Assembly (NCBI RefSeq): GCF_910592395.1
Contig: NC_088312.1
Location: 22,327,292-22,391,291, forward strand
DNA from: Lineus longissimus
Taxonomy: Eukaryota > Nemertea > Pilidiophora > Heteronemertea > Lineidae
Direction of reading: 5' to 3'
Length of the DNA stretch: 64,000 nt
The translations under genes and the position numbers were made by a program. Under the pieces are notes generated by a model. It saw only the letters and a list, made by a program, of their open reading frames with translations. It was not told the DNA's origin and made no database searches. Shown here in pieces: positions 1 to 64,000 of this stretch (the first letter of the stretch is position 1; every line of letters begins with the position of its first letter).

Positions 1-286
1 AAAAAAAATCACACCAGATGAGTCTTTATGCACACATGAGTTCAGTTACGTCCGTGCGAATGTCTAATTCACAACCGGTGTAAAAATGTCCTCCCACTGG
101 AAAAATTGTCCGACCCTATTGTATGCTGACGGATTAAAGTGAATGGTTCTATAGAGGCCATGGCTTCAATAGCTTAGAGAGGTAAGAGCAAAAGAGAATC
201 ATTTTGTTTCCCGGACATTCTATCCGGGGACCATTCAAACTTCTACACCGGTAAGTCTTTCAGCACACCAGGAACGGGATCAGGAA
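1..286. other. Sequence downstream of the first secreted-precursor gene
   Basis: No coding exon, RNA gene or clear repeat seen. It would contain the 3' UTR of the minus-strand gene ending at 287, but I find no convincing polyadenylation signal. Confidence 0.3.
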
Positions 287-1207
287 TTAGTCTATTAGGA
301 GCATCAACTCATCATCGGGCTCTCTTCCCTGCGTAAGACATAGCCGACACCATAAACTACGAAAGGTGCTGCCGCCAGTCACGAAGTCCCGGGCATGAAT
401 TCCGCCAGGTCGGCGGCTTCGTGGAACGATGCCGACGCTCCTTTTGCTGACCACGCCCCCGCCGAGCCCACCACCGAACCCGCCTCCCAATCCCCAGCAC
501 CGAAGACAGGCTGTGTTGTATTGGGGCCCGGGCCGCATCCTTCCGGCGGGTCCACCGCCTCTACGGTCCTCTGGATCGAGAGCAATCACCCGGCCAGGCT
601 GAGGCATGGCAGCGCTCCGCCGGTGGAGATGCTTGGCGACGACGAATGGGCCGCGACTTCCAATTCCCCCGAAGCCGCCACCGCCACCAATTCCCCCGAA
701 GCCGCCACCGCCGCCGTGACCGCGACTCCCTCCCGACCATCCGCCTCCTCCATGACGTCCCCCTAATGACCTGTGGTCACCGACACTTCCGACTCGAACA
801 GGTTTACGTGGATAAGTCGTATCTGAAATAGCAATACAAGGTTCCATCAATATATATATACATGTATATACAGTGGAATTACCTTAGCAGGCACCTCTCT
901 ATTAAGGACAACCTCTCTACTAAGGACTGACAATACTTTTGGTCCCGAAGTGCTGATTTCCATTCACCTTGACCTCTCTAATCAGGACACCTCTCTGTTA
1001 AGGACAGCACGTCAGTCCTTGATAATAGAGTGGTTCAGCTAAGGTGCGAAGTTCACGAAGAGGGAAGTTCATTAGAGAGCATCAATGACTCCAAAAAACG
1101 AAATTGTCGAAAGGTTTTTAAACATTTTGATGTGATAGATACCTACATGAAAGAACTCCCTCTAATACTGCAAGTCCAAGCACCAACATGAATACGCAAG
1201 TCTTCAT
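287..1207 (-). CDS. Secreted Gly-rich dibasic precursor, copy 1 (unknown family)
   Basis: Two-exon model, 198 residues. Exon 1 (1147-1207) encodes a signal peptide starting MKTCVFMLVLGLAVLEG and ends one base into a codon at a GTAGGT donor. Exon 2 (287-822) follows a TTTCAG acceptor in matching phase. The mature region opens with a basic stretch, then a Gly-rich block (GGGGGFGGIG repeated), a dibasic RRSAA site, the segment VIALDPEDRR, the cysteine pair CLRC in ACLRCWGLG, a second Gly run, a second dibasic site (VVSKRSV) and a C-terminal SLWCRLC pair. Signal peptide plus KR/RR sites suggests a secreted precursor cut by a furin or prohormone convertase; the product could be an antimicrobial, structural or signalling peptide, which I cannot decide. 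Copy 2 (3588-4635) has the same exon layout, phase and motifs, so the model is supported by the duplicate. GC-rich exon 2 contrasts with the AT-rich flanks. Confidence 0.72.
861..1055. repeat. Dispersed CAGTGGAA-type repeat in intron of precursor copy 1
   Basis: AT-rich stretch built of short phrases such as acctctctattaaggac and aatcaggacacctctctg. It starts near cagtggaatt and ends near gataatagagtggttcagc. Related copies lie at 5868-6050, 7935-8050, 48935-49112 and 55225-55285. The terminal phrases (cagtggaacctccctta-like and its complement) suggest a short non-autonomous DNA element, but I did not find a firm target-site duplication. Confidence 0.5.
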
Positions 1208-1549
1208 TCTTGTATACCCTGAAAATGAGAAGATATAGATAGTTTTAGAAAATGTACCCAGTGCAATTTGTTACGCATCTGCAGGGAAAATGTTTAGGGT
1301 GTTTTCGAAAAGCCCCCTAAACGCCAACGTAAACGCCTATATCCCATAGATTGACAGTCTGATAACGAAGGCGAGGATAGGATAGGCCTTCACGTGGACG
1401 TTTCGGAGGCTTTGCGAAAACTCCCTAATGAACTTCGTATGCGCACAGTCTTCGAAAGTCCCGCAGTTGTCTCATCAAACAGTCGCTAGCTATTCTCAAC
1501 TTCCATCATAGCATCACACTCCAACAGTACACCCGCAAAGGGTCAACCA

Positions 1550-1764
1550 TCAGCAAGCCTCTCCACCGGCGGAGCGCTGCCATGCCTCAGCCTGGCCGGG
1601 TGATTGCTCTCGATCCAGAGGACCGTAGAGGCGGTGGACCCGCCGGAAGGATGCGGCCCGGGCCCCATTACAGCACAGCCTGTCTTCGGTGCTGGGGATT
1701 GGGAGGCGGGTTCGGTGGCGGGGCTGTGGTCAGCAAGAGGTGCGTCAGCTCTGACATTGTCTGA
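1550..1764 (+). pseudogene. Inverted partial copy of the Gly-rich precursor exon
   Basis: Plus-strand stretch nearly identical to the middle of exon 2 of copy 1 (which is on the minus strand), covering HRRSAAMPQPGRVIALDPED through ACLRCWGLGGGFGGG to VVSKR, then a stop after a few unrelated residues (CVSSDIV). There is no signal-peptide exon upstream on this strand and the C-terminal SLWCRxC part is missing. The acceptor-like CAG at about 1526 is in the wrong phase for a copy-1-type exon 1. It therefore looks like a recent, inverted, truncated duplication and not a third gene; the closeness of the copy argues for recent origin or gene conversion. Confidence 0.65.
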
Positions 1765-1932
1765 TTTCGGTTGACGGAGAATTATTTCCGAAATTTTTTT
1801 AATCAATGGAGATATATTACTCACTGTGACACTATAATAATTGTTTTAAAAACTTACCTTTTTGAGATCCTTCGAACGTTTTGTCCAATTGATAAATGAA
1901 TTTATTGATCAATATCGGCGAATAACTTTTTC

Positions 1933-2210
1933 ACGATGTCTCCTACCGAAAGAGCAGAGCTAGACTGGCGAAGAAAGAGCGCATGCCCAATTATATACAT
2001 ACTGCCGGCCAAATGTTATCGAGAAAAGCTTATGACAGGCCATATTCTCATTATCAAAAAGTTATCAAGAAATTGGGCTATCATAGCACCCGTTCTCAGA
2101 ACAATCTTCGCGCCATTTCTAGGTGTTTAGTCACTTTATTTGGTCGCCGATTTGTCATGGAGTGGAAAACCCACGACCCCGGACCTATACGTTTGGCTCA
2201 ACATGTTTAA
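1933..2210 (+). other. Unassigned open frame, basic
   Basis: Open frame of about 90 codons rich in Lys, Arg and Tyr (for example RLAKKERMPNYIHTAGQM). I see no known domain, no clear promoter and no partner exon. It may be a decayed mobile-element fragment or chance. The first ATG in the frame is at 1983. Confidence 0.15.
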
Positions 2211-2454
2211 GGTCAGATTCGTTCGAAATTTGAAATTTGAGAAATTGGATTTAAAAAGTTCCACTTTATGTTGATACGTACTGACAGAAAGTTTTATAAT
2301 GTCGGCCTAATAAATGTGGGCCTACATACCATGCATGTCAAGTTTCATGGATTTTGCATACATTTTACGGCATGTTTACTTTTAATTACTAGGGGGCCGT
2401 AAACCATCCTGGCGTAACCAGTGGTTTCAATATACTCCGCCTGTCGATCTTTTT

Positions 2455-2512
2455 TGTGTACATGTACCATGGAGGTATTATTAATAATACCTCCATGCAT
2501 GTACATAGGAGT
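2455..2512. repeat. Near-perfect palindrome
   Basis: A 24-bp perfect palindrome (ggaggtattatt followed by its complement) extended on both sides by catg/tgtac words, giving arms of about 25 bp with almost no loop. On RNA it would form a tight hairpin. There are no flanking genes within 1 kb. Confidence 0.6.
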
Positions 2513-2709
2513 AAAAAAACTGGTCTCAGGGTGCATGTTAACAGTGTACATTTGCAGACGAGGAACGAACAATACAATTAAACTAATGAATCAGAGATAT
2601 ATCAGATACAGTAGGTCATATTGTAATCAAAGACAAAGGCATTTTATCATTGTGACATATGTTGCTAGAGACTACACTTAATGTGGTGATTCCAGCGACA
2701 GACTATACA

Positions 2710-2895
2710 CACTTAGAAAAAAGGGTTCCACAAAGAACCTTTAGGGGTTCTATAAGCCGCCGCTGTGGGATCACCCCTTAAGGTTCCTCAAAAAACTCTC
2801 CAAGGGGTGCTATTATAGCACCCCACCCAATACTGAGGGTGCTCTGAAGCACCTTATTAGAGGGTGCTCTCAAGCACTCTCAATTAGAGGAGCTC
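2710..2895. repeat. Short repetitive stretch with gggttc/gaacc and gggtgct words
   Basis: Repeated, partly inverted short words: gggttccacaaagaacc, then aggggtgct/agcacccc and gagggtgctctgaagcacc twice. It resembles a decayed DNA-element terminus of the kind seen in many metazoan genomes; no family assigned. The following 2900-3587 holds no supported gene. Confidence 0.4.
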
Positions 2896-3587
2896 CCATT
2901 GGTTGGTCCGTCCTACACAGGTTTGCTCCGTTAGGCTTAGCTACCGCCATGTAACCGCCAAGTTTAGGGGAACCTCAAGGGCCCTCGGGTCCTGTCAATC
3001 AGGTACACGAGTTAACTCAGGTACATCAGATGTATGACCCACTAGGGGCTGCCCGAGATGTCACGTATCCGTCTCTTGATTTACAAGAACATATATCCCG
3101 TCCTCGCGAGTTGAGACGGCTCCTGGCTGAGTTTACAGCAACATGTAGGTACAAAGTTCTCTTATTTGTATCCCTAGAGCCAAGCCGAGTTCGTTGTCAA
3201 AATAATTGGAATTAATTAGTGTTTCCAACATGTCGTGTCCTCCGGCGACCGACACACACTGGGAAAGTTCTGCATGGTTGACAACACAGAATGAAAGACA
3301 AATCAATAAATTTTCAATTAAAAGGTGCGTTTTATTTGTTTTAAATCGAAAAATGTGTAGAGTAGGCATCAAATAAAAACAGTTACAAAATGATAGCAAT
3401 ATTTACAACACTATGATTTTATGATATTTCGTGCGCAAATATGATGAGATTGAAAAATAACATCGTGGAAATATATAAATCTAATTGCGAGTCTCTTAAT
3501 TTTCCCATTAATTCACGGAGAGACGAGTATTCGTATTTCACTCACGACAAGCGTCATGTGCATGTCTCTTCCGCAAACCAGGAACCT

Positions 3588-4635
3588 TTAGCTCATAATG
3601 ATTGGCCCAGTTCCATGTCCACTTTCATTATGACATCTTCGACACCAAAGACTTTGACGGGAAGCTCCCGGCCCAGTGGTTGCGAAGTCCCCAGTGGGTA
3701 GAGCCTTGCGTTTTCCCGAAACGAGATCAGCCCGCACGGCGCTCCTCTTGCTGACGACACGTACCGGCCATGTACCGCTACCAGGCGACGTTTGTATTGG
3801 CCTACCTAGTCCCCAGCACCGAAGACAAGCTAGACTGAAAACCCTAGGCCTTGTAGGTCTTCCAATGTAATCGGGATCCACCGCAACCAGGCGTTTCGGC
3901 TCGATTGCCGCGCTTCTCTTGCTGATCGGGCCGAGACCCCCGAAGATGCCCCCTTTTCTGCGACTGCCGCCGGACCAACCGCCTCCGTGACGGCCAACTG
4001 AAGGACGAACGCTTCCGTGGTCGCGTGCAAAATGAGAAGGATACACCCTGTCTAAAATACAAAAATAAGGGTTCTATCAATATTGTGCGAATGATGGTTC
4101 TATGGCATGAATAGAAATGAAAATAGAGAAGAGTACCTGTGACTTCATGCCACGCCCTTTCGTTAAGCCCAATAAAAATTTTGAAACAAGATAAAGAAAC
4201 GCAGACGGAACATTGATTCTCGAGCTTGGTTGAGACGCGTTCGGTCATTCAGGTCAAACGAAATATCTTCGTCTGCTGCGAGAATAAATGAATGCTTTTC
4301 ACAACAAGTTAAAAACCCAAAAGAAACTAATCTAACCTTATGCTCAAAAACATTAACGGGACTATATACGAGGGAGCCAGGTATTAGCGGCAAGAGGTTT
4401 CACTAAGTCACTGATAGGCGTCTTCACTATCGCACTGCCGGAGGCGCGTTATCATCACCATTATAAAAATGGACCTAGTTCCACCCATATCATTCGTCAG
4501 GAGACCACCAAGCTCCAGCCAATGTGGTTCCCTTAAAACTCAGACACGGATTTTTGATGCATTATGATACTTACATGAAAGAGCTCCCTCCAGCACCGCC
4601 AACCCAAGCACCAGCATAAACATGATAGCCTTCAT
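3588..4635 (-). CDS. Secreted Gly-rich dibasic precursor, copy 2 (unknown family)
   Basis: Two-exon model, 174 residues. Exon 1 (4575-4635) encodes a signal peptide starting MKAIMFMLVLGLAVLEG and stops one base into a codon at GTAAGT. Exon 2 (3588-4051) follows a TTTTAG acceptor in the same phase as copy 1. The order of landmarks matches copy 1: basic start, Gly-rich block (GRHGGGWSGGSR), dibasic KRSAA, VAVDPD, ACLRCWGLG, VVSKRSA, an extra SGKRKA site and a C-terminal SLWCRRC pair. It is diverged from copy 1 in the spacers (less Gly, different segment after CWGLG) while signal peptide, CLRC and SLWC segments are kept. That pattern suggests selection on the peptide parts and processing sites. 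The function is unknown. Confidence 0.72.
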
Positions 4636-5867
4636 CCTGAAAGTGGAAAAGAACGATGAGAAAGGGGAAGATGACGAACCTTGATAACTTGGGGCAGATT
4701 TGCGCCTGGCGCTAGCCATTGCTTTAACGTAAGAACCATACACAAACAATGATATGACAGGTAAAAATTTGGTTCGCCAGCTGCCATCATGGATGAGACA
4801 ATGTGACCGTACCTTGGACACGCACCAGGGAGGTTTCGAAACCTCTCTCGTAGATTAGGCACGCTTCTCGAACGCTTCAGTTGCAGATAAAACAACAAAG
4901 GTCAAACTGGGCTTGAAGAAAAGCACAGAGGATCAAACAATGCCACTATTTCCATTACTGCCGCCAATGTGCTTGGATGACAATAAATAACATTTTGTAA
5001 GAAAACCTACCTTTAGGAGATTCTCGGAACAAAAATTTGTGCAAAGAGAAAAAATGATGAAAAATATCAGCGAAAGACTTCAGTTTGCGATGTCTCTTTC
5101 CCTGATATTTCGACTGAACTGGTAAAAAGAGCGCGATGTCTAGTCTATATCATCCTTATCACGCGGTATGTGCCTGTTTTCTGAGAAACTTCACTACTCA
5201 CGTCATTTTTAAATGAGTTAAGCGTCAAAAACCCCGGGTCAAGGACATCCGTATTGACAGGTGAACTCGAGCGGTTGGCCTAAAAACCGCATCTTGAATT
5301 AGCTGAATCACCATGTTTAAAATCAATATCCGATTTTGAATTTCGCCATCTTGAGGAAGGTTTCGCAAACGAAGTACCAAGTATAAAAGTTAAATGTACT
5401 TATCGACGACTTTCTTTGAAAATGTCCGCGGTTCCTCGTAAACAATAGAAGTATTTGTCGCGTTACACGACAGACCTCCGTACGTCGTCGTTCGCAGGCA
5501 TTGCGAAACGTGCCTAATGTTTTTCGGGTGAAATATTTCCTAAGTGACTCAGTACCAACCTCTTGTCCGCAATATCCCTATGGCTGGGTTTTCCAGCCCT
5601 AACACTCCCACCAGGATGTTTGTCAATTAGCCTTTCATTATTTTTCTCTTTCAATGCTCGGGGGATTTCACGAGATGGCACAAGGAAGCATCGCAAGGCG
5701 TTCAGGCGAACCGATAACGTTTTTACGGTCCGACAAGCGGGTTCTTCGCGGGTTCTTCGTTTCAAGGTATAACACGATAGCCAGTTTCTGGAGAAAAGTC
5801 TTGTATTGCATTTGCCGCTATCATCTGATCATTCAAATAATATACATGTATCATTAATTAACCTTAT
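4636..5867. other. Intergenic sequence upstream of precursor copy 2
   Basis: Presumed promoter and 5' flank of the minus-strand gene ending at 4635. No supported exon. A short stretch near 5475-5525 (ggcattgcgaaacgtgcctaatg) resembles one near 1405-1435 upstream of copy 1 (ggctttgcgaaaactccctaatg), possibly a shared remnant of the duplication. Weak evidence. Confidence 0.3.
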
Positions 5868-6418
5868 ACAGTAGAACCTCTCTTAGCTTATTTTTTCAAA
5901 GGTATCCACAACTTGACCGTAACAAGGACACCTCGAAGACATCATTTTGCCGCAACTTTGTCCAATCTGACATCTCTTTATTCCAGACACCTCAATACAG
6001 CATATCAGTCCAAAAGATGTCAACTTTGCAGTCACTCCCATCAGGACACATCAAAGGCAGCACTTGTCTTGGATGTGTCCAATCCGATGTCTCTATAATC
6101 AGGACACCTCAAAGGCAGCACTTGTCTTGGATGTGTCCAATCCGATGTCTCTATAATCAGGACACCTCAAAGGCAGCACTTGTCTTGGATGTGTTCAATC
6201 TGATGTCTCTATAATCAGGACACCTCAAAGGCAGCACTTGTCTTGGATGTGTCCAATCCGATGTCTCTATAATCAGGACACCTCAAAGGCAGCACTTGTC
6301 TTGGATGTGTCCAATCCGATGTCTCTATAATCAGGACACCTCAAAGGCAGCACTTGTCTTGGATGTGTCCAGTCTGATGTCTCTATAATCAGGACACCTC
6401 AAAGGCAGCACGTCTTAA
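5868..6418. repeat. 58-bp minisatellite inside a dispersed repeat
   Basis: From about 6050 to 6410 a 58-bp unit (caaaggcagcacttgtct ... ctctataatcaggacacct) is repeated about six times with few differences. Its left flank (5868-6050) starts with cagtagaacctctcttagc and contains the same phrases in diverged form, so the array appears to have expanded within a copy of the CAGTGGAA-type dispersed repeat. Confidence 0.85.
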
Positions 6419-7491
6419 TCTCAAGGTTGTCCCTTTTCTTTGTAATCAGTCGGCTCAAGACTACACTTGACAGTTCCAGAGGTGTCTCTGGTGTGTCAGA
6501 CGTTCTACAGAGAATAGTCAAATGGGATTGTTTTATATCATGTACATGTGTATAAAGATAGCACAATTTATTACATAACAGATAAATCAAGGGTAGATAT
6601 TCACAAGACTTCTGTCTATACACCAGGAAATTAGCAGATTTTAAATGCTGAAGCCAGGTGTGCCAGATTAAGTTACACCAAGGTGCTGATAGATGTCACT
6701 ACTATCTCTTCTTTTTCTACCATGCACATATTGCAATTCTGTGGGCTGTGAAACGCTAGTCTCCAATAAAAGGCCTAGGGGAGCCAAACATGACCCATTG
6801 TGAGGCCTGGGTGAGCTGAACACAAGCCACTGTGATGAAAACACAACAAATCATCCGTGATAAAGACAGTATTCCATATGGAGAGAGAAGCCTAGCTTTG
6901 ATGTTTCATTATAATGCCCATTCATCCAAAATCCATCTTATGAAGACAAAGTCTCAATCAGTCTGTTGAGGACAAAGACACAATCCACCTGAGGACAAAG
7001 TCACAATCAGAATCCTAAGATTAGGTCTCTGATCTTTGGTAAAAGTACATTGTTCCCTGGTTGTTTTCAATCAATGAGCACAGACTTCTCAGCATAACAA
7101 ATATATAAGGATGCGTACATGTACTTGTACACAACAAGAGGTATACAACTGGTATTATACAAAAGTTGTGGCAATTACTGTCAGGCTCAGTCAGCGGGTT
7201 ACAAGCCCTAGCATGAAGTACTGTTGATGTTGCAGCCCAACATACCACAGGAAGAGTACCAAAACACTCATCTATATTCGGGCAAGCGGGCAAGTGACAA
7301 GCAGGAAAATTGAACACTGAATAAGCCAGGTCTGTTCACCACAATGTGAACACTATACTTCCATCGAAACCACCTTGTTATGGAGCCCTTGCCAATGAAC
7401 TTGTTCAAATTGATCGAAGATCCATAACATAAATTTCAGTCCACTTCCAGCTGAATTGTTTAGCAGGCTTATAAACGACTTGGTTTGTCCC
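6419..7491. other. Intergenic sequence before the IST1 3' end
   Basis: No gene or strong repeat recognised. 6760-7020 has loose repeats of gaggcctgggtgagc and gacaaagtcacaatc words. It may include a longer IST1 3' UTR, since the strand runs this way. Confidence 0.3.
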
Positions 7492-7536
7492 TTTATTAAT
7501 TGCCAGTCGGATCAGCACTGCCTTTAGCACGAAATT

Positions 7537-9103
7537 CTATTTCTTTTTCTTAAGTTCTTCAAATCTTCGATTCAGGTCGTCGAAATCCACGTTTTCACTC
7601 GCAGAGCCAAATGAACCGCCACTGGCACCGGGCAAATTGTTGCTTGGTATGTCAGGGAGATTGAGTTGAAAAGATTCTGCAGGTTGGTTAACTGCTGGAG
7701 GCTGAGGAGGGTAGAGCGTCTCCGGAGGTGGGATAGCTGTGAAAGGCTGAAAAGAAACAATGGTTTATAAGCCGGAGGAGACATGGAATCATTAAGAATG
7801 AGATCTTTTTTCATTTTAGTGTTTCACAAATAAGTGAGTATGAATCATAAGTCAAAGGGCATGTAAGCTATGTAGCCTGTGATTATGTCATCTATTTCTT
7901 GCTTTATAATAATGCAGCTTTTTTCACCAGTCTCTTATGGAGGTAAACCTCATTAAAAAGACACCCAGAATTGTACCAAATTTGACAGCTCCATTCAATA
8001 AGACCATCAATCAGGACACTTCCCTCAGGATGGCATTGCCCAACGAATAATCCCATTTATACCAGAAACTACCATACTGTAGGTCTTCATCTTACCTGTG
8101 AAGGCAGGTCAGGCATTGGCAGGAGCGGTCCCTTGCTCAGATCATTCTCAAAAGGTAGCGCTGGCATCGGTGCTACAGTACCATCTCCGGTCACCTCCCC
8201 CGGCTCAAGCAAGTTCATCTTGTAATGAGTGTCAGCAAAATATACCTCATCCTGCTTCATGATCTCAGGGTCAGGTTCGAATGCCACATTGAAGTTCTTT
8301 GAAATTTCAATCAAGTACTTTTCTATTAGAAGAGGGGGTGGCGCGTGCACTCCAAGCTTATGCATGACTCGCTCATTGACAGAGCTAGTCGTATTAGCTT
8401 TGTATTCTTGGATCAGTTCTTTGCCATATTTATGTTGAAATTGCTCAGTGATGGTTTTGAATTCATTGATATCACCTTGCAATCTTGGAGTTGCCCACAC
8501 AACAGTTGAGACAGCTTCGACCAATCCTTCATCAAGAACTCTGAAAATAATGAAATAATTCATTTTCACCCACATTATGAAACACAAAGTTTGAGGCAAA
8601 CATTTTCAGTCTGAATAAAAAGACAATATATTGTAGTTTTACTTGATCATGACTTCTTACCACACCAAGTTTTAGCAAAGTTGCATGAATGAACACTGCG
8701 CTATGACATTGTGTACAAGTGCATTTCTATTTTCCTGACCCATGACCAACAGCATACCCCCCTTAACTTTAAAAACAACCAAGCCCTCCTCATTACAAGC
8801 ACACTGTTCCCTGGTCAAGACAGAGTATTCAACTCACTTCATCTCCTGAATGAGTCCAAATCTAGCCAACAACAGATCACAGTACATTTCCAGGAGTTCC
8901 AATGCCTCCACCATGTAGTCTTCTCGAATGATGTGTTCCACTCGTATCCTGGCTCGATCAATTTTGTTGTTTGAAAGATAATCTGCAATTTCCCGCCGTG
9001 CTTTCTGGGCTTGCTCAGTTTTCTTTTTCTCCAGCAATTTCAGCCTATTACATGCCAGGCTTAAATTGATCTTCAGTTTTTGTGGGTTGTGCCAAGAAAA
9101 CAT
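7537..9103 (-). CDS. IST1: IST1 homolog, ESCRT-III associated factor
   Basis: Three coding exons: 8838-9103, 8096-8540 and 7537-7746, with GTGAGT and GTAAGA donors and TTTCAG acceptors; phases agree and give 306 residues. The N-terminal Ist1 (ESCRT-III-like helical) domain is clear: NRLKLLEKKKTEQAQKARRE, ARIRVEHIIREDYMVEALEL and YCDLLLARFGLIQ. Exon 2 continues with PRLQ and VNERVMHKLGVHAPPPLLIE. After a Pro-rich linker the protein ends in the MIT-interacting motif DFDDLNRRFEELKKKK. The family binds CHMP1 and the MIT domains of VPS4 and spastin in endosomal sorting, cytokinesis and nuclear envelope closure. I start at 9103 (MFSWHNPQKLK) because it aligns with the family N-terminus; an ATG 21 bases upstream would add seven residues. 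A TTTATT (AATAAA on this strand) lies at 7492-7497. The human protein is about 60 residues longer, so a linker exon may be missing. Confidence 0.95.
7930..8055. repeat. Decayed dispersed repeat in IST1 intron 2
   Basis: Phrases cctcattaaaaagacaccc and atcaatcaggacacttccct match the CAGTGGAA-type repeat family seen at 861 and 48935. Boundaries uncertain. Confidence 0.35.
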
Positions 9104-9857
9104 TGTTGCTTTACTTTCAGGCAAAGGTCTGTTTCACTTTCAATGGTGGAGTCGAGCCACGCCTGGAAACGCTGAATCTTCACGATTTGTTGCGGAGAAG
9201 GATTCTTAATTACACGGACAGCTCAAGGGTTTTTCAGGTTTAGGAAACAGTGATCTTTATAGCGGCATCAGACAGCCTCATCATTCATGATGTGTTACAT
9301 CACATGAAAATGAGTCATCCACCATGGACCATGTATGTTGTAGGCCTGACCTAGCATAGGGCCCTAGGTCAGTGATGGAAGAAGTTGGGCTGTTGACAAA
9401 CAACAGCACAAACCAAAAGTCACTGTAATCAATGTGACCTGCAACGTCTTCTTGGATTAGGATCAGTCAGTAGATACTTGGGTTGGCAAAAAGATCAGAA
9501 TAGTCCATCAAAATAACAATGAATTTATGAAAATTTGTTTTGCCGGACAGTGGCGACACCTATTTTCTTGGTAGTTTTTTATAAACTCTGGTAATTTTTC
9601 CTGATGACCGCTCAACACTCACTTTGCCCGCGAGGTTGTCTTCATTTTAAAAGTTGATAGGCGACAGGTAAATTCTGTTTTGGAATGGTGCGAATACGCT
9701 AAATAGGTGTACATTTAAAACGTCTCAGAGACTCTAAGGAGCTGGTTTATCGGAAATGTGACTCTCAACTGAGAGTTTCCCACAACGAAACATTCATCGG
9801 GGAGACTGTAATTCGTCATACTAAAAACCACCGAATGACCGCAGTGACCCAGAAAAA
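9104..9857. promoter_or_regulatory. Shared 5' region of IST1 and NDUFB4 (head-to-head)
   Basis: The two start codons are 754 bases apart on opposite strands with no exon between them, so the interval probably carries a bidirectional promoter. I see no obvious TATA box near either start, which fits housekeeping genes. The interval includes gtggcgacacctattttcttgg and an AT-rich stretch around 9500-9600. Confidence 0.5.
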
Positions 9858-10900
9858 ATGGCGAGCAAAAATTGGGACCCGCATAAAGTCTTCGACATTT
9901 CTCCTGAGGAGAGAGCAGTGGTCGAAGAAAGAGCGCGAATGCGTGTGGAACTCAAAGCTGAATGGCAAAAGAAATTGACAAACCCAAACAAGCCAACAAC
10001 GGGTTTTATTGTAAGTTGTTCTTGTCAATTATGTGACAAGGTTATTTGTCCGACAACGAATAGTCGCGCTTTGTACAGTAAATGTATATTGTTTGGATCT
10101 ATTTTCGGACGACATTTTTGTAATTCCCTTTTCATTGCTATGTATAACTTGTTGCAGAGGAATGGTAAGGTCTTGCTGTAATTTGTTCAACAGTCTACCA
10201 CTCCTACCAGCAGTTGTCACTAACACTGTCCATCGCATCGGCAGCCACTGTCCACTAAGCATACAGGCGGAGGAAGCCACTACTGGCCCAAATAAACCTA
10301 GATATAGGCACAATGAACAAAATAATATGTGGTGTGTGACCATTCTTTTGTTCATTGGATCTACAATTTGGTCCATTTTGTAGCTCAGCAGCCCTTCCTA
10401 AAATCAACTATTTCTGTCAATCTTTGTTTTTCACACTTAAGACTCCCTTTGGTTTTTGTTTCAGTTTGATCCAGCCATCCAGCGATATTTCTCAACACGT
10501 TCTGGTGGTTATCAATATTTCAAGCCCACACCATACACTGCGGCTGTAACATTTAGCTTAGTAATTGGGCCAATGATACTATTTTCTGTCTGGGCACAAA
10601 GGTCAAAGGTGAGTCTAGGCAAAGAAATTTGCACCGAAAAAATTGATGCAAATATTTTCTTCCGAATGCAGAACTTTTTTTAAAAGGCGAAATAAGATAC
10701 AAGTGGTTATTGTGATTGGCCTGGTGCATCACAGCTTCTGCCCTCTTTGGATTAATCAATTGACAGCGGTAGACAAGTCGGAATATATTTCCAGATGAAG
10801 ACCTAAATATACTTGTCTCTGATTTCAGAATAAGGAGGAAGCAACTTATCGGAGTGGAACTGTAGCTTACAAGGATAGATGGAATAAGTTCTTGAATTAG
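9858..10900 (+). CDS. NDUFB4: NADH dehydrogenase (ubiquinone) 1 beta subunit 4
   Basis: Accessory subunit (B15) of mitochondrial complex I, in the membrane arm. Three coding exons: 9858-10010, 10465-10608 and 10829-10900, all phase 0 with GTAAGT and GTGAGT donors, giving 122 residues (human about 129). Family landmarks: DISPEERAVVEERARMRVEL (compare the ISPETRRAQAERLAIRAQL segment in human), KPTTGFIFDPAIQRY, YQYFKPTPYTAA, a single membrane segment TFSLVIGPMILFSVWAQ, and the C-terminal tail YRSGTVAYKDRWNKFLN. Start is the only ATG consistent with exon 1 and has an A-rich context. AATAAA at 11088-11093 fits as its polyadenylation signal. Confidence 0.93.
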
Positions 10901-12480
10901 GTCGTTCTTGAGGAGGCGCTGCTTTAGGGGACTCTATGAGAGAGTGAACTGTGTGTGATCAGAACTCGTGATCTGAGATGCTTCTAAGTGGAGAAATAGA
11001 TTTTCAGAAGTGTGGCTTGGTCGTCAGTGTTCAGTTGTTTTGATTCCTCTGTCAAGAGGTCCATGCAACCATAGCAACTGTAAAATCAATAAAACATATA
11101 AAATGTACTCCGTGTGTCAAGTAGCCTTTGTTTTAGGAGATTTGAATATACCAGCGAGTATTTGTTCCGCTGATCTGAAACTTATTTAACCCTTGCACCA
11201 CTTTCCTCGATGAAGTTGTCAATGTCTTAACTAGAAGATTCCAGACTGGAAAATTGAGATGAACAAGTTAAATCGAGGTGTGCATGGCATGAAAATTGGT
11301 TCAGCATTCTGTATTAAGAAATGGCGCTTTTATTACTCTCAATGCTGTGAAGGTGACACCATCTGATTGCTCTGAATCTTGGTGAGACATCAAAATTGAC
11401 AACCCACACAGTGAGGACAGTTGCTATCTGAACAGCGTCCATTTTGACAACATTTCGCACTGGTTAGACCTGGATGATATTCTCATGAAGACCTGTGAGG
11501 AGCTCCATCAGTTATTTTGACTTAGAAAGTGTATTGTGTGGAGTCTGATTTACACAGCTCAGCTCAATATTTACTGTAAATAGAATTCATGAATGTGTTG
11601 TTCACAGATGTGAGAGTTTGCCACAAATAAAAAGTTGTAGACAGAATTACCCTTGGCATTGTTCTTCAATCTGCTCTTGAAATCTTCTGGATTCCTGCCA
11701 GTGTTCAACTCCTCCTGCCAAGGCATATACACTGCATTCACATATAATTTACTGCCTACGCATAAAACCAATGCGTTAAAGTGTCAGTCCGCCTCGTGAA
11801 CGATGGTTCGAGGCCAGCCAGTAGCTCATAGCTAGGGTACAAACCTTCCACCGGCACCTGATAAGAGATATGGGAGTTTTAGAAGTAAGCAGTGAAAGCC
11901 TAATCTGGCTGGTCCTTTCATTCAGGGTGACACTGTACCAGTAATCGGCATACTACACTGCGGATAACGCAGCCACCTGCAACGAATCGGGGACGAACTC
12001 TTCCCAGTGTCCAAGATTTTCCTGTTTAATGCCCAGCCCTTTCTTGCCTCCCTCACACTTGATAGCCTAAACCAACATCTTGCAGTTACATGCAAGTAAC
12101 TAATGTCAAGCCCAAACTGGATGCCCTGACCGAACTCCTGGGATTGAGGCTAACCTGTGGTGTGGGCTATGGCCCTATGAGTAACAAGCTGAGCGTCCTA
12201 GCCATCACTCCACTGTCCAACACATGGGTCTATTATCAAATGAAAGACCCTACTCAATAATTCTCATCATTGATTGCCAAACATCCAGATACAACTAACA
12301 ATACCCATCATTTGAAAATATCGAAATCGATTTTATTGTTATTCACATATACATCCAGGATTTCAGACGGGGTGAACCAAAAACAATTTTGTTGGACATG
12401 TCAGGCAACCTCAACAAATTGGTTGTTAAAAGAACATGTACCAGGAAAAATGCAACGTACTGTGAGCTTGCAAATTATAA
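10901..12480. other. NDUFB4 3' UTR and intergenic sequence
   Basis: The 3' UTR probably ends after the AATAAA at 11088-11093. Beyond that no gene is supported. A ggttcgaggcc word at about 11807 resembles a pol III B box, but no correctly spaced A box is present. Confidence 0.3.
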
Positions 12481-12519
12481 ACTACTTGTATTTAACCCTT
12501 TTGGGCTCAATTCCCAGAT

Positions 12520-12735
12520 GAGCAAAAGCTCAGTTCCCCTGTGCATGGGAGCACAGTTTCCTGGTGCGGTGAAGCACTGAGCACAGTTCCCCTGTGCGTG
12601 GGAGCACAGTTTCCTAATCCTGGTGCGTAGAAGCACATTCCATGTGCACAGAGCACAGTTCCTTAGTGCGTGGGAGCACAGTTCCCTAGTGCGTGGGAGC
12701 ACAGTTCCCTGGTGCATGGGAGTGCATGGTACATG
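12520..12735. repeat. Minisatellite of about 24 bp
   Basis: Imperfect tandem units of gtgcgtgggagcacagttcc type, interleaved with variants (gtgcatggg, gtgcggtgaagcac). Open frames on both strands here are products of the repeat and not genes. Confidence 0.75.
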
Positions 12736-12831
12736 GGAGTATAGTTTCACAGGCGTAGGATGTCCAAGCAACAAGACACTGCTTCATGAAACAGAGGTAA
12801 TCAAACAGGTATCACACAAAGTCATCAAATG

Positions 12832-12837
12832 TTTATT
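12832..12837 (-). terminator. Candidate polyadenylation signal of CDK8
   Basis: TTTATT on the plus strand, AATAAA on the coding strand, 650 bases beyond the CDK8 stop and just past the 50-bp minisatellite. If used, the whole minisatellite is transcribed as 3' UTR. Confidence 0.5.
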
Positions 12838-13485
12838 GTTGACCACTGTGCCTGACCATTCATGGTTGTGTCCCATGTGAAGACCTCAGAACCGTGGCTG
12901 ACCATATACCGTAGAGGTTGTCCCCTGTGAAGACCTCAGAACCGTGGCTGATCATATACTGTAGAGGTCGTCCCCTGTGAAGACCTCAAAACCGTGGCTG
13001 ACCATATACCGTAGAGGTCGTCCCCTGTGAAGACCTCAGAACCGTGGCTGACCATATACCGTAGAGGTCGTCCCCTGTGAAGACCTCAGAACCGTGGCTG
13101 ACCATATACCGTAGAGGTCGTCCCCTGTGAAGACCTCAGAACCGTGGCTGACCATATACCGTAGAGGTCGTCCCCTGTGAAGACCTCAGAACCGTGGCTG
13201 ACCATATACCGTAGAGGTCGTCCCCTGTGAAGACCTTAGAACCGTGGCTGACCATATACCGTAGAGGTCGTCCCCTGTGAAGACCTCAGAACCGTGGCTG
13301 ACCATATATTGTAGAGGTCGTCCCCTGTGAAGACCTCAGAACCGTGGCTGACCATATACCGTAGAGGTCGTCCCCTGTGAAGACCTCAGAACTGTGGCTG
13401 ACCATATACCGTAGAGGTCGTCCCCTGTGAAGACCTCAGAACCGTGGCTGACCATATACTGTAGAGGTAGTCCCCTGTGAAGACC

Positions 13486-18617
<5,132 letters not shown>

Positions 18618-20197
18618 GTCGACTGAATTCCCTGTTTGGGATACCCTGTTATGGTAGCAAGGTTCCTAACAAGAAATCTATCTGATCAAACTGATACTCT
18701 GCAGGCTACAACAAAAGAAATATGCCAGCATCCTGAAGAAATACATCCTTGCCCTCCATGTTTGGGGTAGTGTTTTATAAACGTTGGATGTGCATTCCAG
18801 GTGAGCCGTGGAAAGACGCCGAGGACTGCGCTTGATGAATTAGAGGACTATTTTAATCAATAATTGTTTGGATGAGTCCCAAATAGACCACATTAGTCAA
18901 TTTACCAGTGGTAAAACAATCCAATCATGCAAGGCAATATGCCAACACCTGGGGTGTCTTCGGGAAGGGTGGTTGTGCCAAAGCATCTCCCCTCCCCCAT
19001 CCAGAAATCTTCCCCATGTCAAGGAGCCGTGCGCAGACAACACTTTCATTAGAGCCCACATTTCATAATGAATGGCCATATTATTGTCCCCCGAATGAGA
19101 TGCCGCAATATCATGATGTATCCCCAACTCCACGTACCTACCCTGACCCCCTTGAATTTTCACAGGGAGTGGAGGGGGGATCAAGGTGGCTGTCCCCCAT
19201 CCGTGTAACAAGGACAGGTGATGACTCAAGAGCAGCACAGCCATGCAAGAGGAAGTCCAGTTCTTCAAGCTAAAGACAAAGCCTGATCCTCATTCAAAAC
19301 ATAAAACGTATTTTTTTAAAGTAAAATATATTCTAATAATTTAGAAAAATACAAAGACAAACAACAGATCGACACATTGATACAAATAGTACTGAAATAT
19401 TGTGCATCCAAAACAACAGCGTCCACCAGCATCTGCATGGTAAGGTGATAAGTCATCTGAGGCATCTGAGAAGTTATGTAAAGGCCATGAGAAAAGGTGG
19501 GCTCATCAGGTCAAGCACTTTGAAACTCATGTAGTAGAGCTTAACAGTAGACAGATCTGATACTAGCTCCTCCATTCAAATAGTCACATCAAATATGGAT
19601 ACATGTCATATTTTGATCGCTTTACAGACATAAAACTAGTACCGGTAGATAAATACCAAAAGACATCAGTTTAAAAGATTACAGTTCACATTAATATAAA
19701 ATGAGTATTCTGCCCCTTTCAAAATGATAACCAATTTCTACCCTCTTTATTTGAGTTGGTCCCAAAAAGACCCATCACATTTCATGTAACTGTAAAAACA
19801 TCTATCACAGACTAACATCTTTACACAGTGCAATGACTACAAAGTCCAAGTGCCCCAGCAGTGAAAAACATTATGCATCAGGTCCATTCACAAGCCTCTT
19901 TGCAAATCTTCGGACTCCCTGGAATAGGGTTCCACTACGCTGTTTAACAGTTCTCCAGGCATGCAATATGGGCTGTCGTTACTGGACACAGTTTCCCTGT
20001 ATATCCTCAAGGCTCCCAAGACACCAACCCATAGTCATAGTCCATAATGAATCAGCCTCAGAAGCAGCCTAGGTAGGCCACTACAAGTAACAGACGAGAG
20101 CTCATGGAGAAACAAATCTTGTGCCTCAGACTACAAGCCATCTTCAATCGGAGTACATTGCCAAACTTGAAACAGATCAACAGCAACTCTTCATCGT
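18618..20197. other. CDK8 5' flank and PFN4 3' UTR region
   Basis: Both flanking genes are on the minus strand, so this interval holds the CDK8 promoter and the PFN4 3' UTR. Opposite open frames at 18897-19273 overlap each other and have no recognisable domain or splice context, so I do not call them. TTTATT (AATAAA on the minus strand) occurs near 19745. Confidence 0.35.
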
Positions 20198-21409
20198 TTA
20201 TTTGCCTTTTTCTCGGAAATATTCAGCTGAAAAAGAGAGGAAAAGATTGCGTTAACAACTGTCTCAAGGGACATGTAGAAAACCATGTTCCACTCCAATA
20301 CAAGAACAGTAGTCAGTGTTGGGGCGAGGACAGTTTCACTATAGTGTCCATGATAGAGATGATACTTTGAGCACTGCAATACAAATGCCCTGTACCACTG
20401 CGGTACACCATAACAAACATTTACCAGTATCTTACTTGAATAAAGCCCAAGTACATCAATAAACAAGTTTAATGCATCAAGGACAACAAACAAGTTTACT
20501 TAAGTTTCCAAGAAATCGTGGAGCCTCCTAAAGCGTACCTAACTTTTCCACTGCCTCCACACATATGCTTGGCTTCATTACTTCGGAGTAGGTGGCGACC
20601 AGTAATAATGTGGCAGTTTTGATGACGACCAGACCTTTGTTCCCCTGGAACAAAACGTCAAATTACAGATATTAAAGAATGGAGGTGGTGTCACACCACC
20701 ATTCACTTTTTAATAAATTCTCTCGTACACTAATATTGTGGTCGCTGATCTAGACATGTAGGTCTTAGTATTTGGGGTTTGAGCTATTGATATTGATATG
20801 GTCTTTTTGGCCAAAACTGCTCCCTCCCTTTTCACTCAAAGGAGAGCATACCCTGCTTTTTTTAGTCCTGGCAGAAGCACTAAAGACGAAATAGTTTTAT
20901 CACTTACATCTTTGGCATATATTGAGAATTTGTCAGCTCTGACGCACTTATATTGTTTGTCATTGAAGTAGATTCCCTCCTCTCTCGTCTGTGATGGGGA
21001 TTTGAACGCCTCGATGAGGGCAATCACCTGGTCACTGAATAACTGAAAATATCAGGAAGTCCAGTTCAACAAACTGGTGTGTATTGCTAGTATCAGAAGT
21101 GAAATGGTCTGGCTGAAATCAAGAAGGGGTCTGTCCTGCAATATCCAAACTAGCCGCCATCCTTATCAGTATAACAGCAGATGGAGGTGGGTATAGATAC
21201 ACTTTGAGTGATACACAGTTTTGACCATGCATCAGCACTGCGGACTATGGTACGGCACAACTCTGAACATGATCGGTAGAGATCAGACTTACACTGAATC
21301 CGACTGAACTCGCTTTGACTGAGGCATCTGCCCTGTTGACGATGGCACAACTCTGAACATGATCGGTGGAGATCAAGGTGTCGTGAATGAGATTCTGTAG
21401 TTGGTTCAT
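20198..21409 (-). CDS. PFN4: Profilin-4
   Basis: Testis-type profilin; members of this subfamily bind lipids more than actin and act in sperm development. Four coding exons: 21293-21421 (coding from 21409), 20908-21042, 20539-20644, 20198-20226, all with GTAAGT-type or GTACGC donors and consistent phase. Starting at [12 protein letters not shown] gives 128 residues, almost the human length (129). Diagnostic segments: [64 protein letters not shown] and the C-terminal [11 protein letters not shown]. The reading frame stays open upstream through the acceptor at 21421 and joins in phase to the exon at 21939-22031, so a longer N-terminus is possible. The next gene on the other strand beyond 29 kb is FAM228B-like, as in human. 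Confidence 0.93.
21244..21385. repeat. Partial tandem duplication of the first PFN4 exon
   Basis: The phrase ggcacaactctgaacatgat plus cggt(a/g)gagatca occurs at about 21252 in the intron and again at 21342 inside the exon (encoding [11 protein letters not shown]). The intronic copy stays in frame after the donor, so read-through would repeat the eleven residues. Confidence 0.7.
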
Positions 21410-21938
21410 CTTCACAGAATCCTGGAATGAGAAAGCCATGAACATATCAGGTGAAATCCTGCTGGATCGATCTCTTGTACTCAATCTCTTGATCTCTCAA
21501 TCTCAAGATTGGGCAGAATGTTTGATAAACGTCTATTCTCTGTGACAAACTGCATGGTCCTTCATTGACAGCTGTAAAAAGAAATAACTTTTTAATACGA
21601 CATAAGAGGGGTGTCATGGTCTTGGTTTTTGGTGTCCAGTCCTAATCCAATCATCAACGGTTTCAACACAAATGCACAACGCATCAATGCATGTTACCTT
21701 TGGTCAGTCACTTCACTGCGATTGCGTCATCCTCAAATATGATGTAAACCCATTTTAATCAATCGTTGCTGGTATCTCAATTGGTTCACACCTTGAAGGA
21801 AGGTTTCGGATGGCGCACAGCGACAACAAATCAGCATGGGTGAACCAAGATTCCTTTTGTCCACACTGAGATTTGGTGGAAATTATTAACAAGAACATTT
21901 CAAAACAGCATTCGTCTGATGGCATTTCCAATACTTAC

Positions 21939-22031
21939 AGGGACTTTATCTGAATAGTCGACGTACTGTAACAACGCCCTTTCTTGACGATTCTTTATCA
22001 AAGTCGATTTCAACGAATCATCTAATGCCAT
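21939..22031 (-). CDS. Candidate upstream first exon of PFN4
   Basis: ATG-initiated frame of 31 codons (MALDDSLKSTLIKNRQERAL ... DYSDKVP) ending at a GTAAGT donor, phase 0, which joins in frame to the PFN4 exon at 21421. It would add 35 residues ahead of the conserved MNQLQ start. Equally, it could be a first exon used with the downstream ATG ignored or by leaky scanning. The coding-like composition and perfect donor make it likely to be transcribed; whether it is translated as an extension is unclear. Confidence 0.5.
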
Positions 22032-22720
22032 ATTGAGAAAACTTTCATGTAAATGACGCGAAAACCCAGCAATATTTATCCAATCACATATCACAAAGTG
22101 CTTGTCGGATTAAAACTCTCCATCAGGCGATAATTTGGAAATTGTCATCCACAGAACTTTTGTTGTCACTGTGTTTGCAATCACAGATCACAAGTCTGCT
22201 AATTTATAATAATCACGATCGCGCCTCAAGCCAGTCAGACCCAGCCACTGCTGCATTCCTCAGCATCGTCGAACAGTTACAGAAATTTTGTAATCACTTG
22301 ATAATCGTATCCATTTTAAATTGAAAACCATTAACTTAACTTAGCACTCCTGAGTAATCCTTTCATATGGTTACCCCTTAAAAATTCGTGATTTGAGAAT
22401 CAGGGTGTTCTTTGATCTCGTGATTTACTCAAATTTTGTCAGGACCGATTCTGTCACAGATCTAGAAACTTGTTACAAGAAACAGAATGTAGCAGTTAGT
22501 ATTATTGGTAATAAAATCAATGGTGATGTTATTAGCAAAGAGCCCGAATCACTTTGAATAATTGATACAAAAATAATTGTAGCTTTACTTCCTTCACCAA
22601 AAGAATACTCCAGGAAGGCGAATCAAGCCACCATAAACACCACGTTGATGTCAGAATTAGTTAACTTTTATCCCAAAATGTCCAGATTTCACAGAAATCA
22701 GACATAATCCGGTCCTAAAG

Positions 22721-24301
22721 TACACTCATCAAAGAAAGTTAAGGACCACTTTTTACTTTTAACATATTTTTTTTACAGCACATATTAAGGACCAGAAAAT
22801 GCCTAAATATGAATGTCCTGTATGACCTCCAAGACACAGTTATCAATTTCGCATGTGGTTTGTTCCAGTTGTTGCATAATTTCTTTCTAAACTTGTCACA
22901 ACCTGAAAATGGGTGTTTTGGTGGGTCAACTTTTTCACAATTTTAGCCTAACTGTCTTGTCATCAATGTCAGCATGGTCAGTAGCGAGTATGGCCTCCCC
23001 CTGCTGCAATAACAGCCTGACACCGCTGTCTCATTGAGTTTATCAGGCGATTAACATCCCTGACATCAATTGCATCCCATGCAGCCTCCAAGGCCACACC
23101 AAGCTGCTGCAACCCATTTGGCTGTACCTCAAGCGCTCCAATACTCCTTCCCATCATGTCCCAAACATGTTCTATCGGATTCAAGTCCGGGGATTTCGCT
23201 GGCCAGTCCATACGCTCAATTCCATGATCCGCCAGGTACAGTGTCACCACCCTCGATGTGTGGGGACGGGCGTTATCGTCCATGAAAATGAAATTTTCCC
23301 CAGCGTTTTCTGCGAACGGAACCACAAAAGGTTCCACGATTTCATCTCTGTACCTCACACCTGTAATTGCTCCCCCCGGGACCACATAGAGGGGAGTGCG
23401 TTGACCGTAGCTGATTTCGCCCCACACCATGATGCTGCCTCCACCATGGCGGTCATGTTCAGCGATGCAGGCATCTGCAAATCTCTCTCCCTGTTGTCTC
23501 CAGGCTCTAAAACGCCATCATTGTGGTCCAGGCTGAATCTGCTCTCATCTGAGAACAGAACACGGCGCCATTGCTGGTGGGTCCATCCCACATGATCACG
23601 AGCCCAATTGAGACGGATTCTTCTGTGAGCAGGGGTTAATGGGATGCATTGCAGTGGCCTCCTGGTATGGATGTCGGCTCTGTGAAGTCGGTTACGGATG
23701 GTTTGATTTGAAACAGTCACCCCAGTTGCAGCAGTGAATTGGTTATTGAGTCTGCGAGCACTACTGAAGCGGTTGCGACGACAAAGAGTCACTAAGTAGC
23801 GGTCATCCCTCGCAGTTGTTGCTGATGGGCGGCCAGTACGGGGTCTCTCTGAGTATCGCCCTGTCTCCCGGTGTCGTTGGTTAGCACGACTGATGACACT
23901 GTGAGACACACCCATCATCTCAGCTACTCGTCGCTGACTGAAGCCAGCTTCCAGCATCCCTATGGCTCGTGCAACCTCTACTTCACTCAAGTGGCATCTA
24001 GGCATCTCTTTTGTCAGAATGCTGCCTGAGCTTGGTGGGAAATGTAGGGAAAAGCACTTGCATGGACTTTTGTACCACTTTATGTGGTCAACTGACACAC
24101 TAAAAACACCCATTTTCAGGTTGTGACAAGTTTAGAAAGAAGTTATGCAACAACTGGAACAAACAACATGTGAAATTGATTACTGAGTCTTGGAGGTCAT
24201 ACAGGACATTCATATTTTGGCATTTTCTGGTCCTTAATATGTGCTGTAAAAAAAATATGTTAAAAATAAAAAGTGGTCCTTAACTTTCTTTGATGAGTGT
24301 A
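22721..24301. mobile_element. Tc1/mariner-family DNA transposon
   Basis: Element of about 1,577 bp bounded by TA (22721-22722 and 24300-24301), the target duplication typical of this superfamily. Long imperfect terminal inverted repeats of about 200 bp run from cactcatcaaagaaagttaa on the left to its complement on the right. It encodes one transposase on the minus strand. Arms are very similar, implying fairly recent insertion between PFN4 and the exons at 25-28 kb. Confidence 0.93.
22978..24005 (-). pseudogene. Tc1-type DD34E transposase, one frameshift
   Basis: Starts at MPRCHLSEVEVARAIGMLEA with two helix-turn-helix regions (RRVAEMMGVSHSVISR; TVSNQTIRNRLH) and an RPRTGRPSATT linker, as in Tc1 transposases. 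The catalytic triad is present: D in VLFSDESRF, D in FMDDNARPH and E in DLNPIEHVWD, with 34 residues between the second D and the E. The frame changes in a GA run at about 23482-23490 (RERD on one side, the expected following segment in another frame), equivalent to a two-base slip. The two halves otherwise are intact to the stop at 22978. As it stands it cannot make the full enzyme. Confidence 0.92.
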
Positions 24302-25545
24302 CTACCAGACATCGCTTCTACAATCCAATTGTAAAGTTTTTCCAGATTTCCCAGCTTGAACGAGTATGGATTTTAAACCGGTTGTCAAGTTTATCCAAAT
24401 TTCCACGCATGAATGAATCAAATTTTAATCGAATTTTGGGAAGACTTCATTAAAATGGCTTAGACGAAGATGAAATCCAGGATGTAAAACCCTTCCCCGG
24501 CCTTACGCTGCACTTAACTGATCAAGATAGCATGTAGGCCTAGTCTAGCCTATGATTGACTATCTATGCTATCTAGTGCACTCTATCAAACATGTCAAAG
24601 TAAGATTTGTCAAATCGGTGACAATACCAAAGACATTGCCATTTATGTCTCAAGTCAATGAAAGTAAGACTTGTATCTCCAAGGTGCATTGTGGTGAGCT
24701 ATTTTCATTTGTATCACACCAATGTGTTTTCTATCGAAAACTGTCAAAAGACTTTCATTTCATAGATTTACCGAGTGCTATTATGGTACAAGTTAAAGGT
24801 TTTTGTAGAATAACATAAAGTTGACAGTCATAACACGCATAAAGCCTATCTAATGACTTTGCTAGGGTATCTTTTGTGCAGTATTTTGATTTATGGAGAA
24901 AGTGTTTTGAAACCGATTGTTTCATGACAAGCTGACCCAGAGTTTACACAGGATAACTGTTCAACAAGTACAGTAAATCAGCCACAGATGGGGAAATGCA
25001 AAATAATTCAAAGATAAAAAAATTTTGAAAAAGTTTAATTCTTGCTATGGTCCATTGCATCCACTTGCGTTAAGAGGCTCGCAAACGAGAGAGGTTTGTT
25101 GCATTGATGCAGCAACCTTTGATAATTATAACAAGTGAACACTATCGCCCCCTGGTGGCAAGAGGTGAGACGACGAATCAAAATTTTAAAGGTGTTGTGC
25201 ACAAAGTTTCAGTTTGGTTCGTTGAACGGTCTAGGAGGAGATATCACTTTTGGACCGACGGACATATGGACTGACACACTAACGACAAGCGGGAATACAA
25301 TATCTCCCCACTTATTCGAAAAGCAGGAAGATAAAAATTATTTGTTGCAATCTCTTAGTGCAGTGGAGAACCTTGAAATACAATGAGTGAGGTTTGCAAC
25401 ACACCCATATTCTGTCCGTTTGCCAAGATCCTTCGTGGAGCGGGTGAAAAAGGTTGCATGATAGGGTGGGTCACAAAATTGCTGCAATCGTAAAGCCACA
25501 ATATTTATTTAGAGCAATTATTTACACACTTTTTTGCATACTTAC
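24302..25545. other. Intergenic or intronic sequence with possible repeat
   Basis: No exon supported. 25135-25330 contains phrases (cgccccctggtggcaagagg; gttgaacggtctaggagg) that look like part of a dispersed repeat; its 83-codon open frame has no domain. Confidence 0.3.
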
Positions 25546-25599
25546 TGGAACTCCATGAACCTTGAAGTAGGGATTTTTCTCAAACATTAAGTCCGCCAT
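25546..25599 (-). CDS. Candidate first coding exon, unknown gene
   Basis: ATGGCGGAC start context (a common YY1-type first-exon start), then 18 codons reading MADLMFEKNPYFKVHGVP and a perfect GTAAGT donor in phase 0. The next phase-0 acceptor of a known gene on this strand is the PFN4 exon at 21421, so it could be a distal alternative first exon of PFN4. A CAG acceptor directly before the ATG also lets it act as an internal exon of the chain described at 28011. Confidence 0.35.
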
Positions 25600-26249
25600 A
25601 CTGATTGTGACAATATTCTACCAACATCCACTTGAGAAGTGACAGAAAGTACAGTCTATTACCAATCAAGCGTAGAAATACGATATCAAGTCACATACTA
25701 CTATCCAGAGGTCAAGTAGCCCACTCCATTGATATCAAGATATCTTGTAGCGATTTATTACTTGTTTCTATTATCTTGACTAATCCTGTTATAAAAGATG
25801 GAATGGACATGATAATCCAAAATAATCCTCAGATTGTCTTGCATTTGAATGAACGTTTTTGTCCCAAAATCCTACGCAAATTAGAGATGGTTTACTCCTC
25901 AGATGCACCACCTCAATCAACAAGTGGTTCTGACCAAACCTATTAATTCCAAAACCTATTATCCCATCACCACAGCAGCAAGCCTTAAACAAACTGAATA
26001 AGAATAGGATTTTACACAATTTCCATCCCAAATGAACCTCACAGAATAACCTCAAGTCGCATGGAATAAAACCAATGCATAAATGAATGCAAAATATAGA
26101 TGCCTGCCATACTGAAATCTTAAACTAATGAAGACAAATGACCAAACGTTTTAAGTCATCGATATCTAGCCAATACAGATATGGATTGTAAGGTGTGTTG
26201 TTAATTGCCGTTACTAAGCAAAGGAAATGTCAGGTAAAAATCTCCTCAC

Positions 26250-26708
26250 CGACAAATTGCACTCTTATGCGCCGTTTCATTTGATGATTTTGAGACAGAT
26301 CTTGACTCTAAGGGCACCTTTCTAAGTGCCATTTTTGTCTCTGTGTGTTGGGAAATATGAAAGGAGATTGGAGATAGCACTGAATGCCATGGCAGCCGAG
26401 GCAGCAGCTGAAATCGAGCCCTGCAGCACCACACTAAAAGCCACACAGTGGACGAGAGAGGCCAGATGTCACATGCACCAAGACCATGCAGGAATCAGTG
26501 AAATAATACTTTCAATCAAAAGTGTCCAACAACAGCGATGCTTTGTACCATTACAAATAAAACATGATGAGAAGAAATGATGAAGTTCAAGATGTATATC
26601 CAGGTCCTATGTCCGTCAAATGAATATAACCAAGAATGCTGACTGGTAGAAATCTGTGTATAACTGACCGCCTGTTTGTCACATGAGCAGGTGCCCCGTT
26701 GAATGATT
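26250..26708 (-). CDS. Two candidate exons, unknown gene
   Basis: 26669-26708 (TTTAG acceptor, GTCAGT donor; reads ESFNGAPAHVTNRR) and 26250-26300 (weak acceptor, GTGAGG donor; reads SVSKSSNETAHKSAICR). Phases are compatible with the exon at 28011-28106 upstream and the one at 25546 downstream. No family recognised. Weak because short exons can fit by chance. Confidence 0.22.
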
Positions 26709-28010
26709 CTAAACTGTGAAAAACACCATCAAGTAAATTCTCAAAATCACAAATACGACATTACATTTTCAATTTGTTATACTTATGGTATAAAAACTTG
26801 CTAAAAACTTAATCCAATGCATAAACTTCCAAATTAATGTATAAAGGTCTAGAGCTGTTGGCAACAATATATGTACTCACAAATGCATGACAAATGCTTT
26901 AAGATTTTTTTCTTTTATATGTTTCAATAATCACCCGAGCCTAACCATTCTACAAATTAGTGGCAACAATTCATAATCAGGGTTGTTAGTGTATACTTTA
27001 GGAAGTAATACTTGTAAAGCACATACAAAACCATGACTGATTAGGCCAAGCTCTGAAAGAGGTTTGTGTGATTAGGCATTGGTATGGTCCCTAAGTAGAT
27101 TGACCGAGTTTACTCAGTAACTCTCCAGAGATGGGGACTGATTCCTCAGATCAGACGAATTTGGGGACATCATAGGGTTGGAGAGTGTAAATTCATGTGT
27201 CAAAATCTCCCTTGACCAATCAATGTACACAGCTTAACTAAGGACTCTCCAGAGACAAAGACCTTCTCTTGTGACTCAGTTTTGGAGAGTGTGAAAGCCA
27301 CTCTACCGAATCTGAAAACAGTTATTGGATGAGTTCCTGCCATGCACTGTTTGCTCATTGATGGGCCTAATTAGATCTCATGGTTACCTAGCTATTAAAC
27401 AGTTTAAAGTAAACTTATCTATGCTCTCATTTATTGCACGCCCATAAAAGTAATCAAGTAATGATTAATCGACATGTTATTTGAAAACAATATCACCAGT
27501 CAGACTGTAATTCGAATTTCACTGAAATGAAATGCTATCCTATAGCATCCCGCGAAGTTACTATTTATAGCTCACAAGGTCATTTGCATAAGATATTGAT
27601 GACGTTTTAGTCACGTGACAGTCGGACATCGACACTTATTTCTACGCATTTGAGCTTATTTCAAAGTCAATTATCTTTGACCCTGCATTTTTTTTAGCAT
27701 GAATGATACCATAGAGTCAGAGAGAGAAATCTTCAGAACAATTATGTAGTATTTCCAACACTCGGACATGTGCCAGATTGAATCTAACTGCCCTAGTTAG
27801 AAAGCCTGAATCCATTACGAAACCGCATGTTTGTCCGACATTGCCTGTAATTCAGCGATGGGGAAATAGAGGGCAGCAGCTGCAGTGACGTCATCTTCGC
27901 TATCCATATTTAAAATGAGAATTAAAGTTTTCTGTCATGATTAATGCTAACAACACCCATTCAAAGTTACTTCTTTCATTTCTACCTGGCCTAAGGGTCA
28001 ACAAACTTAC

Positions 28011-28106
28011 CTGATTGTCTGTCTTGATCTGCAGAAATGTTTGTGGAAGTGTGTGAAGGCTGTAACTCTATAGTGATCTTGAACTCATTGTTTGGAGATA
28101 CCAGTA
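28011..28106 (-). CDS. Candidate internal exon, unknown gene
   Basis: 96 bases between a TTTTGCAG acceptor and a GTAAGT donor. Only one frame is open and reads LVSPNNEFKITIELQPSHTS and onward, plausible protein composition. I do not recognise it. Confidence 0.3.
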
Positions 28107-28419
28107 CTGCAAAATAAAGCTAAAATGTACATCTATAGAGACTTGTAACTCAAGTAGCCCACAGCTGTGAGTCTCACCAACACTCCTAGTCTTTAGTGTT
28201 GTGACAGTAAATAGAAAGAGTTGATGACATCTCATGAGATTGATCCGGGTGCACACAAAATATCGAGTATCACATGACAAGCCCATATTGTTAGTTCATC
28301 ACAAGGTTTCGTTTTTGAATGTGAAATGCAGTTGTTGAGTCAACTGACGACAGGCTTCATGGCCCATGCACTGACTGAATAGAACACTTGAGAACTTCAG
28401 CCCCGGATATGACGATAAT

Positions 28420-28560
28420 ATGGTTTACACATAACGCCAATCAGCCAACAGAGCCAGCAAATGACGTTGCGCACCTGCTTAGGGATGCATGATTTACGTC
28501 ATTTGCTGGCTCTGTTAGTGTTTTCTGATTGTTTAATTAATGAGTTATGCGCAAACCGTA
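28420..28560. mobile_element. MITE with long inverted repeats
   Basis: Arms of about 50-65 bp (tatggtttacacataacg ... cagagccagcaaatgacgt and complement) around a short centre. TA at both ends suggests a Tc1/mariner-type target, but the ends are diverged. Confidence 0.65.
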
Positions 28561-29216
28561 CCATCGCACATCGGCATATCCGGGACCGAGGTTCTTAGTC
28601 AAGTTAGTGTCGTATATAAGATTGATCTGCAGGGCAATGACATATCCTGCCTACCATTGTGATTGTCAGCATCAGATAATCATGCCATATCACAAAATTC
28701 CCCTTGGTGTGATACTTCTATCACATCTCACACTGCATTCACTGTAACAGCACATTCACTGCATGCATAGGCTACATAGGCCTACAACAAAATTTGCACG
28801 CAGTCTCAGTTTTCATGTTTTTCAGTTCAGATTTTTCAAGTTTTAGTGGCTTTTTTATTTCTCTGGATACACCTCCAGTGACATTGTAACCTAAACAACC
28901 CTATGCGATTGAAGTTTTTGTAATCAAACGTGACAAAAGGTGTAATTACAGTGTTTTTATTTAGATATCTTTTTCAAAACAAGTGCTTGCTCACAGTGAC
29001 CTGGTGACCCGGAAGTGAAACCATAGACTCTGGCTTCACAAAATACTCTCAATTTTAGTGTCTATAAATTCCAATTTATACTAAAAAACAACTGAGTAAC
29101 ACCTCAAAAATTTACTCAACTAAACATATATTTCTTTATTAAGATGTTTATTGGAAAAATATTTATATTCTTTCGACTTCTACCATTTTAGGAGGGATTT
29201 TATTTGCTTGGATACG

Positions 29217-29263
29217 TGACGTCAGACATTGTTTTCAACATGGCGGCTTGTCAAAAGAGTTAG
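29217..29263 (+). promoter_or_regulatory. FAM228 promoter elements: CRE, YY1-type site, uORF
   Basis: A full palindromic cAMP-response element TGACGTCA (29217-29224; another at 27886-27893) is followed by AACATGGCGGC (29237-29247), the YY1 core often found at transcription starts. The ATG in that core opens a seven-codon upstream frame ending at 29263. CREs are common in testis-expressed promoters, which would suit this gene and PFN4. Confidence 0.45.
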
Positions 29264-29310
29264 AAGTTTTTAATAGAAAAAAAAGAAATTCCCCAAATTT
29301 ATCACTGAAA

Positions 29311-32300
29311 ATGGCATCATCTGCGGGTGACAAGACCCCAGTTGATTCAATCAAAGTGTTCCAAACCGATGAAATGGGCAGTAATCCCCTTGCAGCAGAA
29401 GATGACCTTGATTTTCAACCCCCGAAAGTGGTGAGCTGTCCAAAATGAGCCAACGAATCAAAAAAAGACAACAGTCAACACACACACTACACTCCATGCA
29501 CTCATTGGCCATTGCATGGCTGACAGTCAATGCACAGCAACGCAATCTGACACACGTGTGTGATGTGTGTGCTTCCCATGCCCATGTATTGCCATCAAAT
29601 TGGGGCTCCGCACTCGGACATTATACTTTACAATTACATCGTCATTTAAATTTACAAATCTAATCACGGCAACCCAGGCCAATCATACCGGATCTCGACT
29701 CCAGTCCAGTAGGCCTATCTCCACTCGACTTGTGAGAATCTCGGGATTCCCATTGACATTGTGCGACAGTGAAATGACTTGACGTCAGTTTTGTCTGAAT
29801 CTGATTTTTACTTTATTTTGGCTGTCGTATTATTAGGCCTACATACTTTTATGAGACATTTTTAGCCTTAGTCACTATAGATTCATGCACTTGATTGGGA
29901 ACAATGTTTACGTAACGTCGTGTTGGCCGTTGTCACGTCACCATGCATTTTACATTACTGTAGTGTAACGTGACGAGACGCGACGTTTTCGTAAACGTTG
30001 GTCCCAATCAAGTGCATGGATCTATAGTTTAGTGCACTGACCATGCAGGCGCCATAACGTCAACGTCGTCGACGAGCTGCCAATAGCGTGCAGGCCTACA
30101 TCTTTCGCCCTTCTACATTCTCGTATAGTCGGCTTGACTCGCCTCGTCTCTTACATCTCTTTACTCCAGTGCAAGCATCTAAAACTTAAGAAAAGGTTGG
30201 ATGATAAAATTAAAATGACATTTTTATTGAGTATTGAACAGTTTCTTTGTAACTTTTCCAGACAAGAAGCTTTGGTAAGAGGTCTGGAACAAGACGACCC
30301 TGGTCAACTGCCACTTCCTCCTACAGATCCCTGAGTGCAGACAGCAGACATTATGGAGGGGTAGATCCACAGACTCTCATTGGTCATTCAATCAGATTTC
30401 AAGACTGGTTGAGTCAAAGAAATGTAAAGAATGTACAGGTACGTGGAAACATATTTTGTTCTTGGTGGCAGTTGAGGGGGGACAGGGGGACATTTTCCCT
30501 CTAAAAATATTCAAGGGAATGTCAGAGCCCTTGTTAAAAGAAGCCAATTTTATTTATGTTTACATCACTTAGTACGAGTTGCTTACATCACTTGACAAAA
30601 CCATCATAGTGACAGCCACAGTGCCGACTGCCACCTAGTGGGATGTTGATACCCAATAACATTAGCATTATTGCTACAACAGAGGCCATCAGCAGTTGGC
30701 CGGGTCTAAGAGAAGTTGGAAGGCCCTTGTATGATTATTGGTTTTAAAGATCACATGGTCTGAAATCAATGAGAATATGAAGATTATGACATCAAGTTCA
30801 GGTTTCATTACCGAAGCCAGTAATTTCAAACTCATAGACCAGTTTTCCCTTTTGTCTGGAAAACTTGTTCTCAGTGTCTTACAAAATTAATGTAGATACG
30901 ATCTTGGTAATTCCCTTGCCATAGTTTAAATTACTTCTGCGCGGCTATATCAAATTACATATTGTCTCGCCTACAGGGTCGTATTAAAACCTGAGTTGAA
31001 TTTCATAAAGTATACAAAGCCTTGGTCTCCAGGGAGCTACTTAAGCTTTGTTTATGATTCTGTTCTAATATACCTAAGCCGGTTAAAGTAATACACCTGT
31101 GAAATATATCTACAAACTATTACAGTAAACCATTAAACAGCTGAGAATTATTTTATGCTCTACGATACAATAGGTCTGTTGACTGGGTTTTGTAGTGCTA
31201 AGTAAGTACAGTTAAAATATGTTGTAGTTTGGTGCTTTGTTCGAGAATGCCGAAAGACTTTGGTGCCCCTAGGGAACGGGTCATTTTCTCAGGATTGGAT
31301 AGCATTTCATCACATTCATGGCATTAAAGGACTAGATAATTGTCTGTCATCTCATACATTCCTATCAATATCATCTTCATTCAATCAAGGAATTACTAAC
31401 TTGGAAATTTTCCACCCAACAACCTGATAGTGATAATGATAAATGTTAACTGACAGATTGAATTTTTTGTGTGTCTCTATAGACAGTCAGTATCGAGTTG
31501 ATTATTTTCAGTGTGATTTATGAGAGTGTAGATTATGAACAACAGTTACAGTGGTGAAAATAAAGTCTGCTGGGAATGTTGTTGGTCATCTTTAACATTG
31601 AATAACATAACAGATAAAAGAATAAATAAGAAAATCTACACTTGGTGAAATCCGAATTTGTGAGCTGAAGTTCCGGACGATCGTAAATGACAAAATCATG
31701 AGTATGGTAAAGTCAGGGTCTGTGGTTCGGTTTCTCCACAATCAGGAAAAGTGTGAGTTGCCACCAATCTGGGCAGCGAGGGCAAGGTTTTATCAGGTAA
31801 GTCTGAGATGGATAAAATACAAATTTGTCCGTCTTCATACAATGTCTCATGACATTTCACTTGCAGCTCTTCAACTTCAATGTCTCTTTTCACAAGACTC
31901 CATCGATTCTGATCTGATTCATCAATTCTGACAAACCTTGTGACTTCATACCACATAGATATGGCTGTCTCGCTGGGCAGTTTTATTCATGACACATGGC
32001 TTCAAGATTAATGAAGATATAGCTCGGTTTGAAATAACTCAAATCCATAGCCTCGTGGTTAACACTTCTGGCCACCACGCAATAGGGCCCGGGTTCGATC
32101 CCGTGGAGAACCCAGGATTGTATTTCCGGATGAACCGGCGTGGCTTTCATGGAACTAAAATTCCTATCTCTTCACAACACGTACATTAAAAACGTATGAA
32201 ATAGTTGAGGGTCTGTCGGATGAGACTAAAAGCCGTGGTCCCTTGTACCCGAGTGTCTTTGCCAGGGCAAGTAAAATATCCCACATAGGTGGACAGTAAC

Positions 32301-35300
32301 CTATAGTGGACTCCATACCTCCGGCAAAAATCCAATAGGGTTACAACGCCGGTAATGATGATGATGATGATGATTAAAAGTTACGCCGCTTTCAACTAGC
32401 ACATGACTGCAATGTTATAAACTCATTATGAATCGATATTTGAAAAAAAACTAAGTGTCAGTGCAGTTGAAAAAGCCAAGCACACTTTTGGGACATTTCC
32501 CTTTGATAAATTCTGCCTTCATTTTAAGAAAAAGCAGTGCCTCGGCTTCACCTAACAGTTGATGTTTGTGTCTCTGAACATTGCTTTGCTCTTACAATGG
32601 CACAGTCTGTGCCATTCCTGCAGTGAAAGCTTTTTAATCAGCAGTAATATTGCATGGTTATTGAGCATTATGGAAATTATTGGCAATAAAGTCCGCTTTC
32701 ATTAACGCTGTCTCAGTGGGATATGGTCTCACTGACTTGGATAGATAATTGATGAATTAATCAATTATACGGGAAGGCTAAATGAGGAAAGCTTGTCACG
32801 TTAACCGGCTCAGAATAACTAATTAAATGACAGCCAAGCCTGAGGGAAAGTTTGTGTGTTGGTAATAAGGTGAATTTTGCACAAGGCTAACTCCCTCAGA
32901 TACTTACTGAGCTCTGTCAGATATGCTATATTTCGCTCCTAGATCCATGCTTTTGAATTTTAAGTGGTACCTCTGTGGGGCCATGTCCTTGGTTGAAATG
33001 ACAGGATGTACGAGTGTTGTGGAAGAAGCGACTTCCATTCCTAAATGTCAACCCCTCAAACTTTAAACACGGTGTAGCAGTCAGTGTGAATTGAGAAAGA
33101 CTTGGAATTTCTCTGATCTTCTCCAACAAATAAGGCCAAGCCTTTGGAGGATCACATGTATTGGCCTCTGTCTGAGCAAATAAAAGCAAAACTTTTGTTA
33201 ATCTTATCTGTCTACTACTTTATGAAATAATTGCAGAAAATCTCTCTAAATTTTGCCAAATATGTTCCCTTGGGACGAAGGGCTGAATATATTTTCTTGT
33301 CAGTTGATCAATAACTTGGATTACAAGTGAATTATAACAATCGATTTCGACTTCATTTGTGTTTCACATTAGCTGTGCATCAGTTGAGCTGAGTGCTGGA
33401 GGCCCTTTTGGATTAGCAGCCATGGGAGCTAAGCTCTCGTGTCATGAACAGATAGGGACCTGTCCCACCACACCAATATTGTAGGGCTTGCAGTGCGTGG
33501 ATATGTTTTTGAGTGATTTTGGTCTTCATCTCATCGGCAAAGGATACGTCTTTATCTAACGAATTCAAGTTGAATGTATATTTTAAGATTGGCTCATTTG
33601 GACATGTACAACACGGAAGAGATATTTTTAGGCTGCGGATCTGTCAACGTCTTTTCAAATGGTCTTATTCTGTCATAAGAGGAAATGATGAGGACATGGC
33701 AGACATTTTCTGATCACAAGATGACTGATGAGCCTGATGTTGGTGTTCTGAATTTTTGCCTGTGACCAAACTAATCCATCAGTACTGTAAATTATATAAG
33801 CTGCGTGAAGATAAATATAGTGTTAATTCGATATATTAGCGACTGTTTTCACTGATTGATTGCCACATCAGATGACAAAGACGACATTAGCACTAGCCGA
33901 TATTGATTGCAACAGTGCGGTGAGACCTTGATTCCTGTGGACTGGTCGGCTTGACTTTCTAGAGGAATCGATCGAGAGCATAGCCAGTTGGAGCAAGCTG
34001 TCGGATACAATCGGACCTATTCCTCCACCTTATCATTATATTTATGGTCATTGAATTGACTTCTGGGGTACAGCAGTCAGTGCCAGTTGTCACTTGTGGT
34101 GGGAGCAAGTTTTTTGGTTGGATGTGACTTTGAGATCTAGCTATTCTGCACTTCTGAAGTTTTCAAACCATATTTATCAGATTAGTGGACTTTCTGGATA
34201 GGGGCTTTAGTTTGCCTTGTTTTTCCTTTACGAACAGTTAGTTAGGGCCTAAGACCTGATTTTCACAATTCCTGTGGTTAGAGCTCACGGTTTCAACATG
34301 GATAGTAAGAGAATAGCACAGAACAGAGAATATGTCAAATCAGTGCGGACTTTCAGTGATCATTTGATGAGAGTTACCGTGAGTATGGTATTGGTACAGT
34401 TTCCCAATGAGCCCTGCGGTGGTGGCGAACTAGGGGGTCATTTCAAAGTCTCTCTTCAGCTTAGTACTAAAGCACACATAAAAAATATTGCAACCTTTCT
34501 AATCTTCTAAGAAAACCTTTCCTATTTGATTGTATGCTTCATTAATAGAGCCAGCCACCAGAAAATTTGTAAAATAGGGAAAGTGTGGACACTTTTCTGT
34601 AAACGTTGTTCCTAATTCAAAGTGATCTATAGTTGCCATATAATTGATTGCTAAAAACAAAAGAAAATCTCGATCATAATTTTATCCAATTATTGACCGG
34701 CCACTGTTTTTCTATACTCGACTGAGCCAACAAAAACCTTTTACTGCCAATGGTATAAAAACTGTATAAACAGTCGGGGGCAATATTTGTAAAACTCGAC
34801 ATACTTGGTGATTCCATGCTGCAGGGCTTCCTACTATAAAGCACTGGATCTCCAGTCCTGGCTGTGTACTGATTAAACTTGGCCAGAACATTTAGGAAGA
34901 CAAACTCAGAATTTATAAAAACTGATCGTCTTTTCTGAATCTTCCTGTGGGGGGGGGGGGGGGGGAGGGGATATATCATGTCTGAGTGACATCTCCTTAT
35001 CTGTTTGCATTGGTTAATCTGAGGTCTAGCTGAATTCTTATGGTAATAAAGTAATGTTTTGTTAGCAAATAAACCGCCAGGCCTATGACTCCCACAAGCA
35101 TATATAGTAACAACAGTATGAAAACAAACAGTGGCCATATCATAACACATCGACTTGACTTTTCCATGCCCTTGACAATACCTGTACTTGCTTTCTAATG
35201 AAAAGGCTGTTTTTGTTTCTATTACAGATTTTACAGTGGACTTTTGCTAATCCTTAAACATGTTGATCCTGTCTGTCATATGTTTTCATATTCTGTCCTT

Positions 35301-38300
35301 GCAGGAGAAAGCTGATGTAGAAGCCAAAGCAACTAAAGGTCTCTACACGTCCATCTTAGATACGGAGGACACATTTGTGAAGGTCAGTTTCAAGATGGCC
35401 GGCTATGGTTTCCAGCTTTCTTTTCCTGGTTTTCACTCAAGCATTTCACAAATGTGACCCGCTCTACCAAAACTAGGCGCTTGTCGCATCTGAACTTGAC
35501 AGGTTGATACGGACTTGTTGTTCATTTCCCTATTGTAGACCTTTTGTGAAATGTGACCAAATCAGTTTGTAATAGATTTCACAAAAGGTCTACAATAGGG
35601 AAATGAACAACAACAAGTCCATATCAACCTGTCGAGTTCAGATGCGACAAGCGCCTAGTTTTGGTAGAGCGAGTCACAAATGAGTGATTTTTGTCACTGC
35701 GATCAGTGACTAAACTTATTGAGAACTAAATCCTTGAAATGTTCAAAGTCTGGGAACGTAGACTTGACTTACTAACGTGCCACTCTGTACATTTCAGGAC
35801 ATCGACGACCTCTTATTGTACAAAGATGGCTTAGAACTGAGGAAAAAGGAGATCCTTCACAAAAAGTGGAATGAGCGTGTCCATGAGCCAATTAGAAAAC
35901 ACATCCTCGGGGAGATGGACGGTCCTGCGTATACAGCGCTGGCCCGGAGAAAAAGACAACTGTATAAAGAATTTATAGAATTTACAAATAAAAAGGTAAA
36001 AATCAAGAATATGACTATGACACGACCTCTGAGTACTCAAGAGCCTGTGGGGTGAGTCTTAAAGCTGTGGTCCCTTGCACCTGAGTGTCTTTGCCAGTGC
36101 AAGTTAAAGATCCCACACAGGGGTAGAATTAGAAGTGTAAACTGAAGTAGCCTCCCGTCTCTGCAAATTCCAAGTATTAATGTATGCCGTATGAGTGAAC
36201 AATAATTGCTCTTCCTTTGCAGGGCCATGTTTTCCTTGATACCTTCCCCCCAGATGAGTACTTCCCCTTCAGCATGTACCCAAGGCCATATCATTTGAGG
36301 GTGAGCAAATAGAAATCAGTATCACTATCAGACATGTCAGGACCCTGATTGGTGGTGCAGACAACCGCTGGACAGTATGAAGCTAAGTTTACTTAAAAAC
36401 ACATCATTATTTCGGTACAGATGTGCTTACTGGTAACACCAATGCCAGCTTACTCTTTTCTATTTCCAAATCCGTTTTGAATAAAAAAGTTAAAATTGAT
36501 TTTTTCCTGTTTTAGGTTGCCACAAAACGACTGCAAGATCCGTTATTGTCACAAGAGCGTGCGCGCAGCGCGGAAGACCGAACCATCCTCCAATGCGAGA
36601 CAGGCAACATCTACTCAGATAGAGACATCCAGCAAGTGCGTCTGCCACCTCTGCCACTTGTACCGCTCGGAAGGCAGGGAACAGAATGCAAGACGTGGAT
36701 AGCGATGCCACTGAAAGACATTGAGAGCCCCGTGAGGCATGCTAGCAGGTGTGTATGGCATTACTGGTGTTGATTTGAAGACATGTTTCAAGACCAAGGT
36801 CTTGAGGCAAAAGTCCTCAAAGAGTGTTTTTAAGCTTGCACACTTCTGTGTGAGACACTGTTGTTGCATTGGCACACGGACTTTACATAACTTCCTTGTC
36901 AAATCTAAAGACTTTTCAAAATTTTGCAGTCAGTTTTAGAGATTATTTCGGGAAATGGGGTTGGGGCTTGAGACGGCGTTATCCCCTGGGATCAGAGCCT
37001 GAACCGATATGGTTACAATGTAATTAAATCCTCTACTTGAAATCCATTCATGTTTGTTTAATCCTACCCATGTCTCATTCCCTGATCTTTCACAGGTCTA
37101 TGTGCAGCCCTCATTTTATGATCCCTCACTTAACCCTCCTGTGTGAAAATGTTCATAATCTGAATAAGCCATGCACTCTTTTCTGCATAGTGTGTGCATG
37201 TGACTTTCATTGACCCACTTATATCATAATTTTGGATGGGATGCTATTACACTACCCGCTAATCTGTTTTTTGTCAGCTTTCAAATCATCGACATTTTCA
37301 TCCTCCATGACTGAACGGCTCCTATAGTTTTTAGTGCCAGCTGGCCACAATAGAGTGTTTCACGGTCAGCCATGTTGGGGGGCATAACAATGATTTGTCA
37401 TGCCTGACTTAACTGAATCAAATGCTGTCACTGTCACTAATGGACATGCTTTCTTTTGTCTGTCCTTCCAGCATGGCAGGTGATAACATCACGTGAAACA
37501 ACTCTTTAGCCTTATGGGGACTGTCACCATTGATGGTTCCTGGCATGATGCAATTGTGTTGTTGTCACAGTCTAACTATGCTTAATGCCAAAAATGAAAA
37601 AGGTTTCTTTAATGAAGAAAATACAAATGTAGCTTCACCCAAGAAGGTCAGTGACAAATACTTTCAGAACTGCTGCCTATAGAATTGAACTTCAAGGGTA
37701 TATGCATTCAATTACATTGTTTAATGTTGATTAATTTCTAGGGAAACGGTTGACCCGAATGTTGAGATGTGGTACGTTCTAATAGCTGCACCTCTAGAAC
37801 CGACTGCTTCCAGCTTTCTACTCATGATATTGCCGGCAGGCTTCAATCTGAACATTTTAGAAAGATAGAAATATATTCCCATTGCAACATTGATAATTGC
37901 CTGGACAAAGACAAGTCCTCATTATTGTTGTCCTAACCAGCTGGCTATTAACACCCCACAACTGGATCAATGTCTGGCATTTATCTCCTGAATAAAAAGT
38001 TGGGCATTTCTCAAGATCTTGCATTTGTTAGGATTTTCCACTGCTTGTCCTTGAGCTACACGATCTCCTTTAAAGGATTATGGCCGCACATTTGCACATC
38101 GTAGAAATCTATATCGCACTCACATCTTTCCTCTTGCCTTTGTCTGATATGATAGTGACCCATTGCCATCGAGGTAAGTTAACAGAAAATTCTGTGATTG
38201 AAAAATAAAAATTATGGGTATTACTTTCGTTTGCTTAAAAAATGACATGTCATCATCGCAAAATCCATCATGGGTCATAACCTTTCAATGCCAAACTAAC

Positions 38301-39928
38301 TCTTCATTCAGATTTTGTTTCCATTATGTATACGTTTCAATCCTGATCATACGATTTGGATATATGATATTTTAATTGTTGCTGTTGCTTGCTGATATCA
38401 TCCAATTTGCGTTGTGATTCTTCTAATGCTGGCCAACATTTATCAAAGGCTCAGTTGAGTCAAGAGTGCCTTCTAAAGCAGCCAGAGCTTTTCATTCCTA
38501 ATTCCTTCCATTTAAGGCACTGGGTTACAATCATTTTAAAATACTGACATTAATGCCATGTATACAGACTAACTCCTTTCCATTCATCCTTCATCCAGTG
38601 AAAACATGGGCAATCCATCCTGTGTCAAGCCTTCTCCTTACCATCATAAACAAAAGCATTCTCATAAGAAATCGACAAAACAGAAGGTCGTTTTTGTCCA
38701 CTTGACTTGAGGAAAGGTACACAAGTTAGAACATGTCCTGTCCGTACAATTTAGTTTGGTGATTGTCCTGTCAAGCACTGCCCTCACTGTCAAGGAGTTA
38801 GATGAGTTTGTAAAGCGATATGAACAGTAGTTAATCTGTGACCCGCTCTACCAAAACTAGGCGCTTGTCGCATCTGAACTTGACAGGTTGATACGGACTT
38901 GTTGTTCATTTCCCTATTGTAGACCTTTGGTGAAATGTAACCAAATCGGTTTGTAATAGATTTCACAAAAGGTCTACAATAGGGAAATGAACAACAAGTC
39001 CGTATCAACCTGTCAAGTTCAGATGCGACAAGCGCCTAGTTTTGGTAGAGCGGGTCACATCTATGCTTGTATTTGTAAGCTTGCCTGCTCTATTTTATCA
39101 CAGGCTGCCTGTGCTGGTTATAAAAAGTCATGTTTTAGTTGCATAGCTTGTTATCACTTCATCTCTAGATTTTCTAAGTTTTAAGCTGTTTAGAACGAAA
39201 TACTGTTTTTCGAATGCTCATTTACTCTATCGTCATTGAGTTATGAGCAAAACGTTCAATGGCCTACTCTATCGTCATTGAGTTATGAGCAAAACGTTCA
39301 ATGGCCTACTATGAACATCCTCACCACACACAACATTATCAGTATCACTTTCCTTGAGTCTCATTTACATATCGTGTGCTGCAAGTGCAAGACTAGATGT
39401 TATTGGTCAATAAAGTACCGATCCCACCAATCAGAGCAATAACTACGTCGAATTCACTTCATAAAGACTGTTACATTTTTGTCCTTATCTCATCTTTGCA
39501 CGCACCGTTGAATTATCATAATTCATTTCAGTGGTTGTCACAATATTGCCTTTGTGCGGGTCAAAAGCCTCATATTATTAACAAGTTTCATCATTGTTAT
39601 GCAATTTTCTCTAAAAAAACCTCTCCAAATCAGTTTCCTGAGAATACTGACCAGTCTTCACTCCGGTTTCAGGCGCCGAATGAAATCAGATCTAAATGCC
39701 AGCCACTTTTCCTTTGACGAATGGGGCTCTCCCGTTAATCAGACGATCGTCGATAAAGAGATGCAAGTGCAGAAACGAAAGCCGTGCACGACACATGCAT
39801 CGCTCTCAAAAACGAACATGACACGTCACATGATGTTGCAGCCTCCGGATGGAATGGAACAGATGCCTATCGTTCCTCAGCAAATGAATCAATGTGCCAA
39901 CGTTCCGATGATGACCCAGACTGTCTGA
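29311..39928 (+). CDS. FAM228B: FAM228B-like protein
   Basis: Eight coding exons: 29311-29430, 30262-30438, about 31671-31796, 35305-35382, 35798-35995, 36223-36300, 36516-36748, 39673-39928; about 421 residues. Matches to human FAM228B: the DWLSQRNVKNVQ segment, the helix ELRKKEILHKKWNERVHEPI with RKRQLYKEFIEF, DEYFPFSMYPRPYHLR, DPLLSQERARSAEDRTILQC continuing into ETGNIYS. Biochemical role unknown; the family is widely conserved and linked to ciliated or germ cells by expression. All exon joins agree in phase (the join to the last exon splits an Arg codon). The third exon (reading FLHNQEKCELPPIWAARARF) has a perfect GTAAGT donor but a poor acceptor, so its 5' edge is uncertain. The C-terminus after 39673 is Met/Gln-rich and not conserved with human. 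AATAAA at 40454-40459. Confidence 0.85.
29875..30027. mobile_element. Fold-back element in FAM228 intron 1
   Basis: Arms of about 47 bp (ctatagattcatgcacttga ... tttacgtaacgtcg and complement) around a second inner inverted repeat (gtcacgtcaccatg / tgtaacgtgacg). A one-arm relic (gtaaacgttgttcc ... gatctatag) lies at 34600-34635. Confidence 0.7.
32044..32376 (+). mobile_element. tRNA-derived SINE
   Basis: The head has an A-box-like tagcctcgtggttaacac and a perfect B box GGTTCGATCCC (32092-32102) at normal spacing. The body contains gtcggatgagactaaaagcc followed by gtggtccc, and the tail is an (atg)n run at 32353-32373. Located in the FAM228 intron between exons 3 and 4. Confidence 0.75.
35454..35677. 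mobile_element. Fold-back MITE, copy 1
   Basis: 224 bp, two arms of about 98 bp (gtgacccgctctaccaaaac ... and complement) around a short centre. Flanked by aaat on both sides (35450-35453, 35678-35681), a 4-bp target duplication. Confidence 0.88.
36054..36122 (+). mobile_element. Truncated SINE 3' part
   Basis: gagtcttaaagctgtggtcc, then cttgcacctgagtgtctttgcc matches the body of the SINE at 32220-32290. 5' truncated, in FAM228 intron 5. Confidence 0.6.
38838..39058. mobile_element. Fold-back MITE, copy 2
   Basis: 221 bp, nearly identical to the element at 35454-35677. Flanked by atct on both sides (38834-38837, 39059-39062), again a 4-bp duplication. Located in the last FAM228 intron. Confidence 0.88.
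39224..39309. repeat. Two-copy 42-bp tandem repeat
   Basis: Exact duplication of a 42-bp unit beginning ctctatcgtcattgagttat in the last FAM228 intron. Confidence 0.85.
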
Positions 39929-41390
39929 AACGTTTATGATGCCTTTTTTCTGTCCATTTTCTATCTTTAAAAAAGTTAGGAATTGAACATGCGGTCGTTG
40001 GGTGAAGCGTAGGTGGGCAAGACGGTTTTGCACCTGTTCAACTGTTGATATATGTAAGGGTCAAAAAGCATATTTATTTTTATGTCAAATGTACTGGTGT
40101 GAATTCTTTGCTTTTTGCCAAACATCAGAAATATAATGTTCAATGTGACTGTATGATTCTTCAGAACTTCATATCTGAAGTACTTTGACGTCACAGAAAT
40201 AGAAATATGAACATTTTTAAGTGCAGACATCAAATGCTGAGAAGAAGAGTACAGCTAATACAGTTACTCTCTTTGTGTGTGTTTTTATACCCTAGAGCTG
40301 TTACAGTATTGCTTGATTTTTAGTTTTAAAATGTTTGGAATGCACGATACTGCTTTAAATTAGTGAAATGATTGACCACGCAACTGCAAAAACTGTGATA
40401 CCGCCAAATTTAAGATTTTGTAATATTTAGGAATGATTAAGGAGTATGGCAGCAATAAAGTGAGAGCAGAGAATTATTTCGAGAGTGCATAATAGATTAA
40501 GTGTCCAATATTTGTCAAAAGTTCAACTTGCTTTGCGCTCAAACTTCAGGTTCTGGTAAATAGTGCCACCTCCCCTGGACATCAGGACCCAACCAAGACT
40601 TTCAGAAAAAGAGGGGCTCAGGCCTCTCACTTAGAAGAATTTCACTGGTGAATAAAACAAGTTGTTTCCTCCCGTTAGTCATAAATTGCCTCATTGTAAC
40701 AGTGAGGTCAGTTTCTTAGAAAAATTATTTTCTCAGCTACTTGTATTTACAATGGGAGATTTACATGAAGTATGACCAGTTTAATTTTTATTAATATATT
40801 GGACGAAAAAAAATCTTGACCCATGTAAAATATTTCTGCTGATGAACTGTCATAACTGTGATACTTTCAGCATTTATCTAAAGCATGTGACTGATAACAA
40901 CTTTTTAGAATTGTATATTTGTTCAGAAGAAATTATTACATGTATAGTCTTTAGTTTGTATGTACTTTTACATTTTTGGCCTGGGACTGGTATTTCTTTT
41001 GCCCAGTCAGAAAGACTTGCATGGGGACATCACGCCTAAAACTAACTTGCTGTCACATGCTGAAGGTTGTACTGCTAAAAGCTGCATCAACCTAGAGGCG
41101 AGGTCAAAGTGGCTGGTCTCAAGAACTGACCTCCACAGATTCTGACTGATATCCTCTGCATTTGGTGGTGGGACTTTCTTTACATCTGATGGGAAAGGTA
41201 ATATCAGTACCCAGGTTCCGACAGCTTTGCTAAGAAAATGCTCAAGATAGCAGAATATCTGCAACTGATGTATATACTTCAAGAGATCAGTGTTATTTTT
41301 AGGAAAATCTACTTTTACATGTTTAGCTTCAATATCTAGCTCCTTCTACTGGAAGTTTCTAGAGGTAATGAACACATTTTTTAGCACACA
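39929..41390. other. FAM228 3' UTR and intergenic sequence
   Basis: AATAAA at 40454-40459 probably ends the FAM228 transcript; another AATAAA at about 41740 could serve a longer form. No further gene supported. Confidence 0.35.
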
Positions 41391-41394
41391 TGGG

Positions 41395-41660
41395 TGAGCT
41401 TATGTCGTCACGTCTTGTCCGTCATCCGTCCGTCCGTCCATCGTCCGTCAATATTAGGGGCATGTTTGCTCACTGTTGAGTCTAGAAAGTTGAAACTTGG
41501 TGTGAGGATAACTTATGACAACATGACTCGACACAAAAAATATCATCGCCATTTGACCTATTTTCTGGGCTCCAGGCAGCGGAGACGCGGAGTATATTTA
41601 AAACCACTGATTATGTCAGGATGTGTTTCCCAGAGCTTAACCTTCCACAAGTCCATGTAG
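41395..41660. repeat. Putative dispersed repeat with gtccgtcc run
   Basis: Begins with cgtcttgtccgtcatccgtc and related (ccgt)n words, then ttgaaacttggtgtgaggat, a layout common to short repeats in marine invertebrates. Ends undefined. Confidence 0.4.
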
Positions 41661-42049
41661 TTTTAATTTGTACATGCCTCATTATATCATATACATGTAC
41701 TGTATGACATTGTAATAATACTTTGTGTTTTTTGCTGTAAATAAAAGTTTCATTTTCAGTATTGTCCGAAGAATATGAGCGTTTTTGTCTTTGTTTCTGT
41801 TAGTTTGCCATGGTTGTGCCTATGTCCTGATCTGGTGTGAACAGAGCCTTAAATAATCCACCTAAGGGCACTCGGACTTGGGCCTCTATCCTTCCTATTG
41901 ACCTGGTCACATTATAGGTTCAGTATGTTTCAAAACTCGAACGCGGGTTGAGGATTGCTCCGAAGTAATCATTGCTATCGGGCTCATTCATTGGTCTACT
42001 TTGAGATGGATTATCAGGTGCGGATCTGCTCGTGCTGCCCTTGGCTCTG

Positions 42050-42290
42050 GGTGTAACCGCATTGTTATCTCGCCAGGTCTGGTTGTGACGGTATCTGCAA
42101 TCCCATCAGATCTGGTTGTGGCAGCATCTGCAATCTCATCAGGTCTGGTTGTGACAGTATCTCCTGTCTACCAGGTCTGGTTGTGACAGCATATGCTGTA
42201 TTATCAGGTCTGGTTGTGGCAGCATATTATGGTATGGTTGTTGCAGTATCTAGTGTCTCTTCAGGTCTGGTGTTCTGATTTCATGTGATC
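42050..42290. repeat. Diverged tandem repeat (tcaggtctggttgtgacagt)
   Basis: About seven units of 35-50 bp sharing aggtctggttgtg(a/g)c(a/g)g. Open frames here are repeat products. Confidence 0.7.
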
Positions 42291-42374
42291 CCTTTATAAA
42301 AATGATCAGGTAATCACCATGTGAAAATGAGACACATTTTTCCTAAGGGTGGAGACAAGGTCTACCCTGTAGAA

Positions 42375-43330
42375 ACATGGTGCACTACAACGTTTGGGAG
42401 AGTACACATCTAGACTCAGACAGAGTACTAGTACGCATAGTGAAGGAGCATGGCACATCCAGCAAAGACTTGGTACACTCTCTGGCAACATGGCGAGATG
42501 TGAAGGGGAGGGCACATCCAGAAGAGATATGGTGCACTACGTTGGGAGAGTACACATCTAGGTCAGACAGAGTACGCACAGTGAAGGGGCATGGCACATC
42601 CAGCAAAGACTTGGTACACTCTCTGGCAACATGGCGAGCTATGAAGGGGAGGGCACATCCAGCAGAGACTTGGTACACTCTCTGGCAACATGGCGAGCTA
42701 TGAAGGGGAGGGCACATCCAGCAGAGACTTGGTACACTCTCTGGCAACATGGCGAGCTATGAAGGGGAGGGCACATCCAGCAGAGACTTGGTACACTCTG
42801 TAGCAACACTGATGGTGCGCTATGAAGGGGAGGGCACATCCAGCAGAGACTTGGTACACTCTCTGGCAACATGGCGAGCTATGAAGGGGAGGGCACATCC
42901 AGCAGAGACTTGGTACACCCTCTGGCAACATGGCGAGCTATGAAGGGGAGGGCACATCCAGAAGAGATATGGTGCACTGCGTTGGGAGAGAACACATCTA
43001 GATCAGACAGAGTACGCACAGTGAAGGAGCATGGCACATCCAGCAAAGACTTGGTACACTCTCTGGCAACATGGCGAGCTGTGAAGGGGAGGGCACATCC
43101 AGCAGAGACTTGGTACACCCTCTGGCAACATGGCGAGCTATGAAGGGGAGGGCACATCCAGAAGAGATATGGTGCACTACGTTGGGAGAGTACACATCTA
43201 GATCAGACAGAGTACGCACAGTGAAGGAGCATGGCACATCCAGCAGAGACTTGGTACACTCTCTGGCAACATGGCGAGCTGTAAAGGGGAGGGCACATCC
43301 AGAAGAGATGTGGTGCACTACTGTCTCATT
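42375..43330. repeat. 59-bp minisatellite with higher-order structure
   Basis: Base unit of 59 bp (aaggggagggcacatccagc agagacttggtacactctct ggcaacatggcgagctatg). Single units alternate with a longer composite unit that inserts gatatggtgcactacgttgg and gacagagtacgcacagtgaagg. Several frames on both strands stay open because the unit lacks stops; I see no sign of a gene. Confidence 0.92.
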
Positions 43331-43469
43331 GGCCGAAAGTCATTTCTGCAGGTAACAATATAGAGCGACGGTAAAATACACAGGCAGGCCCGTGGCAGTG
43401 GAAAACAGAAATGTCCTCGTTTTTCACTTTCGCTCGGATGTCTTTGAACAGGGTGACAAGTTCATATAC

Positions 43470-43564
43470 TACAGGGTGGCCCAGAATTATTTTCCCTCAC
43501 ACAATGGATACACAATTAATAGAATTCTATTGTGCATGGGAAAACCCTTCTGGGTCACCCTGTA
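43470..43564. mobile_element. Small mariner-type MITE
   Basis: 95 bp with terminal inverted repeats tacagggtggcccagaa / ttctgggtcaccctgta and TA at both ends. The centre (cacaattaatagaattctat) is also palindromic. Confidence 0.75.
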
Positions 43565-44812
43565 GAGTTTCGTGAGTTTCCTCATCTACAATTTTGACAG
43601 GACCTTAGCTGGCGCCATCTGAGCTAAAAAAGCAGAACTACGCGGTTACTTAAAATTAAAAATTACCGTCTTGGGGTGGAAATGTTTTCCCTTTTTAGGG
43701 GGGCAACGGGGACGAGTTATTCCATGAACCCCAAATATGGTGCTGACGACCGTTATGATCACAGCTTAGTTATCTTTATTCTAACTTCCTTACATTCCAG
43801 ATGACTGCAATGGGAGAAACAAGGCTGTGAATGTCTGCCAGGAAATTGTGAGATGCAAACTTAGACCAAGTTAGATTAAAGTACATGTACTGGAATAACG
43901 TCCAGCTTATGCATGTCAGAGTGACAGAGATAAATTAGCTCAATCCAAGGAAAAGGGTCAGGATGAAGCAAAAAATGGTAGGGTTGTGACTGTCTTCGGT
44001 ACCAAGTACTAACAGACAATAGTCGGTCAATTTGACACATACAAATACAAGTTCTTCCGATTTGCAGGATACCCCCCCCCCCCGCCCCGATGCACACTTA
44101 ATCAAGATTTGAGTAACCAGCCTATTCGAAAAATTGGCTGTCACTTGGGCAGAACACGGGTTCCGCGTGTGTAAATTTGATTTGGAGCGAAACGACAGGG
44201 GGCGAAACGGTCAGGGACCGAAAGGACCGGATATCATCTGGTCATTTCCGAAACTCCTTCTGGATCTCTGCAAGTCCGAAAACATCGCATGCATGGCGTG
44301 CGTTTTGTGAATTTGATGTGTTTTTGTCGAAATGAACATAAAAATGTCGGATTATTCCAAATTGATCAGCGTTTATGTTGGCGACAAAGTCGGAAATTTG
44401 GCCCGTACCTTGAGATGTATGATTTATCATATTGGTTCACCTGTTTTTAGTTAAATTACTTTATTGGTGCAAAATATTTTTGTTTTGTACAGGTTGTCAC
44501 AAAAAAGGGCGAAAAACTTCAGATTAGGGCCTACCCAGATTATCTTCATTCCAAACTTCACAATAACAACGGGGCCAACGATGTGAAAATCCTCTATACA
44601 CAAAAGACGGCGTGGTCATGTTGTTTTATCGTTTTTTGTGTTTGTCCCATTCCCAATGTAATGTTATTTAATATTTTTTGTCATTTTCTTGGATAGTCGA
44701 CGTACCTTTTCATGTCAATATCATTCTAATGCTGAATTTGTTTTCTTTGCAGACAGTCTTGAGTCCAAATGAAGTAAAGATATTATCTCTTTAATTTGAT
44801 GTTGATGAGCAG
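43565..44812. other. 5' region of zinc-finger locus A
   Basis: A CAG acceptor at 44752 lies before the start codon, so at least one untranslated exon probably sits in 44100-44450; its donor is not certain. Contains a C run at 44071 and repeated gaccgaaa/gcgaaacg words at 44185-44225. Confidence 0.35.
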
Positions 44813-46219
44813 ATGATACTGAAGGACGGCATCATGTCGGTGGCAGAAACAGAAGAAGAATTCAGTCCAATTCAGGAATACAGTCCAAGTGAGGGACAAG
44901 ATGAAAGCTGCTCTTTTGAGAATATGCAAACGGAGCTGCACTGTAAAGGTGCTGTGCTTACGAAGGCGTGGTCAGACCTGTTTAGATTCATTACAAAATA
45001 TCAGGCAGAACTTGTGATGAAAGAAAATTCCGTTGAAATAGCAGGGAAGGAAATTGAGGAGAGGAAAAAACATTTGGAAGTAATTGCTGATAGTGGTCAT
45101 GATGAAACGTTACAAGATGTGATTTATACAAAGGAAAGAATGTTGAGAAAAGCACAATCTGAACTTGATGTCAAGGACAGAATGTTACAAGAGGTGCAGT
45201 CAGAATTGTCCAGTAATACAGAACTGTTAGAAAAATCTCAATGTGATCTTTTAAAGAAACAAAATGACCTTGTTCAATATCGAGGGAATGTTGAACAGTT
45301 GAAATCCGAGTTGAATGTGAAACAGGAACAAATCAAAATCAAAGACACTTTGCTGAAAAAGTTACAGAATCAACTCATGAAGGAAAATGCGGAGCTGAAA
45401 GAACAGTTGGAGCTTGAACGACGGGCGCTACAGTTGGAGAAACAATCGCATGACTTGACGAAAAGAACCATGTCGTCCCCAGGTCTTAATACAAGAAAGC
45501 GTGCAGTAAGTATTTTTCAAAAAAGTGGTGTTATTGTCTTTATAATGTCAATATGGTATATGTCTGATGACACATTTCATTTGCATTACAGAATGACCAC
45601 ATGTATACATATCCCCAAATCTTGACCCCATGTAGACAGGTGACTGAAACACACCTTGAAAATAGTTTAATTTCTATATTTTGTTTTTCAGAGGATGAGT
45701 GCAGACGCTGCTACTGTGGTAGAAATTTCAGATTCTCCTCCAACCCTCGACCTCTCCGACAGAAAAAACTTTGGATTGTCCAACGTCATTTCTAAGTCTG
45801 AGTCACAGACACAGTCATCGGAACAAGGACGAAGAGTTTCTTCAAGACTCAAGAGCCGAACCAGTACATCACGGTCATCGACAGATCATTCCAGTCATTT
45901 ACACCACATGCCCCCTGCCAGTACGTCTTCATCTCAAGTGACTTACACAACGCCTCAAAAAGACGCCAAATTCCCAGAAACATTCATGGCATCCCAAGGT
46001 AACAACGCACCAGTCAGTGATTCAACTGGTGTGACCAGTGACACGTATTTCCCACTGAGCGTTTCGGAGGACACCAAGCTGATTGACATTTCAAGTATGA
46101 AAGTAGACAGTGATATCCAAGGTGACGTGCCTCCAGTGAGTCCCAGCGCCAGCGATAATGAGGGTGATGTGACCATATCAGAGCTTATACAAAGTCCAGA
46201 GGGCAGCACTGATGCAAAG
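44813..46219 (+). CDS. Locus A shared exons: coiled coil and SIM-like region
   Basis: Two exons, 44813-45505 (231 codons) and 45692-46219 (176 codons), both ending in phase 0 (GTAAGT, GTAGGC). Exon 1: acidic start, the segment MQTELHCKGAVLTKAWSDLF then RFITKYQAEL, and a heptad-rich helix of about 150 residues ending KENAELKEQLELERRALQLE. Exon 2: VVEISDSPPTLDLSD, a hydrophobic core next to DS that resembles a SUMO-interaction motif, then a Ser/Thr/Pro-rich tail (DTYFPLSVSED). No stop precedes the final donor, so a downstream terminal exon is required. It can join in frame to any of five cassettes (47153, 47765, 49671, 51547, 54106). Locus B at 56621 is a paralogue. I take 44813 as start; the second in-frame ATG at 44834 is also possible. 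Not KRAB, SCAN or BTB; the N-terminal domain is unknown to me. Confidence 0.82.
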
Positions 46220-46828
46220 GTAGGCGTCTATTTTCTTCTGAAGTTGTGATTTTTAAGTGACAGCAGTCTTGTGTTGAGAAATGATGCTCTAAATGAATGT
46301 CATCAACCCTGTGTTCTCGGAATGGTTGAAAACCATCTCAAACTCTTGGGAAATCATTTGGAGTCGTCAGGCATACAAACTGCATGACACGCTAATTTCA
46401 AGTACATTCATTCAAAACTAATCTTCCTGGACGAAATGCATTTTTCATCGACTGGCTGCCTTTGAGTTCTCTCCGACACGAAACTGCTGACACTACATTT
46501 AAGACAGGTATTAAAGAGACGTGTCAACTAGAGTAGAAACTTAGAATAAATTTTTGGACACCCAAGGTTCTTCATTTCATTCACATGACTAGCTTGAAGA
46601 TTGCTTTCCACCACAAACATACTTGTATATAATGAGCAATAAAACCATACCGATAGGTACTGTCACATTCAAGTTTTGTTTTTATTTGACTTGACTAACC
46701 CACAGTGTGCAGATGACACCATTGGCCTTGTGATAGAATTACATTGTGATCGTGTTTTAATATTTTTCAATCAAGTTTATTTGTCTGCCAGTGTTTTTTT
46801 GGTAGAAATATGAGAACCTGGGCAAAGT

Positions 46829-47017
46829 TTGGCATTGAAGAGGCCTGTTTCAGAATCTTTGACGATAGCCGGGAGTTCTAGTGCAGATTACAATGCCGAG
46901 GACATGAATGATGATGATGATGATGATGTTAAGGATAGAGCAGGTGATAATGATGAACCTGTTGACAATGCGTCTAGTAGTGATGACACGCCTGGTGGAG
47001 TTGACGCATCTGGTGAC

Positions 47018-47048
<31 letters not shown>

Positions 47049-47065
47049 CAGGTCTGGTGATGTGT
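46829..47065 (+). repeat. Acidic low-complexity stretch with (gat)n runs
   Basis: Two gatgatgat runs within a frame rich in Asp (for example EDMNDDDDDDVKDRAG). Acidic N-termini are typical of piggyBac transposases, so it might be a relic of the element that gave the next exon, but there is no acceptor in the right phase and I do not call it coding. Confidence 0.35.
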
Positions 47066-47152
47066 TGGAAATGATCATAGTAATGATGGATCTGGTGATG
47101 ATGAATACCTGTGGAAATATTCGAAAGAACATTTTCCTTCTCTTGTTTTCAG

Positions 47153-47428
47153 GTGCTTGGGGTCCTTATCTTTCAAGATGACGATCATGCATTGGCCCCT
47201 GCCATTGATAACAGAATTGATACCATTGGGAGGCTGACTGAGCGCCACTTTCCCTCCAGGAAACCAGACAGTGATACGTGGAGGAACCCATTAGCAAGAT
47301 GCAGGGTGTGCACCAAGAGAGGCCTACGACGTGTCTCAAAGTACATCTGTGCAAAGTGTCCGAGTCAGCCTGGGTTGTGTGTCACGCCATGCTTTGAAGT
47401 TTGGCACACCAAAGAGGACTGCTGCTGA
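47153..47428 (+). CDS. Locus A terminal cassette 1: piggyBac-type Cys-rich domain
   Basis: Terminal exon of 91 codons plus stop, TTTTCAG acceptor, phase 0 with the shared exon ending at 46219. The last 55 residues match the C-terminal cysteine-rich domain of piggyBac transposases: RLTERHFPSRKP, CRVCTKRGLRR, YICAKCPSQPGLCVTPCFEV, WHTKEDCC, with the CxxC...CxxC...C...CFxxWHT spacing. In transposases this cross-brace zinc domain binds the element ends. The catalytic DDD part is absent from this exon and from the preceding intron, apart from possible acidic debris. Joined to the shared exons it makes a 498-residue protein. AATAAA at 47712-47717 supports it being a true 3' exon. Alternative: an inert transposon relic with a fortuitous acceptor. 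Confidence 0.68.
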   Translation: MLGVLIFQDDDHALAPAIDNRIDTIGRLTERHFPSRKPDSDTWRNPLARCRVCTKRGLRRVSKYICAKCPSQPGLCVTPCFEVWHTKEDCC

Positions 47429-47764
47429 TTCGTGACTATTCTCTGGACTGTAAACATGGCCGATAAGGACTCAATCCAGCTGCCTATCAATTATCGATCG
47501 CGGATCAATACATGATCAATCAGTATTCATCATCTTGACCTTCAAGGTTTGGATCCACTGCGCCGACCTGGACTCTGTAACACCAAAATGAGGGAAGGTA
47601 ACAGTCAGAGTACTGTTGAAGGTTCAGAATGGTTTTCATGGGAACATCATTATGTTTGATCTCCTTGCTGAACATCTCCCTCAATGTATTTTTAGAAACT
47701 TGCCAGGCTCCAATAAAGTCAAAAATATTGTACAATGATTTTTGTTGTTGTTGTTATCTTTCAG

Positions 47765-48900
47765 AATGGCGATGCTGGACTTCGTCTCGACTGTGAGGAT
47801 GTTCCTGAGGGGGTGAAGGCTGCAGAAAGTAGTAGCCAAACTAAGGAGAAAAAAGACAATTTCATTTGCAAATTTTGTGGAAATGTTTACAAATCAATGA
47901 GCAGTCTTAAACGTCACGAACGTGTCCATATTGGAAAGGGGAGTACTTGCGACATCTGTCAAAAGCAGTACGCGGAAATTTACGATTTGAAACGACATAT
48001 TGCAAGTGTACACGACAAGATTCGATACCCGTGTCCTGAGTGCCAAAAACAGTTCCGCAGCAAGTATTCATTGCAAAGGCACCTAGATGATCACAAAAAG
48101 ATATTCAGGTAAGTCGTGTGACACTAATCGCTGATATGTGCAACAGAAGGATCTCGTTTGCAGGAAAAACGTCAGTGCCCATAGCTGCTGTGTTTCAATA
48201 TTTCTTTTGCGCGTATAAAATATCAGTAGACCTTCCTGTTCGTAAAAGGTAAATCAAGTGACCCTGTTCTTTCTGCAACTCATTTCTCAAGAGGGAGTAC
48301 CAAAGATTGTTGAAATCGACGAACTTGTATTCTGAAAATGATCCTTTTGTAAAGATATGATGTCAGCAAAAGTAATTGAAAAGACACGATTCGCGTCTTG
48401 TAAGTTACGACTTCTCTTCCATTGTAGATACAAGTTGTAAGTTACGACTTCTCTTCCGTTGTAGATACAAGTGCACCAAATGCTCGCCTCTTGTAAGTTA
48501 CGACTTCTCTTCCGTTGTAGATACAAGTTGTAAGTTACGACTTCTCTTCCGTTGTAGATACAAGTGCACCAAATGCCAGCGAGGTTACAACAACAAGAAC
48601 TCGTACAAGCATCACATGGAGCGGCACAATGGAGTCAAGCGCCACCTATGCCCATCGTGTGGAAAACTCTTCGTGCATGCTATAGATCGGGATCGTCACC
48701 ATTATACCTGTGGGACTTCAAGATCTCCTTTCTCCTGTAGTGTTTGTGACAAGACCTTCAAGGATGAACGCTACCTAAAGGAACATGAAAGATACCACGC
48801 GGACCCTTCAGCTTTGAAATGCAAATTCTGTGAAAAAACTTTCCAGTATCAGGCAACTTTCTACAAACACAGGAAAATTTGTCAGAAAAAGCCCAAATAG
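47765..48900 (+). CDS. Locus A terminal cassette 2: seven C2H2/C2HC fingers
   Basis: Two exons, 47765-48108 and 48558-48900 (join splits an Arg codon), 228 residues to the stop, entering in phase 0. The first exon has a short acidic linker then fingers FICKFCGNVYKSMSSLKRHE, STCDICQKQYAEIYDLKRHI and YPCPECQKQFRSKYSLQRHL. The second has YKCTKCQRGYNNKNSYKHHM, LCPSCGKLF (C2HC type), FSCSVCDKTFKDERYLKEHE and LKCKFCEKTFQYQATFYKHR. Linkers are not of the TGEKP type except by position, so DNA or protein binding is both possible. Closely related to cassette 3 (49671-50940), clearly by tandem duplication. Confidence 0.82.
48393..48560 (+). repeat. Tandemly repeated splice acceptor before cassette 2 exon b
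   Basis: The phrase ttgtaagttacgacttctct tccgttgtagatacaag occurs four times (acceptors after about 48426, 48463, 48520 and 48557). Two copies carry the first bases of the exon (gtgcaccaaatgc). Each copy has a usable TAG acceptor and a ttGTAAGT donor-like site. Confidence 0.85.
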
Positions 48901-48934
48901 GCTTGATATAGAGTCTTATATGGGAGTACTAATG

Positions 48935-49112
48935 AACCTCCCTTAGCGGACACCTCAATTAGCAGGACACCCTCTATCAAGGACACTTATATTGGCCATT
49001 TGCATTCAATATGACTTTCATAATCAGGACACGACTCTCTTGAGGACAGCATTCCTCTCTATTATGGACAGTATTCATCTAAGGTGTCCTTGATAGAGAG
49101 GTTTCAATGTAT
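48935..49112. mobile_element. Dispersed CAGTGGAA-type repeat, fullest copy
   Basis: From aatgaacctcccttagcgga to ccttgatagagaggtttcaa, with inverted end phrases (acctcccttagc... / ...gatagagaggtt) and the same inner phrases as at 861. Likely non-autonomous DNA element. Confidence 0.55.
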
Positions 49113-49670
49113 CAGTAGTTCATCCTTTCGCATGGCATGTTTAGCTCCCGGACTAACTCTTATGCATAATAATATGGACTTGATCTCTTTGTCAACTTGG
49201 ACTATCAGAATGACTTCAAACTTTGTTGTGTTATATGAACTTAAGCTGGAGACTGAAGTGTCTTGAGATAATGTCAGACTGGATCTAATGACAATCTGTT
49301 TAGAGTCTAATGGAGGATGTTCCTGCATGCCAAAAATTAGAGAGTCAACACACTTTTACATAAATGTATTGGTGTCACATACACAGAAATTTGATTTCAG
49401 TCGGAGTCATTAGCACTAGTTCAGCATTATCCCAAGACACTCAGCTTCTGGGACCAAGTGCATTGCCCTTCTTTATTCCCATATTTCTGTATCATCAAGG
49501 TTCCATTTCAAGCATACTCAATACTGATGCTCTTCTTTATGTTAGCCAAAGCTGAAGTGACTTATCCAGGACGAACCTCCACAATCTATATTTGGAAAGG
49601 GACCAATAAAATCTGAAAAATCTTAAACTGATTTTGTTTTTGTTTTTACCCGTCGTCTGTTATCTTTCAG

Positions 49671-50940
49671 AATGTTGATGCTGGACTTCTTCTCGACTGT
49701 GAGGCTAATCCTCAGGAGACGACTGAAGGGAGTTTCAGCCAAGCTAAGGAGAAAAAAGACAATTTCATCTGTAAATTTTGTGGAAATGTTTACAAATCAG
49801 TGGGCAGTCTTAAACGTCATGAACGTGTCCATAATGGAAATGGGTTTACTTGTGACTTCTGTCAAAAACAATACCCAGAAGTTTACCAGCTGAAACGACA
49901 TATTGCAAGTGTACACGACAAGATCCGATACCCGTGTCCCGAGTGCCGAAAACAGTTTTGCAGCAAGTCTAATTTGCAGAAGCACCTAGACGATCACAAA
50001 AAGATATTCAGGTAAATTGTTGTTCTTTAAATTAATAACAGTGTTCACAGAATAACGCAGGTATGGCACCTGTGTCTCACAGGGACTAAGTACGAGGCCA
50101 GCGCTGTACCTTTTCAGTTGCAGAAATAAGGTGGATGAAATAATGCATTTTCTTTAATATACATACATACATACAAATAGCATTTATATAGCGCAAAATC
50201 CAATTAGAAAAATTGCTCAGCTGCGCTTAACAAAAACACTGTTCAAATAGTTTGGTTTTTAATCTTCTTTTGAACTCGCTGACGGTGGAGCTGTTGCGGG
50301 TGTTAGTGTCCAGCGAGTTCCATAATTTGCTGGCATAAACTGTAAAGCTTCTGCCACCAAAAGTCTCAAGGCGATACCTGGGAGTCACCAACAACTCTTG
50401 GTTATCCGATCTCAGGGATCGCCCTGGGACATACGATGGCAGGATGTCCGAGATATATGATGGAGCCATGTTGTTTTTGGCTTTGAACACCATGAGTAAA
50501 ACCTTGAAATCGATACGATATGGTATCGGAAGCCAGTGGAGAGTTCAACATCAACACTGCTAACTTCTTGTACGTTACGAATTCTCTTCCGTTGCAGATT
50601 CAAGTGCACCAAATGCCAGCGAGGTTACAACAACCAATTTTCCTTTAAGAATCACATGGACCGTCACAATGGAATCAAGCGCCACCTATGTCCATCTTGT
50701 GGAAAACTCTTCGTTCAGGTTGCTGATCGGGATCGGCACTATAATAGCTGTGGAAACTTGGTTGCTCCTCTCCGATGCAGTATTTGTGACAAGACTTTCA
50801 GAGACACACGTTACCTGAAGGAACACGAAAATTACCATCTGGATCCTTCTGCTTTGAAATGCAAATTCTGTGGGAAGACTTTCCAGTATTCTGGAAATTT
50901 ACACCACCACAGGAAAACTTGTCAGAAGAGAACAGAGTGA
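49671..50940 (+). CDS. Locus A terminal cassette 3: seven C2H2/C2HC fingers
   Basis: Two exons, 49671-50011 and 50598-50940, 227 residues to the stop, phase 0 entry (TCTTTCAG) and the same split Arg codon as cassette 2. Fingers parallel cassette 2 one for one: CKFCGNVYKSVGSLKRHE, CDFCQKQYPEVYQLKRHI, CPECRKQFCSKSNLQKHL, CTKCQRGYNNQFSFKNHM, CPSCGKLFVQVADRDRH, CSICDKTFRDTRYLKEHE, CKFCGKTFQYSGNLHHHR. Differences are concentrated at helix positions that usually contact DNA, as expected for duplicated fingers acquiring new specificity. A LINE fragment sits in its intron. AATAAA at 51162-51167. Confidence 0.84.
50155..50560 (-). mobile_element. 5'-truncated LINE (L2/CR1-like) 3' end
   Basis: Minus-strand frame reads LHWLPIPYRIDFKVLLMVFK, then MAPSYISDILPSYVPGRSLR and KLWNSLDTNTRNSSTVSEFK, the typical end of a non-LTR reverse transcriptase ORF. 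It is followed by gcgctatataaatg and a (tgta)n tail at 50157-50175. Truncated at its 5' end near 50560. Confidence 0.85.
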
Positions 50941-51546
50941 TGGAAATACGTGTAGTTCTTTCCTCTTGCATGCAACTGGAGGAACCGGACTATAACTGTG
51001 ATGTGTGATAATATGGACTTCACTGTTTGCAATCAACTTGGAACTGTCAAAATAACGAAACTTTTTTGTGTTGTATGAACTTGTTTGAAGGAGTAATGTC
51101 TTTATGCAGACAGGGGGCGCTAGTGACCAATCACGAGTCGTTCAAGGATGCATCTATTTCTAATAAAAAGTGTACTCACTTTATTCTATAAACTTCTCAT
51201 ACTGTTTCCATGCATGTGAGTGATATCATGTGTGTCTTCAGGATGATTTGTACATGGTCCTACCTTTGAATAGCCAGTACAGCCGGGTTTCGAGGATGGT
51301 TTCTTTCATATTTCCAAAAACTATAGGAACTTGTACTTAACAGGTCCCCCCCCCCCCCCCCCCTCGACACCATGAGATTTGATGTTGAAGTCTATATTGA
51401 ATAGATGAATGGATGGTGGGTTCTGAAATGACAGTAATTAACTTTTTTATTCCAGGGTGTCATACATGAACTAATTGGACAATCTCGCACCACTGCGCTG
51501 CACCAAAAGACTCCAATTGACCAAATGGTCTTCTTTATCATTTCAG

Positions 51547-53682
51547 AACCAAAATCTAGAAGTGAGGCAGGAGAGTGATGGAACTTGTCTAAAAATGTGC
51601 TCTTCACCAAAAAAATATACGTGTCGAATTGGTGACGAAGCATTCCCATCGAAACAATCCCTTGGACATCACATTCTAGTGCATTCCACTGAGGCTCATA
51701 AGTGCTCTCAGTGCGAGAAAGCGTATATCACAAAATGGCGTCTCCAGCAGCATATGTTAATCCACACTGGAGAGAAACCATATGAGTGTGAGGATTGTGA
51801 TTTTTTCTCAAAAAAGGTGGCAGCGTTGAGAGTTCACATGAGAAACGAACATGGCAAGATTCACGAGTTCTCCGGTCTCCCGTTTAGTAAGCCAGCACCG
51901 ATTGCCAGTGCTGTTGTCGCTGCACAAATCTCGAGTCAGTCAAGTCAGTCTTTGGATTCAAATATTGTAGCAGATTCTGAAGCGATTCTCGAGGAGGAAT
52001 CAAACTTTGTCATTGGCTCTCAAAAAATACGTTGCGATCTCTGTGACTTGGTTTTCCCTTCTGCCCAGTCCCTTGTGGAACATCGACAGACTCACGTGAC
52101 TGTAATATCAGGATCGTCTAATCGATCATCCGAATCTGAAATTATAGCTTCTTCCGAGGTAGCCGTGGAAAGATCAATCTTAAGAGTTAAACTGAGGCGT
52201 TGTGATGAGTTGGTTCCCATTTCCAAGCAAACATTTAGAGTAAACCAACGTACTCACACTGATGAACCGTCAAACCAGTACGAATCCGATACGGTGGTTT
52301 CATCTTCTGAATCAGCTGGACAAGAGGAATCAAACTTGGACAGTTGTTCTCAAGATGTCTATTGCAGTGTCTGCAACTTGGTTTTGCCGTCGGAGCGATC
52401 TCTGCGGTTACACCGCCGTACTCACACCGACATGACCAATGACAAGTCACACGTATGTTCAGTTTGTGACGAGACATTCCAGCGAGCAGACGACCTACAA
52501 AAACACGAGTTGGTGCACAAAGTTCAGAAAACTTTTGTGTGCCCTTTTTGTCAAGAAACGTGCCAGTCAAAGATTGATTTACAGAATCATATCTTGCTTC
52601 ATGGAGATAAATCCAAAAGTGTTCCAGATCGCCAAGACAGAGGAGAAAAATCTAAGTCAAATACGTTGGAGTGTTCAATTTGCCACAAGTGGTTTGTGTC
52701 GCAGTCGGTCCTCAAGGTGCACCTCACCTCGCACACAGATGAAAGACCTTGGGAATGTTCTATCTGTAATAAGAGGTTCCGACAGAGAGCTGGGCGTGAT
52801 AAACATGAACTGATTCACAAGGGGATTAAACCGGTCCAATGTCCTGTGTGCCAGAAGGATTTCAGGGCAAAGTTTGCTTTGCAACACCACATGCGGGTGC
52901 ACAATAAGAAACCTAGAAATGAGCAGTGTCCAGTTTGTGGTAAGCTTTTTGCGACGAAAGGCCTGTTGAAGTCTCATCAGCGTAGCCATTCGAATGACTG
53001 TCCTTGGGAATGTTCAACGTGTGGGAAATTCTTCAAGACGAGGGGGGGTCGTAGTTTTCATCAGATGAACCACACTGGAGAAAAACCATTCAAATGTGAT
53101 CTCTGCAAGAAATCGTTTCGCACAAAATTTGAGTTTAGGTTTCATGTGATGTATCATGCCCGGATGGCTGGTAAGAAACCTAAGCCAAATTACTTCAGAC
53201 CTCGCGTAGAAACATTACAAGATACTGCAGTCGATTCACAGGAGATTTCAACAGCTGTTGCAGGATCAACGGATGTTTTAGCGGATGTTGCGAACACACA
53301 GATTCTGACAGGTTCTTTAGGGACGCAGGCGATTATAGCAGAAGGTGCCGATCCTGATATGTTCTTGATCAAAACCGTAAATGATAAACAAATGGCTTTG
53401 ATCAAAATTCCGCAGGAATCACAGAGGGCTGTTCGGGAAGCTGCAGGAGTGATTCATTCAGTTGAAGAGGGGCAAACAGCAACCGCGGGATTGGAAAGTG
53501 GACAGAGTGTTGTGGACAGTCAGATCTCATCAGCCACAAGCAGCTTGACTTTAGGGGTCGACACGAATATGACCAAGAACCCGAACGCTGGTCCCAATGT
53601 TTATAAGTGCAACGTCTGCCAGAAGGTGTTCATGACACAGCGTCTGCTAGATGTTCACATGTGTAAAAAACTGACAAATTAA
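51547..53682 (+). CDS. Locus A terminal cassette 4: large C2H2 array
   Basis: Single 711-codon terminal exon after a TTTCAG acceptor, phase 0, starting NQNLEVRQES like the openings of cassettes 2 and 3 (both begin with Asn). About twelve intact fingers, for example HKCSQCEKAYITKWRLQQHM, IRCDLCDLVFPSAQSLVEHR, WECSICNKRFRQRAGRDKHE, EQCPVCGKLFATKGLLKSHQ, FKCDLCKKSFRTKFEFRFHV and a last isolated YKCNVCQKVFMTQRLLDVHM. At least two more are degenerate (YTCRIGDEAF lacks its second Cys; LRRCDELVPISKQTF). TGEKP linkers occur twice. Ser-rich spacers (about residues 120-150 and 190-270) and a long non-finger stretch before the final finger. Likely nuclear DNA-binding factor when joined to the shared exons. 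Confidence 0.87.
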   Translation, partial: NQNLEVRQESDGTCLKMCSSPKKYTCRIGDEAFPSKQSLGHHILVHSTEAHKCSQCEKAYITKWRLQQHMLIHTGEKPYECEDCDFFSKKVAALRVHMRNEHGKIHEFSGLPFSKPAPIASAVVAAQISSQSSQSLDSNIVADSEAILEEESNFVIGSQKIRCDLCDLVFPSAQSLVEHRQTHVTVISGSSNRSSESEIIASSEVAVERSILRVKLRRCDELVPISKQTFRVNQRTHTDEPSNQYESDTVVSSSESAGQEESNLDSCSQDVYCSVCNLVLPSERSLRLHRRTHTDMTNDKSHVCSVCDETFQRADDLQKHELVHKVQKTFVCPFCQETCQSKIDLQNHILLHGDKSKSVPDRQDRGEKSKSNTLECSICHKWFVSQSVLKVHLTSHTDERPWECSICNKRFRQRAGRDKHELIHKGIKPVQCPVCQKDFRAKFALQHHMRVHNKKPRNEQCPVCGKLFATKGLLKSHQRSHSNDCPWECSTCGKFFKTRGGRSFHQMNHTGEKPFKCDLCKKSFRTKFEFRFHVMYHARMAGKKPKPNYFRPRVETLQDTAVDSQEISTAVAGSTDVLADVANTQILTGSLGTQAIIAEGADPDMFLIKTVNDKQMALIKIPQESQRAVREAAGVIHSVEEGQTATAGLESGQSVVDSQISSATSSLTLGVDTNMTKNPNAGPNVYKCNVCQKVFMTQRLLDVHMCKKLTN

Positions 53683-54105
53683 AGAGAAAAAAATGAACTG
53701 AACTGAATGAGAGTTGGTGATAGATTAGATTCGACAAGCCAGGGAAGGCATTCTATTAAAAACAAATGTTTTATTATTTTATGGTGCGGTTTCTGTGCGA
53801 GCTTTCCATCATAATGAATCATCATAATGAAATGTATACAATTTCTAATGACGTTTTTTGACGACAATGACAACATTTAAACATTTTTACCTCAAAAGTG
53901 GGCGGCTTTGTGAAACTGCATTTCACCTACCTGTCTATAGTCAGCCTTTAGGGTAACATCCATATGGTGGCTCTTTGCGGTGATAATTTTTGCAAGTTAT
54001 ACTTCTGAATTTGAAAATGAAACCGTTATTGCAGGTCCTGGTTGTCAATCTTTGTGTCATATTTCTCAAGGTTATTGTAAGGTCTTCCTGTGTTTCTCAT
54101 TTCAG

Positions 54106-55197
54106 AGTACTAGGGAGTTGGAGGATGAATTGTTGTCAGCCGCCTTATCTTCAGATGGTGCCATCCCAGTTGGTGCAACTTTAACAATTGATGATGCGGC
54201 GGTCAGCTCAGGAAAAGGCGTGAGACCTGGTACCAGTGCCAGTTATGGTACAACAGATATTGGTACAGTCCCTGTTGTTAATGTCACTTTTAACAGTGCT
54301 GGTACAATGGGGGCGACACCTGCAGCTCGTCCTAGCAATGGTCCCAGTACAGTTAAGAAAACAAAATGGAGGAGACGAAAACCAGAGCCAAAGAAATTCA
54401 AATGCGAATATTGTGAGATGGCTTTCTCGACTAGTTCAGGTGTAATAATTCATACACGAACTCATACTGGTGATAAACCTTTTAAATGCTCAATGTGTTC
54501 AAAGGCGTTTGCGCGGGAAGACAGTTTAAGAAATCATGTCATGATCCATACCGGAGAGAAACCAAGTAAATGTTCGATCTGCGGGAAAAGCTTCAGAGAG
54601 AAGAAGTCATTGAGATATCATCTGCTGACACACAAGGAGTTGATTCCTGCGATAAACCGCATTGTTGAGGAACAAAGTCATGAAGCTGGAACGATCAATC
54701 CTATTTACAAATGCAGGATTTGCCAGAAGGTGACTCGGGGGATGGGAAAATATAAAATACATTTGATTCGGCACAGAGAGTTGGCACCAGCCCTTCACAG
54801 TATTATGAATGAACAAAAAACTGACCGGAAGATTCGAGCTACAGTACCAAAGAAACATATACAATGTTCTCTGTGTTTGAAAATTTTTGAGAAGAACTCG
54901 CTTTTTAAAATTCATTTTCGTACCCATACCGGTGAAAAACCATTCCTGTGTTCAGTTTGCGGGAAGTCTTGTACAACAGATGGCAGCCTTTCTAAACATA
55001 TGCAAACTCACTTTGGAATTGAGAGCTGTAAAACAAAGCAATGTCCTTATTGCGATAAGGCTTTTAGAGATGTGACTGGTTTGCGTGAACATCAAAGGAT
55101 TCATACAGGAGAGATGCCATATACCTGTCATCTTTGTGGAAAATCGTTCAGATTTAAATCAAACCTTAATGCCCACTTGCGCATACATAGGAAGTGA
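54106..55197 (+). CDS. Locus A terminal cassette 5: eight C2H2 fingers
   Basis: Single 363-codon terminal exon after a TTTCAG acceptor, phase 0. It opens with an acidic helix (STRELEDELLSAALSSD), a Gly/Thr-rich spacer and a basic patch (KKTKWRRRKPEPKKFK), then eight fingers: FKCEYCEMAFSTSSGVIIHT, FKCSMCSKAFAREDSLRNHV, SKCSICGKSFREKKSLRYHL, YKCRICQKVTRGMGKYKIHL, IQCSLCLKIFEKNSLFKIHF, FLCSVCGKSCTTDGSLSKHM, KQCPYCDKAFRDVTGLREHQ, YTCHLCGKSFRFKSNLNAHL. Several TGEKP-like linkers. AATAAA at 55409-55414. Confidence 0.87.
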   Translation, partial: STRELEDELLSAALSSDGAIPVGATLTIDDAAVSSGKGVRPGTSASYGTTDIGTVPVVNVTFNSAGTMGATPAARPSNGPSTVKKTKWRRRKPEPKKFKCEYCEMAFSTSSGVIIHTRTHTGDKPFKCSMCSKAFAREDSLRNHVMIHTGEKPSKCSICGKSFREKKSLRYHLLTHKELIPAINRIVEEQSHEAGTINPIYKCRICQKVTRGMGKYKIHLIRHRELAPALHSIMNEQKTDRKIRATVPKKHIQCSLCLKIFEKNSLFKIHFRTHTGEKPFLCSVCGKSCTTDGSLSKHMQTHFGIESCKTKQCPYCDKAFRDVTGLREHQRIHTGEMPYTCHLCGKSFRFKSNLNAHLRIHRK

Positions 55198-56620
55198 ATT
55201 TAAGAGGGAAAAATGGGTTTTCAGTAGATAAGAGTGTCCTTAATAGAGAGGTGTCTGCTAAGGGAGGTTCCACTGTAATTTACTTCGTTGCTGAAACTGA
55301 CTATTCTGTTTGTGAAATTCTTCATTGTTCAGTGTGACACAGGCATTTTGTGAATAGATTGAGTATATTTGTATCCGTGTATTTGGTAGGTAGCCATTAG
55401 GAAGTATAAATAAAGAGATTTTCTAATGATAAATATTTCAGTGGTGCTGTTAGTGAGTTGGCTCATAATTCCCTCTTGCCAGATGAGCGGAGAAAATATC
55501 CTTTGATTGATCTGCTTGGAGAACAGTCGACCCCACAACTCAGCCATTTTGTTTTCCTACAACCAGGACTGCAGTTGATCATCAGAAAAGAAGTGAATTG
55601 GAGACAGACGATAGACCAGTCTTTAGTTGGTTGTGATATTGTCTCTTGGTGGAGACGCCTCCTAATTTGGATCAGTCTGTCAGTTTGATTGAGGTGCAAC
55701 AACTAGTCTATGGGTGGTGCGCTTGGGTTAACTTGTGCCAAGACAACTGGCATGTTTGATCCCGTGATCGGACCGGACATAAAGACAACTGGAGACGCCT
55801 CCTCTGCTTGTGTCTCTTCTTGGTACTACAAGTACCACAAGATCACAACCTCATCGTAAACCTCCCGCAAGCAAAACTACATTACTGCTTCGCCGCTGTA
55901 GACACCCAGGGGTTAATGATCTTGACAACTGTACAAGTTGGCTGTGAAACAGTTCGTCCCTTATTGATAATTGCAAGGAAAATGAACCTGTCTTTTTAAT
56001 ACACCCTGTAGCTCAAAGCTCGCGTGCGCTTCACAGTTCCGAATCTCCCGCCTGTTCTCGATATCTCAAGGAGAAAAAACATGGTGGATTATTCACGAAT
56101 TTGTCGGCTTTGTTGTCGAATTGCACAAAAAAACCCTAGTTTTATCACAACTTAACATCATTAGCGTAAGTTAGATAGTCGCCAAATGAACTTGTGCTCA
56201 TGATGGTTTAATTTTGAGGGTCGGAATCGACGTCTTTTGAGTAAATATACTCTTTTTTTGTACATGAATTTCTGGCCAAATTTTTCTTCGGGGAGTTTTG
56301 CCATTCTCCGATTGGCGGCGCACACGTGCTGACACAAAATCCATTGCATTTCATTATTCCTTCATTATTTGGGACGAGTTTAGGGCCCGAGTTTACAAAC
56401 CCTGATCATGGCCCAAAAAAGTTCATCAATTGACGAAATAAATGACAAGCATTTTTGGCTTGAAGTGACAGTGCTAGGCTAGCCCCAGTGACTAGTGTCC
56501 GTGTGAGATGTCAATGTCATTTCAAAGTGTTTTCTGGGTTTCTAGCCTGAGCAAGTGATGGTACCCTGATTATTGTTTTTACAGAGAGGCTGCATCATAA
56601 AATAAAGTTCCCGTTGGACG
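55198..56620. other. Spacer between loci A and B
   Basis: Holds the cassette 5 3' UTR, a fragment of the CAGTGGAA-type dispersed repeat (55225-55285) and the presumed promoter and untranslated first exon of locus B; a TTTTTACAG acceptor lies at 56575-56583. Open frames here show no domain. Confidence 0.4.
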
Positions 56621-58213
56621 ATGAAGGACGGCACTATGTCGATTGCAGATCCTGAAGAAGAATTCAATCTAATGCTGGAATCGAGTCCAGCAGCCAGGGA
56701 AAGCAGCTCGCCTAAAGAGCAGAAAGAAGATGATTCATTTGTCACCATGCAGACAGAGCTGCATAGTAAAGGTGCTGTGCTCACGAAGGCATGGTCGGAC
56801 TTGTTTAGTTTCATCACAAAATATCAGGCAGAACTTGTTGTGAAAGAAAATATGGTCGAAATAGGGGAGAAAGAAATAGAACAGCGAAAGAGACAATTGG
56901 AAGAAATGAAACCAGTGGTTGACGCTGGTAACGAAGAGGTGTCTAAATTACAAGATGAGATTCGGATGAAGGAGGGACTGCTGAGCAAAGCACAATCACA
57001 ACTTTCTGTCAAGGAGAGATTGTTGCAACGGGTACAATCAGACTTGTCTTGTAATAGGGAACTGTTGGAGAAAGCTCAATCTGATCTTTTAGACAAACAA
57101 AATAACCTCATTCGTTATAGAGGTGATTTAGAACACTTGAAATCGGAGTTGAAAGTGAAACAAGAACAAATCCAAATCAAAGACAATTTGTTGAAGAAAT
57201 TACAGAATCAACTCATGAAGGAAAATGCCGAGTTGAAGGAACAGTTAGAACTTGAGAGGAGGTCTCACGAGTTGGAAAAGCAGTCGCATGAATTGACGAA
57301 AAGATCTTTGGTGTCGCAGAGTATGCAGAGTGAGAGGAGGAAGAGACAGGTTAGTTTTCACGGTTTGTTTTCAGTAAGTTTATCTCGTTCAATTTGTTTG
57401 GTAATCTGCGGGATAGTGTTCAATTCTCTGCAGGAAATGATACCAAAGTTGGTAAAAAACTTGTTCTGTTTATGTTATTGCAATAACATGTCGGGTAGAA
57501 AGTCCGAAACAGCCCACCATCATACTTTGTGTTACCCAGATATCATTGCTGATCATTTTGTTTTCTTCTTCACTCAGAGAGCTGAAGATGTCCCTGCCAT
57601 TGTGGAAATCCCGGACTCACCTCCAACCCTCGACCTCTCCGATGTTGCCGAAGATTTTGGACTTTCAAACATAATCTCCATGGCGACTAATTCATCACCA
57701 TTGGGCCAAGATTCTCAACAAAGAAAACCTTCCTCAGAACTTGACACCAGCCAGATTGCACCAAACGTTCCAAGTCATTCTCCGTCCTATGGCGATTCAG
57801 AGTGTTTACACCATATGCCTACTTCGACCACTCTTTCTCAGTGCGATTTCTCAACCCGACCAAAAGTGTCCCGATCTTCGAGGTTTATGTCATCACCCTC
57901 TGTTACGCCATCGCAGACTTCGGTACCAAGTACATGTATCAGTGACAGTATTGAGTTAAGTCATACTGCCATGATATCCAGTGATACGTTTTTCCCCCTC
58001 AGTGTGTCTGAGGACGTTAAACCTGATATTGACACTATGACCTCTAGTATGCAAATAGACAGTGACAGTCAAGGCAATATGCCAACTATAAAACCAGGGA
58101 CCCCTACCTCGGGGACAAGTGATAGTAATCAAGGCCCAGTGCCAGTGTCTGGGCCGATCGCAAATCCAGCGATGTCACCAGGTGGCAGCAGAGATGGCAG
58201 AGCAGATGGAAAG
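56621..58213 (+). CDS. Locus B shared exons: coiled coil and SIM-like region
   Basis: Paralogue of the exons at 44813-46219. Exon 1 56621-57349 (243 codons, GTTAGT donor), exon 2 57578-58213 (212 codons, GTAGGG donor), both phase 0. Exon 1: MKDGTMSIADPEEEF, MQTELHSKGAVLTKAWSDLF, SFITKYQAEL, then a long coiled coil ending KENAELKEQLELERRSHELE. Exon 2: AIVEIPDSPPTLDLSD (SIM-like), a Ser/Thr/Pro tail, SSDTFFPLSVSED as in locus A. The 228-base intron is a multiple of three and open, so a spliced and an unspliced form would both read on into exon 2. Candidate partners downstream are the cassettes at 61805, 62481 and 63465, and possibly more beyond the window. Confidence 0.83.
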
Positions 58214-61200
58214 GTAGGGATCAGTTTTAGAGTATCCTTCTAATATTTCAACAGTAACAGCAATTTTGGTTTTGGAGTATTACTAGCAATAAGTCAGAGT
58301 GGTGCCATATCAGTTGAGGTGCATGTAAAGCTGTACACCAGAGACCGTGTTTTCGTGGCGAGTGTCCATACTTCACATGGACTTCAAAACGGAAAGGAAA
58401 TTGAGAAGTTTTCAGCAGTGGAGTACAAATGAAAATGTAGCTCGTAAAGGTATCCACACTGTATTGTGCAGAGTGCACTTTAGGTGTACATTGGCACGAT
58501 TGGATTAATCAAAATTTTCTAGCCCAATGTCAAATTTCCCTTTCTTGAGTGACCTCTTAAAAAAAGTCAGTGAGGTGATCTTGAATATTTACATTGAATT
58601 GTCTAGCTCCAAGTCCAAGTATCTGACTATCCTGAACTGCAAAAACTTTGACAAAACAAAATTGCTGACACTAGTGACTAAGGGTACAGAATGACTTCTC
58701 CAACTCAAATCTCCATACACCCGTACTACTGAGAACGAATTAAGACTAGTCTTTCTTGATCCTCAGAAGTTTCTAAAATCCATTTTGCTATGCCCTACAT
58801 TGTAAGGTTTGTAAGGTCATGAAACTTGAGAAAAATGTCATAAACGTGATGAAAAGGTTCTCATGTACAATGTACTCTCACATGCAGCGCTTCATAGCAA
58901 AATACTGCCACTGCCCATGCCTGGTTTTTGTATAAATAGAAGACCTGCAATTGCCATTTTAAAAGAATGTGTTGCTGTGTGGAGATTTGTTGAAAAGGTT
59001 GTGCTTGAATGTTCGTATGGAGGTGAACCATGCTGCTGCATGTAACAATATTGGCAAAGGCAATTTGGTTGGGTGGCATGGATTAGACTGGTATGGATTG
59101 AAGCAATTAGATCCACAAAGATCGTGATGCTGGTTATAGCAAATTGAAATCCAACCTGAAATTGGCGGGCCTCTCCATCTCCAGCCCCAACATTCAAACG
59201 TTACCAACTTCAAAATCTAGAAGAATTGGGATGGCGTCTTAGTGTGAAGAAAGTATGATATGTCAGGGGGAAATGCACTTTGTGTTGAAGGAGTTGAAAG
59301 TTGTTGACATTGGGAGAGCAAGAATGCAGGTCCAACAAAGGACCTCCATGAGTCATCAATGAGTGTTCTGTCTGGACAGTGCTGGCAGTAGTTTGCAAAC
59401 TGTACGGCAGTCTTGGTCAATGGAAGAGAATGAGAGCCATGTTAAATTTCAAACACTGCACAGGAAACGATGGAAATCTGAAGTCTGGATGTTTGAAATG
59501 ATAGATTCATGATGAGTGGATTTGGTATTGGTTGGCCACTCTCTGCCTTGAAATGCAGATGACAGTTTGAAGAATAATGCTCAACTTTGAGAACTACATC
59601 TGTCATAGGTTCTTCACACTGAAATGCCATGGTGATATTTCGAGTTTGCAGAGAAGTTTGGACCTGTCATTTTGTACTCAACATGTTTTTGATATAATTG
59701 ACAACTCATCTTAGCATTTACGCCTGACCATCCCATTACATATGTAGCTTGTCATATTGTCATATACGGAAGAAATTCCAATCCAAATCATTTAGCTGAC
59801 CTTTCAAGAAAAGGAGTATTTTGCTTTGGGAACTTAGTGTTCATTTGCACTGATTACATTCTTGCTAAAAGATGAGTTGTTACTTTCAAAACCACCACCA
59901 TGGACAATTAAAGTAATAATTTTAACCTGCCAAATGAGCACTGCTTCTGTTCAGGTACTGGTGTAATATTTAGCTGAGGCCTGAATGGACAACCCCAAGT
60001 CATTTGCTCTCACACTGGTTCATCAAGTTGATTACAGTACATTCTGTACATGTTGATCTTGGCCATGTTAGTCTTACCATAGTCCTTTGTCCAAGAACTA
60101 TTTTTGGGTGAAAGGTACTATCACACTAGTCATTGTGGACAAGTTGTAATTGATCTAAATAAATTATGACAAAGTTTGTCCATGGTGGAGTGTTAAAAAA
60201 AATCTGCGTCTTGGCATTCTCGCTTCTTACTAACATCTTTACAGACAGGAAAGTCAATTTTCAGACTTTCCAGTCAAAACTTTTCTGAGGTTTTTATTTC
60301 CACGAATCTCAGTTATTCGCTACATCCACGAAATTAAAACGCCCGCCAAAAATGGGTGGCTTGCAGTGTTTCATAAGCTGATGAATAGGTTTGCTGCCTG
60401 CTTGCTTGCTTGATACTCTTCACTGTCTGGCTTGGTACAATCCATGGTTCTCATACTGGCTGTTGAGCTCAGAGACAAAGCTTAGAAATACGTGCTTGCC
60501 TTTTAGCGGTGAGCCCATGACCAATTGACAAGAGCCTAGAGGAAATCTCTGGGATACCGTACTACTAGATGTTATGTTGACAAACTCTGTCTGGGTAAAG
60601 TGCATCGACTTTGATGAATGAAAATGTGTTAGCCTGTTGGAGGGAGCCACTTCAGGGTCGGTCGGTCGGACCAGATAAAAGACATTATTCTGTTCAGCCC
60701 AACATAATCAGCGATGTTGTAATGCAGCGGGCCAATATCCAGTATCACGTTCATGCACTTGTAATATGCTCTATCTCAAGACACCAACACAAAATATCAG
60801 ACTGCGGTTGGACTTACACGTAGAGGACAATTTGAATGAAATGGTTCTCTCAGGAAGGAATGTTTGTGTTAACGGTCTAGCAAGGAAAGTCTTTTGCACC
60901 CGGTTTGTACCATGGCACCTGTACAATACAACCAACGAGGGATGGTTTAGTACTGCACCAGACAATGTGAGGTATGAGATTTGCATCTTCACCTTTAAGG
61001 TGATGGAGAAACATGACGACGGAAGGAGTTGACAACTCGAGTTCCTCTCTGTTCCTGCCTCTTCTATGATGACATGTGACGGATGTCCAGTTCTTCAAAC
61101 ATAACTGTACATAATCTTGGTATCAAGTATCAAAATGCTCTGTCCTGCGTTGAAAATAATACCTCAAATCATATCAGTGCTTCAAGTCATTGAAGTGTCC

Positions 61201-61804
61201 GAGTGGAAATTGAGTTTTGCTACATGTACATTTCGAGATTGTCTGGAATGGAAGGATGAGGATGACATCTATCACAACTGAGTCAAAAGGAACAGTACTT
61301 TCAGGTAATATTTGGAAGTGTGAAAGTTCCAAAGGATATTATGAAATAAACATAGTACATGTATTTCCCTTGTGGTTCTTTGAAGTTGATGGTACATGAA
61401 CAATAATGAACAGTGATGTCATTATGTTGATGAATCAAGTCAATGTGAGAGAACTGTGGAAAATCTTTTAGAACTGCTGCATTCACGAGAATCAAGTTAA
61501 GCCACCTGTAGCTCATCTACACAGATTTTCTTTGTACTGCAGGATGCCCTCACGGATAAAGAAAGTGCAATTGGATTTTTGGCCAGAAACCGATGACCTT
61601 GATGTTTTCGTAGCTAAGGGGTTTCACCGTCCTATTTGAAAGAAGATTCCGAGATAAAATTAGCATTTTACCATTTCAGCTTTTCTCTTTCTTTTAACAA
61701 CAGGTGAGAGGGAGTTTTGGTTTCTTGCCTTCCTTCTTGGTTTGCTCACAAACAAAGCAATCATTTGACCAGCCATGTCACTAAGTCCTCTTCTTCTTTT
61801 CCAG
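58214..61804. other. Long intron of locus B
   Basis: No zinc-finger or Cys-rich cassette found in 3.6 kb, unlike the matching part of locus A. A CAG acceptor at 61543 begins a frame (DALTDKESAIGFLARNR, stop) that could be a very short phase-0 terminal exon but has no supporting feature. The 60766-61032 open frame has no domain. Confidence 0.35.
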
Positions 61805-62143
61805 CGACACTTCATGGGGAGGCTCAGTCTCATGGATTACTATTCGTCGCGTTGGAAGCCTTTCGCCTGTCCGCACTGCCCTATGACGTGCTCCGTTGCG
61901 GGTAACCTCAAGACGCACATGAGGCGCCACTCGGGGGAGCGGCCTTATAAGTGTCCGGTCTGCCCACGGGAATTTGCCCGCTCGGATGCGCGGATGCGTC
62001 ATGTTCGTCTTCACACTGGCGAGAGACCTTATGTGTGTCGTTGGTGTAACAAACGTTTCGTGGAGGGCGGCAATTTACGGAAGCACATGTTGGCCGTTCA
62101 TGGCACAATGATAAATATGGCAAATATAAAGCCGCCAATATGA
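61805..62143 (+). CDS. Locus B terminal cassette 1: three C2H2 fingers
   Basis: Terminal exon of 112 codons after a TTTTCCAG acceptor, phase 0 with the exon ending at 58213. Starts RHFMGRLSLMDYYSSRWKPF, then FACPHCPMTCSVAGNLKTHM, YKCPVCPREFARSDARMRHV and YVCRWCNKRFVEGGNLRKHM, with SGERP and TGERP linkers, so sequence-specific DNA binding is likely. More GC-rich than its neighbours. Stop at 62141-62143. Confidence 0.82.
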   Translation, partial: RHFMGRLSLMDYYSSRWKPFACPHCPMTCSVAGNLKTHMRRHSGERPYKCPVCPREFARSDARMRHVRLHTGERPYVCRWCNKRFVEGGNLRKHMLAVHGTMINMANIKPPI

Positions 62144-62480
62144 ATGATTTAGTCAGACATTGCTAGTGGAGGTGACTTTAGTGCTGGAGGGAAGTTGTCC
62201 AAAGTTGAGCAGTGTGTCACAGCAATGTTTTTTTTCAGGGAAGTTTCACAGTCATGAAAGCCACACAAGGATAGGAAGACTTGTCTCCTCAAATATAACT
62301 CAAGGCTTCTAAGCAGCTATTCATAGTGTGTACTTGTTTGTTACTTCTTACTTCTAAGTTTTCCTGTTTCTTATTCTTACAGTGATAGGTGTTATATAAA
62401 CCTGATTACCTCGGATTATTCCTTCAACGTTTGACAATTGATCACAGCTGAAATTCAATGACTTGCTTCTTCTTTTACAG

Positions 62481-62765
62481 TACCCATTCCATGATGCTGC
62501 TTTACCATATTTGGCCCGCTACAGGTGCTCAATATGCGGCCATTGCTCGTCAAGTAACGGTAACTTAAAAATCCACATGAAACGGCATTCGGGAGAACGT
62601 CCTTTTGAATGTCAATTTTGTAGGCGTACGTTTGCTATGAAACAAACTTTACAACGTCATGAACTTATTCATACAGGAGAAAGACCATTTGCTTGTCAAG
62701 TATGTGGGAAGCGCTTTCCACTGCTGCACAGTTTGAAGAATCATCTTATGGTACACCTAGAATGA
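62481..62765 (+). CDS. Locus B terminal cassette 2: three C2H2 fingers
   Basis: Terminal exon of 94 codons after a TTTTACAG acceptor, phase 0. Starts YPFHDAALPYLARYRC; fingers YRCSICGHCSSSNGNLKIHM, FECQFCRRTFAMKQTLQRHE and FACQVCGKRFPLLHSLKNHL with SGERP and TGERP linkers. Related to cassette 1 of this locus in length, linker type and the GNLK helix of the first finger. The protein ends four residues after the last histidine pair. Confidence 0.82.
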   Translation, partial: YPFHDAALPYLARYRCSICGHCSSSNGNLKIHMKRHSGERPFECQFCRRTFAMKQTLQRHELIHTGERPFACQVCGKRFPLLHSLKNHLMVHLE

Positions 62766-63464
62766 CACTAGGAGGGCGAATCTTCTTTTTCATTTGAAAG
62801 AAATTGTTCACAATAACAATATCGTGTACTGGCCATGTGGCCTTGTCGTGAGCATTTATTCTTAGGTTTAGGAGTTTTTACACGACACTTTGGGGGGAGG
62901 GGGGAAGTCAAACCTGGTTTAGGTCAACAGGGTGCCCAATTGGTTGGTACAGGGTACAGTGCCATCCGTGTGAGTTTTGTAGGCTTGTAAGCCTGTCACC
63001 TAGAGATTTTCTTTTGTTTACATGATTCAGCTACATGTAGTGATGTTTTTATACACAAATCACAATGTCAGATCGATGTCTCCACAATTTTATGTAATTT
63101 CTGTAAATTCAAGTGTGCTATATTATTTCCTATACCTATTTACATTGTAATTTGACTATTTTCTTTTCAATTTATGAATATTAAAAAAATGAAAGTTAAT
63201 ATTAAGTTTTTGAGTTGTAATTTTTTGGATGAAATAACGGCCTAATTGACATCAAGTCTGTTATTAAGAGCAAGGGAATCTCCTCGTAATCACTGCTGTG
63301 GAATCCAATACCATTCCTGGCTGCCCCCATATAGGTTTCTACTGCATATTTCTAAGCATCTTTTGAATCAGATGTTGGGGCCCTTGGTATTTACCATGTA
63401 GGTCTTGTGCAGTGCAATGCCAATCAGTCGAAGCTCAAAAAGACGTTCAACTTTCTACTTCCAG
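62766..63464. other. Cassette 2 3' UTR and spacer
   Basis: AT-rich, with a G run at 62891-62905. No supported feature. Confidence 0.3.
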
Positions 63465-63913
63465 ACGTATGGATCACGCCCCACTGATGTCTCTGAACGG
63501 TTGAAATGTCCGCTGTGTGAAAAAGTTTCCTTTCAAAATCACATCTGAATGCTCACCCCTGCATCCAGTCGGGACAAAAACTTGTCTTCCGATGTTCGTT
63601 CTGTCCGATGACATTCTCCTTGCGGCATAATTTACAGCGTCATGTTCGTATTCACACTGGAGAAAAACCATTCAAATGTTCATTTTGTGATAAAGGTTTC
63701 ACACAAAAAACGCATAAGATCTTACACGAACGGAGTCATACCGGGGAGACACCTTTTGTTTGTCCAATTTGTAAGAAGGGCTTCAAGATCAAGCAGATAA
63801 TGAGGACCCATATGATCATTCATCATAGAGCAGAAGGTGCGAACGCATTTCTTAATTTTAGCCAATTTTTCTCTTGGTCTGATTTTTTGAATGGGTGGAA
63901 CTTGCCTGTTTAG
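63465..63913 (+). pseudogene. Locus B terminal cassette 3: C2H2 fingers, frame broken
   Basis: TTCCAG acceptor and phase-0 opening TYGSRPTDVSERLKCPLCEK, as in the other cassettes, but the frame meets a stop at 63546-63548. A one-base shift at the A run near 63535-63538 would carry it into the frame that contains three good fingers: FRCSFCPMTFSLRHNLQRHV, FKCSFCDKGFTQKTHKILHE and FVCPICKKGFKIKQIMRTHM with TGEKP and TGETP linkers, stop at 63911-63913. Either the cassette has decayed recently, the assembly lacks one A, or a different acceptor is used inside the exon. The fingers themselves show no other damage. Confidence 0.6.
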
Positions 63914-64000
63914 AGTGGCTTATTGGAAACACCAGTGCCTAGTCCCACATTCAATTCCCACCCATGCTCTTATCAACCCTCTCTTCAAAAGCTTAGGTTT

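Follow-up and report, generated by a model that had tools for sequence, protein, structure and literature searches.

The genome of the nemertean Lineus longissimus very probably encodes a family of modular regulators in which a shared 5′ part is spliced to one of several terminal cassettes, as indicated by protein models taken together with the sequence. The window, a stretch of 64,000 nucleotides of chromosome 5 (C5), holds two such loci (Table 1). As judged by sequence matches, these are two of about 43 related loci, nearly all of them on the same chromosome.

Two Loci with a Common Front and Probably Exchangeable Ends

Table 1. Features of locus 1 and locus 2 (positions are those of the window)
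Feature	Positions	Strand	Description
Locus 1 exon 1	44813..45505	+	Start codon, conserved N-terminus, coiled coil; identical to P0001/P0002
Locus 1 exon 2	45692..46219	+	Linker carrying conserved short motifs; phase-0 end
Locus 1 branch donor	46220..46228	+	GTAGGCGTC
Cassette c1	47153..47428 (stop included)	+	Terminal exon of piggyBac transposase, zf-Tnp_2
Cassette c2, first exon	47765..48108	+	Three fingers; NCBI model P0001
Tandem repeat	48391..48576	+	Copies acceptor of second c2 exon
Cassette c2, second exon	48558..48900	+	
Cassette c3, first exon	49671..50011	+	NCBI model P0002
Cassette c3, second exon	50598..50940	+	P0002
Cassette c4	51547..53682	+	711 aa, 12 fingers by loose pattern
Cassette c5	54106..55197	+	363 aa, C2H2 fingers
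Locus 2 exon 1	56621..57349	+	Identical to P0013
Locus 2 exon 2	57578..58213	+	Ends in phase 0
Locus 2 branch donor	58214..58222	+	GTAGGGATC
Cassette d1	61805..62143	+	Three fingers; NCBI model P0013
Cassette d2	62481..62765	+	Three fingers
Cassette d3	63569..63913	+	Three fingers; acceptor 63569 instead of 63465

The shared part, which is 407 aa long in locus 1 and 455 aa in locus 2, stops at a phase-0 donor, GTAGG, and reading of the exons bore out the preliminary description, which had placed the phase-0 ends of the shared exons at 46219 and 58213. The locus 1 branch donor is resembled in locus 2, in a third locus that was read outside the window (the array locus) and in four of four metagenome exon-2 fragments (the latter by translation); for the donor pattern GAYGGNAARGTAGGSATC we estimate about 0.4 matches by chance.

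Eight phase-0 acceptors had been named for the cassettes. Seven of these each lie behind a tract rich in pyrimidines, and from them phase 0 stays open (47153, 91 codons; 47765, 115; 49671, 114; 51547, 711; 54106, 363; 61805, 112; and 62481, 94), with the other two phases open for 1–73 codons. The eighth, 63465, failed, as its phase 0 hits a stop after 27 codons; it is probably not an acceptor, or else belongs to a broken cassette, and 63569, from which phase 0 opens into 114 aa with three fingers, fits instead. The description also needs amending for c2 and c3, which have second coding exons joined in phase 2. The C-terminus of P0001, ...RYKL, is what would be expected from use of an upstream acceptor copy for the second exon of c2. 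The AATAAA signals reported downstream of three cassettes are present within 700 nt of the stops of c1, c3 and c5.

The phase of the cassettes was assessed for 23 plus-strand open reading frames with two or more fingers, 14 from the array locus and nine from the window. Exactly one good acceptor lies ahead of the first finger in 13 of the 23, one of which was set aside because it is the second exon of c3, internal to that cassette, and has the expected phase 2. The remaining single-acceptor frames are all in phase 0 (12/12), and because the chance is one-third for each (about 2e-6 in all), the phase match of the cassettes goes beyond chance. The other frames comprise seven with several good acceptors, every set containing a phase-0 one, two with no good acceptor by the rule used, and the internal second exon of c2.

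A Family of Loci on Chromosome 5

Exon 1 has matches at 43 places in the genome, 42 of which are on chromosome 5, and none of 44 exon-1 genome matches contains a stop codon. A divergent exon-1 query gave 39 matches and no new places. A supposed dense family cluster around C5:3.8 Mb was rejected, as family matches occurred in none of five additional 10-kb pieces. The array locus contains 15 C2H2 cassettes with an available phase-0 acceptor in 11 kb. Locus 2 runs past the end of the window, where additional finger frames with phase-0 acceptors are found, and one of its frames beyond the window is broken by a stop. A comparison set of 64 cassettes omits P0001, P0002 and P0013 (the same as window cassettes) and P0034–P0037 (the same as array cassettes), and is also without P0040, P0046, P0054, P0055, P0056, P0058 and P0059.

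For exon 1 and exon 2, comparison of the two loci gave dN/dS values of 0.20 and 0.18, respectively, and by this measure the shared exons are under constraint; for c2 versus c3 the value is 0.30. Among eight cassette pairs, change at DNA-contact residues is no faster than at the other non-structural positions (61/108 versus 109/216, p 0.35).

Two long helices are predicted by AlphaFold for exon 1 of locus 1, and on the strength of this prediction the shared part presumably oligomerizes. The preliminary description had held that the N-terminus is neither BTB, KRAB nor SCAN, and our searches agree. For the N-termini of both loci Pfam HMMs gave zero families above their own cut-offs, with no BTB match at E values up to 0.1 and no KRAB domain; Foldseek with exon 1 against the PDB gave no match with E up to 10, and an N-terminus profile matched no PDB sequence. 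No match was obtained to known RNA families, and a search of viral contigs for relatives of exon 1 returned 137 pattern matches and no true relatives. No named relatives of the N-terminus were found outside L. longissimus; metagenome fragments look like orthologues.

Protein Models Join One Front to Different Ends

Three NCBI models have the junctions predicted from the DNA: the shared part of locus 1 joined to c2 is P0001 (a short form), the same part joined to c3 is P0002, and the shared part of locus 2 joined to d1 is P0013. Among cluster representatives no model ends in c1, c4, c5, d2 or d3; the products of c4 and c5 lie beyond the length range searched. N-termini of this kind are common to 22 groups of L. 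longissimus proteins, 20 of which contributed rows to an alignment. In a listing of 20 L. longissimus groups, 14 have at least two C-termini represented, and for 12 of these ...GK or EK marks the exact end of the common part. The models and groups thus support the earlier proposal of isoform sets with a common coiled coil and different ends.

Clustering is frequent among C2H2 genes, and one could imagine that the cassettes are last exons of genes independent of one another and that the shared layout is an artefact of gene models. We regard this as very improbable: one N-terminus is found with differing C-termini in 14 of 20 groups, the single-acceptor frames agree in phase (12/12), and c1, c3, c5 and d2 either have no in-frame ATG or have the first one behind the start of the first finger or deep in the exon. 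Another alternative, which we consider improbable, is that the cassettes are separate transcription units and that splicing between transcripts connects the shared exons with them. Protein models cannot separate cis- from trans-splicing, and isoforms of Drosophila longitudinals lacking (lola) arise by both, trans-splicing being reported for part of them (PMC1947980). Against joining between transcripts, every cassette at a given locus is on the same strand as the shared exons and behind them, cassettes of the array locus are only about 0.6–0.9 kb apart, and a comparison of three loci revealed no conserved docking stretch in the intron beyond about 9 nt after the branch donor.

A Terminal Exon from a piggyBac Transposase

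An assignment of c1 as a C2H2 cassette was rejected, as Pfam gives zf-Tnp_2 (E 4e-10; 40.5 bits versus a cut-off of 24). By sequence comparison c1 is a piggyBac-type zinc ribbon, derived from the terminal exon of a transposase: a piggyBac copy on C12 has a last exon with the same splice boundary and phase and 79% DNA identity. At the ends of two other isoform models, P0040 and P0056, HTH_Tnp_Tc5 scores above Pfam's cut-off. Because c1 comes from piggyBac and two models have Tc5-type ends, loci of the family seem to have taken up exons of transposases for use as alternative ends.

It is possible, if somewhat doubtful, that c1 is a dead piggyBac leftover with no role as an exon, the remaining cassettes being real. 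Remnants of piggyBac are common, because at least 117 matches to its DDE domain (DDE_Tnp_1_7) are present in the genome (116 of 411 candidates scored). Moreover, the representatives include no c1 model even though its product (498 aa) fits the length range searched, and the low dN/dS of c1 versus the C12 copy (0.25; 0.17 in the zinc part) may mirror selection on the transposase side. These same ratios can also be read as evidence against a dead remnant, as can the retention of the zinc-ribbon cysteines in the alignment and of an open phase-0 frame behind an inherited acceptor with a pyrimidine fraction of 0.94. The distribution of the ribbon argues in the same direction: among the matches listed, zf-Tnp_2 lacks a listed DDE neighbour within 6 kb in 11 of 11 cases on C5 (five of them belonging to one cluster) versus 25 of 74 elsewhere (p 3e-5). 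Among the matches listed, no DDE_Tnp_1_7 stands beside the c1 ribbon: three of the 117 are on C5, none of them near the window. A second zf-Tnp_2 match on C5 without a listed DDE is located 4.3 kb downstream of a family exon 1. A small piggyBac element around c1 was also considered; none of 17 terminal inverted repeat pairs checked was convincing.

Proposed Mechanism and Significance

We propose that the shared 5′ part, a coiled-coil exon followed by a linker exon in which short motifs are conserved, would be joined from its phase-0 donor to one of a series of phase-0 terminal exons lying downstream. Each of these ends in a stop of its own and, we infer, has a separate poly(A) site. Any such choice would keep the presumed oligomerizing and cofactor-binding part and swap the DNA-binding end, which would mostly consist of about three C2H2 fingers and sometimes of a transposase domain (a piggyBac zinc ribbon or a Tc5-type HTH). 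DNA binding by the cassette ends, regulated choice of the end and joining in cis are all inferred here. The shared parts would have multiplied along chromosome 5 and the cassettes would have been duplicated locally, and a transposon exon landing downstream with a phase-0 acceptor could turn into a new end.

More speculatively, and with a rather low expectation of being right, we suggest that the roughly 43 loci serve as a platform for exon capture, in which phase-0 terminal exons that land downstream, perhaps even a transposase's last exon with its splice site already in place, become new DNA-binding ends of a shared regulator that oligomerizes. The family may have grown by recognizing the transposons from which its exons came and silencing them, as a counterpart of KRAB zinc-finger genes with added terminal-exon diversity.

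To our knowledge, loci with one front and many DNA-binding ends are known mainly from single insect genes. Here a lola-like layout would have grown into a family of about 43 loci whose N-terminus matched no named relative beyond a single species, and two kinds of transposase are the source of some of the ends. One gene could thus yield a whole set of gene-control proteins, and c1 displays a capture route in its sequence, the transposase's own acceptor and phase fitting the host donor. Beyond the preliminary description, the analysis adds the origin of c1 as a piggyBac terminal exon and the apparent use of transposase exons as alternative ends. If transcripts confirm these assignments, the origin of new regulators by exon capture and the growth of a family through conflict with transposons would become testable.

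Comparison with Known Systems

Drosophila mod(mdg4) has the same layout as lola, with a BTB N-terminus. Unlike these genes, the L. longissimus loci lack BTB and have a coiled-coil N-terminus without known relatives. At least 20 lola isoforms combine common N-terminal exons with one of many C-terminal exons, most of which encode zinc fingers (PMC1947980). By models and sequence the L. longissimus loci similarly join common 5′ exons to alternative zinc-finger terminal exons, but at about 43 loci rather than one and with some ends apparently derived from transposases.

In vertebrate host-transposase fusion genes, transposase and host domains are joined by alternative splicing (Cosby et al. 2021, summarized in PMC8616336). 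In L. longissimus, c1 is a candidate for such a fusion, with phase, boundary and origin matching at the DNA level, and a Tc5-type domain is present in the NCBI models P0040 and P0056. In contrast to the vertebrate fusions, the transposase exon would here be an alternative end among several, next to C2H2 cassettes of the same locus, and the piece captured in c1 would be a spliced terminal zinc-ribbon exon. With respect to piggyBac transposase genes themselves, c1 has the C-terminal zf-Tnp_2 without an adjoining DDE_Tnp_1_7 among the matches listed. In CSB-PGBD3, a host gene has a piggyBac sequence comprising nearly the whole transposase as its alternative terminal exon; c1 would be used in a like manner and has only the terminal zinc-ribbon exon. 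Finally, KRAB zinc-finger genes form large clustered families of C2H2 regulators, and the L. longissimus family is likewise a large one; unlike them it has no KRAB domain, and its diversity would come both from gene copies and from a choice of terminal exons.

Shared exons and their predicted alternative ends

The window, which lies at C5:22,327,292-22,391,291 in the genome of the bootlace worm Lineus longissimus, contains two loci in which a pair of shared exons is followed by a series of terminal cassettes (c1-c5 and d1-d3). C5 is 23.93 Mb in length, a size that identifies it as chromosome 5 of the published assembly (PMC8593623).

Coordinates of the shared exons and of other features in the window
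Feature	Position	Strand	Remarks
Locus 1 exon 1	44813-45505	+	
Locus 1 exon 2	45692-46219	+	then cassettes c1-c5
Locus 2 exon 1	56621-57349	+	
Locus 2 exon 2	57578-58213	+	then cassettes d1-d3
Repetitive ORFs	41902-43355	both	recurring stretches; upstream of locus 1
Tc1/mariner-like transposase	22979-24131	-	two overlapping ORFs; HTH_Tnp_Tc3_2 6e-22, DDE_3 3e-11
Ist1-family gene exon	8836-9133	-	Pfam Ist1 5e-29
Possible protein kinase exon	15908-16187	-	Pfam 9e-4, 19.1 of 31.7 bits, below cut-off; CDK8-like by eye only

The proteins of the shared exons are identical to NCBI models of L. longissimus. Models P0001 and P0002 join the shared part of locus 1 to c2 (short form) and c3, respectively, and P0013 joins that of locus 2 to d1. 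NCBI alternative models rest on transcript alignments. The preliminary description had proposed sets of isoforms with a common N-terminus and different ends, a proposal supported by these three models and by the two or more C-termini represented in 14 of the 20 N-terminus groups from our first protein search. With P0056 and P0058/P0059 from the second, the L. longissimus groups number 22, and their clusters hold 173 member sequences (summed over both searches). No cluster representative carrying c1, c4, c5, d2 or d3 was seen among both searches, c4 and c5 products being outside their length range.

The common part stops exactly at GK or EK in 12 of the 14 multi-C-terminus groups. In P0001/P0002 it is one residue longer, and both cassettes begin with N; P0033 and P0050 diverge earlier, P0050 without one stretch. 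On the best reading, a conserved donor would be spliced in cis to one of several alternative terminal exons. The donor ending exon 2 reads AAAG|GTAGGCGTC, AAAG|GTAGGGATC and AAAG|GTAGGGATC at the three loci compared, among which the intron that follows has otherwise diverged, and all four metagenome exon-2 fragments have GK or EK and then VGI. The usual donor consensus is GTAAGT, from which this donor differs at +4 and +6, a departure that might fit a regulated donor.

From seven of the eight acceptors named in the preliminary description, phase 0 stays open over a much longer stretch than the other phases do. The exception is 63465, from which phase 0 meets a stop after 27 codons; the acceptor is probably 63569 instead, which leads in phase 0 into three fingers. 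Both c2 and c3 continue in a second exon. That of c2 has its acceptor copied in a 93-nt tandem repeat (48391-48576), and depending on which acceptor is used, c2 may end in three fingers or in seven; the end of P0001 is what splicing to an upstream copy would predict. More finger ORFs with phase-0 acceptors, one broken by a stop, follow in the 7 kb fetched past the window. Thirteen finger ORFs have a single good acceptor; one of them is an internal second exon in phase 2 and was set aside, and the other 12 of 12 are in phase 0, more than chance would give.

Protein parts and constraint

For exon 1, long helices are predicted at 31-93 and at 97-220 (mean pLDDT 86), and neither fold search nor profile matched it to the PDB. 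In exon 2, an FPL motif is present in all 24 alignment rows, and one pattern picks out a VIEIPDSPPTLDLS-like stretch in 16 of the 20 rows from L. longissimus and in three of the four from metagenome fragments; this stretch may resemble a SUMO-interaction motif adjoining a CtBP-like LDLS. Judging from predicted helices and domain types, the family's proteins would oligomerize, act in the nucleus and bind DNA. In a comparison of the two loci, exon 1 has a dN/dS of 0.20 (dS 0.98) and exon 2 one of 0.18 (dS 2.4, near saturation); for c2 against c3 the value is 0.30. Selection for changed DNA contacts in the cassettes was not supported when tested.

A family concentrated on one chromosome

A genome search with exon 1 of locus 1, in which all 82 first-look candidates were scored, gave 44 matches, none with a stop codon, at 43 places (42 on C5, one on C11). 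Six head-to-head pairs on C5, for example 22474110 (-) and 22477365 (+), have exon 1 starts 2.0-4.3 kb apart and perhaps share a promoter region. In one locus outside the window that was read whole (C5:3,796,474-3,810,544), two shared exons precede 15 C2H2 cassettes 87-122 aa long. A phase-0 acceptor is available for every cassette (picked for phase; the sole good one in 8 of 15), and NCBI models P0034-P0037 confirm four of these acceptors. Beside this locus, on the opposite strand, is a 1,391-codon ORF with 15 finger-like matches (C5:3784101-3788273 (-)). By a strict pattern, 42 of 64 compiled cassettes have exactly three fingers.

With a profile built from 11 N-termini, 64 proteins were found (53 of L. 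longissimus and 11 JGI metagenome fragments); distant relatives may be missed because scoring covered only the 7,993 candidates with most words in common. The seven fragments that carry exon 1 form no single group in a tree of 29 exon-1 proteins. Four branch, at starred support, with individual loci of L. longissimus (P0062 with P0055; P0053 with P0052; P0057 with P0030; P0051 with P0021 and P0033). P0029 groups with window locus 1 and P0003 (92/83), P0060 with P0030 and P0057 (93/96), and P0061 is unplaced. This placement indicates that several of the duplications are older than a species split.

Candidate ends of transposase origin

The zinc ribbon of c1 matches Pfam zf-Tnp_2 (E 4e-10) and, weakly, piggyBat transposase (0.003). 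Its four nearest genome relatives (64-80% identity) each sit 275-373 nt downstream of a same-strand piggyBac DDE match. In one of them, on C12, the DDE exon ends in AFLAFSHE, in phase 0, and after a 78-nt intron that opens with GTAAGT and closes with CAG comes a c1-like exon that begins at the same boundary as c1. Over the 315 nt that run from the acceptor to a little beyond the stop, the two share 79% DNA identity; dN/dS is 0.25 (zinc part, 0.17), which could be due to selection acting on the transposase.

Among the matches listed, no listed same-strand DDE lay within 6 kb of 11 of 11 zf-Tnp_2 matches on C5 versus 25 of 74 elsewhere (p 3e-5), a test weakened because the lists cover the best 116 of 411 DDE and 150 of 236 zf-Tnp_2 candidates and because a single cluster accounts for five of the 11. 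Two of the 11 have a family exon 1 upstream on their own strand, at 2.5 kb (c1) and 4.3 kb, and four stand alone among the matches listed. The cluster, on one strand in less than 7 kb (C5:5673273-5680009 (-)), is perhaps an array of piggyBac-type ends; no family exon 1 was found there, and no DDE among the matches listed. The C-terminal ends of P0040 and P0056 match HTH_Tnp_Tc5 above cut-off, and we infer that the P0056 end is the match at C5:11,578,685 (-), 21 kb downstream of an exon 1 at C5:11,599,694 (-).

Comparison with known systems

Judged by titles, no description of the L. longissimus family was found among the papers listed, and piggyBac, Lineus and Nemertea are absent from the main text of an animal-wide survey of transposon-derived regulators (PMC10027918). 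By analogy, the family might serve in transposon defence. The layout of shared exons with alternative ends is already known from Drosophila lola (PMC1947980), which the window loci resemble, and alternative splicing has a known precedent as a route by which vertebrate hosts capture transposases (PMC8616336).
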